A DNA stretch of 40,068 nt, from the NCBI GenBank assembly GCA_030066985.1, contig JASJAN010000049.1, forward strand, positions 1 through 40,068, read 5' to 3'. The notes beneath the pieces are model-generated. The model ran no database searches, had not been told where the DNA came from, and was given only the letters and a program-made list of their open reading frames with translations. The position numbers were made by a program, and so were the translations under genes. The stretch is from Desulfobacterales bacterium (GTDB lineage Bacteria > Desulfobacterota > Desulfobacteria > Desulfobacterales > JAHEIW01). Numbering within the stretch: the stretch's first letter is position 1; every line of letters begins with the position of its first letter. Below, piece after piece: positions 1 to 40,068 of this stretch.

Positions 1-2257
1 AAAAACAAGATCGCTGATAGATCGGGCCTATTGGCCTTTGGCCAATGCTTTTAAAAAATGCGTCGACTGCTAAAGATATTCGTTGTTCATTGTCTGTGTG
101 GGCGTTGTCTTTGGACCACTGGATGTCGGCATGCAGCGTCCAGCATTCGGTCGCACCCCGCTGAGGCTTGCTGTTATTTCTGGCCACCCACCGAACCGCT
201 GATCCATGAACAAAGATGGCGTCAAACGGCAGATCCAGCGGTTCGTTAAATGCAACCATCACCGCCAGGCAGGGCTGCATCTCAATGGCAGAGATGCGAT
301 CGCTTAGTTTCGGGCTAAGACCAACAAGACCGTTGGCCTGGGGTGGCGGGGCAGCGACGATGACAACATCATAGGGACCATGCACATTTTGTTGGGAATC
401 CATCAATTGCCATTGTTCATTGTTTTTTTGAAGTGATTCGATCGCCGTATTGAAGCGAATATCGACACCCTCAGACAGATGCGCTGCAATCGCATCCATA
501 CCGGGAATTGCCACCCAGCGCTCAGTCAATTGTTTTTCAGCAGACAGACGCCCCTGCCTGGCAACACCGATTCTGCCCTTCCATGGCGCAACAATTCCAT
601 CCATTTGCCATGATCTGACGAAACGAACCGTACGCTCATCCCGCACCGTAAAATATTGGGCACCGCTGTCGAAAGTAAAGTCTGCATCTTTAAGAGTTGC
701 CGTGCGGCCACCGGGTCTGCTGGCTTTTTCAAACACATGCACTTGATGATCATGGTCCATAAGCGTTCTGGCAGCAAAAAGTCCCGATATACCGGCACCG
801 ATAACTGCTATTTTGAATGGCTTTCCGGTTGCCGGCCCTTTGATTTTGTCAGCGTAAGCGGCCATATCCAGTCGTCTGGCATGATCTTTGGTGGAGCGGG
901 GGCGCAACGCGCCAATCACCGGTCGATCCGGTCTAAAGGGTCGATCAAACAATCCCAGGCACCACAACAATCCGCCATAGGAGTTGGCATCATTACCATC
1001 CAAGGCCAAACGATGGTTTAAATCAATCATCATATCAAGCGCCGTCTGAGGATCAGAAGTCCAGTCAAGAAATGCCTTGCCCCATGTCATCCGCACATTA
1101 TTGTGCAATTCTCCATGGACGAGCAGAGATTTCTGGGCGGCATCCCACAGCGCATCACCAGTTTGGCCCCGGTATAAACGCTCCCAGGAATATACTTCCT
1201 CGCGAGGATCATCTTTATGTTGTCTTATGGTCTCACGTGCCCATTGAGGAAGGACATCCAGTGTTTCCGGATATTGGTGATAAAAGCAAAAATTATGCGC
1301 CAGTTCGCGCCAGATGAGCAATTCGTCCAAGAATTTTGCAGCCCCGTTCGATCCATCCAGTTTTGCCTCTTTTGCGATGCGAAACGGAGACACGTGACCG
1401 TGATGTAAATACGCTGAAAGGCGGCTCACACCTCGAGGAAAAATGACAGCGGCATCATTGCGCAGACGGGCATAGCCTTTTAGACCCCGGCGCTTAAATT
1501 CCTCCCAACGCGCATATCCGGCGGAGGAACCGCCGGGGGTATGCACTACGGGCGGAATCGTATGATCAATATCACATTGGGCACACAAATCAGCAAAATC
1601 TGCATTTGCCAGGTCAAGGGCGTCAAACCCGCAATCGCCTGTGAACTTTTCGACCGCTTCATTAACATCTTCCCATGGTTGTCTGAGCCGCCGTTCAAAT
1701 TCTTTTTGAGTGTGGTTTCGAAAGGCATAGGCACGAGCAAACGAGCGTTTGATCGACTGCATGGGAATAATGCACGTGCAATCCACCGCCCAGACAGCCG
1801 TGTTTCCCCGTCCAACCAGCTGGCGGGTCCATTGCGGGAAGGGCGGTGCCGGAAACTCTTCAGTGATAACCAATGCTGCACGACGTGCCAATACGCTGAG
1901 CGGAGAAGGTTCGCTTGGTTTGCGCCCCAGATAGAATACATGCATGATTCGTCGTTCTCGCAGCCGTTGTTGCACTTCCCGTGCACCTTCCATAATAAAT
2001 GTGTGGTGACGGTCCGAGTTAAACGGATGCCGGCCGCCAAGTCCCTGATAAACCAATACCGGCAATTTTAATTGCGCAGCAATGCTCAGAGCCGTGTCTA
2101 TGGCCGGGTTCTCATGGTTGCGAACGGCGTGATGCATCCAGTAAAGAATAAATTCACCGTCCAATCGTAACGGCACATCTTCGATCAATCGGATCCGTTC
2201 GAACAAGTGGGGCGGTAATCTTTTGACCGCCTCCGCTGATGATACCTTATGCGACAT
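1..2257 (-). CDS. class II photolyase fused to renalase-like FAD oxidoreductase (3' end cut by window edge)
   Basis: A single frame stays open from ATG 2257 to the left edge, about 752 codons, with no stop. Residues 1-465 are a class II CPD photolyase, which repairs UV cyclobutane dimers with FAD and blue light. Visible marks are FILYWM near residue 35, RHHTFIMEG near 90, ELLIWRELAHNF near 310-322, a WGKAFLDW stretch near 390 and DGNDANSYGG near 418-427. A short linker leads to a second flavoprotein from about residue 480, opening with the Rossmann motif IAVIGAGISG and FEKASRPGGRT and continuing as a renalase-like amine oxidoreductase (PWKGRIG, then GQRPIGPIYQ near the edge). The start is supported by AAGG 8 bases upstream. 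It is divergent from the monooxygenase gene at 2375. The fusion is read directly from the sequence; the substrate of the second domain is unknown. Confidence 0.88.
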   Translation of the reverse strand, partial: MSHKVSSAEAVKRLPPHLFERIRLIEDVPLRLDGEFILYWMHHAVRNHENPAIDTALSIAAQLKLPVLVYQGLGGRHPFNSDRHHTFIMEGAREVQQRLRERRIMHVFYLGRKPSEPSPLSVLARRAALVITEEFPAPPFPQWTRQLVGRGNTAVWAVDCTCIIPMQSIKRSFARAYAFRNHTQKEFERRLRQPWEDVNEAVEKFTGDCGFDALDLANADFADLCAQCDIDHTIPPVVHTPGGSSAGYARWEEFKRRGLKGYARLRNDAAVIFPRGVSRLSAYLHHGHVSPFRIAKEAKLDGSNGAAKFLDELLIWRELAHNFCFYHQYPETLDVLPQWARETIRQHKDDPREEVYSWERLYRGQTGDALWDAAQKSLLVHGELHNNVRMTWGKAFLDWTSDPQTALDMMIDLNHRLALDGNDANSYGGLLWCLGLFDRPFRPDRPVIGALRPRSTKDHARRLDMAAYADKIKGPATGKPFKIAVIGAGISGLFAARTLMDHDHQVHVFEKASRPGGRTATLKDADFTFDSGAQYFTVRDERTVRFVRSWQMDGIVAPWKGRIGVARQGRLSAEKQLTERWVAIPGMDAIAAHLSEGVDIRFNTAIESLQKNNEQWQLMDSQQNVHGPYDVVIVAAPPPQANGLVGLSPKLSDRISAIEMQPCLAVMVAFNEPLDLPFDAIFVHGSAVRWVARNNSKPQRGATECWTLHADIQWSKDNAHTDNEQRISLAVDAFFKSIGQRPIGPIYQRSCF

Positions 2258-2374
2258 TGTTAAGGCCTTCTTGAGATTTTTTTATTAAGGATTGGATGAA
2301 AATGTTAATTTAACCCTTAATTTATCAATTTAAAGCTAAAATGTAAGTCTGCATTAAAAAAGGTTAAAGAACCT
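2258..2374. promoter_or_regulatory. AT-rich divergent promoter region
   Basis: This 117-base gap separates the divergent photolyase-fusion and monooxygenase genes, so it should hold both promoters. It is strongly AT-rich and contains the 11-base palindrome GTTAATTTAAC at 2304-2314, which could be an operator. I could not fit a convincing -35/-10 pair with normal spacing in either direction. The promoter call rests on gene orientation. Confidence 0.4.
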
Positions 2375-4249
2375 GTGGCTGGTGAACAACCTAAAAGCGG
2401 CAAGCTGCAAATACCCGACAGAAACGATGTCATTATTATCGGGGCCGGACCCGTGGGCCTGGTCGCCTCATTATTATTGAGCAAATATCACGTACCGCAT
2501 GTCCTGGTTGAACAACTGGCCAAACCCGATAACCATCCCCAGGCGCATTTTATAAATTGCCGCTCCATGGAAATTTTACGAGAGATCGGTAGGCTCGATC
2601 AGACGCTTTATATGCAGAGCGCGCCCCCTGATGAATGGCGTCGTTTCGTCTACTGTACGAGTCTGGCAGATCTCCCAGCTTTGGGTCACAGCCAACAAAA
2701 ACTATCCGGTTCGCTGCTCGGCGTGGTTGACCATTTCGCCAATGCTCCTGATGTGGAATACAGTCCCGGACGGGTCGTGCATTTCCCGCAACACGATTTG
2801 GTTCGCTTGCTGCGCAAAGCGGCCTTGAACAGCCGCTTTTGCACCCTAGTGGAAGGGTATCGTGCCGAAATTGAAGAGCAACACGCACATGTTGATGTCT
2901 TTGTCAGCGGCAATCGAAACTCCCGACGACGGCATGTTAAAACGCAATACGTAGTGGCTGCTGATGGTGCCCATAGCACCACACGCAAACAGCTTGGCAT
3001 TAAATTAAATAGTGATACCGGAACCTTACAACATCTGATAAATGTTCACTTCATTAGTACCCAACTCGCCGAAAATCTTCGCACCCGAATTCCGGCAATG
3101 CTTTACTTCGTTTATTCCAGTGCTGGGGTTGCTGTTTTGGTTGCCCATTCGTTTAAACGTGGTGAGTTTGTAGCCCAAATACCCTATTTCCCCCCATATC
3201 AGCAAATCGAAGATTTTGACAAAACCCGCTGTACAGGATTGCTCCAAAAACTTGCCGGGCAGAATCTCCCGATTGACATTCGCAGTATCCGCTCGTGGCG
3301 TATGGGTACCTGGCAGGCATCGCGATATCGGTCCAAATGGGGTCGTTGTTTTTTGATCGGAGACGCCGCTCATCAGTTCACGCCAGCCGGCGGTTTTGGA
3401 ATGAATACTGGAATTCAGGATGCGCATAATCTCATTTGGAAAATGGTTATGACCCTTCGCTCAGAAAGAAGTGCAAAGAGCATATCCGCAGAGCGCCTGC
3501 TAGCAACCTTTGAGGATGAACGCCGGCCTGTTGCACAAATGAATTCAAAATTAAGTGTTGCAAACTATCTAATGACACTGCATATTCCCAGTGCCATTGG
3601 TTTACACCTTAGCATGGCAAACCGATTAAATAGTTTTTTCAACTGCTTGCCCGGACTTCATGGACTCAAACGCGTTCTTTTTCAGTCGGTGATGCGTCTG
3701 GGTCTTAAACAGGTTAACTGGCTTAAATCAGATCATCCGATCATCAGATATCGGCGACGCGTGCTGCGCGGCATTTTCAACAATGTGAAGGACAAAACTT
3801 TGCAACTGTTGTTTCCTGGCCAGGATATGGGATTTGTATATGAAAAAGGCTGGCTGTTTGGACCCAAGACAGAAACTCGTTCACAAATCGATCCGTTTGT
3901 GTTCAAACCTGAGTTGAGGGTCGGCGGGCGCGTTCCACATTTTTGGCTGGCCGACAGCAAAGGCCAGCAGTTTTCAGTATTAGATTTGCCCTCAATGATG
4001 ATTGGAACTGAAGTGCATCCTAAGTGTGTGATGCTGCAAGCGGGCAAAATGATGACCGCAGAATTAAAATTTAATACAATTGCCGACTTGTCATTTACAA
4101 CCGTTCAGATTTCACAAAGCAGATCGTCAAAACGGGCTAATTTTAGCTACCATTTAAAAAGACCTGATTTCTTACCCAAATCCTTTGCAATGCTCATTCG
4201 CCCGGACGGACATATTGCCTGGTTACAAATGGATTCATCGCTTGATTGA
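2375..4249 (+). CDS. FAD-dependent aromatic-type monooxygenase
   Basis: This 624-residue protein belongs to the FAD-binding_3 (PF01494) group of single-component flavin monooxygenases related to phenol hydroxylase and TfdB, which hydroxylate an organic, often aromatic, substrate using NAD(P)H and oxygen. The three family fingerprints are in order: GAGPVG at residues 23-28, ADGAHS at 196-201 and GDAAH at 329-333, followed by an FGMNTGIQDAHNL stretch. The part after about residue 490 looks like the thioredoxin-fold tail of phenol-hydroxylase relatives. The start is GTG at 2375, with a loosely placed AAGG upstream and no better ATG before the Rossmann motif. It is divergent from the photolyase fusion and converges with the DUF2177 gene 16 bases away. 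An oxygen-using enzyme fits an oxidative-stress setting, but the substrate cannot be told. Confidence 0.85.
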   Translation: MAGEQPKSGKLQIPDRNDVIIIGAGPVGLVASLLLSKYHVPHVLVEQLAKPDNHPQAHFINCRSMEILREIGRLDQTLYMQSAPPDEWRRFVYCTSLADLPALGHSQQKLSGSLLGVVDHFANAPDVEYSPGRVVHFPQHDLVRLLRKAALNSRFCTLVEGYRAEIEEQHAHVDVFVSGNRNSRRRHVKTQYVVAADGAHSTTRKQLGIKLNSDTGTLQHLINVHFISTQLAENLRTRIPAMLYFVYSSAGVAVLVAHSFKRGEFVAQIPYFPPYQQIEDFDKTRCTGLLQKLAGQNLPIDIRSIRSWRMGTWQASRYRSKWGRCFLIGDAAHQFTPAGGFGMNTGIQDAHNLIWKMVMTLRSERSAKSISAERLLATFEDERRPVAQMNSKLSVANYLMTLHIPSAIGLHLSMANRLNSFFNCLPGLHGLKRVLFQSVMRLGLKQVNWLKSDHPIIRYRRRVLRGIFNNVKDKTLQLLFPGQDMGFVYEKGWLFGPKTETRSQIDPFVFKPELRVGGRVPHFWLADSKGQQFSVLDLPSMMIGTEVHPKCVMLQAGKMMTAELKFNTIADLSFTTVQISQSRSSKRANFSYHLKRPDFLPKSFAMLIRPDGHIAWLQMDSSLD

Positions 4250-4265
4250 GCCCAATTTCAATTTG

Positions 4266-4673
4266 TTACAGCAACCAACGAGCGAGTATGAAGCTTAACG
4301 TTGCAACCGCTGTGCAAAGCACTACTCCCCAGATAATATCTACCACAACAATGTTCAGCGGCCAGTTTTTGAGCAGGGCTAAATTGGTAAGTTCATAGGT
4401 CATGTAAGTGAAAAATCCAAATAAAGCCCCATACAGCATCGCATGTTGCCAGGAATTTTTGGCTAAAGCGGGCACAACGGCAAAAATCAGAATTCCGGCA
4501 ATGAAAAGCAAGTAAAATAGAATTGCCGCCGCCCAGTTAACCTGAGGGCTGAGCAGATGGTTCAAATTTTTTTGATAAAATCCTTTGGCCACCACCCCTA
4601 ACCAAATCAGGTCGACAATAAAGAAGACCGGAACAGTCAGCGCATAGAGCTTTAAATAGTAAGCGACGTTCAT
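4266..4673 (-). CDS. DUF2177 family inner-membrane protein
   Basis: A 135-residue protein with four hydrophobic segments and almost no soluble part, matching the DUF2177 family in length and in motifs such as FIVDLIWLG near the N-terminus and YGALFGFFTYMTYELTN in the middle. The function of the family is unknown. It is often found beside the DUF1365, CFA-synthase and flavin oxidoreductase genes that also occur in this window. A GAGG sequence 5 bases upstream of ATG 4673 supports the start. It is the last gene of the minus-strand run and follows the DUF1499 gene after 21 bases, suggesting co-transcription. Confidence 0.85.
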   Translation of the reverse strand: MNVAYYLKLYALTVPVFFIVDLIWLGVVAKGFYQKNLNHLLSPQVNWAAAILFYLLFIAGILIFAVVPALAKNSWQHAMLYGALFGFFTYMTYELTNLALLKNWPLNIVVVDIIWGVVLCTAVATLSFILARWLL

Positions 4674-4694
4674 GGGAACCTCGTTGAGCTGTGG

Positions 4695-5162
4695 TTATTC
4701 ATCATCACCTATTCCGGAGGATGCTTCTTGCGCCAAACTTTTGAATGCTGCCCGCAAAAGCTCTACTCGCCGGCGATTGGTGCCAAAATCGTAGTAGCCA
4801 GACCTTGAAGCAGACTTGATGTGAATAACAGATTCATCGGGCGGCAAGAAAAATTGGACATCGTCGACAAAGCGAAATAAAAAAGAGCGAAATTCCGCGT
4901 GCAGATAATTTAAGTCACTTTTCACTATTCGCACCCGTTGCGTATTTTCCAGAATAAAGATCAATCTTTGCCGAGCGTTATCGACAGTGCCGTCGTAGGT
5001 AATGGGTTGGACAAAATGTTTTATATCCTCAGTTAAAGATGAAACACAGTTGGGCGAATCTGGGCAGGGCGAAAAAATTTTAGAACTGGTGGACGTGCCA
5101 GCATGGATAGATGAAGTGCCGAGAGAAATGCAAATGCATATTGAAAGCGTCTTTAGGCTCAT
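4695..5162 (-). CDS. DUF1499 family exported protein
   Basis: This 155-residue protein has a hydrophobic N-terminal export signal (CICISLGTSS) followed by the DUF1499 signature CPDSPNCVSS and, near the C-terminus, the conserved SASRSGYYDFGTNRRRVE stretch. DUF1499 proteins have no known biochemical role and are found in bacteria and plastids. An in-frame start 42 bases further upstream lies inside the UspA gene. I chose ATG 5162 because it sits 5 bases after the UspA stop and puts the signal peptide at the true N-terminus. It is probably cotranscribed with UspA before it and DUF2177 after it. Confidence 0.85.
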   Translation of the reverse strand: MSLKTLSICICISLGTSSIHAGTSTSSKIFSPCPDSPNCVSSLTEDIKHFVQPITYDGTVDNARQRLIFILENTQRVRIVKSDLNYLHAEFRSFLFRFVDDVQFFLPPDESVIHIKSASRSGYYDFGTNRRRVELLRAAFKSLAQEASSGIGDDE

Positions 5163-5167
5163 TTCGC

Positions 5168-5605
5168 TTACACGGGAATAATCAGAGTGGGGATCTCGGT
5201 GCATTTGGTCACGCGGTCAGCCACGCTGCCAAAATCAAAATGAGCTTCGCTGCCCCGGCTGGCGATAACAACCATATCAATACTTTCCTTCTCGATCAAT
5301 TTAAGGATCTCTTTGGCCGGCTCACCGACACTGATGTGGCGAAAATATAGCGGACAAGCATTTAAAAATTTTTCGCAAATCTCATCCAGCCGCCCCTCAG
5401 CGGTTTGCTTTTCCCACTGCTTCATTTTTTCGATATCCTCTGGATCATTATGTCCATAAGAAGCCCCCACAGCAGGGTAATCTTTCAAAACGTAGAGAAT
5501 ATGAATCTCAGCAGCATACTTTTCAGCTAAGGAGGTGACCACCGGTAATGCTTTGGCGGCATTCTCGGAGAAATCAGTCGGCCATAAGATCTTATTAAAT
5601 TCCAT
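5168..5605 (-). CDS. universal stress protein, UspA family
   Basis: A 145-residue single-domain cytoplasmic Usp protein. It starts with the typical ILWPTDFSENAAKALP strand-loop, and the ATP-type nucleotide-binding signature appears near the C-terminus as VVIASRGSEAHFDFGSVADRV, a G-2x-G-9x-G(S/T)-like region in which some glycines are replaced. Binding of ATP is therefore plausible but not certain. GGGGGA upstream of ATG 5605 supports the start. It heads a three-gene run with DUF1499 and DUF2177 and is preceded by a 376-base non-coding stretch that should contain its promoter. Confidence 0.92.
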   Translation of the reverse strand: MEFNKILWPTDFSENAAKALPVVTSLAEKYAAEIHILYVLKDYPAVGASYGHNDPEDIEKMKQWEKQTAEGRLDEICEKFLNACPLYFRHISVGEPAKEILKLIEKESIDMVVIASRGSEAHFDFGSVADRVTKCTEIPTLIIPV

Positions 5606-5981
5606 GGTTTAATGTCCCCCAGATTGAAGATGAAAGATTGACGGTTAGAAGCTGATAGAACAATATTAATTTATGCGCCTGCAAAGACAAGCATACTTTG
5701 CTGGCTCACAGACCAATATAATAAGCATTAGTTTGCAGTCCAACAAATACTTTTTTGTATCAAAGCACAACAGCATTTGCCCTGTTAGCAAATGGTAATT
5801 TTTTAGCCAAAAAGCTTAGAACGCTCTATTCAGAAAATAGGGAGGTAGCGTGGTGGTTCAGTGGCATTTTCTCAGCCGAGGAAAGGAGGTAAACTCAACA
5901 GAGACTGAACCACCACCGTCAATGGAGGAATCATTCGAGACTACGACTATACAGAGACCAAAATTTGACCAAAAGTTACAA
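5606..5981. promoter_or_regulatory. 376-base non-coding stretch upstream of the UspA gene
   Basis: No convincing gene lies here. The half nearer the UspA gene (5606-5800) is AT-rich and probably holds its promoter. The other half holds a small hairpin, CTATT-cagaa-AATAG (5826-5840), and a widely spaced 13-base inverted repeat (see next entry). It separates the lipid-modification run from the UspA run on the same strand. Confidence 0.45.
5850..5916. repeat. 13-base perfect inverted repeat with 41-base spacer
   Basis: GTGGTGGTTCAGT at 5850-5862 is repeated as its exact reverse complement, ACTGAACCACCAC, at 5904-5916. The spacer holds a small CTCAGCCGAG dyad and, on the plus strand, the ideal Shine-Dalgarno-like sequence AAAGGAGGT (5882-5890) with no start codon at the right distance. 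No T-run follows on either strand, so it does not look like an intrinsic terminator. It could be a structured RNA or a protein-binding site. Confidence 0.6.
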
Positions 5982-6149
5982 TTAAATCTTATTGCCATTG
6001 AATTCGTCTGGAATGGATGCTCCAGGCTCCTCTGGATTCATTTTTTCAAATAAGTCTCTGATATCACTCAAATAAGCCATGCAGTGTGCGCCAAACCACC
6101 ATATTTCAACCAGTATCAACAACAATAGAATCGGAACCCAAACAGTCAT
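5982..6149 (-). CDS. small single-span membrane protein next to the CFA-synthase gene
   Basis: A 55-residue protein with one hydrophobic helix at the N-terminus (WVPILLLLILVEIWWFGAHC), then a short acidic cytoplasmic or periplasmic tail rich in E, P and D. ATG 6149 is preceded by AGGAG with a 7-base spacer, a strong ribosome-binding site, which is the main reason to believe it is real. It starts 27 bases after the CFA-synthase stop on the same strand, so it is probably the last gene of the lipid-modification operon. I do not recognise the family. A membrane partner of the lipid enzymes is a guess from position only. Confidence 0.65.
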   Translation of the reverse strand: MTVWVPILLLLILVEIWWFGAHCMAYLSDIRDLFEKMNPEEPGASIPDEFNGNKI

Positions 6150-6176
6150 TGGGGGTCTCCTTTCCAAAAGTGTTTA

Positions 6177-7460
6177 CTATGTGGCTAAATCAGGAATCAA
6201 CGGCTCGCGTCGGCACATGGGCTTGGTGAACAACATCTGCACATTACCAATGTAGCGCTCCGCAAAACCCGCTTCACAATAACTCAGATAATAATCCCAC
6301 ATGCGAATAAACGCCTCTGAGTAGTCCAGCTCTTTGACAACATCAATATTATCAAAGAATTGCTCCCGCCAGCAGGCTAAGGTCCTGGCGTAGTGCGCTG
6401 TGATATCTTCCAGATGAAATAGACGCAAATTAGTCACTTTGGCGATCGAAGATGTAATGGCCGCAATGGATGGTATACAACTTCCCGGAAATATGTAGCG
6501 CTTGATGAAATCGACCGAGCGTTTGTGGCGCTCAAACACCTGATCGGTAATGGTGATCGCCTGCAGCAACATCATGCCGTCAGGCTTAAGCAACCGGCTA
6601 CAGGTTTTAAAGTAAGCATCCAGATAATGATGCCCAACCGCTTCGATCATTTCAATCGACACCAGTTTAGAGTAGGTTCCCTTCAAATCACGGTAGTCCT
6701 TCATCACCAGCTCTATGCGGTCGGCTACTCCGGAATCTGCAATGCGCTTTTGGGCCAGTTTAAATTGCTTGTCGGAAATGGTGGTGGTGGTCACGCGGCA
6801 ACCAAAATTTTTGGCCGCATAAATAGCAAAGCCACCCCAGCCGGAGCCAATTTCAACGACGTCATCAGCAGGGCCAAGTTCAAGTTTTCGGCAGATGCGG
6901 TCGTATTTGGCAAGGGAGGCGTCTTGCATGCTGCTGCTTTCGCTTTTAAAAATACCGCAGGAATAGGTCAGGGTTTCATCTAAGAACAATCGATAAAAAT
7001 CATTGCCCAGATCATAATGGGCCACAATATTTTTACGACTGCCGCTGCGCGTATTTTTGCGCAGAAAATGCCCGATCCTTTGCAGCGGGGCCGAAAGCTT
7101 TGACCAGCCCTTATCCAGACGCTCAAAACTGTCGCGATTCAGGGCCATGATACGCAGCGCGGCAGTCAAATCGTCTGCCGACCAGAAACCGCTCATGTAA
7201 GCCTCAGCGGTGCCGATGCTGCCCCCAAGGATAGCTTTGGTGTAGAATCGGGGATGATAAACAGTTATGACCGCCTCGAGCGGATAGGTGCTGCTGGTCT
7301 GACCGAAGACATGACACTGCGATCCCTCCAGGACAGTAATTTTACCCCGCTTTAGCTTTTGCAGGATAGCAAAAAGAAGTCTGCGTGCCAGCCCGTCTGT
7401 CGGTCGCGCCTGGAGGTTTTCCAGCGCCTGCGACTCTGACGGCATGATGGAGGTTGTCAT
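6177..7460 (-). CDS. cfa: cyclopropane-fatty-acyl-phospholipid synthase family methyltransferase
   Basis: This 427-residue enzyme transfers a methylene or methyl group from SAM to the double bond of membrane phospholipid acyl chains. Family marks are HYDLGNDFY at residues 148-156, LTYSCGIF just after, the SAM motif EIGSGWGGF at 203-211 and SIEMIEAVGHHY downstream. The upstream in-frame start would overlap DUF1365 by 90 bases. I chose ATG 7460, whose ATG shares four bases with the DUF1365 stop (ATGA), a usual sign of translational coupling. Related genes beside DUF1365 and a flavin oxidoreductase occur in the singlet-oxygen regulon of Rhodobacter and in furan-fatty-acid synthesis, so the product may be a cyclopropane, branched or furan fatty acid. 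Confidence 0.9.
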   Translation of the reverse strand: MTTSIMPSESQALENLQARPTDGLARRLLFAILQKLKRGKITVLEGSQCHVFGQTSSTYPLEAVITVYHPRFYTKAILGGSIGTAEAYMSGFWSADDLTAALRIMALNRDSFERLDKGWSKLSAPLQRIGHFLRKNTRSGSRKNIVAHYDLGNDFYRLFLDETLTYSCGIFKSESSSMQDASLAKYDRICRKLELGPADDVVEIGSGWGGFAIYAAKNFGCRVTTTTISDKQFKLAQKRIADSGVADRIELVMKDYRDLKGTYSKLVSIEMIEAVGHHYLDAYFKTCSRLLKPDGMMLLQAITITDQVFERHKRSVDFIKRYIFPGSCIPSIAAITSSIAKVTNLRLFHLEDITAHYARTLACWREQFFDNIDVVKELDYSEAFIRMWDYYLSYCEAGFAERYIGNVQMLFTKPMCRREPLIPDLAT

Positions 7461-8239
7461 GGGTGAGTATTTTCTCCTGTTAACTTGCGTTTTTTGGGGT
7501 GAACGAACACGGGTGTCTTTTTGAGCAAAAGACGCAATGCCTGCCAATATATCATGGCAGTGACCTTGGCAGTCATCATCGGGTATTTGATGAGCACATC
7601 GGTCAATGCCCAGGAGCTGATCTCGCGGCGCTGCAAGGCCAGGCTGGCATCAAAAAGCATCTTTCTATCCTCGTAATCGATCATATGTACACGGATAGTC
7701 TTGCCCGGTTCACGAAAGCGCCAATCATAGTCGATATTCATGTCAATAAAAGGTGACACATGAAAATCCTTAACAAAGCGATGTCGTCGCCATTTTTTGA
7801 CCAAATGTTCATTGCTTTCTCGACCTAATACGTAACAGTGAACTTCACCCCAGGGGGTGTTGTGTATTTCAACAACGATGGTCTCAACGCTTGTATCCTT
7901 GGCGTCATAGCAGTAGTAAAAGCTGGCCGGGTTAAAGCAATAACCGAAGTAGCGCAAATGTGTCAGCATGCGTATGGGCCCTTCAGGCGGCCGCCCGGTT
8001 TTTTCGGCGACCAGATTTCGCACCGCCTTATCGAGCGGCATCTGGGGATCACCGAAGTGGTCTTTGCGACGCAAATAGGCGATGTTGGGTCGCTGATAAG
8101 ACCACAGCGGATGCGCATCAAATACCTGCGGCAGCTCCGCCAAGTCCAGATACAGAAAGAACAAACGATAGCGAAACATATTCTGTCTGGGCTTAAAACG
8201 GCGATGCCGAACAGTGCCCTCATAGATGCAACTGTGCAT
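7457..8239 (-). CDS. DUF1365 family protein
   Basis: A 260-residue protein with the conserved DUF1365 pattern: HSCIYEGTVRHRRF at the N-terminus, LFFLYLDLAELP near 28, MLTHLRYFGYCFNPASFYY in the middle and EIHNTPWGE after it. The biochemical function is unknown. The family is almost always encoded between a COG2907-type flavin oxidoreductase and a CFA-synthase-like methyltransferase, exactly as here, which suggests a step in unusual fatty acid formation. An upstream TTG was rejected in favour of ATG 8239, because the likely ribosome-binding site AAGGA lies just before this ATG, inside the longer reading. The 153-base gap before it may hold a promoter. Confidence 0.92.
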   Translation of the reverse strand: MHSCIYEGTVRHRRFKPRQNMFRYRLFFLYLDLAELPQVFDAHPLWSYQRPNIAYLRRKDHFGDPQMPLDKAVRNLVAEKTGRPPEGPIRMLTHLRYFGYCFNPASFYYCYDAKDTSVETIVVEIHNTPWGEVHCYVLGRESNEHLVKKWRRHRFVKDFHVSPFIDMNIDYDWRFREPGKTIRVHMIDYEDRKMLFDASLALQRREISSWALTDVLIKYPMMTAKVTAMIYWQALRLLLKKTPVFVHPKKRKLTGENTHP

Positions 8240-8392
8240 AGGCCGTCCTTGCAATTATTTAACATTTACGATGGGACGCGTTTAATATAAGCACGGAATG
8301 AGTTTCGTCAGCAGCCCGATGGCTGTTTTTAACAGAAATGAGGTGTCATGAAAGCGATTGCAAGGCGCATATTCAATCCATTTTGAGACTGG

Positions 8393-9637
8393 TCAAAGGG
8401 ATTTACCGAAATGCTTTGCAACCACCAATGCACTATTGACCCCGTCTTCATGGAAGCCATACCCCCAGTAGGCTCCGCAAAAATAAGTTTGTTTGACCCC
8501 ATTGATCTCCTCATGGCGGTTTCTGGCGGCCAAACTTGTTGGATTATACACAGGATGATGATAGTGCATTTCCTTGATTTTTTTGGCGGGGTCAATGGTG
8601 GCGGGTAAATTGAGCGTAACGCAATATTCGGCGGGAGCAGATAAACTTTGTAGAATATTCATGTCATAGGTAAGGGCCACGCGCGCCATTTCGTCCTCAG
8701 GAATATGGTAATTCCAGCTGGCCCAGGCCGCCTTTTTTCGGGGCAAAACCGATTCATCTGAATGCAGCACCGCATGATTGTCCTGATAGGGAATCGCCCC
8801 CAGGATTTCTTTTTCGCTGTCTGAGGGATCCGCCAGCATGGCCAGGGCCTGATCACTGTGGGTGGCGATGACCACCTGATCAAAGCGCTCGGGCTGGCCG
8901 TTGGCAGTTTGGACGCTGACATGATCCGAATGGCGCCGAATGGATGTGACCGGGCAACTCAGACGGATATGATCCCGATAAGGCCAGGTCAGGGGTGCCA
9001 CATACTGTTTCGAGCCCCCCTTTATGACCAGCCATTGGGGCTGATTGCGAACATTTAAAAATCCATGATTTTTAAAAAATTGGGCAAAATACAGGGCCGG
9101 AAATTCATTGAATTTTACCGGATCCGCCGACCAAATGGCCTCGCCCATGGGAATGATAAAATGCTCGATGAACAGCCGTGAAAACTGCTTAGCGGTTAAA
9201 AAATTTTCGAGGGTCAAGGTGTAATCATCGCTTTTAAGAAGCGCTTCGGACTCACGCCTAAATTTAAAAATATCGAAGATCATCCGATAAAATGATGGCC
9301 GCAATAGATTCTTGCGCTGAATAAAAAGCGAATTCAAAGAGCTGGGGCTAAATTCCAAGCCGGTCTTTTTGCACTGCACACTAAAGCTCATATTGGAAGG
9401 TTGCCAGGCAACACCCAGACGCTTCATCAACCGCACAAAATTGGGATAGGTTTTTTCGTTGAAGACAATAAATCCGGTATCCACCGCATATTTATCGCCA
9501 TTCAGACTGACATCGATGGTGTGCGTGTGGCCACCGATATAATCCTCGGCCTCAAATATGACCAGTTCATGCTCATCACTGAGCAAATAGGCGGCCACCA
9601 TGCCTGCAATACCGGTTCCGATGACTGCAATACGCAT
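8393..9637 (-). CDS. FAD/NAD(P)-binding amine-oxidase-like oxidoreductase (COG2907 type)
   Basis: A 414-residue flavoprotein. It opens with the dinucleotide-binding motif IAVIGTGIAGM at residues 3-13, followed by FEAEDYIGGHTHT and VDTGFIVFNEKTYPNF, typical of COG2907 proteins related to phytoene desaturase and amine oxidases. The C-terminus has the FAD-contact stretch FCGAYWGYGFHEDGVNSAL. Members co-occur with DUF1365 and CFA-synthase genes, and one homologue (UfaO) takes part in furan fatty acid formation in Rhodobacter, so oxidation of a modified acyl chain is the likely role. A purine-rich GGGGGA precedes ATG 9637. It lies 36 bases after the desaturase gene. Confidence 0.9.
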   Translation of the reverse strand: MRIAVIGTGIAGMVAAYLLSDEHELVIFEAEDYIGGHTHTIDVSLNGDKYAVDTGFIVFNEKTYPNFVRLMKRLGVAWQPSNMSFSVQCKKTGLEFSPSSLNSLFIQRKNLLRPSFYRMIFDIFKFRRESEALLKSDDYTLTLENFLTAKQFSRLFIEHFIIPMGEAIWSADPVKFNEFPALYFAQFFKNHGFLNVRNQPQWLVIKGGSKQYVAPLTWPYRDHIRLSCPVTSIRRHSDHVSVQTANGQPERFDQVVIATHSDQALAMLADPSDSEKEILGAIPYQDNHAVLHSDESVLPRKKAAWASWNYHIPEDEMARVALTYDMNILQSLSAPAEYCVTLNLPATIDPAKKIKEMHYHHPVYNPTSLAARNRHEEINGVKQTYFCGAYWGYGFHEDGVNSALVVAKHFGKSL

Positions 9638-9673
9638 TTAACGGTCCCCCAGTCAAATTAAAGAGAAGTTGTG

Positions 9674-10639
9674 TCAGGGCGTGTCAACGACCACTCGGTT
9701 TTGGTCGCGCAAATCATCGGGCAACCCCCGCAGATCTCGGACAATGCCCAGCCAGGAAAAGATTTTAAGCAGGTAATAGGTAATATCAATTTCCCACCAA
9801 TAAAAGCCCTGGCGTGCGGTAATCGCATAATGATGGTGATTGTTATGCCACCCTTCACCCAACGTAATCAGCGCTAAAAGGGCATTGTTGCGGCTGGTGT
9901 CCGGGGTATCATAGCGCCGGCTGCCGAACATATGGTCAAAGGAATTAATCGTCACCGTACCGTGAAAAAGCGCCACCGTCGAGATAAAAAAGCCCCAGAT
10001 GAGCAGCTGGGGGCCATTGGTTTGCAGCTGGGGTGCGTAGATTTCCAGCAATAGGCCCCCAAAGAATAAGGCACAGGCCAATAAAACCGGGATGACAATG
10101 TCAAAACGATTGATCCAACGCAGCTCCGGGAATCTGGCCCAATCTTTCACATATTTCATCTTGGTCGGAAAATTCGCCGGGGATGTTAACCACCCCATAT
10201 GGCTCCATACAAAGCCGTGCTGACGGGGTGAATGGATATCTTTATCGGTGTCGGCGTAGCGGTGATGATGGCGATGATGCGCCGCCCACCAAAGCGGCCC
10301 GCGCTGAACGGAAGAATTGCCCAGAACAGCAAACCAAAATTGCCAGAATCGGTTGGTCTTAAACGCATTATGTGAAAAATAGCGGTGGTAGAATCCGGTA
10401 ATGGCAAACATGCGTATAAGATAAAGACCGATAGCCGTCAAAACGGCAAACCAGCTCCAGCCCACCCAGATAACTCCCAAACACATTAGATGCATGATGA
10501 GAAACGGGATGATGCGAAACCAATCGACTTTTTTACCTTCAGCGATGGAGAGCTGCTCGGCAGATGCATCGGTATCGAACCAACGCCACAAGGACAAAAG
10601 GACAGATGATTTTTTAGAGTGAGATTTAACTTTTTTCAT
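9674..10639 (-). CDS. membrane fatty acid desaturase (delta-9, acyl-CoA/acyl-lipid type)
   Basis: This 321-residue integral membrane di-iron enzyme introduces a cis double bond into saturated acyl chains using oxygen. The three histidine boxes are present: HRYFSH at residues 85-90, HHRHHH at 121-126 and HNNHH at 265-269. Hydrophobic segments fall near 44-80, 100-110, 184-200 and 212-230. It precedes the flavin oxidoreductase, DUF1365 and CFA-synthase-like genes, so it could make the double bond that the methyltransferase then modifies. An oxygen-requiring desaturase is unusual if the host is a strict anaerobe and suggests exposure to oxygen. The ribosome-binding site before ATG 10639 is weak. 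Confidence 0.93.
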   Translation of the reverse strand: MKKVKSHSKKSSVLLSLWRWFDTDASAEQLSIAEGKKVDWFRIIPFLIMHLMCLGVIWVGWSWFAVLTAIGLYLIRMFAITGFYHRYFSHNAFKTNRFWQFWFAVLGNSSVQRGPLWWAAHHRHHHRYADTDKDIHSPRQHGFVWSHMGWLTSPANFPTKMKYVKDWARFPELRWINRFDIVIPVLLACALFFGGLLLEIYAPQLQTNGPQLLIWGFFISTVALFHGTVTINSFDHMFGSRRYDTPDTSRNNALLALITLGEGWHNNHHHYAITARQGFYWWEIDITYYLLKIFSWLGIVRDLRGLPDDLRDQNRVVVDTP

Positions 10640-10793
10640 GAATTAGACATTACGATCGTCATTATTCTTGATTAATTGTTGTATTCTTGAAGGTTGGCCC
10701 GGAGAGGTCTGGGTTCTTTCTTAAAGGATTCGAACCACAAATTCAATAGTATTTTGTAATGATTGGTGATTATTCTGTTTAATTTAATAGAAT
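10640..10793. promoter_or_regulatory. likely promoter region of the desaturase-flavoenzyme-DUF1365-CFA run
   Basis: This AT-rich 154-base gap lies between two minus-strand genes, and the spacing suggests a separate promoter for the lipid genes. Reading toward the desaturase, the nine-base word TCAAGAATA occurs twice about 19 bases apart (within 10660-10690), a direct repeat that could bind a regulator. No clear sigma-70 hexamers were found. Confidence 0.35.
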
Positions 10794-11771
10794 TTAACCC
10801 AAATCCAGATTAGACGGCAACCAATAAAAAGAAATCGCGTCGTCTAACACAGCGGGGATTCCCTGGTGAATGGTTGGAAATTTGGGCTCCGCACCGACTG
10901 CCTGGCGCAGAGTTCCCGGCACAACCGGCACTCGCAGATTCCAGCACGAGATAGCGCCGCTGGGGTATGGATTTGGCTGGTCGGCTAACTTGTAAATAGC
11001 ACCTAACAACCGTGTGCCCACATAAGCTAACCCGCGCGGGACATGCTTCACACGCACTCGTGGATGATGGGTTTGCAGGGTTTTGAAAAATTCATTCCAC
11101 GTACAGGAGAACTCATCGGCCACAACCCATATGCCCGAGCGACGGTTTTCAGCTGCCCGAATAATGGCATGCGCCGCATCATCAATATGGATATGGGCGA
11201 ATGCGTTATCCCCTTTTCCTGGCAAAAAAATCTGACCGTATCGGATGCGATCAAATAACAGGCTGTGGGCCCCGTAGACATGTGACAGCCTCAAAGAAAC
11301 AAAACAGATACCGGCGTCAGCAGCCATGTCTGCCAGTCGCTGTTCAGCCTCGAGCTTTGCCTGTCCATATCCGGACATCGGTGATGGTTGCGTGTATTGA
11401 TCAATCGGTTTGTCGCTATCCCCATAAACCAGCAAAGTGCTGGCAAACACAAAATTTTTAACGCCGGCTTCGATGGCGGCCTGCATTAGACTTAGCGAGC
11501 CTTTGACTATGGATGCATAAAGTCGCGGATAAGGTTCAAAGGTAGCGCGAGCCCCCAGATGAATAACCGTATCAGTTGCATTCAGAGCGTTATCCAGACT
11601 TTGGCGGTGGTGCAAATCGGCTTGGATTATTTCAGCACCCAGGTGTTTGAGCATCGCCTCGCGGTCAGGGCGCCTGACCATCAATTTTGGGCGCAACCCC
11701 CGTTGATTCAATTGCCTGGACACTTCGATACCGATAAAACCGGTGGCCCCGGTAACCAAAACATTTTGCAC
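10794..11771 (-). CDS. NAD-dependent epimerase/dehydratase family protein (extended SDR)
   Basis: A 325-residue extended short-chain dehydrogenase with the NAD-binding motif VTGATGFIG at residues 6-14, DTVIHLGA near 68, and a catalytic-like triad with S in FASTLLVYGDS and a YxxxK-type stretch YGQAKLEAE near 145. The substrate could be a nucleotide sugar, steroid-like lipid or other carbonyl; the sequence does not decide. The start is GTG 11771, preceded by AGGA with an 8-base spacer. It follows the classical SDR gene after 14 bases, so the two are likely cotranscribed. NAD-dependent epimerases of this kind often sit in photolyase and DUF1365 gene clusters. Confidence 0.85.
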   Translation of the reverse strand: MQNVLVTGATGFIGIEVSRQLNQRGLRPKLMVRRPDREAMLKHLGAEIIQADLHHRQSLDNALNATDTVIHLGARATFEPYPRLYASIVKGSLSLMQAAIEAGVKNFVFASTLLVYGDSDKPIDQYTQPSPMSGYGQAKLEAEQRLADMAADAGICFVSLRLSHVYGAHSLLFDRIRYGQIFLPGKGDNAFAHIHIDDAAHAIIRAAENRRSGIWVVADEFSCTWNEFFKTLQTHHPRVRVKHVPRGLAYVGTRLLGAIYKLADQPNPYPSGAISCWNLRVPVVPGTLRQAVGAEPKFPTIHQGIPAVLDDAISFYWLPSNLDLG

Positions 11772-11785
11772 TTTAGTGATCCTAT

Positions 11786-12499
11786 TTATCTGAAGGTTCG
11801 CAAAGCGCTCATACCGCCATCGACATGAATGATTTGACCGGTCATCCAGGCACTGGCATCGGACAGCAAATGGATGGCGATTTGGGCAATTTCCTGCGGT
11901 GTTCCGATCCGCTTTGACGGATGGCGTTCTGCGGAAGCTTTCCGTTTTTCTTCGCTCGACAACAAACCCTGAGCCAACGGCGTATCCGTAAGTGAAGGGG
12001 CGATGGCATTCACACGGATCCGGGGCGCAAATTCAGCCGCCAAAGAACGGGTCAAACCCTCCACGGCTGCTTTGGCCCCCGCAACAGAGGCATGAAAAGG
12101 CATACCAGTTTGAACGGCCACCGTGCTGAACAGCACTATGGCGGCGCCGGTTTTTGACTTTTTTAAATTCGGCAGACACGCTTGAATCGTTTTAACCGCC
12201 CCTAAAAAGTTAACCTGCCAGTCTTCCAAAAAGTCATTCATCGTCAACCGATGAAAGGGCTTCAGCCGAATGGTCCCCGGACAATATACGATTCCATTCA
12301 GCACCTCCGGCAACCCCTCAAAATTGAGCGAATCGGCCTGCACATCGATTGTCAGATGGTGTAAACCGTCCAGCGGGGTTAAAGCATCATTGGATCGTGA
12401 CCCCACATACACCTTGTTATCTTTTTCATGCAGCGTCTTGGTAATTTCCAGTCCAATACCAGAACTGCCGCCAACGACTAAAAAATTTTTGGTATCCAT
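11786..12499 (-). CDS. short-chain dehydrogenase/reductase (classical SDR)
   Basis: A 237-residue classical SDR. The cofactor motif is VVGGSSGIGLEI at residues 8-19, NNAG is replaced by a YCPGTI-type stretch near 72-77, and the C-terminal WMTGQIIHVDGG segment is typical. The usual YxxxK active site falls where the sequence reads HASVAGAKAAVEG, with the catalytic Tyr apparently replaced (SVAGAK). This is known in some SDRs but may change or abolish the usual activity. GGAGG precedes ATG 12499 with a good spacer. It probably forms a transcription unit with the epimerase-like gene that follows. Confidence 0.85.
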   Translation of the reverse strand: MDTKNFLVVGGSSGIGLEITKTLHEKDNKVYVGSRSNDALTPLDGLHHLTIDVQADSLNFEGLPEVLNGIVYCPGTIRLKPFHRLTMNDFLEDWQVNFLGAVKTIQACLPNLKKSKTGAAIVLFSTVAVQTGMPFHASVAGAKAAVEGLTRSLAAEFAPRIRVNAIAPSLTDTPLAQGLLSSEEKRKASAERHPSKRIGTPQEIAQIAIHLLSDASAWMTGQIIHVDGGMSALRTFR

Positions 12500-12593
12500 G
12501 TATTTTCCTCCATTGAAAATGAGCTGTCAATTGCCAACCATCGGCAGAAATACCCTATTATGACATTGCGCCTTACAAAGTTAGGTTCCGCGG

Positions 12594-13061
12594 CTACTGC
12601 TTTCTTTGGCGCATTTCATTCTGACGCATGGGCATTGAATCAATCAATTCAAAAACAGTAGCTAAGCTGACATAGCCTTTGCGCTTCAGCTTGACGCCCC
12701 CATCTTTACCAACCAGAATAAGGGTGAATTCATTTTTAGCAATGCCAAATCGATCTCGGAATGAGTCCGCCGTTTGTCGGTCTACGGCCGCGGTGTTTAT
12801 TCGAGATTCGCCCTGCTCAAATATTTCAAAAATCACCAGATCGCGGTCTTTGACTTCTTCTGGTTGTCTGGCAATGTCATGCTGCAACTTTTTGAATTCC
12901 GGATGGTTGCTATCTGGTGCAATCAAAAAAAGCAGTCTATTCTTCCACTGAAATTCACTTAAGTCCATTGGTAGCGCATCCTTGCGATCATAAACGAACA
13001 CCGCTGTCGCAACGATCATACTAATTATTAGCGTTTGAACATACGGTAAACATTTTTTCAT
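12594..13061 (-). CDS. DUF4174 domain exported or membrane-anchored protein
   Basis: A 155-residue protein. An N-terminal hydrophobic stretch (TLIISMIVATAVFVY) acts as signal or anchor. The rest matches DUF4174, a thioredoxin-like fold domain: WKNRLLFLIAPDSNHPEF, DLVIFEIFEQGES, the conserved FTLILVGKDGGVKLK and the ending IDSMPMRQNEMR. The function is unknown; the fold suggests an envelope redox or binding role but no CxxC pair is present. An upstream start would add 35 residues without a ribosome-binding site. I chose ATG 13061 because it places the signal at the N-terminus. The gene is divergent from the unknown gene at 13193, so 13062-13192 should hold both promoters. Confidence 0.8.
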   Translation of the reverse strand: MKKCLPYVQTLIISMIVATAVFVYDRKDALPMDLSEFQWKNRLLFLIAPDSNHPEFKKLQHDIARQPEEVKDRDLVIFEIFEQGESRINTAAVDRQTADSFRDRFGIAKNEFTLILVGKDGGVKLKRKGYVSLATVFELIDSMPMRQNEMRQRKQ

Positions 13062-13192
13062 AGACTTTAACCCGTTTGCAAATTTCAATATACTGCTCAT
13101 AGTGTAATATACGATAAGTCGATGCGAGATTTTGTAAAGTTTGTTAGCCCAGATCACATTAAACATTAACTGCCTTCAATAGCTTAAAACGT

Positions 13193-14185
13193 ATGATCTA
13201 CATATCGATTGGATTATCTATTCATCGGCCGGAAGTAATCGGTCTGTCTGCTGAATCAATGCAGGGTCACGAAGCGATTTTTCTGGAAGAGCCGCCGCAG
13301 GCTGAATTGCAGTGCATGCTGGAGGGTTCCCTTTCTGTCGAAGAATATTTAATGGTCATGGATGTCGAATATCCAGAGTTCAGTCGTCGCATGTGCCAGC
13401 TCATGCGCAAATTTTATGCTGAGGGGATTAAAATTATCCAGTTGGAGCCTTTTCTGGAGAATTTAATCGGCATTCATGATTTTTTTGCTCAAGGGCATCG
13501 TCCTGAAGATTTGAAGCCAAATACGGTGCAGCATCAGGTCTACATCGCCGAGCGAGATGCCACCAAAGCCCTCTTGGATTATTACGAAAAGGTTTCAGAT
13601 GGGTCGTTTGATGGGGCAATTTCAGCGATCATCCGGTTTGCCCAGGCTGACGCAGCCCGCTTCCGCTTGCGTGATAACTTGCGCGCCCAAGCCTTGGTCG
13701 CTGATCTCACGCAATACGCGTCTGCGTATATAGAGGCCGGCTCGATTCATTACGGACTTTATCCGCAGCTCAAAAAAAGGCTGCCCAAAGAGGTCCGCAT
13801 CAAACCAATATTTATCGATCATAAAGCGTTGCAAGCGATAGGCAAACGCGGTCATTTGTATGGACCGGGCGATCAGTTAACGCTGCGCTACATCCTTCAT
13901 CCGAACAGCAACAACACTCAATTCGAAAGATTGCTAGCCGCCCGTTCATTGGTATATGCAAAACTTGTAGAAAAAGAGGAGCTTTCGACCGATTTGGAAA
14001 CATTTCCGCATGTTCGCAACGAGTTCGATTGTATTCAGTCCGTTCGACAATTGACGTTGGATGATTGCAGGCGTCTGTTTCCGTTGATCCGTCGTTCAAA
14101 AAGCGTGAACGCTCGATATATGATTGACGATTACATGACGCGCTTCAAAAAACAGGCGCCGCCTGCAATAAATTTATCCAATTAA
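13193..14185 (+). CDS. protein of unknown function, possibly TraB/ChaN-like fold
   Basis: I do not recognise this 330-residue protein with certainty. It lacks a signal peptide and membrane spans and is rich in charged residues. The layout, with an early HEAIFLEEPP segment and a later IEAGSIHYGLYPQL segment near residues 180-193, recalls the paired (D/E)xxFLE and GxxHxxGL motifs of the EreA/ChaN/TraB-like superfamily, but this is a weak resemblance. It starts the only plus-strand run inside the island and is followed by two further unknown genes at gaps of 27 and 29 bases, so the three are likely one operon, divergent from DUF4174. Confidence 0.65.
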   Translation: MIYISIGLSIHRPEVIGLSAESMQGHEAIFLEEPPQAELQCMLEGSLSVEEYLMVMDVEYPEFSRRMCQLMRKFYAEGIKIIQLEPFLENLIGIHDFFAQGHRPEDLKPNTVQHQVYIAERDATKALLDYYEKVSDGSFDGAISAIIRFAQADAARFRLRDNLRAQALVADLTQYASAYIEAGSIHYGLYPQLKKRLPKEVRIKPIFIDHKALQAIGKRGHLYGPGDQLTLRYILHPNSNNTQFERLLAARSLVYAKLVEKEELSTDLETFPHVRNEFDCIQSVRQLTLDDCRRLFPLIRRSKSVNARYMIDDYMTRFKKQAPPAINLSN

Positions 14186-14212
14186 TTTGCCGCTGAGGAG
14201 ATCGTTGTACAA

Positions 14213-14623
14213 ATGAAACCGATACCGTTTTATCCTCAAAAAGACCTCGCGCCGATGGTTTTTGACATCCAAACATGTCAATTGGCGCAAGAAATGAAAC
14301 GCCTGGGAATTGATTGGCGACCCCACGTGGGCTGTTTTGTATGGGATCCGGACAACACCATCGAAGTCGATTCGCCGTTTCCGCATCGAATTTATTTCAT
14401 TCTAAGTCTTCCGCGCTTTATCGATATCTTCGGTAGCCTGGAGGCCATCGCCAAAAAGCTCGTATGGTTGCCGACCTGGCACCAGGCCCGGTTGCTGTGT
14501 AAACAGCTAAACGTATCAGATGACGCCGTGGCCGATATCTGGCAGGGCACAACGGCTTTTTCAGCGGGCAAAGAACTGCCCCAAATTTATGAGCTCATCA
14601 TCAACACTCTTCAAAAACGGTAG
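14213..14623 (+). CDS. hypothetical protein
   Basis: A 136-residue soluble protein of unknown family. It is a mixed acidic and hydrophobic protein with an aromatic middle (CFVWDPDNTIEVDSPFP, then RIYFILSLPRFIDIFGS) and no metal or nucleotide motif I can name. It is real on the basis of frame conservation within a tight operon: 27 bases after the 13193 gene and 29 bases before the 14653 gene. The ribosome-binding site GAGGAG lies about 15 bases before ATG 14213, slightly far. A structural or adaptor role with its two neighbours is possible but not shown. Confidence 0.6.
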   Translation: MKPIPFYPQKDLAPMVFDIQTCQLAQEMKRLGIDWRPHVGCFVWDPDNTIEVDSPFPHRIYFILSLPRFIDIFGSLEAIAKKLVWLPTWHQARLLCKQLNVSDDAVADIWQGTTAFSAGKELPQIYELIINTLQKR

Positions 14624-14652
14624 GGCCGAATAAGGCAGGAAAGGCAATCCAA

Positions 14653-15024
14653 ATGTCATCTTCAAATCGTCGAATCGATCAGCTGTGCAAGACGCTCATA
14701 TCTGAAACATGGGGGGATGGAGATAACTTCCCTGAAGAATTGAACTCATGGGCAAACCAGATCTTTCGCGAATTCATCGTTGGTTATTTGAATTTTTTGC
14801 GGCAAAATGAGGCCAAACCGTCGGATTGGTTTCCCAAAAGGCTTGTCATCGACTGGGATCTGGTCGACGACATGCGGCATTTTTTTTCTGATTACCAGCA
14901 CATCACAAATTCCTTCTTAACCCTCAAACGGCAAATGAGAGAACTGCAGGCTATTGACAAACACCAACAGCCCCACGCTTACCAGCACATGATCACCGAC
15001 ATTTTAGCCGACACAGACCGATAG
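14653..15024 (+). CDS. hypothetical protein
   Basis: A 123-residue, probably all-alpha soluble protein of unknown family, rich in Trp, Phe and Asp/Glu (WGDGDNFPEELNSWANQ near the N-terminus, DWFPKRLVIDWDLVDDMRHFF in the middle). No known motif was seen. AAGGCA lies shortly before ATG 14653, and an AGGAAAGG stretch precedes it. It is the last gene of the three-gene plus-strand run and converges with the AttH-like gene, separated by 23 bases that contain a short hairpin. Confidence 0.6.
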   Translation: MSSSNRRIDQLCKTLISETWGDGDNFPEELNSWANQIFREFIVGYLNFLRQNEAKPSDWFPKRLVIDWDLVDDMRHFFSDYQHITNSFLTLKRQMRELQAIDKHQQPHAYQHMITDILADTDR

Positions 15025-15040
15025 CCGACCTTCAAGTCGG
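15025..15040. terminator. short hairpin between convergent genes
   Basis: CCGAC-cttcaa-GTCGG forms a 5-base-pair stem with a 6-base loop in the 23-base gap between two convergent genes. No T-run follows on either side, so it would be at best a weak terminator. Confidence 0.35.
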
Positions 15041-15047
15041 ATTGCAA

Positions 15048-16208
15048 TTACAATGGTGCCCGCAAGGCCTCGGCATAACCTGTCAGCTCCACATATCCGC
15101 TGGCTTGTACAGGCTGGTTGGCGATCGAACCGCTGGCTGATACGCTACCCTCCCAGTAGGTCACTCCGGTGCTTGCCGATGTGACCATTTCCTGATCGGT
15201 TAAATTGACGTCTATCACAACTTCTATATCCAGCGGCAAAACGTTGACGCGCCAGGCGACCGGGTAAACGGCTGCAGATCGGGGACTTTTCCACTGTTTC
15301 AAGGCGGTGACGCTGAAATCCTCGCGGGTTAAATGCTGCGCTCCGCCCGTTCGATCGACATAGGTGCCGCTGGTTGCCGCATGAATCTCACCATTCTCTT
15401 CTCTGAGCAGATAGAGCATCAGTTCTGTTTGATTGGAAAACTGCAAACTGAACCAGTCCCAACCAACAATCCCCGCTTCCAGAGGCGCCGTGCTGTATTC
15501 ATGATCCATCCAGCTAAGACCTTTGACTTCAACGGTCTGGTCGCCTATCTTCAGCTTTCCTTTAGAAATCAGGCGTGTCAAAGAATAATAGCAACTTGCC
15601 CTTTCGGCAGTTGATCCTTTGCGGCTGTAGCCCGCCTTGCCGTGCAATACAGGTGGCTTAGCAGCTGTCAGTCTCAGATCAATCGAAAAATCAGGCGTTG
15701 AGGCGATCAGATGGTGATGATCACTGTCGATGGTGGCTGACCAGTTTTTAAGAAACACTTTAGTTTGGGATGCGGCGTGGATGACTCCGGCAATCCCCAA
15801 CGCTTCTCTGGCCACCAGTTCGGCATGCTGGTGGGTTTTCCTGTTCAGATCTGAAACAGCAGCGTGCCCCGCATAAATCTGCTGGGTTCGCCAGGCAGAT
15901 GACGGTTGGGGCCAATTCTCAACGGCTTGGCCAGGACTGATCTGGCTGCGAAAAAAGGTTAACTGAAAACCATAGCGATCGCCGGATTCGTCCTCCAGGT
16001 TGCCGGTATAATACCACCACTCGGTACGAAATCCCGCATGCGGTCCATGGTCTTGTGGAAATCTTTGATAGCAGGGTCCGGTCACCGCTAAATAGCCATC
16101 GGTGTCTTCAGCCATTGCGCTGGGACCTAACGAGGCCGCCATCAGACAAAGACCCACAAACACAATGGCAATGTTTTCAATTCGTCGTATCATCTTTATG
16201 ACTATCAT
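15048..16208 (-). CDS. AttH-like secreted lipocalin-fold protein
   Basis: A 386-residue exported protein of the AttH family (COG5621; related to carotenoid 1,2-hydratase CrtC and called lipocalin-like). The N-terminus has a signal peptide (IAIVFVGLCLMAASLGPSAMA, cut near residue 33). The mature part begins with the family mark FRTEWWYYTGNL, followed by GYRFGFQLTFFR-like sequence, and further on has GLSWMDHEYSTAPL and GWDWFSLQFSNQTELMLY. In the AttEFGH system it works with an ABC transporter at the envelope. Here it lies downstream of the matching permease and ATPase genes, separated by a 334-base repeat-bearing gap. ATG 16193 is an alternative start. Its role may be binding or export of a lipid-like compound; the ligand is unknown. 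Confidence 0.87.
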   Translation of the reverse strand: MIVIKMIRRIENIAIVFVGLCLMAASLGPSAMAEDTDGYLAVTGPCYQRFPQDHGPHAGFRTEWWYYTGNLEDESGDRYGFQLTFFRSQISPGQAVENWPQPSSAWRTQQIYAGHAAVSDLNRKTHQHAELVAREALGIAGVIHAASQTKVFLKNWSATIDSDHHHLIASTPDFSIDLRLTAAKPPVLHGKAGYSRKGSTAERASCYYSLTRLISKGKLKIGDQTVEVKGLSWMDHEYSTAPLEAGIVGWDWFSLQFSNQTELMLYLLREENGEIHAATSGTYVDRTGGAQHLTREDFSVTALKQWKSPRSAAVYPVAWRVNVLPLDIEVVIDVNLTDQEMVTSASTGVTYWEGSVSASGSIANQPVQASGYVELTGYAEALRAPL

Positions 16209-16274
16209 TCCGTATTAATATTTTACCGCCCGCTTTGGTCTTCGCTCTGAGAGCACCGACCCAATAAGTCGCTC

Positions 16275-16529
16275 AAGACGCAGAGTTCGCAAAGATAGCT
16301 ATTTTTTCTTTTGCCGTTGACCAGCCGTCGCTTAAAAGCTATGGCCCGGCATGGACGTCGGCAAAAAAAAATACTCAGCAGCTGCGCTGCAAAAAAACAA
16401 ATTGCCTGTCGGGAGCTAAATAACAAATCGTATGGACCCATAGCATTTGCCGAAGACAGATTACCTTTTGCTTTCCGTCCTCTCAACGGAAAGCAAAAAA
16501 GTATAAATTCTCTGCGAGCTCTGCGTCTT
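16275..16529. repeat. MITE-like element with imperfect inverted ends
   Basis: The 334-base gap between the permease and AttH genes holds no real gene. Its ends are inverted copies: AAGACGCAGAGTTCGCAAAG at 16275 onward pairs with CTCTGCGAGCTCTGCGTCTT ending at 16529, and the arms continue inward to CCGTTGA (16314-16320) and TCAACGG (16483-16489), about 46 imperfect bases per side. Inside the right end is a 13-base-pair hairpin, TTTTGCTTTCCGT-cctctca-ACGGAAAGCAAAA (16466-16498). CTCTGCGTCTTTGCGGTGA-type words are frequent in Desulfobacterota intergenic regions. A short open frame across it is a translated repeat and not a gene. Confidence 0.7.
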
Positions 16530-16542
16530 TGCGGTGAATCCT

Positions 16543-19131
16543 TCATCTTTCACGCAGAAGCGTTGCCGGCGGCTTGCGAAACACCATCTTGACCGCCGGC
16601 AGGGCTGCAGCCAGAGCCGTCAATATGATCAACGGAACCGACAAAAACAACGCGTCCCAATTGACGCTATATATAAACGTCCAGCCAAACGATTGGCGAT
16701 TGACGACATACACTAGCAAATAAGACAGTATAAACCCGCAGACAATTCCGCCCAGCTCCCCGATGACAACCAAAAAGGCGGCTTCCCAAAATATCATGGT
16801 CCGAATCTGCTTGAAACTGGCGCCGACGGCAAACAGGGTGTTCAGTTGCCGGGACCGTTCCAGTACCAACACGGTTAGGGTAGTGGCAATTCCCAGTGCG
16901 GCAATCAGTAGCGCAATCAGCAGCAAAACCGTTGTAACGGCAAAAGTTTCGTCAAAAATTCGCAAGACAGCACCGCGCAATCCCTTACCGCTGTACATAT
17001 CAACCTTGCCCCCCATACGATCGATAATGGCGGTTCGAAGTCTGGAAACCGCCAGATCGATGTCCTGGTCTCGATCTTTGAAAAAAAAGCGTACACCGCC
17101 CCAGTAAGTTGAATGATACTGGGCGTTAAATTGCGCCATGGAGTAGAAAACCACACCGCCCTGCGTGCGATAATCACGAACAATGCCGAGTATGGGTAAC
17201 TCTACAAGGGATTCCTCGATCTGCGCCTTGAAAACATCACCGACGGTCAATCCGGTGCGATTTGAGAACACTTCGGAAACGATAACCCCTTCTCCGCGCT
17301 TGAGCTTCGGGCGGACGATTTCCGGATCTCCTTTCATCCAGAAAAAAGATGCATATTGCATAAATTTCTGCATGTCCATTAACTCAAATTCGTACGGGAA
17401 CCCATCATAATTTAAAAATAGCCGTAGATTGGGCAAAATGTCGACCTCGGATGTATACGCCTGCAGATCATCAATAACCTCATGTGGGATGGGAAAGCGA
17501 AAGCGATTTATTTCCCCCATTTTTGAGGTTAGGAACAAATCTCCCTTAATGGTCTCATAGGTCCAGAATTCAACTGTCTGGCGAAAGCTGTAAATCATGA
17601 TGACCAAAGCAGTAAACAAGGACACGGCCGTAATCAGGGCGCCCACCGAGACCGCCGTGCGGGTTCCGCTGTCGCGTACATAACGGCTGGCAAGATAGGC
17701 CGGCACACCCATTTGCTTGAGCAGCGGTCCTGATAGGCCGTGGCTGATTTTCTGCAGCGTCCATGGTGCCAAGAGCGCAAAACCGACAAATAACAGAAAA
17801 ATGGCCAAATAGCCTGGCAGCGGCATATCTAATACGGCGGGCAGCCGCGATAAAGGCAACACCAACACGATACAGATAAGCCCGCCGATAGCCAATTGTC
17901 GTGGAGATTTTCTGGGCTGCATCCCCAGTTGCGAAATCTCCAAGGCTTCTTTGGGGGGCACTAGCATGGCCTCTCGAGCAGGCTGATACGCCGCTAAAAT
18001 GGAGATACCCACGGTAACGACAAAACTGAAAACAAACTCTGCCACACTAAGTGAAAGCGCATCCACCTGCACGCGCACAAAAAGAGTGGAAATGGTCTGA
18101 CTAACGCCGTGCAGCAAATACTTTATTAAAAAATGGCCTATCGGAATTGCAACCAACCAGCCAACAATTCCTAAGAAAGCACCTTCGGCTAAAAATATGA
18201 AAAAAACGTGATAGGCAGAGGCACCGGTGGACCTTAGGATCGCCAGTTCATGGCGACGCGATGCTGCATTCAGGGCCACCAAACTGTAGACCAAAAACAT
18301 CCCCACAAACAATGAAGCAAAGCTTAAAATGGAAAGGTTGAGCTGATAGGCCCTGATCATTTTCTGGCCGCTTTCGCGTGTGGCAGTCGGCGGATTGAGC
18401 TCAATACCATTTGACATTAGCTGCCGAATTTCAGCCAGATCGGCTGCAGTCGCATAGTCTTTTAGCTGCAAGTCGATTCGATCGACTTTGCCGAAAAGAC
18501 CGGTAAATTCCTGGAAAGTGGCGATGTCGGTTAAAGCGATATGGCCGCCCTCAGCCATTGACAGCCCGCTAGATTCAAGCAGCCCTACAATTTTAAACGG
18601 TGCTGTTTGGTGTGCATGCTCCAAATACAACAGATCGCCCGCTGTGCGCTTTGTCTGGCGGGCCAGGGGCTGGCCGATGATCAGCGTATAGGGCTCTTTT
18701 AGCAGATCCAGCCACACGGCGCCCTGCTGACCGTCGAGGTTATCAATTCGCCATTGGCGCAAAGATCGATCCAGAATCGGATCAAATCCGATCAACAAAA
18801 ACGGCTCTGCGCCTTCTTGGGAGGATTGTGTATATGTTGACAGCACCGGCGAAGCACTTCGGATTATCGGATGTTTTAGGAGCTCAGCTGTCAGGTGTTC
18901 AGGAACATATCCGCCAGGCCGCGTGAGCACATGATCGGCCCTCCCGGTGATTAAATCCATGCTTTTGGTAAAAGAATCCAGCGAGGCATTTACTGACAGA
19001 CGAACGCTGGTAAACACCGCCGCCCCGAGCGCAATTCCAAAAAGAACCGTTACCACCCGGCCCTTATGTTTGCGCATATGTCGCAGACTAAACCAGATAA
19101 AAAGGCGAAAGAAGAATATAAGGTGTCTCAT
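16543..19131 (-). CDS. ABC transporter permease, FtsX/LolE-like, two-domain (AttF/AttG type)
   Basis: An 862-residue inner-membrane protein with duplicated FtsX domains. A first membrane helix near residues 20-45 is followed by a large periplasmic MacB-like domain and helices at about 265-400. A second set starts with about 425-480 and 505-530, a second periplasmic part, and helices at about 725-855. This is the MacB/Lol type permease that pumps or extracts substrates at the periplasmic side rather than importing them. ATG 19131 overlaps the ATPase stop by four bases (ATGA), so the two subunits are translationally coupled. With the ATPase and the AttH-like protein it forms an AttEFGH-like unit. 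In the classical att cluster the permease is encoded by two genes; here it is one. Confidence 0.9.
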   Translation of the reverse strand: MRHLIFFFRLFIWFSLRHMRKHKGRVVTVLFGIALGAAVFTSVRLSVNASLDSFTKSMDLITGRADHVLTRPGGYVPEHLTAELLKHPIIRSASPVLSTYTQSSQEGAEPFLLIGFDPILDRSLRQWRIDNLDGQQGAVWLDLLKEPYTLIIGQPLARQTKRTAGDLLYLEHAHQTAPFKIVGLLESSGLSMAEGGHIALTDIATFQEFTGLFGKVDRIDLQLKDYATAADLAEIRQLMSNGIELNPPTATRESGQKMIRAYQLNLSILSFASLFVGMFLVYSLVALNAASRRHELAILRSTGASAYHVFFIFLAEGAFLGIVGWLVAIPIGHFLIKYLLHGVSQTISTLFVRVQVDALSLSVAEFVFSFVVTVGISILAAYQPAREAMLVPPKEALEISQLGMQPRKSPRQLAIGGLICIVLVLPLSRLPAVLDMPLPGYLAIFLLFVGFALLAPWTLQKISHGLSGPLLKQMGVPAYLASRYVRDSGTRTAVSVGALITAVSLFTALVIMIYSFRQTVEFWTYETIKGDLFLTSKMGEINRFRFPIPHEVIDDLQAYTSEVDILPNLRLFLNYDGFPYEFELMDMQKFMQYASFFWMKGDPEIVRPKLKRGEGVIVSEVFSNRTGLTVGDVFKAQIEESLVELPILGIVRDYRTQGGVVFYSMAQFNAQYHSTYWGGVRFFFKDRDQDIDLAVSRLRTAIIDRMGGKVDMYSGKGLRGAVLRIFDETFAVTTVLLLIALLIAALGIATTLTVLVLERSRQLNTLFAVGASFKQIRTMIFWEAAFLVVIGELGGIVCGFILSYLLVYVVNRQSFGWTFIYSVNWDALFLSVPLIILTALAAALPAVKMVFRKPPATLLRER

Positions 19132-19823
19132 ACAAGGTCCGTAATCATACCATCTTTTAAACCCAATCTGACGGATGCCATTTCATCGGCCAGGGTGCTG
19201 TGGGTTGCAATCAAAACAGTCCGCTGCCATTTACGGTTCAGTTCGGCCAGGAGTTCAATGACGATTTGACCGTTGCGGCTGTCTAAATTTCCGGTGGGCT
19301 CATCGGCTAAAATAATGGCAGGATCGTTAATGAGGGCTCTGGCAATGGCGGTGCGTTGCATCTCGCCGCCGGAAAGCTGGGCCGGAAGATGATTTAAGCG
19401 ATTTTCGAGCCTTAGCCATTGGAGCAGTTCCATGGCTTTGGGACGGCTCTCCGCAACCGACTTGCCGGCCAGAAGCGCGGGCAGACAGATATTTTCAAGG
19501 ACATTCAGGGTGGGCAATAAGTTAAAGGACTGAAAGATCATGCCGACAACCTGCCGGCGGAAGTGGGTCAATTGACTGTCGGTGATGCTGTTGAGATCAT
19601 GCTGGTCGACCCTCAAGTCGCCCCCGGTGGGCCGATCCAAACCGGCCAGAAGAGAGAGCAAGGTGCTTTTGCCGGAACCGCTGTTGCCTTTAAGCACAAC
19701 CAGCTCACCGGCAGCAATGTCGAGGTCGACCTGGTTGACGCCAATGACATCGCTGTCGCCCAGTTTGTATACTCGGGTAAGCCCTTTGGCTGATATTACG
19801 GCTCGAGATGATTCATCGGTCAT
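19128..19823 (-). CDS. ABC transporter ATP-binding protein, LolD/AttE type
   Basis: A 231-residue cytoplasmic ATPase. All motifs are intact: Walker A GNSGSGKS at residues 46-53, Q-loop in [10 protein letters not shown] near 98, signature LSGGE at 150-154, Walker [12 protein letters not shown] at 171-181 and H-switch in IATHS near 210. The [14 protein letters not shown] and DEPTGNLD sequences are those of the MacB/LolD subgroup. It energises the two-domain permease encoded immediately after it by an ATGA overlap. The gap upstream (19824-20004) carries a repeat element and presumably the operon promoter. Confidence 0.94.
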
Positions 19824-19838
19824 GGTGGATATTTTTTT

Positions 19839-20004
19839 AAGTTATTTGTTATTTGTTATTCATTATTAGAGATCATAGGCCCTTGGCTGATTTATTTTAG
19901 ACGTATCCGTAATTAAGTTACACATTTTTCTTTGATGATCTATCAACAAATAACGAGTAACTAATAACGAATAATCTCCGCTTAAGCTAAAGCTTAAGCG
20001 AAAA
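19839..20004. repeat. inverted AT-rich word repeats and a 22-base palindrome
   Basis: The gap between the HD and ABC genes holds GTTATTTGTTATTTGTTATT on one side (about 19840-19860) and its loosely inverted copy, AACAAATAACGAGTAACTAATAACG, on the other (about 19945-19970). Directly behind the HD gene stop is a perfect palindrome, CGCTTAAGCT-AA-AGCTTAAGCG (19979-20000), which may act as the 3' hairpin of the HD transcript, though no T-run follows. No gene lies here. Confidence 0.6.
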
Positions 20005-20661
20005 TTATTTTGCCAGGTATCCTTTCTCCACGGCATCATCGATCAAAAAGGACACATACTCCCATAACAGCTGCGAACCTTCGTTGACTGGCTGCATTCG
20101 CGCAATGACCTGTTTTTTTTGGATACCGTGTTTTTGCCAGGTATGGCCCCGCGTAAAATAATTGTGCAAAAAAGGCTGCACCCGATCCAGGGCATTGGCA
20201 AATTTTGACTCAGGGGTGTCTTTGGCTTCGTATTCATCCCACAAAGCCCGAAGTGATGCAGCCTGATCTGCCGGCAGGATGTTGAAAATGCGATCAGCCG
20301 CTTTGGTTTCACGCTTATATTGATCCTGACCACCGCCTTCGTCATAGCAGTACGTGTCACCGGCATCGATTTCAACTAGATCGTGAATCAGTAATAATTT
20401 GATCACCTGCAAGAGATCTAGCTCATCATCTTTGGCATACTCGGATAATATGAGCACCAGCAAAGCGATGTGCCAGGAGTGCTCGGCTGAATTTTCCTGA
20501 CGGGATACATCCAGCAGAGTAGTTCGACGGGCCACATTTTTAAGTTTATCCGCTTCCAGTATAAAATCGATTTGGCGTTTGAAACGCTCACCATCCACCG
20601 ACCCGGTTTCGCTTGCTTCATTTTCAAAGCCGGTTTTTCCCTTACCCCCTGCTTTCAACAT
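20005..20661 (-). CDS. HD domain phosphohydrolase (YfbR/HDDC2-like)
   Basis: A 218-residue protein with an HD metal-dependent phosphohydrolase domain. The pattern EHSWH (His near residue 61), then HDLVEIDAGD (HD at 93-94) and a later Asp in NALDRVQPF match the YfbR and HDDC2 families, which cleave 5'-deoxyribonucleoside monophosphates. A nucleotide-pool role would fit a DNA-damage island but is inference. ATG 20661 has GAGGAG 6 bases upstream; a longer in-frame start would overlap the methyltransferase gene. It follows the methyltransferase gene at 35 bases, so the two are likely cotranscribed. Confidence 0.85.
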   Translation of the reverse strand: MLKAGGKGKTGFENEASETGSVDGERFKRQIDFILEADKLKNVARRTTLLDVSRQENSAEHSWHIALLVLILSEYAKDDELDLLQVIKLLLIHDLVEIDAGDTYCYDEGGGQDQYKRETKAADRIFNILPADQAASLRALWDEYEAKDTPESKFANALDRVQPFLHNYFTRGHTWQKHGIQKKQVIARMQPVNEGSQLLWEYVSFLIDDAVEKGYLAK

Positions 20662-20696
20662 AAGCCGCTCCTCAATTCTGAAATGGTCGTTAGCGG

Positions 20697-21914
20697 TTAT
20701 TTTTCGCGGGTATATCCCCACACGGCATAAACCGGATCGGAAAACAGCACTTGTGAGGCGTATTGATCATCGGCCGGGCGCGGCAGTCCCCGCATGGAAT
20801 ATGTGTGCAGATGGGTATATTGACCGGATTTTAAGAAGAATTCAAGTACCAATCCCATACGCTCAAATTCATGCAGCTGCGGCCAGATGTTAATGGCTTT
20901 GGGAGGAAACCAGCGATTGGAGAACGTGATAATGAAAATACCGCCGGGCTTCAGAACACGATGAATTTCTTCAAAGGTGCCAAAAGGGTCGGATAAATAT
21001 TCAACTGAAACCGTGCAAATCGCGGCATCAAAAGCGCTGTCGTCAAAGGGCATATTCGAATTTGCGTTCAGATCGTGAACACAATATTCAGTTAGTCGAT
21101 CGTTGGCCTGAAGTTCTGCTGCATTCATGCCCAGACCGGTGAGCGCTGTTAAGGCAAGGTCTTCCGGCAAGTGAGACACCCAGCTGCTCATCAAATCCAG
21201 AACGGCGTTCCCGGGTTTGAGCAACCTGCCATACAGACGGCGGATGGTATCAATTGCCGTTTCATCGATGTGCTGCACCAGGCGGGGTTGCGCGTAGAAT
21301 TGATCGTCAGGGTTTTCATCGGGTCGACGGAAAGGATCTCCGTCAAAAAAATGGGTCGGGCTGCCGTTTACACGTGACTGCATTCCCGGCCCGTTGAGGG
21401 CGGTCTCCGCCCAGTCAATACTGGTGCCGCCATGTTCTTCAAATTTTTCACGGACGTCTTTGATGGTCGCTTTAAATGTGATGGGTTTGTCCGTTAGGGG
21501 ATGATTCGCATCGGCCTTGATGCCGTCTCCGTTGGCAGATACACAGCGAAAAGGGGTCATGTTGTTAGGATAAACATTCGCTACTTTATTTAGGATTCCC
21601 AGAGGATAAAATCGGCCGAATCTGGGTTGAATCGGTTCCATCTGAGGAGCAAGGGGCGCAATCTGGCGTTGGTGAAACCTATAGATTTTGCGATCGTCTC
21701 TGGCCGCCACTAATGTTCCGGGTTTAGCCTGCAAAATGACCTGATCACCGCTTTTTTTGCCGTACAATTCTGCTTCCATTGGGGGAGGTAGAATATCACG
21801 CCACATATTAACTCTCTGGCCGTAGTAGCAGTCGGTATGTTGAATGCCGTTGTTTTGATAGGACGCACTAAATACAATGCTTGCCAAGACATCATCAGAT
21901 ATTTTATCCATCAT
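20697..21914 (-). CDS. FKBP-like domain plus SAM methyltransferase-like domain
   Basis: A 405-residue two-part protein. Residues 1-165 contain a segment with RQIAPLAP near 84 and ANHPLTDKPITFKATI near 136-151, which resembles the bulge-and-strand region of SlyD/FKBP peptidyl-prolyl isomerases. Residues 215-400 look like a class I methyltransferase: PFDDSAFDAAICTVSVEYL and HRVLKPGGIFIITFSNRWFPPKAI are typical of the methyltransf_11 group. Motif I, where VLDxGxGxG is expected, reads VLDLMSSWVSHLP, so the glycine-rich SAM loop is changed. The family with this variant is widespread near photolyases but has no assigned substrate that I know. GGGGGA precedes the start. A neighbour of the HD gene. 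Confidence 0.8.
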   Translation of the reverse strand: MMDKISDDVLASIVFSASYQNNGIQHTDCYYGQRVNMWRDILPPPMEAELYGKKSGDQVILQAKPGTLVAARDDRKIYRFHQRQIAPLAPQMEPIQPRFGRFYPLGILNKVANVYPNNMTPFRCVSANGDGIKADANHPLTDKPITFKATIKDVREKFEEHGGTSIDWAETALNGPGMQSRVNGSPTHFFDGDPFRRPDENPDDQFYAQPRLVQHIDETAIDTIRRLYGRLLKPGNAVLDLMSSWVSHLPEDLALTALTGLGMNAAELQANDRLTEYCVHDLNANSNMPFDDSAFDAAICTVSVEYLSDPFGTFEEIHRVLKPGGIFIITFSNRWFPPKAINIWPQLHEFERMGLVLEFFLKSGQYTHLHTYSMRGLPRPADDQYASQVLFSDPVYAVWGYTREK

Positions 21915-22081
21915 TTATTCCCCCAACCTTAGGCGAGCGATATGGTCATTTTTAATTTCAGATACATAACGATAATGATTAATTCGGGAAGTGCAATTCG
22001 GACGACAATGAAGAGAGGTTATTCGTCTGACGCCTAATTTCGGGGCAAGAAACCCGAACGGTGAAGGGTGTATGCACAAAT
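21915..22081. other. 167-base gap with small hairpin
   Basis: This gap between the photolyase and methyltransferase genes contains TTCGGG-gcaagaaa-CCCGAA (about 22038-22060), a 6-base-pair stem just behind the photolyase stop. It may end or attenuate that transcript, but it has no T-run. The remainder probably carries the promoter of the methyltransferase-HD pair. Confidence 0.3.
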
Positions 22082-23623
22082 TTAAAGTCGGTTTAAATCT
22101 TTCTTGTAGGATTTCGCCTGCTTTAAGATAAGCTGTTGATCCTCAGGGTCTTTACGATGCCAGGTTCGGTACATCATACCGATACGGTGGTTGTTTTGTA
22201 ATTTGTTGTGATGCCGGGCAAAAAAATCCCAGAATAAGCAGTTAAACGGGCATGCAGACTCTCCATGGGCTTTTTGACGGTCATAATGACACTGGCTGCA
22301 ATAATCGCTCATCTTGTTAATATAGTTGGCTGAAGACACATAGGGTTTGGTGGCAACCAGGCCTCCGTCGGCCCACTGGCTCATTGCCCGGGTATTGGGC
22401 ATCTCAACCCATTGGATGGCATCAATGTATACGCCCAGGTACCATTCTTCGACCTGGTCGGGATGCACCCCGGCCAGCAGGGCAAAATTCCCGGTTACCA
22501 TCAGGCGTTGGATGTGATGCGCGTAAGCATGCTCTAATGATTGGCCGATGGCGGCCTGCATGCATTGCATTTTGGTCTCGGCGGTCCAGTAATAATCTGG
22601 CAAGTCGGTCTTGTGATTGAAAAAATTCATGTGCTCCAGTTTCGGCATCAGCGCCCAATAAATGCCGCGCATGTATTCGCGCCAACCCAGGATCTGGCGC
22701 ACAAAGCCTTCAATCTGCTGAATCTTGATGGCGCGCTTTTGCTTCTCCCAGGTTCGGATGGCCGCTTTGATGACTTCAAGTGGGTGCAGCATCTTGGTAT
22801 TGAGCGCAAATGAAATCCGGGCATGGAATAGCGACCAGCTTTCAGTGGTCATGGCATCTTGATAGGTGCCGAATTCTTTGAGCCCATCTTTTAAAAATGC
22901 ATTTAACAAGGCAAGAGACTGGGACCGACTGATCGGCCAGATTAAAGTTTTTTTCTGGACGCTGCCGAAGGTCTTGACTCCGGCCTTCTCGATCATTTTA
23001 TGAAGCTCAGTGACATCATTGCGAAATAATTTGGGCTTGGGAATCGGAACCCGGCCATCGTAGCGCCGGCGGTTTTCCACATCGAAGTTCCAGCGCCCGC
23101 CCTGCGGCTTGTCGCCGTCCATTAGAATGTCATGTTTTTTGCGCATCTGGCGATAGAAGGATTCCATCAAATAGCGTTTTTTCTCGGCAAAAAAATCTTT
23201 AAAATCCTCGCGTCGGGTGACAAAATGCTCAGTGTCGACCGCCTCCGAGGAAACCGAAAGCGATTTGGCCAGTTTGCGCAGCTCGACATCCAGGCGGTAT
23301 TCATCGGGCAACAGATACTCGAAATGTGCATACTGCTTTTTTTTAAGCAGTTGTTTGATGTTGCCTGCGATGGTTTGCTTATTTTTCGGATCATCCAGCC
23401 GCAGATAAATGACGCTGTGCCCTTTTGCTTCTAATTTTTCCGCAAAAGCGCGCATGGCCGCAAAAAAGGCCAGCACTTTTTGAACGTGATGCTTGACATA
23501 ATCTGTTTCTTGACGAATTTCCATCAGGACATAGGCAACCGTTTTGTCCGGTTTTTGAAACCAGGGGTGATTTTCGTTTAGCTGATCGCCGAGGATGAGT
23601 CTTAATGTTTTTGCCGTCGCCAT
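22082..23623 (-). CDS. iron-sulfur (6-4) type photolyase / FeS-BCP cryptochrome (COG3046)
   Basis: A 513-residue flavoprotein of the FeS-BCP group (Agrobacterium PhrB is the model), which repairs UV (6-4) photoproducts with FAD, a 6,7-dimethyl-8-ribityllumazine antenna and a [4Fe-4S] cluster. N-terminal LRLILGDQLNENHPWF and the C-terminal YAHHIQRLMVTGNFALL are typical. The four cluster cysteines are visible at about residues 353 (KMQCMQ), 443 and 446 (CSQC) and 459 (ACPFNC), with the C-x2-C-x12-C spacing of the family. I chose ATG 23623 over an in-frame start 42 bases upstream because the conserved N-terminus begins there and the length fits. It follows the class II photolyase gene by 92 bases on the same strand. 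Confidence 0.94.
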   Translation of the reverse strand: MATAKTLRLILGDQLNENHPWFQKPDKTVAYVLMEIRQETDYVKHHVQKVLAFFAAMRAFAEKLEAKGHSVIYLRLDDPKNKQTIAGNIKQLLKKKQYAHFEYLLPDEYRLDVELRKLAKSLSVSSEAVDTEHFVTRREDFKDFFAEKKRYLMESFYRQMRKKHDILMDGDKPQGGRWNFDVENRRRYDGRVPIPKPKLFRNDVTELHKMIEKAGVKTFGSVQKKTLIWPISRSQSLALLNAFLKDGLKEFGTYQDAMTTESWSLFHARISFALNTKMLHPLEVIKAAIRTWEKQKRAIKIQQIEGFVRQILGWREYMRGIYWALMPKLEHMNFFNHKTDLPDYYWTAETKMQCMQAAIGQSLEHAYAHHIQRLMVTGNFALLAGVHPDQVEEWYLGVYIDAIQWVEMPNTRAMSQWADGGLVATKPYVSSANYINKMSDYCSQCHYDRQKAHGESACPFNCLFWDFFARHHNKLQNNHRIGMMYRTWHRKDPEDQQLILKQAKSYKKDLNRL

Positions 23624-23715
23624 GTGTCGTTTCCAATTTGTGAGAGAAATGTTAAATTTGAACAATGATTGATGCGGTAGACTGTTACGCAGTCAAAATT
23701 CGCAGGGCGGTTGTG

Positions 23716-25104
23716 TTATTTTCTGCTCTGTTCTTCCAGGGCATCCACTTTTTTGACATAGGCCCCAATATCACATTTGCGCTCCAGCCCGGAGGCGGCC
23801 ATATACCGTACTTTGCCGAAAATCGGCCGTTCAAACCATGCCCGGTCATGGACACCAAACACCCAGGCCACACCGGTGTAGGAATTGGCGTCGCGGCCGT
23901 CCAGGAAATATTTATTGTTAATGGCCAAAGTTGTCTTAAAAGCCTGTTCCGGTGTTGGCATCCATTCCAGAATCTTTTTGCCCCAGTACATGCGCATGTA
24001 ATTGTGCATAAATCCGGTGGTCTTCATTTCCCGCATGGCCGCATTCCAATACTCATCGTGGGTTTTGGCATTTTCCAGCTGCCGGCGCGTATACCTATGC
24101 TCACGCTTGTCTTTTTTATGCTCGCTTAAGGTCTTTTGCGCCCAGTTCGGCAAACATTGATAAGAATCATAGTCGGGCGTGTAATAGACAAAGTTCATGG
24201 CCAGTTCGCGCCGCACGATTAATTCCTCCAGATACGCCTCCTGGGCATCCTTGAATCGCATGTCGCTTTTGAGGACCTGCAAGGCCAGATAAAGCGGGGA
24301 GATCTGACCGAAATGCAAATATTTGCTCATATGAGAGACATCATCGGTTTGGGGCTGGTTGCGATTTTTCACATAATTTCCAAATCGGTGTCTAAGGAAA
24401 TCGGCAAATATTTTGTGTGCCTTTGATGTGCCACCTTTAAACAAATCACTGACCGCTGAAACATTAGGATCAATTTTCAATTTAGCTAATATGGCATCAA
24501 TGTCTTTCAAATCGATGCCCTTAGCACTAAGGGAAAGAGATGCGTGTTTTACTTTTGTGGGTTTAAAGTCCGTTAGATAATTGTTCAGCTGTTTATGGAT
24601 TTTAGGGCGTATGGTGCGGGCTGCGTATTCGGCTTTGTTGGACACCACCTCGAGCGGCACAACCACATCGCTTTCGATCTGAATCACCCGGCAACCGGCT
24701 TTCCGGGCAACTTTTTGCCGCCACTGTTTTTGGTGCCTGAGATATCCGCGGTCGCATACGACCAGGGATGCCTTTTGGCAGGCGACAAGGGCGACATCAG
24801 CCGGGTGGCCTTTTTGAACGACCATTTTGATGCCGCGTTTGGCAAGCGTCGTCTGGGTCTCCTGCAGCCCCTCTAACATGAAGGTGTAATGGCGCAAATT
24901 GGCCTCGGGATAGTCGTCCATCAGCCCGAAAACAACTAAAATGCCCTGCCCTCTTTGATTCGCCTGCTGCACCGCATATTCCAGCGCATGGTTATATTCG
25001 GCCCGCTGAGACTGCTGCATCCAGTACAGCACAAAATTACCCTGACGCGCATCAAGATCATTTAGCGACTGAATACGCGATTCATGAATATCCTGATATT
25101 TCAT
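23716..25104 (-). CDS. phr: class II CPD deoxyribodipyrimidine photolyase
   Basis: A 462-residue class II photolyase, which splits cyclobutane pyrimidine dimers with reduced FAD and light. Marks in order: NFVLYWMQQSQRAEYNHAL near 23-41, RHYTFMLEGLQE near 80, EELIVRRELAMNFVYY near 315, NYMRMYWGKKILEW near 385 and DGRDANSYTGVAWVFG near 427. It ends with the typical IFGKVRYM stretch. I chose ATG 25104 (AAGG upstream) over an upstream start that overlaps the cytochrome gene. It is closely spaced behind the octaheme cytochrome gene (28 bases), suggesting one transcript. It differs strongly from the photolyase half of the fusion gene at the left edge, so the window has two class II copies. Confidence 0.95.
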   Translation of the reverse strand: MKYQDIHESRIQSLNDLDARQGNFVLYWMQQSQRAEYNHALEYAVQQANQRGQGILVVFGLMDDYPEANLRHYTFMLEGLQETQTTLAKRGIKMVVQKGHPADVALVACQKASLVVCDRGYLRHQKQWRQKVARKAGCRVIQIESDVVVPLEVVSNKAEYAARTIRPKIHKQLNNYLTDFKPTKVKHASLSLSAKGIDLKDIDAILAKLKIDPNVSAVSDLFKGGTSKAHKIFADFLRHRFGNYVKNRNQPQTDDVSHMSKYLHFGQISPLYLALQVLKSDMRFKDAQEAYLEELIVRRELAMNFVYYTPDYDSYQCLPNWAQKTLSEHKKDKREHRYTRRQLENAKTHDEYWNAAMREMKTTGFMHNYMRMYWGKKILEWMPTPEQAFKTTLAINNKYFLDGRDANSYTGVAWVFGVHDRAWFERPIFGKVRYMAASGLERKCDIGAYVKKVDALEEQSRK

Positions 25105-25132
25105 GTGGTGATACCTTCGAGCCGCGGTAGCT

Positions 25133-26632
25133 TTATTTTTTTGCTGCACCATCGAGTTTTGTTTGCAACTTTAACCAGTCATTGAGCTCCAACAGGGTTT
25201 GGGACAATTGATAGCGGCCGCCGGCAAATACGCCATAATCGCCCCCGCCGGCCATAGACGAAGCAAAACGGATCGTATTGGAATAAAACAACCAGGTGGT
25301 GCTCCATTTTTTTTCAATGGCTTCGTCATAGGGGTTGTCCTGCCGGTCGGCCAGACCGCGTTTCCAGATGTCCTGCATGATGCGGGTGGCGGTCAGGGTC
25401 TGGGCGTTGGTTTCTTTGATGGTGTTTTCAAAGCGTTGCCAGTGGCCATTAACCCAGGAAGCATCATGGCAATTCAGACAAGCCGCCTGCATGGCCTGTT
25501 TGCGAACAGCCATCTCTTTTTCATCGATAAGATATTTGGATGCCAGGCCACCGTCCAGATCGGTCGGCAGCGGCAGTCCGTCTTTGTTGCGGATAATGCT
25601 GGTATCGGGTTCAATGGGATGCGGATGGGCGTAAATCAGACCCAAAATGCGCCACGGCAGCCGATTGTTCATCTGATGGGTTCGTTCAACCACCACCTCC
25701 TCATCGGTGTTTACCAATAAGCTGATATGACAGGTAGCGCAGGTGGGGGCGGTAAAGTCCTTGCCGATGGTCCACGGCACGGCCTTGAAATCCCAGGTGG
25801 CTTGCTTACTTGCAAAGATGTTGCCGTGTTTGCTGGCGCTATAGACTTTATAAGCCGGCACATCGGGGCCCACGTGGCATTCTTTGCAGGTATAAGGTTT
25901 GCGTGCCACTTCAATAGAGAACGTGTGACGCGTGTGGCAGGCTGAGCAGGCGCCCATACTGCCGTCCAGATTGATGCGGCCCACACCCTGATTGGGCCAG
26001 CCCTTGATAATTGGAAATTCCAGCTCACCGGCTGCTTCGGTGTCGCGGACTTCGGTGCCGGTCAGCTCAAGCTTGGTGCCGTGGCAGTAGTAGCACGCTT
26101 CAGCTTTGGTGGCCTCGTTGGCGGGCGACCGCGTTATTTTACCGTCCTTGTATGTTGTAGAGGCCAGCACAGCATGCTCATGCTTTTGATGCAGCTGGTT
26201 ATGCACCAGATTACCGTACGCATGCGACATGATGTTTTTGGCATATTGCTTTCTTTCGGTCGCATGACAGGTCTGACAGTCATCGGGGCTGACCACCACA
26301 TGAACATCATAGCCGTTATGCTCAAAGGTATCCGCATGGGCTTCGGGTCTGAGCGTGTGGCATTCGGCGCATCCCACCACAACGTTTTGCAGGCTTTCTG
26401 GCACCGAGGTGCTGGAAACTTTGCGGCCAACACCCTCCACTGCCATGGCTTTTTGAGGGGAGATCATGGCATGACGACTTTTTTGCCAACCGCTGACGAT
26501 TCCCGGGTGAATCGATGCGTGGCAGTCGATACACTCGGCACTGGCTTCGCTGAGGGGTATCTCATCCGCTCCAGCAAAGCTGTTAATTAACACAACCAAA
26601 CAGACCGTCAGGATGAACACAAACCATTTCAT
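25133..26632 (-). CDS. octaheme c-type cytochrome of the hydroxylamine oxidoreductase (HAO) family
   Basis: A 499-residue exported protein with a signal peptide cut near residue 22 and exactly eight CxxCH haem sites, starting at C34, C88, C119, C180, C229, C249, C298 and C385. Haem spacing and the context sequences PGIVSGWQKSRHA, TAPTCATCH and SSMAGGGDYGVF are those of HAO-like octaheme cytochromes. The fourth site, CYYCHG, corresponds to the catalytic (P460) haem. Family members oxidise hydroxylamine or hydrazine, or reduce nitrite and related nitrogen or sulfur compounds; the reaction here depends on whether the cross-linking Tyr is present, which I cannot settle. It acts in the periplasm. 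AAGGAG precedes ATG 26632. Its place between an SRPBCC gene and a photolyase gene is unusual. Confidence 0.93.
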   Translation of the reverse strand: MKWFVFILTVCLVVLINSFAGADEIPLSEASAECIDCHASIHPGIVSGWQKSRHAMISPQKAMAVEGVGRKVSSTSVPESLQNVVVGCAECHTLRPEAHADTFEHNGYDVHVVVSPDDCQTCHATERKQYAKNIMSHAYGNLVHNQLHQKHEHAVLASTTYKDGKITRSPANEATKAEACYYCHGTKLELTGTEVRDTEAAGELEFPIIKGWPNQGVGRINLDGSMGACSACHTRHTFSIEVARKPYTCKECHVGPDVPAYKVYSASKHGNIFASKQATWDFKAVPWTIGKDFTAPTCATCHISLLVNTDEEVVVERTHQMNNRLPWRILGLIYAHPHPIEPDTSIIRNKDGLPLPTDLDGGLASKYLIDEKEMAVRKQAMQAACLNCHDASWVNGHWQRFENTIKETNAQTLTATRIMQDIWKRGLADRQDNPYDEAIEKKWSTTWLFYSNTIRFASSMAGGGDYGVFAGGRYQLSQTLLELNDWLKLQTKLDGAAKK

Positions 26633-26673
26633 ATGTCGCTCCTTATAATTAAGTCAGACAGGTAATCTGAGGG

Positions 26674-27159
26674 TTAGCGGCGGCTTCCAAAGAACGCTTC
26701 GAGAGCTGTTTGCCGATAATCAAATATGTCATTCAGCTTGCAGCGTATTACCATATTGTGCAGGATTTGTCCAAGCCAACCAAATTTGAGAGCATAGTGG
26801 ACCGTATCCTGCATTTCAATGCCGCCGGTCTGTTCGATGAATCTGTGTTGATGGTGCCAGAAACGATACGGACCCAATCGCATCTCATCGATGAAAAAAT
26901 AAGGTTCATTGACATGGGTAATTTCAGTGATCCAGGTGGTTGGGAGTTGAAAGATCGTTTTGAGTCGGTAGCTGATAATCATCCCGGCGTACATTTGGTC
27001 AGGGATGGTATTGGTTATTTTAAAGTCAAGCCAAACCGGGGTGATTTGTTGGAGATTATGGGGATCGGAAAAGAATGCCCAGGCCGTTTTAAGGGATATG
27101 GGTAACAATTGGCGGCGTTCAAGCCGATATAGTTTCATAAAATTTATAAACGATGTCAT
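26674..27159 (-). CDS. SRPBCC superfamily protein
   Basis: A 161-residue protein with a START/Bet v 1-like (SRPBCC) ligand-binding fold. Marks are RLERRQLLPISLKTAWAFFSDPHNLQQITP near the N-terminus, then LDFKITN and GMIISYRL, and the end DIFDYRQTALEAFFG. Such proteins often accompany SDR genes in photolyase clusters. The ligand is unknown. The start is uncertain: neither ATG 27159 nor ATG 27138 has a good ribosome-binding site, and I took the longer one. It lies 55 bases after the SDR-DUF2867 gene and 41 bases before the cytochrome gene. Confidence 0.8.
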   Translation of the reverse strand: MTSFINFMKLYRLERRQLLPISLKTAWAFFSDPHNLQQITPVWLDFKITNTIPDQMYAGMIISYRLKTIFQLPTTWITEITHVNEPYFFIDEMRLGPYRFWHHQHRFIEQTGGIEMQDTVHYALKFGWLGQILHNMVIRCKLNDIFDYRQTALEAFFGSRR

Positions 27160-27214
27160 GTGAAACCCAAAATGCAAATGCTGACATCCGGCTGCCAGAT
27201 GATGGATGTTATGA

Positions 27215-28753
27215 TCAGATGTCACTTGTCGGTAACGTGCAGCTATCATGCAGCTTGGGTGTGAATCTTGTTGGTCCCTGCAAAAGGGCTTTACCGGACT
27301 GCTTGGCTATGGATTTTAGCATGCCGGCAAAAACCAATTGATGAAACGGATAAAACGCATACCAGTAAATAAAGCCGCTCAGCCCTCTGGGCATAAAGCG
27401 GGATATCAGCTCCAGCTCAGATCGCTTCGCTCCCATAGCGTTGATTTGAAATTCCAGCAAGGCATCGCCGGGGGCTTTCATTTCAGACAGCAGCACCAGA
27501 CGCTGGGGTGGCTCCACAGCAAGAACCCGCCAGAAATCCACTGCTTCGCCGACGTATCGACCTGTATTATTGGCGCTTCCGCGGCCAAGCCCCGCACCGC
27601 CGCACAACCGATCGATCCAGCCGCGCAGCCGCCACAGGGAATCGCCGAAGTAATAGCCCCGTCGGCCGCCGATTTTATGTATCAGGTCCCAGAGCGCCTC
27701 GACCGGGGCATCGATTTTGGCGCGATAACCGCATTTGAGGATCGTTCCGCCTGCCCAGTCCGCATCACCGCAATGGGCCCATTCGGGTTCAATCAGCTCA
27801 CCAGCATCTGCCCAGCAACTATCTATCTGTTGCTGTTTAACCAAATCCAACGCCAAACGAATCGCTTCCCGGCAGCTCAGAAGCTTCTGCGGGATAATCG
27901 ACTGGATGCGGTTTTCACTGCATACCGCTGCGCTGGTCAAGCCTTCGGTCAGCGGCAGGGCAATCGATGCCGGCACCGGGCTGATCAGGTGAATCCAGTA
28001 GGCACTCAGGGTCGGTGTCAAAACAGGCACCGGTATAACCCAGCGTTTACGCAAATGCGCTTCCTCAGCGTAGATATCCAAAAGCTTGCGATAGGTTAAA
28101 ACATCCGGACCGCCGATATCATACGTTTGTCCGGTGGTCTCATCGTGAGCGAGGCATTCCACCAGGTAATGAATCACATTGCGAATGGCAATCGGTTGGT
28201 TGAGCGAAAACACCCAACGCGGTGTGGTCATTACCGGTAGATGCTCCACCAGGTAGCGTAAGATCTCAAAGGAAGCGCTACCGGATCCTAAGATCATCGG
28301 GGCTCTCAAATCCGTGGTGGGCACCGATCCGGCTTGCAGGATGTCAGCCACCTCGATACGGGATTGTAAATGTTTGCTCAGGGCTTTGTCTTGTGCTTCG
28401 GCCAGACCTCCCAAATAAATAATTCTTGCCAAACCTTCAGAAGCGGCCGCATTGACCATGTTGCGGGCGGCCTTGCGATCCGCTTCGGCAAATTTTTCTT
28501 TTTGGGCAATCATGGAATGCACCAGATAATAGGCGGCCCAGCAGCCTTTAGCTGCTTTTTCCAGTGTGGCATATTCCAGCACATCACCCTGAACCAATTC
28601 AATCTGTTCGTGCCTCGCCCAGGGTCGGCAGGCGAGCTTATCAAGGGAACGGCCCATGGCCCTGACCCGGTATCCGGCTTCGAGCAAGGCCGGTATCAGC
28701 CGCCCGCCGACATAACCCGTCGCCCCGGTCACCAAAATAGGTTGAGAGGTCAT
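27215..28753 (-). CDS. SDR-type NAD(P)-binding domain fused to DUF2867
   Basis: A 512-residue two-domain protein. Residues 1-310 are an atypical extended SDR (NmrA/complex I intermediate-associated type) with ILVTGATGYVGGRLIPALLE at the N-terminus and YYLVHSM and RIIYLGGL further on. The rest, from about residue 345, is DUF2867, itself an SRPBCC-like domain, with WDLIHKIGGRRGYYFGD and VDFWRVLAVEPPQRLVLLSEMKAPG. The function is unknown, but this architecture is common next to photolyase and cryptochrome genes. ATG 28753 has GGAGG 8 bases upstream; an earlier GTG lies inside that ribosome-binding site and was rejected. It likely leads the run SDR - SRPBCC - cytochrome - photolyase - photolyase. 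Confidence 0.9.
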   Translation of the reverse strand: MTSQPILVTGATGYVGGRLIPALLEAGYRVRAMGRSLDKLACRPWARHEQIELVQGDVLEYATLEKAAKGCWAAYYLVHSMIAQKEKFAEADRKAARNMVNAAASEGLARIIYLGGLAEAQDKALSKHLQSRIEVADILQAGSVPTTDLRAPMILGSGSASFEILRYLVEHLPVMTTPRWVFSLNQPIAIRNVIHYLVECLAHDETTGQTYDIGGPDVLTYRKLLDIYAEEAHLRKRWVIPVPVLTPTLSAYWIHLISPVPASIALPLTEGLTSAAVCSENRIQSIIPQKLLSCREAIRLALDLVKQQQIDSCWADAGELIEPEWAHCGDADWAGGTILKCGYRAKIDAPVEALWDLIHKIGGRRGYYFGDSLWRLRGWIDRLCGGAGLGRGSANNTGRYVGEAVDFWRVLAVEPPQRLVLLSEMKAPGDALLEFQINAMGAKRSELELISRFMPRGLSGFIYWYAFYPFHQLVFAGMLKSIAKQSGKALLQGPTRFTPKLHDSCTLPTSDI

Positions 28754-28811
28754 TTCACAGTCCTCCACGATAATTGAAGGTAAAATTCAATTTAGCCGCA
28801 GTTAATAAGCA

Positions 28812-28935
28812 GGAGTAATGGAGTACTGGAGTATTGGAGTATTGTAAGAGGATCATGACCCTGCTGCATGCGTACCAGCTTTAACCCAGTACTCAACTAC
28901 ACCATTACTCCAATCTCTATTCAATCAAACTCTCC
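28812..28935. repeat. short tandem 8-base words with inverted copies
   Basis: Between the SDR and DUF523 genes, four tandem 8-base units begin at 28812: GGAGTAAT, GGAGTACT, GGAGTATT, GGAGTATT. A degenerate inverted set (CAGTACTC, CCATTACTCC, CCATCACTCC) follows at about 28886-28935, so the two arms could form a long imperfect hairpin around a roughly 45-base centre. No gene lies in the 268-base gap, and the run of SDR-led genes probably has its promoter at its edge. Confidence 0.65.
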
Positions 28936-29021
28936 ATCACTCCGAATTGAATTAAACGTAAGTATTGAGCTTACGCGCCGCCAATCGAATCGATAATTGA
29001 TCCGGTTTTTTTAAAACCCAT

Positions 29022-29972
29022 TCAGACGTGGGTTCGGAGCTTTAGCTCGACCGGATGCGGATTCAAGTATGTTTGCATTTTTAAGTACTGCTGATCGTAT
29101 TTGCGCACAAAATGGTTGATGAGCGTGATCGGCACCACCAGCGGCACATACTCCTGCCGATATTGATCGAAGACCTCCAGCAGCTCCTGCTTTTCATCTT
29201 TAGACAATTGCTTTTTAAAATATCCCATTAGATGCTGCAGCACATTCATATTCTTCTTGGGTGTGGTTTTGAGCGCCAGGGCTTCCATCAGAATCGCTTC
29301 ATATTGGGCATACAACTCATCCATGGGCAGCTGTTTGCCGGCGGCCACCAGTTTGCCCATCAACCGCGAATGCTTTTGGCTATGCGAGAGAATCAAAAGC
29401 TTGTTGCGGGTATGAAAATCCACCAGATTCCCCATATTTTTGCCATTGCTAATCGTCTGCCGCCAGCGCTGCAAAGCAAAAATACGTTCGATAAAATTTT
29501 CTCTGATTTTGGGATCATGCAGCCGCCCGTCGTCTTCGGCCGGAATCAGCGGGAAATGCTTCATAAATTCCCTGGCAAACATGCCCACCCCTTTTTTGAC
29601 GGGCATGCCTTTCTCGGTGTAGACCTTTACCCGGATCATACCGCTGCTCGGAGAGTCACTTTTGAAAATAAAACCATGCAGATCTTCCTTCTCCAATTCT
29701 TTGACTCTCTTGCGGGCCCAGGTCAGCATCTGCTCGGTGTTATCCGTTTTGGTCTTAAAGGTAATCAACCGCGGGTTTTCCGGATCGCCCACCAGACGCA
29801 TCGATTCCCGGGGAACGCCAAAACCGGCTTCGACTTCCGGACAGACTGGCATATAATCCACAAATTGACCCAGGGTGCGGGTTAGGTAACGATCCATCTT
29901 GTGACCGCTATTCCAGCGAACTGAATTACCCAGCAAACAGGAGCTGATACCCAGTCGAACGCGTTCATTCAT
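29022..29972 (-). CDS. DUF523 and DUF1722 domain protein (YbgA-like)
   Basis: A 316-residue protein with DUF523 at residues 1-150 (RLGISSCLLGNSVRWNSGHK, CPEVEAGFGVPRESMRLVGD, FKSDSPSSG) and DUF1722 from about 180 (FHTRNKLLILSHSQKHSRLMGKLV). The fused form is typically encoded beside photolyase genes in proteobacteria and is induced with them. DUF523 has conserved cysteines (C12 and C45 here) that may bind a cofactor. The molecular function is unknown. GGAGG lies 6 bases before ATG 29972. It is divergent from the small flavoprotein gene at 30102. Confidence 0.93.
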   Translation of the reverse strand: MNERVRLGISSCLLGNSVRWNSGHKMDRYLTRTLGQFVDYMPVCPEVEAGFGVPRESMRLVGDPENPRLITFKTKTDNTEQMLTWARKRVKELEKEDLHGFIFKSDSPSSGMIRVKVYTEKGMPVKKGVGMFAREFMKHFPLIPAEDDGRLHDPKIRENFIERIFALQRWRQTISNGKNMGNLVDFHTRNKLLILSHSQKHSRLMGKLVAAGKQLPMDELYAQYEAILMEALALKTTPKKNMNVLQHLMGYFKKQLSKDEKQELLEVFDQYRQEYVPLVVPITLINHFVRKYDQQYLKMQTYLNPHPVELKLRTHV

Positions 29973-30101
29973 AGTGCGCCTCCATTTATATGACTGTTTG
30001 TTAGAGCTGAAGAGGTTTTTACTTTTTTATTTATCTAAATACCATAGATATGATAGGCATGATGGTCAACATGAAAACTGATTATCAAAAAGGAATGGCA
30101 C
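29973..30101. promoter_or_regulatory. divergent promoter region
   Basis: This 129-base gap between divergent genes is AT-rich. A TATGAT hexamer at 30049-30054 could be a -10 box for the plus-strand gene, but no good -35 hexamer is at the right distance. The assignment rests mainly on orientation. Confidence 0.35.
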
Positions 30102-30527
30102 ATGCTCACTGAAATGAAAGCCCTTGCCCAACAAAAAAATATGTGTGTTCTAGCCACCGTTTCCGGTCAAAAACCATATTGTTCATTGATGGCTTATGTC
30201 ACAGATGACAATTGTGATGAAATCTACATGGTCACCCATAAAAACAGCACCAAGTACAAAAATTTGATGCAGAATCCAGCGGTCAGCCTGTTGATCGATA
30301 CGCGCGAAAAATTCCCCCGCTCCCAGGCCAAAGCGCTGACGGTGGAAGGTGTCTTCTGCCAAATTGAAAATACGGTGAAACGAAAACTGGTGGCCGCAAA
30401 GCTTTTGCAAACCCATCCCCACCTGGACGACTTTATGCAACACCCCGAAGCCGATATTTTTTGCGTCAAGATCAGCTCTTTTCTATTGCTGGACGGACTA
30501 CAGCAGGCGCATTTCGAAATGATCTGA
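30102..30527 (+). CDS. pyridoxamine 5'-phosphate oxidase family flavoprotein
   Basis: A 141-residue split-barrel protein of the PPOX-like (FMN or F420/haem binding) superfamily: NMCVLATVSGQKPYCSLMAYV at residues 11-31, then MVTHKNSTKYKNLMQNPAVSLLIDTRE, typical of small putative flavin reductases or haem-use proteins. No specific substrate can be named. AAGGA precedes ATG 30102. It converges with the PEP-utilising enzyme gene, leaving only 8 bases between stop codons. It is one of three related genes within 3.6 kb (others at 32731 and 33224). Confidence 0.88.
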   Translation: MLTEMKALAQQKNMCVLATVSGQKPYCSLMAYVTDDNCDEIYMVTHKNSTKYKNLMQNPAVSLLIDTREKFPRSQAKALTVEGVFCQIENTVKRKLVAAKLLQTHPHLDDFMQHPEADIFCVKISSFLLLDGLQQAHFEMI

Positions 30528-30535
30528 AGTGATCC

Positions 30536-32734
30536 TCATATTTTTTCAGAGCCAATCGTTACAATCCCCAGATAGCCATCAACGGTGACCTCGTCGCCAT
30601 TTTGGATGAGCTTGGTGGCGTCGGGAATGCCAGTTACACACGGCAAACCGTATTCTCTGGCGATGATAGCCCCATGGATCAGCATGCCCCCCCGTCGCTC
30701 CACCACACCGGCAGCCAGCGGCACCACAAAGGTCATGTTTGGATCAACAGCATCACAGATTAAAATTTCACCATATTTGAATTCGGCCAACTCGGCGTTT
30801 TGCTGTATTACCCGGGCAGGGCCTTTGGCCAAACCCGGACCGGCGGGCTGGCCGATCAACTGACGGGCTTGGATGACAAAATCGTCCTCGGGTTTTTGCT
30901 TGTAGGGCGCTTGAAATTGCGGTCGATGATCCAGGCTTTCAACCACATTAAGTAGTTCAGCGGCAATCTTTTTGTTCGACCCTCCGTAGAGGTTATCATC
31001 GATCCGTTGTCTGGCCTCTCGCACCGCCGCCAGCAACTGGGCCTCAATTCTGCCCAAATAGATATTGTCATCATCCCGCAGTTGATAGCTGCTGCGGGCA
31101 AGATCTAATAGCTCACCAGCCATTTGTTTTTGATCACCTTCAAACATACTTAGAAATTTTTGCTGCAAGGCATCCTTATTTTTTGATGCTTGCCGACCGC
31201 CTTCAGCCGGCAGATGAGCCGCCATTTCGAGTAAAATCTTATACAGTGCGTCCGGCGCCTGTTCACACTGGGTGCCACCGGTCACCGCGCAGGTCAGGTC
31301 ACCAAATTTTTCAACAAACCGATCCACCGCCGATAGAAACGCTGCATCAAGGTTTTTAGTTTGACCTTCATTGAGCGCATTGGCCAGGGACGGATTCTTG
31401 CGAACCTGCTTTGCCAGGTCCGCCAGCATTTGATTTCTTTCCAGACTGGCCATTTCGGTATGGGTCAGCAGATCAATAAATTCATAAGGATCTTCCGGGT
31501 GCATGGCATCGTTGTATATCTGCCCAAACAGACGCACCCCATGGGCATAGGGAATAAACTCTTCCCAGTAAATATTGGTCCATTTCTGATTGATCTCCCA
31601 GCGGTGATTGATTTCCGCTGCCAAGTCCTCATCCGACAGCTCGGTGAGGTTCTGCTGTCCCATATCATCTGCTGCACCAATCATGGCCGGTATCAGCTCA
31701 TTTTCAATTTTTTGGCGCAGTCGTTTTAGATTGTCAAAGCTGCGGTGTAAGCTCAGGTACCAGCTGCGGTCGTCCTCTTTGGATTGAGTCGATAGGGTGG
31801 TAATGGGACGGGATTGAAGCACAACCAGGTCGTTTCTGCGAAACGTCCACTCCATATCCTGGGGGGATTTAAAATAGTTTTCAGCTTCCAGCGCCAGTTC
31901 AAAGACATGATGCGTTTCTTGTGTATTCAGGGGCGGCTGGTGGGCAAGATTCTGCGGCAGATCGTCCAAACGAACACCGGAATCAGCGGCTATTGCCCAG
32001 CGCTTTCGATCAGCCGGGGTGTGCGAAATAATTGTTTTTTTCTGGCGATCAAGGATCCAGCGATCGGGTTCAACTGCGCCATCCACAAGACCCTGGTTTA
32101 AGCCATATACGGATTCTATGATACCCTGGGAACGATCGTTGGGGCTCTGTGAAAAGGCGACACCGGACTTTTCGCCGACAACAATTTCCTGAATCACAAC
32201 CGCCATTGCGCTTTTTTTAACGTCCAATCCAATTTCCTGGCGATATAACAGCGCCGCGTCGGACCACAGCGAGGCCCAGACCTTGGCAATGTGTTCCAAA
32301 ATTGCAGCGGTTCCCTGGATATTGACATAGGATTCATGCAAGCCGGCAAATGAGGATGCGGCGTCATCTTCTTCGGGTGCCGACGATCTGACAACCACGG
32401 CCTTATCTTTGAACGCAGCGTGTATGGCTGGTTTCAGTTGACTGGATATATCATCTGGAATCGGCTTGCGTAGAAACATATTTCGAATGCGGGTGGCGCA
32501 ATCCCAGATTTCTTCCCAGCGCATTTCTTTGAATGCTTTGCGATTGAGCTCCAGCAGAATGCGCTCGCGCAATCCGGTTCGGGACACATATTCTCGGTAG
32601 GTATCACTTGTCACGCAGAGCGTTTTGGGAACCCTGAAACCGCCCCTGGCCAGCAAAGCCAGCGCTTGTCCCTTTCCGCCGACTCGCGCTCCGTGTCCTT
32701 CTCCAATATTTTCAGCCGCTATGATCCAATTCAT
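30536..32734 (-). CDS. PEP-synthase-like / rifampin-phosphotransferase-like enzyme without PEP barrel
   Basis: A 732-residue protein with an N-terminal ATP-grasp PPDK domain (GGKGQALALLARGGFRVP at residues 19-36, VVVRSSAPEEDDAASSFAG near 112-130, VLQSRPITT near 310) and a C-terminal swivelling phosphohistidine domain with catalytic His687 in GGMLIHGAIIARE. It lacks the TIM-barrel pyruvate-binding domain of PEP synthase. This ATP-grasp plus middle region plus His-domain layout is that of rifampin phosphotransferase and related enzymes, though it is shorter than the usual 860 or so residues. The substrate is unknown. ATG 32734 overlaps the stop of the PPOX-fold gene by four bases, so the two are coupled. 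Confidence 0.88.
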   Translation of the reverse strand: MNWIIAAENIGEGHGARVGGKGQALALLARGGFRVPKTLCVTSDTYREYVSRTGLRERILLELNRKAFKEMRWEEIWDCATRIRNMFLRKPIPDDISSQLKPAIHAAFKDKAVVVRSSAPEEDDAASSFAGLHESYVNIQGTAAILEHIAKVWASLWSDAALLYRQEIGLDVKKSAMAVVIQEIVVGEKSGVAFSQSPNDRSQGIIESVYGLNQGLVDGAVEPDRWILDRQKKTIISHTPADRKRWAIAADSGVRLDDLPQNLAHQPPLNTQETHHVFELALEAENYFKSPQDMEWTFRRNDLVVLQSRPITTLSTQSKEDDRSWYLSLHRSFDNLKRLRQKIENELIPAMIGAADDMGQQNLTELSDEDLAAEINHRWEINQKWTNIYWEEFIPYAHGVRLFGQIYNDAMHPEDPYEFIDLLTHTEMASLERNQMLADLAKQVRKNPSLANALNEGQTKNLDAAFLSAVDRFVEKFGDLTCAVTGGTQCEQAPDALYKILLEMAAHLPAEGGRQASKNKDALQQKFLSMFEGDQKQMAGELLDLARSSYQLRDDDNIYLGRIEAQLLAAVREARQRIDDNLYGGSNKKIAAELLNVVESLDHRPQFQAPYKQKPEDDFVIQARQLIGQPAGPGLAKGPARVIQQNAELAEFKYGEILICDAVDPNMTFVVPLAAGVVERRGGMLIHGAIIAREYGLPCVTGIPDATKLIQNGDEVTVDGYLGIVTIGSEKI

Positions 32735-33183
32735 TGATCAATATGAAACTCCATTACGTTTTGAAAATTTCGAACCAGGTAGTAGGAACTAGCGCTTACC
32801 TTAACAAGCGCACAGGACGGCGATCGGGCGAAATCTTCCAGATACGGATGTTTGGAAAGGTAAAGTTTTAGAACATCGGCTCGCTCAGGATCTTTGATCT
32901 CCTCTGCTACGCCGGTGACGGTAATGGAAATGGCTTCATGAAAGTCGGATTCCTGATTTACGCTGCTGTTTACCAGAACCGCTACGCGTGAATCTGATGT
33001 TAGGTTTGAAAATTTGCGCGTCGTTTTCGGCGTAATAAAGAAAAGATGCCGCAAATCAGCAGTGGCTACAAAAGCCACAAGGCTGGCGTAAGGTTGACCG
33101 CCGGTCTGGGTGGCGACGACCGCCAATTTTTGAGATTCAAAAAGACGCCGCAGACGGTTTTGGATTTCAGCTGACGTTTCCAT
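32731..33183 (-). CDS. pyridoxamine 5'-phosphate oxidase family protein
   Basis: A 150-residue split-barrel flavoprotein-like protein: KLAVVATQTGGQPYASLVAFV near residues 19-39, LFFITPKTTRKFSNLTSDSRVAVLVN in the middle. It probably binds FMN or a related cofactor; the reaction is unknown. A GAGG stretch precedes ATG 33183. It overlaps the PEP-utilising enzyme gene by ATGA, so a joint function (for example redox plus phosphotransfer on one metabolite) is suggested by coupling only. The sequence is clearly related to the 30102 gene, so one may be a duplicate of the other. Confidence 0.88.
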   Translation of the reverse strand: METSAEIQNRLRRLFESQKLAVVATQTGGQPYASLVAFVATADLRHLFFITPKTTRKFSNLTSDSRVAVLVNSSVNQESDFHEAISITVTGVAEEIKDPERADVLKLYLSKHPYLEDFARSPSCALVKVSASSYYLVRNFQNVMEFHIDQ

Positions 33184-33223
33184 GAACAGCCTCTATGATC
33201 TTAGGTCAAATGAGCCAAAGAGA

Positions 33224-33598
33224 TTATTTGCCGGCCCCAACCAGCGGCAGTTCTTTGTCCAGCTTGAAAAATACCAAAAATTTGGCTTCTTCTTTGTCGT
33301 TTGGATACTCACGACGGCGCAAAGAGTATAAAAGCTCCGAATCTTGTTCCTCTTTCACCTTGGTCATAAACAGCCGTTTGCCTTTGTACCCGGGGCCTTC
33401 TTCCATGAACAGAAATGTTGCATGGGGATTGGACTGCAGGTTGTGGTGGGAGAGACGGTCGCGCATAATAACCGCCAATGTGCCATCGTCCATGAAGTGG
33501 GGTCTGGCGTAGATCGCCGCGTCAACCTTGCCGTCGCTATCTGCCGTGGCCAGCACGCCGACACCTTTGGTGTCTTCGAAATAATCCTTGAGATCCAT
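33224..33598 (-). CDS. pyridoxamine 5'-phosphate oxidase family protein
   Basis: A 124-residue member of the same split-barrel superfamily, of a different subgroup: KGVGVLATADSDGKVDAAIYARPHFM near the N-terminus and NPHATFLFMEEGPGYKGKRLFM in the middle. It is probably an FMN-binding or general stress type protein. ATG 33598 has AGGAGG 5 bases upstream; an earlier in-frame start was rejected since it would include this ribosome-binding site. It lies 40 bases before the next PPOX-fold gene on the same strand, probably in one operon with the PEP-utilising enzyme. Confidence 0.88.
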   Translation of the reverse strand: MDLKDYFEDTKGVGVLATADSDGKVDAAIYARPHFMDDGTLAVIMRDRLSHHNLQSNPHATFLFMEEGPGYKGKRLFMTKVKEEQDSELLYSLRRREYPNDKEEAKFLVFFKLDKELPLVGAGK

Positions 33599-33737
33599 AA
33601 TGCCCTCCTCTGGCAATCAGATATTGCCGCTATACAATTTGGTATCCTTTTGATAGATATAATGACTTTCAAGTGAATTGATTATATGAAACTATAATAC
33701 ATCCTTGAGAAAAGAAAAGATCATAGAGAAGAGCAAA

Positions 33738-34400
33738 ATGAAGATCGCACAAAATTTATGGCAGGTGGGTGGCGGCGGTTTTACTGCGGCCGAGGATGCG
33801 GCCATATATCTGATCCGTTTTGAAAATCAGGCCGCTCTAATTGATGCCGGCTGCGGCCGCGCGCACAACCAACTGGTCGCCAACATTTCGGCTGTTTTGC
33901 CTGCAGAAATCCCGATTCCGTATTTGTTTCTGACCCATTGTCATTATGATCATGTCGGCGGCGCAGCGGCGATAAGAGATCAATACGGCTGCAAAATTGT
34001 GGCCCACAGGCTGGATGCACCCTATTTGGAAAAAGGAGACACGACTGTGACCGCAGCTTCCTGGTACGGCACCAAAATGAACCCGCTCAGCATCGATCAC
34101 AAAATACAGGAGCAGACGGAAAGATTTAAGATCGGCAAAGGAGAGCTGATCGCCCATCATTGCCCGGGTCATTCACCCGGTTCTGTGGTCTATCGGATAA
34201 AACTTGCAGACCAGACAGTATTATTTGGCCAGGATGTGCATGGCCCCCTGGATTCTTCATTCTTGTCCAATCGCCAGGATTATATCAATAGCTTAAAATT
34301 TATGATGACTTTAAAGGCGGATATCCTTTGCGAAGGGCACTTCGGTGTTTTTGAAGGAAAGGAGAAGGTCGAAAAATTTATCCGCTCTTACCTTGGCTGA
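33738..34400 (+). CDS. metallo-beta-lactamase fold hydrolase (glyoxalase II-like)
   Basis: A 220-residue MBL-fold protein. The metal site is intact: THCHYDHVGG (His67, His69, Asp71, His72), HHCPGHSPGS downstream, the bridging Asp in LFGQDVHGP and a last His in LCEGHFGVF. The CxHSPGS context is usual for glyoxalase II-like thioester hydrolases. The substrate is unknown. I chose ATG 33738 over an upstream TTG because the conserved fold begins right after it. It is divergent from the PPOX-fold genes, with an AT-rich 139-base gap. Confidence 0.88.
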   Translation: MKIAQNLWQVGGGGFTAAEDAAIYLIRFENQAALIDAGCGRAHNQLVANISAVLPAEIPIPYLFLTHCHYDHVGGAAAIRDQYGCKIVAHRLDAPYLEKGDTTVTAASWYGTKMNPLSIDHKIQEQTERFKIGKGELIAHHCPGHSPGSVVYRIKLADQTVLFGQDVHGPLDSSFLSNRQDYINSLKFMMTLKADILCEGHFGVFEGKEKVEKFIRSYLG

Positions 34401-34433
34401 GTGTGCAAATCGCTACAAACGCGAAGATAAGGC

Positions 34434-35300
34434 TTACGGCCGATTCGTCAGATACACCCCGGTCGTTACCAGTAGTGCGCCGACCAGCAATGAAAAGGTT
34501 AGTGGTTCATCTAGAAAAAAGAAAGCCATTAGAATCGCACTGATGGGAACAAAATTGATGAACAAGCCGGCTTTGGTGGGCCCGATCTTTTTGATGCCCT
34601 CATAGAACCACACAAATCCCAGCACCGTACCGAAAAAACCCAAATAAAAAATATTCCACCAATCTAAGATCGAATAATGGATGAAATTGGCAAGACCTTC
34701 GCTGTAGGCAGGGATGAACAGCAGAAGAGTGCCGGTTAGAGAACTGTAGGTAACCGACGCCAATGGAGAAAGACCTGACATCACTGTTTTGCCGAGCAAA
34801 GAAAACGTCACCCAGCTGGCCACACACAGAAAAATATACAATTCACCCCATCCCAGATTACCGTGCAATATGATGCGCAGGTCACCTTTTGATATGGCCA
34901 AAATGGCACCGACAACAGAAATGACAATACCCGTGATTTTGGTGCCATTGAGCTTTTCTTTAAATATAGCCGCTGACAAAAGGGCTATCATTATTGGATT
35001 ATTGGCGATAATGATCGCTGCCCGGCCAGCCTCGATCAGTTTGAGTCCTTTAAAAAAAAATACGTTATAGAAAAAAACACCGGTCAATCCAAGCAGAAAC
35101 ACGGGCAGCAGTTGTCCCTTTCTTAAAAAAGCCAGTTTACCTTCCACTTTCCAGGTGATGAAAACCAGCAATACGGTCGCCACTGCAAATCGGAAAAATG
35201 CTGCCGAGAAGGGACCCACATGCTGGACCAGGCTGCGCCCGGCAACAAAGGTCCCTCCCCAAAAAATTGCAGTTAACAGCAATTTAATATACGTACCCAT
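34434..35300 (-). CDS. EamA/DMT family transporter
   Basis: A 288-residue inner-membrane protein with about ten hydrophobic segments and two EamA repeats: FWGGTFVAGRSLVQHVGPFSAAFFRFAVA in the first half and GELYIFLCVASWVTFSLLGK in the second, ending with FLDEPLTFSLLVGALLVTTGVYL. These carriers export amino acids, nucleosides or other metabolites; the substrate cannot be told. The start has no strong ribosome-binding site. It converges with the MBL gene (33 bases between stops) and is preceded by a 197-base gap on the same strand as the DHH gene. Confidence 0.93.
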   Translation of the reverse strand: MGTYIKLLLTAIFWGGTFVAGRSLVQHVGPFSAAFFRFAVATVLLVFITWKVEGKLAFLRKGQLLPVFLLGLTGVFFYNVFFFKGLKLIEAGRAAIIIANNPIMIALLSAAIFKEKLNGTKITGIVISVVGAILAISKGDLRIILHGNLGWGELYIFLCVASWVTFSLLGKTVMSGLSPLASVTYSSLTGTLLLFIPAYSEGLANFIHYSILDWWNIFYLGFFGTVLGFVWFYEGIKKIGPTKAGLFINFVPISAILMAFFFLDEPLTFSLLVGALLVTTGVYLTNRP

Positions 35301-35497
35301 AGCATAGCGTCTTTTAACCCAGACAGCCAGGTTTTTGCCGTCTGCTGTAACATGGAAACATCTGTTGGAAGGAAGGTATCAATTTGAGCTATTTCCTGAC
35401 AGCCGGAATAAAGTGATTTAAACATGCGCTTGGGGGATTCATATGGAACCGTATCGAAACCGGAGAACTTACAGCGACCTGTCTCAAAATCGAATGC

Positions 35498-36394
35498 CTA
35501 ACTTTCATTTTCTTCGTTCGCCAGCAGCTGCTCAATAATCTGAGAAATGATTTTGTCGGCCTGTGACGCCAAAACTCGAGCCGAGCCTGCGCCCCGGTGA
35601 CCTCCGCCACCAAATTGCGCTAGCATCAGACCGACGTTGACGTTACAGCCGGTATTAAAAATGCTGTGTCCCAAGTTAATAACAACCCGGTCTTTCTTTT
35701 GATCCTCATAGCGAATTCTGACGTTAACCGACGTCTCAGGAAACAGGGAATAAACAAGGAAACGATTACCAAAAGGGGGATTGTCAAATGACCGAAAGTC
35801 AGTTAGGGCCACATGCTGATTTATCGCAGTGTGTTGTTTTAGAAAGTCCAAATAACGGTCATTCTGGTGAATCACTCCCTGGCAGTTTTGCTTGACCTCA
35901 GCATTTTTCAATACCTGTTCGATATTGTGCTCTCTAAAAAGAGCGACCAGCTTATTCCAGTAAGGCTCATTGGGTTGCGCCTCGTTTGACACCGTCAGAG
36001 ACACAAGTACGTAAGGATATTTTTCTGGATGAAGAACTTCATCCAGAGTTAAATTGGCAGCATCGATTTTATCCGCCGCTTGCACCAGTTCACTGTAATC
36101 TCTCTGGAACTGATTCTGGTAATACTTAAAGATGATCCCTGCAGCGGACGGCGCAATATCAAAGTCGCCGCTAAAGGCAGAGTCGATCTGATTGGTAAAA
36201 TGATGATCAAACCACAGCGCACAACGCTTATCATATGGCAGGTTGGCAATAATGTCGTGTTCTCGAATTTCGATTAGCCCTTTCTGCACGGCATTGGGCT
36301 CCACCCATAAGGTCGGCTCTGTGATATCTAATGCTTCGCACAGCAGGACCGCACATACGATGCCGTCAAAATCCGGTCGCGTTACAATACGCAT
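35498..36394 (-). CDS. DHH/DHHA1 family phosphoesterase
   Basis: A 298-residue protein of the DHH superfamily (oligoribonuclease, c-di-nucleotide and polyphosphate phosphodiesterases). DFDG at residues 8-11 and the signature DHH at 63-65 (in WFDHHF) bind metal, and the C-terminal DHHA1 motif GGGGHRGAGSAR starts near residue 262. It resembles the exopolyphosphatase-related group; the true substrate is uncertain. A GGGG stretch lies before ATG 36394. It is divergent from the SixA gene across a 124-base gap that should carry promoters in both directions. Confidence 0.88.
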   Translation of the reverse strand: MRIVTRPDFDGIVCAVLLCEALDITEPTLWVEPNAVQKGLIEIREHDIIANLPYDKRCALWFDHHFTNQIDSAFSGDFDIAPSAAGIIFKYYQNQFQRDYSELVQAADKIDAANLTLDEVLHPEKYPYVLVSLTVSNEAQPNEPYWNKLVALFREHNIEQVLKNAEVKQNCQGVIHQNDRYLDFLKQHTAINQHVALTDFRSFDNPPFGNRFLVYSLFPETSVNVRIRYEDQKKDRVVINLGHSIFNTGCNVNVGLMLAQFGGGGHRGAGSARVLASQADKIISQIIEQLLANEENES

Positions 36395-36518
36395 TCACAT
36401 ACCCCACAACATTATCGATTAGCCTTCTGAAAAGTCAGGAGAATTTTATTGATGTTTAATGGCACTTAAATTAAAACTATAGCCACAATCTTTTTAAAAT
36501 ACAAGGAGGATCAGCGCC
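36395..36518. promoter_or_regulatory. divergent promoter region
   Basis: This 124-base gap separates the divergent DHH and SixA-like genes. It is AT-rich. A TTAATG box and a TATAGC box 16 bases apart (around 36457-36484) are a weak -35/-10 candidate for the plus-strand genes. AAGGAGG then leads into the SixA start. Confidence 0.35.
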
Positions 36519-36980
36519 ATGGCTCTTTATCTTGTTCAACATGGGAAAAGCCTGCCAAAGGACAAGGACCCCGATCAAGGCCTCTCTGAAGAAGGCAAAG
36601 CCGAAACAGAATTGATCGCTAAAACAGCCAAAGATAAGGGTGTTAGCGTATCCCAGATCAGACACAGCGTCAAAACACGCGCCCGTCAGACAGCAGACAT
36701 ATTTGCGCAGGTCTTAAGCCCCGAACTGGGTATCCAGGAAATCAGCGGTATAAAACCGATGGACGACGTTGCTCAAGCAGCTGCTAATTTGGATTCGGCT
36801 GAAAATACGATGCTGGTCGGCCATCTGCCGTTCATGGAACGCATGACCGCGTTTTTGATTACAGGTTCATTTGACAAACCGGTTATTAAATTCCAAAACA
36901 GCGGCATCGTGTGTCTTGACAAAGACCCCGATACCCAATCTTGGATTATCCTTTGGACCCTGTTACCCGCCATTGGGTAG
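36519..36980 (+). CDS. SixA-like histidine phosphatase
   Basis: A 153-residue histidine phosphatase superfamily protein. SixA removes phosphate from phosphohistidine. The usual catalytic RHG reads QHG at residues 7-9 (LVQHGKS), so the arginine before the catalytic His is replaced. The later GLSEEGKAE and the second catalytic His in GHLPFMERM (His102) are conserved. The Q-for-R variant may lower activity or change specificity. AAGGAGG stands before ATG 36519. It lies 14 bases before the enoyl-CoA hydratase gene, so they are probably cotranscribed. Confidence 0.88.
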   Translation: MALYLVQHGKSLPKDKDPDQGLSEEGKAETELIAKTAKDKGVSVSQIRHSVKTRARQTADIFAQVLSPELGIQEISGIKPMDDVAQAAANLDSAENTMLVGHLPFMERMTAFLITGSFDKPVIKFQNSGIVCLDKDPDTQSWIILWTLLPAIG

Positions 36981-36994
36981 TATAGGAGAAAGAT

Positions 36995-37762
36995 ATGAAT
37001 TTCGAATGCATCTTATATGAAAAAGATCACGGTGTCGCTACGATTAAATTGAATCGTCCTGAGGTTTTAAACGCCATGAACAAGCAGCTCTGGCTAGATT
37101 TGCAGGCGGCCCTGGAAGATGCCCGACAAGATCCCGAGGTAAAAGCATTGATCATTTCCGGTGAGGGTCGGGCCTTTTCGACCGGTGCCGATCTGAAAGA
37201 ATCCAAAACCAGAAGTTTAGAAGACTATCGTGACTACCTGGTGGAACTTCAAGAGGCCTCACGTAAAATTATTCGTTTTGAAAAACCAACCATCGCTGCA
37301 ATTAACGGGTATGCGCTGGGCTCCGGCTATGAGTTGGCATTGGCATGTGATATCCGCATCGCAGCTGAGGAAGCCCAAATCGGGTCTCCTGAAGCAATGG
37401 TCACCTCATCGGTAACCGGGGGAGCTTTTCGGCTGATACAGAACTTAATCGGTCCAGGAAAAGCCAAAGAGCTACTTTTTACCGGACAGTATATCGACGG
37501 CAAAGAAGCCGAACGCATCGGTTTGGTCAACAGGTCCGTACCCCTCAAACAACTTGAATCCGCTGCCCGGGAAATGGCCGAAAAAATTGTGGCCAATTCA
37601 GCCATCTCCATTAAGATGATCAAAAAAGGGTTGCAGATGGCCCTGAGCGGGATTAGTCTGGACGCCCTGATGGATTTTGAAATTGAAGCCTGTCTGACCT
37701 GTGTTTCCACCAAGGAACGCCAAGAATCACTTAAAGAGTTCGCGGAGCGGAAAAAGAAGTAG
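36995..37762 (+). CDS. enoyl-CoA hydratase/isomerase family protein
   Basis: A 255-residue crotonase-fold enzyme that adds water to trans-2-enoyl-CoA, or a related CoA reaction. The oxyanion-hole segments are GEGRAFSTGADLKE at residues 56-69 and NGYALGSGYELALACD at 104-119. Both catalytic glutamates of true hydratases are present (Glu113 and Glu133, spaced 20 as in rat liver Glu144/Glu164), so hydratase activity is likely. AGGAG precedes ATG 36995. It follows SixA closely and precedes the acyl-CoA synthetase gene, separated by a repeat-rich 147-base gap; the pair points to acyl-CoA degradation. Confidence 0.92.
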   Translation: MNFECILYEKDHGVATIKLNRPEVLNAMNKQLWLDLQAALEDARQDPEVKALIISGEGRAFSTGADLKESKTRSLEDYRDYLVELQEASRKIIRFEKPTIAAINGYALGSGYELALACDIRIAAEEAQIGSPEAMVTSSVTGGAFRLIQNLIGPGKAKELLFTGQYIDGKEAERIGLVNRSVPLKQLESAAREMAEKIVANSAISIKMIKKGLQMALSGISLDALMDFEIEACLTCVSTKERQESLKEFAERKKK

Positions 37763-37893
37763 GTTCAGGGTTCAAAGGTTCATGGTTTATGTCCTCTGAC
37801 CTCTGTTTGCCGCGACTAAGCTTGCTAAAGCGAAGCCGGGTCATCTGACTTCTGTTTTCAACCTTTGAACCTCTGAACGTTGAACCTTGAACC
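37762..37893. repeat. inverted GGTTCA / TGAACC word element
   Basis: GGTTCA occurs at 37762, 37769 and 37777 and is answered by TGAACC at 37866, 37881 and 37888, so the two ends are inverted copies that can fold around a centre holding CCTCTGACCTCTG (37793-37805) and TCTGACTTCTG. No gene or terminator-like T-run lies in the gap. The element begins inside the hydratase stop codon. Confidence 0.7.
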
Positions 37894-37909
37894 AGACGAA
37901 GGAGTGAGA

Positions 37910-40068
37910 ATGTCCCTAGAGCGCATCTTTAATGCCGAATCGGTGGCCATCATCGGGGCCTCAAAAAATGAGACCAAACGCGGCTATCAGGCCATCCGAA
38001 CCCTTTTGGATGAAAAATATGAGGGCCGAATTTATCCGGTTAACCCCAAAGAAAAAAGCATTTTGGGGTTTAAATGCTATCGAAATGTAACCGATATAAC
38101 TGAATCCATTGATGTGGCATTGGTGGCAACTCCGGCAAAGACACTGCCGTCAGTGTTGGCTGATTGCGGCAAAAAAGGCGTAAAAGGCGCGGTGGTCCTG
38201 GCCGGTGGATTCGGTGAAATCGGATCCGAGGGCCGCAAGCTGGAGGATGATATGGTAGCGGCAGCCAAAAAATACAACATCCGCCTGATCGGCCCCAACA
38301 CCTCCGGCATGCTCAACCTTAAAGATAACTTAAATCTGGTGGGATTAAAAGACGCCCCCAGGGGAGATATTGCCCTGCTGACCCAGAGTGGCAACATGGC
38401 GCTGACATTGATCACCGAAGCCAAAATTAAAAGCCGCAAGGGATTTTCCTATTACGTTGGTGTCGGCAATGAAGCCGACATCAAGTTTCACGAATATTTG
38501 GAATTTTTTCGGCAGGATCCGGACACGCGGGCCATTTTGATGTATGTGGAAGGTATGCGCAATGGCCGTGAATTTTTGCAGCAGGCCCAAAAAACAACCC
38601 TGGAAAAACCGATCATCTTGCTCAAAAGCGGTCGTTCGGTCACCGGCAAACGGTCCGCCGGTTCTCACACCGGCGCCCTGGCCGGCATGTCTGAAGTTGC
38701 CAAAGGGGCTTTTCAGCGCGCCGGCATTGTGGTGATTGAAAAATCCGATGAGCTATTCCCGGCCGCCGAATCACTTTCAAGCCTGCCGCCCATTAAAAAT
38801 AATAAAGTGGCCATCCTGGCAGACGGCGGCGGCCATGCCACCATTGCGGCCGATATTTTAACCGACCTGGGTATCGAGCTGCCTGAGCTGAGCGAAAAAA
38901 CCCAGACCCGGCTCAAAGAGATCCTGCCGGCGGCAGCCTCAGTTCCAAACCCGGTTGATGTGGCCGGCGGTACGGATGCAGATCCGTCAGTGTTTGCCGA
39001 TTGTGCCGAGATCATCCTCAAAGATTCAAATGTCGGTGGTCTTTTGATCGTCGGTCTTTTCGGCGGTTACGGCATTCGCTTTGCCGAGAGCCTGGCGTTG
39101 ATGGAAGAAGACGGCGCCCATCGCATGGGCAAACTCGTCAAAAGACGCAATAAGCCCATTGTACTACACAGCCTGTATAATCATGAAAAACCGCATGCAC
39201 TTGATCTGCTGCGATATTACAAAATTCCGGTCTATGATTCTTTGGATATCTCTGCAAAATGTATTGCAGTTTTAGCGGAATACGGCAGGTATCTGGCCAG
39301 TTATCACACCAAGATATCCTTCAAGCTAAATTGGAAGGCCAAAGCCAAGCCTGAAGGCAACAAAATCATTAAAAAGGCGATTCAGGAGGGACGATTTTCA
39401 TTGCTCGAACATGAAGGTAAAAAACTGTTTGAAATACACGGAGCATCAGTGCCGAAAGATTGCCTGGTGACAAGCGCAGATGAAGCCGTTCAATGCGCAA
39501 TAGACCTGGGAACTGACGTGGCCCTCAAAATTGTTTCCCCTGATATTTTGCATAAAAGCGATGCCGGCGGCGTGCGCATTAAACTCAATACAGAAAAGGA
39601 AATCCGGTCCGCTTATCGCCAAATCCTAAAAAACTGTAAAAAGTATGCCCCCAAGGCAGATATCAGAGGTGTGCTGGTTTCCCCGATGGCCGATGAAGGC
39701 GTGGAGGTGATTATCGGAACCAAAATCGATGATCAATTCGGACCCGTAATCATGTATGGCCTTGGCGGCATAATGGTTGAAATTATACAAGATTTGGCCT
39801 TCCGGGTGTTGCCGATCTCGCCAACAGGCGCCCGCAAAATGGTTGCTGAAACCAAGTCTTATCCGATTTTGGACGGGGCGCGCGGAACAGCACCGCTGGA
39901 CAAAAAGGCCCTCCAGCGCCTACTGGTCCTGTGCTCGGATATTGTCGAATCCTATCCGCAAATCCAGGAGATGGATCTGAACCCGGTGATTGTTCATGAA
40001 AAAGGGGTTAGTGTCGTCGATGTGCGCATCATATTAAAATCAGATGACAGAGGTCAGAGGTCAGAAAA
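37910..40068 (+). CDS. ADP-forming acyl-CoA (acetate-CoA) ligase, fused alpha-beta, 3' end cut
   Basis: About 719 residues are visible and the frame is still open at the window edge. The enzyme makes ATP and the free acid from an acyl-CoA, or activates an acid in reverse. The alpha part has a CoA-binding Rossmann fold (SVAIIGASKNETKRG near residue 10) and the ligase domain with phosphorylated His253 in AGSHTGALAG. The beta part, from about residue 500, is ATP-grasp (PVIMYGLGGIMVEIIQD, then MDLNPVIV). It is encoded after an enoyl-CoA hydratase gene and likely ends acyl-CoA oxidation with energy conservation. AAGGAG lies before ATG 37910. The final codons run into a repeat word. Confidence 0.92.
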   Translation, partial: MSLERIFNAESVAIIGASKNETKRGYQAIRTLLDEKYEGRIYPVNPKEKSILGFKCYRNVTDITESIDVALVATPAKTLPSVLADCGKKGVKGAVVLAGGFGEIGSEGRKLEDDMVAAAKKYNIRLIGPNTSGMLNLKDNLNLVGLKDAPRGDIALLTQSGNMALTLITEAKIKSRKGFSYYVGVGNEADIKFHEYLEFFRQDPDTRAILMYVEGMRNGREFLQQAQKTTLEKPIILLKSGRSVTGKRSAGSHTGALAGMSEVAKGAFQRAGIVVIEKSDELFPAAESLSSLPPIKNNKVAILADGGGHATIAADILTDLGIELPELSEKTQTRLKEILPAAASVPNPVDVAGGTDADPSVFADCAEIILKDSNVGGLLIVGLFGGYGIRFAESLALMEEDGAHRMGKLVKRRNKPIVLHSLYNHEKPHALDLLRYYKIPVYDSLDISAKCIAVLAEYGRYLASYHTKISFKLNWKAKAKPEGNKIIKKAIQEGRFSLLEHEGKKLFEIHGASVPKDCLVTSADEAVQCAIDLGTDVALKIVSPDILHKSDAGGVRIKLNTEKEIRSAYRQILKNCKKYAPKADIRGVLVSPMADEGVEVIIGTKIDDQFGPVIMYGLGGIMVEIIQDLAFRVLPISPTGARKMVAETKSYPILDGARGTAPLDKKALQRLLVLCSDIVESYPQIQEMDLNPVIVHEKGVSVVDVRIILKSDDRGQRSE
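40048..40065. repeat. start of a further GAGGTCA word repeat
   Basis: CAGAGGTCAGAGGTCAGA at the right edge contains a 13-base exact reverse complement of CCTCTGACCTCTG at 37793-37805. It lies at or inside the 3' end of the acyl-CoA ligase frame and is cut by the window. Confidence 0.55.

Follow-up and report, generated by a model that had tools for sequence, protein, structure and literature searches.

A probable IhOCC-type octaheme cytochrome gene with a recurrent, non-obligatory pairing to class II photolyase genes in a Desulfobacterales bacterium and its relatives

Genes of the window

The window analysed here is the whole 40,068-nucleotide stretch at positions 1 to 40,068 of contig JASJAN010000049.1, forward strand, from a Desulfobacterales bacterium (assembly GCA_030066985.1). 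Its minus strand carries an octaheme cytochrome gene, hereafter OCC, beside a class II photolyase gene. The features on which the analysis draws are as follows.

2..2257 (-), fusion of a second class II photolyase-like domain with an FAD/amine-oxidase domain, incomplete at the contig end
6177..7547 (-), CFA/UfaM-like cyclopropane-type fatty acid methyltransferase (PF02353; UfaM likeness putative)
8393..9637 (-), FAD-dependent amine-oxidase-type oxidoreductase (PF01593)
20005..20721 (-), HD-domain (HD_3) hydrolase (Pfam)
20697..21914 (-), methyltransferase-domain protein in the same strand run, downstream (Pfam)
22082..23623 (-), DPRP (PF04244), an FeS photolyase-like or CryB-like protein (Pfam)
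23716..25104 (-), class II (CPD-type) DNA photolyase (phr2 superfamily TIGR00591, E 8.9e-157)
25133..26632 (-), octaheme cytochrome c (OCC), IhOCC-type, 499 aa (ORF, Pfam and PDB searches)
26674..27249 (-), SRPBCC or polyketide-cyclase-like protein, weakly assigned (PF03364 E 4e-4, below cut-off)
26748..26774 (-), TTGGAC-N13-TATGNTAA element of 27 bases, 115 bases upstream of the ATG of OCC
27215..28768 (-), NAD(P)-binding SDR fused to DUF2867 (Pfam)
29022..29972 (-), RudS-like protein, TudS/DUF523 fused to DUF1722 (Pfam)

The initial annotation had placed the eight-haem protein 28 bases from the photolyase gene and 41 bases from an SRPBCC gene, all on one strand, and both coordinates and spacings were confirmed. 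The photolyase scores 523 bits against TIGR00591, slightly below the curated cut-off of 550. The DPRP reading frame is open up to a TTG at 23665, the likely ATG being at 23623. Proteins of the RudS family take 4-thiouridine out of tRNA, and their genes are frequent in light-responsive operons (PMC11417400, in part).

Several further groups of genes lie around this run. Positions 4266-9637 (-) group genes for DUF2177, DUF1499, Usp, CFA/UfaM-like, DUF1365 and FAD amine-oxidase proteins, a set that recalls light-induced lipid-modification genes of Pseudomonas, of which UfaM and one FAD oxidoreductase are named in PMC9758184 (in part). Matches comparable to the gene at 2-2257 occur in other genomes of the class, in open frames of 813-845 aa that may carry such a fusion. 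An ABC ATPase, an FtsX-type permease and a CrtC/lipocalin protein are encoded at 15048-19823 (-), and this set also adjoins the OCC gene in photolyase-free loci, for example L035, L047 and L086. The HD_3 gene likewise lies downstream of OCC in the photolyase-free loci L035, L069 and L077. Two short ORFs at 14213-15024 (+) match no Pfam family; the first has relatives near OCC in 5 of 117 loci.

Identity and key residues of the cytochrome

The OCC reading frame is intact, with AAGGAG preceding its ATG, an N-terminus that is signal-peptide-like as judged by eye, and eight CXXCH haem motifs, none of them CXXCK. It matches PF13447 (E 3e-19), and its closest solved relative is PDB entry 4qo5, aligned over nearly the whole length (phmmer E 5e-112, profile search E 1e-152); far weaker PDB matches are Nitrosomonas HAO, HAO-like proteins of Kuenenia, and hydrazine dehydrogenase. 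The entry 4qo5 is labelled a hypothetical multiheme protein in the PDB, and we take it to be IhOCC, Igni_0955 of Ignicoccus hospitalis. IhOCC, reportedly described in FEBS J in 2016, is said to reduce nitrite and hydroxylamine. An AlphaFold2 model of OCC from a 24-row alignment (mean pLDDT 61, pTM 0.56) was too poor for a fold search.

Asp257-Val258 of OCC aligns with Asp267-His268 of HAO (numbers counted along the printed alignment row), the catalytic pair of that enzyme, and 4qo5 likewise has Asp-Val in the profile alignment. In epsilonHAO, a Met sits eight residues ahead of the Trp equivalent to the cross-link Tyr of HAO (PMC8940962, in part). By this Met+8 rule, allowing for an extra Gly, Phe469 of OCC stands at the position of the cross-link residue Tyr467; the HMM alignment row instead puts Val468 there, a doubt of one residue. 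The Met+8 residue of 4qo5 is also Phe. Further likenesses to 4qo5 are the near full-length alignment and the eight CXXCH motifs, whereas 4qo5 has an additional stretch between haems 7 and 8 and the window OCC has its extra Gly ahead of the DY motif.

These features are largely constant among orthologues. Val occupies the catalytic-His position in 113 of 115 scored sequences (one Ala, one Phe; two more left unscored), of 116 residues scored at the cross-link position (one left unscored) 105 are Phe and 11 are Tyr, and eight CXXCH motifs are present in 113 of 115 full-length orthologues. Alignments A2 and A3 of the orthologues leave out L044, taken in a wrong frame, and L063, a fragment. The sequences with Tyr at the cross-link position come from L034, L035, L036, L037, L056, L063, L067, L071, L090, L099 and L116, and a parallel gain of a cross-linked haem in these eleven is possible.

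The likeness to Nitrosomonas HAO (1fgj, 4fas) comprises the superfamily, the order of haem motifs and the CHTRH motif at haem 5, whereas equivalents of both Tyr467 and His268 are missing from OCC. EpsilonHAO, which is linked to NapC/NrfH, shares about 30 percent identity, eight CXXCH motifs and the DY motif with OCC, and differs by a Trp at the cross-link position, by an Asp-His pair and by the NapC-type gene before it, described below. Octaheme nitrite reductase (ONR) is defined by CXXCK at haem 4 (PMC10716430, in part), whereas the fourth motif of OCC is CYYCH.

The lack of the cross-link Tyr has been taken as a sign of reductive enzymes (PMC8940962 and PMC12758564, each in part). The residue reported for the key site of such enzymes is His in the latter source, which also describes a separate change to Tyr inside Desulfobacterota, and Trp in the former (both in part); the Phe read in OCC differs from either. 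Because of the 4qo5 match, the Asp-Val pair and Phe469, we regard OCC as an IhOCC-type octaheme cytochrome, probably reductive in function, and not a strict HAO. The earlier assignment to the HAO family therefore stands at the level of the superfamily defined by PF13447 and fails for HAO proper, to judge by 4qo5 as closest relative and the replacement of Tyr467 by Phe469. An HAO5A clade joins proteins of anammox bacteria with those of archaea (Ignicoccus, Ferroglobus), inside larger clades rich in Desulfobacterota (PMC12758564, in part); going by the 4qo5 match, the window OCC would belong to this clade.

Distribution and recurrence of the photolyase pairing

Octaheme cytochromes are widespread in Desulfobacterota. 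A search with OCC gave matches at E 1e-30 or better in 268 of 389 genomes of the class and, among the matches listed, at least 124 genomes in which a match, fragments included, reaches 50 percent identity. The remaining rows among the matches listed belong to a second, more distant type at 31-42 percent identity. Seven loci of this second type were fetched, and a NapC/NirT-type gene (cluster c34) lies directly before the octaheme gene in five of them; the label c34 comes from a gene calling that kept the longest of overlapping ORFs, a filter left out of the neighbourhood counts. No NapC-type neighbour of OCC occurs in the 117 close loci, which sets them apart from epsilonHAO. The nearest named relatives of OCC are from metagenome-assembled genomes of Deltaproteobacteria and Desulfobacterales, at 92 and 87 percent identity, and a GTDB scan returned 32 close OCC loci, 4 of them in Zixibacteria. 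In two of the Zixibacteria loci (L060:13839-15068 and L061:7744-8985), a second octaheme-type protein of about 23 percent identity is encoded downstream of the IhOCC-type gene, at a distance of about 4 kb.

The neighbourhood set consists of the 117 unique close OCC loci that remained after removal of duplicates. A class II photolyase gene lies within 5 kb of OCC in 25 of these, downstream on the same strand in 18, upstream on the same strand in four and on the opposite strand in three; in 17 of the 18 downstream cases the gap between reading frames is at most 252 bases. Within the same 5 kb, SDR-DUF2867 genes occur in 17 loci, RudS in 17, DPRP in 10 and SRPBCC in 8, and in a further nine loci RudS, SDR-DUF2867 or DPRP is found within 6 kb in the absence of photolyase. 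In L040 and L066, both from one genome, OCC is preceded by part of a truncated SDR-DUF2867 gene and by a short remnant that is SRPBCC-like, as if an operon there had lost genes.

Class II photolyase was counted in 99 genomes at E < 1e-90, four weaker genomes having been dropped from the 103 matched. Among the matches listed, and uncorrected for kinship, it is present in 55 of the 124 genomes with a close OCC versus 44 of the 265 without. Where a genome has both, the two genes lie within 5 kb of each other in 26 of 55, against about 0.16 expected by random placement (coordinates compared by eye, among the matches listed, 389 class genomes).

The initial annotation had left room for chance adjacency, to be recognised by the lack of a recurrent neighbourhood in relatives, and had proposed neighbour mapping with a phylogeny as the check. 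The neighbourhood recurs in 25 of 117 loci, and on the OCC tree the photolyase state needs 12 changes, where 100 shuffles gave 21.6 on average and never fewer than 17. This count used the 84 loci with scorable flanks (25 with photolyase, 59 without), the other 33 having been set aside for flanks that were too short. A tree was also made of 45 photolyases, of which 25 adjoin OCC and 20 were picked without it. There the label of OCC adjacency needs 9 changes against a shuffled mean of 15, and at least four of them are forced by well-supported branches. Taken together, trees and counts indicate that the pairing has been inherited in part, and in part formed anew or lost. It is recurrent but not obligatory. 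In genomes G263 and G105 OCC is missing from the photolyase operon (L181, L182) and lies elsewhere; this operon consists of RudS, SDR-DUF2867 and photolyase, with DPRP too in G263. The placement of the cytochrome inside a photolyase operon, as first proposed, is borne out by spacing and strand in the window and does not extend to these relatives.

The initial annotation had also named separate promoters as a mark of chance adjacency. The TTGGAC-N13-TATGNTAA element, which falls within the SRPBCC reading frame in the window, has one exact match in the genome. It is found exactly before OCC in 7 of 108 loci, with one more at one mismatch, and in 0 of 540 base-shuffled sequences at up to one mismatch. 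The seven loci are kin, three of them from one genus (the window and two same-genus relatives). The element may be a promoter of OCC's own, or a remnant or coincidence of SRPBCC coding sequence. In L066, a stretch of 34 residues upstream of OCC still matches SRPBCC (35 percent, E 0.26), and by eye L035 and L065 resemble it. Scans for consensus promoters and terminators did no better than shuffles, with 8 versus 10.3 and 12 versus 10.9, respectively, and are uninformative about the limits of the operon.

Possible roles of the cytochrome beside photolyase genes

Light-induced clusters of Pseudomonas that depend on LitR contain phrB, SDR, FAD oxidoreductase, ufaM and cryB genes (PMC9758184, in part), and rudS has been placed in a LitR-controlled operon (PMC11417400, in part). 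The window brings together photolyase, RudS, SDR, CryB-like and UfaM-like genes, so that the gene types of such a cluster are present, counting RudS, photolyase, DPRP, SDR, a CFA/UfaM-type gene and an FAD protein. Three differences from the Pseudomonas genes stand beside this likeness: the window photolyase is of class II, whereas we take PhrB of Pseudomonas to be a class I photolyase; an octaheme cytochrome is included; and no LitR/CarH-type regulator was found among the window ORFs scanned, which were part of all its ORFs. Two MerR-B12 (CarH/LitR-like) proteins are encoded elsewhere in the genome, at L195:5229-6155 and L196:4624-5589, and a search of the genome for a ChrR-type cupin (PF12973) gave no match.

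The host genome, 97.8 percent complete, has no match to NrfA. Its four PF03063 matches are two Hcp proteins (hydroxylamine reductase family) and two CO dehydrogenases according to NCBIfam. A search of the genome with OCC gave as its sole other match a weak one to an epsilonHAO remnant. Flavodiiron-type, rubrerythrin, peroxiredoxin, Cu/Zn SOD or DUF438-hemerythrin genes, families picked after their recurrence was noticed, lie within 5 kb of OCC in 14 of the 117 loci, none of them a locus with photolyase (peroxiredoxin 6, flavodiiron-type 6, rubrerythrin 5, Cu/Zn SOD 3).

Our preferred reading, to which we give a probability of roughly 0.46, is that OCC reduces nitrite, hydroxylamine or NO in the periplasm and is deployed together with a set of genes for light and oxidative stress. 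The protein would be secreted and its haems attached in the periplasm, where either c-type cytochromes of that compartment or a quinol dehydrogenase in the membrane would supply it with electrons, and the open haem 4 would be the site at which nitrite, hydroxylamine and possibly NO are reduced. Within this lineage the cytochrome would have become part of the set RudS, SDR-DUF2867, SRPBCC, OCC, photolyase and DPRP, presumably co-transcribed and under light control, and periplasmic reactive nitrogen would be cleared under the conditions in which photolyase repairs DNA. The tie between the two would be a regulatory one, as lit surface layers may also hold nitrite, hydroxylamine and oxygen. The residue check speaks for the removal of reactive nitrogen species that had been suggested at the outset: the HAO cross-link Tyr is missing, Phe469 stands there, and absence of the Tyr is in print as favouring reduction. 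The second suggestion, a supply of electrons to the photolyase, is unlikely because the proteins are expected in different compartments. A c-type octaheme cytochrome with a signal peptide goes to the periplasm, and a photolyase acts on DNA in the cytoplasm; we rejected this donation on topology, the two lying on opposite sides of the membrane.

In favour of the periplasmic nitrogen reductase we count the 4qo5 match, the residues, the missing NrfA, the epsilonHAO remnant, the two Hcp proteins, the recurrence, the stress-gene neighbours and the LitR-type gene kinds; against it count the 92 of 117 loci with no photolyase within 5 kb (59 with scorable flanks, 33 with flanks too short), G263 and G105, the loci with a YedE-type gene, the possible OCC promoter, the choice of the stress-gene families after their recurrence had been noticed, the promoter and terminator scans, and the lack of LitR in the window as scanned. 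A rival reading makes OCC a passenger, an old resident that is driven by its own promoter and serves in ordinary respiration or detoxification, around which the photolyase operon settled and with which it shares no function. Five loci without photolyase (L035, L047, L069, L077 and L086) share genes with both outer flanks of the window, the common ones being ECH, His-phosphatase, DHH, EamA or MBL on one side and HD, ABC, FtsX or CrtC on the other, and this sharing suggests that OCC is resident here and that the photolyase genes now stand around it. The operon that stands without OCC in G263 and G105 fits as well, as does the element exact in 7 of 108 loci and absent from the shuffled sequences. 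Against a passenger, adjacency in 26 of 55 genomes versus about 0.16 expected (among the matches listed) comes in three arrangements, and the changes forced on the photolyase tree mean repeated adjacency, which is hard for passengers to achieve; we hold this account to be possible, if somewhat unlikely.

As a reductase of peroxide or other reactive oxygen, OCC would pass electrons to H2O2 or O2-derived species in photo-oxidative stress, with nitrogen secondary, and the peroxiredoxin, rubrerythrin, Cu/Zn SOD and flavodiiron-type neighbours in other loci would suit that role, as would the lipid-modification and FAD-oxidase genes of the window. No peroxidase-type relative is among the PDB matches listed, however, and nitrite and hydroxylamine are, to our knowledge, the substrates of the relatives that have been characterised, which makes a peroxide reductase decidedly unlikely. 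A reductase of sulfite, tetrathionate or a similar sulfur compound would be at home in a relative of sulfate reducers: the nearest named OCC relatives are Desulfobacterales, and a YedE-type sulfur transporter gene follows OCC in 6 of the 117 loci. This we consider very improbable, as the listing of PDB matches, which extends to E 10, includes no octaheme tetrathionate reductase, and no recognised sulfur-metabolism gene lies beside OCC in the window. A true HAO, turning hydroxylamine into NO or nitrite, could point to the PF13447 superfamily match and to the minority of orthologues, 11 of 116, with Tyr at the cross-link position; with Phe at that position and Val for the catalytic His in the window protein itself, it is scarcely credible.

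A broader proposal than the nitrogen reductase, and one we think unlikely, is that sediment anaerobes or microaerophiles run a light-triggered programme in which photolyase, tRNA de-thiolation by RudS, lipid modification and the removal of nitrite, hydroxylamine or NO from the periplasm by an octaheme reductase are co-regulated. A motive would be that light or near-UV turns nitrite into NO and hydroxyl radicals, and that hydroxylamine adds mutations. If true, organisms thought of as dark and anoxic would possess a combined defence against light and reactive nitrogen. The recurrent link to a light and UV stress set in any case suggests a testable condition, light plus nitrite or hydroxylamine.

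A photolyase-octaheme pairing was not found in a literature search that included parts of PMC2628731 and PMC9239080, and photolyase is not mentioned in the main text of PMC12758564. IhOCC itself is archaeal, and in the literature covered in part the search found neither a photolyase context for it nor a physiological role for its branch. The photolyase setting would accordingly be new for a known branch of cytochromes, the HAO5A/archaeal clade among Desulfobacterota being already in print (PMC12758564, in part).

The epsilonHAO remnant of the host genome lies at L197:7569-8336 (-), about 77.6-78.3 kb on contig G000:C22, where one ORF joins the first half of a NapC/NrfH-type cytochrome to the last third of an epsilonHAO. 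This fusion represents either a deletion or an assembly error; the same-genus genomes G077 and G198 have a nearly full-length epsilonHAO match at 66 percent identity.
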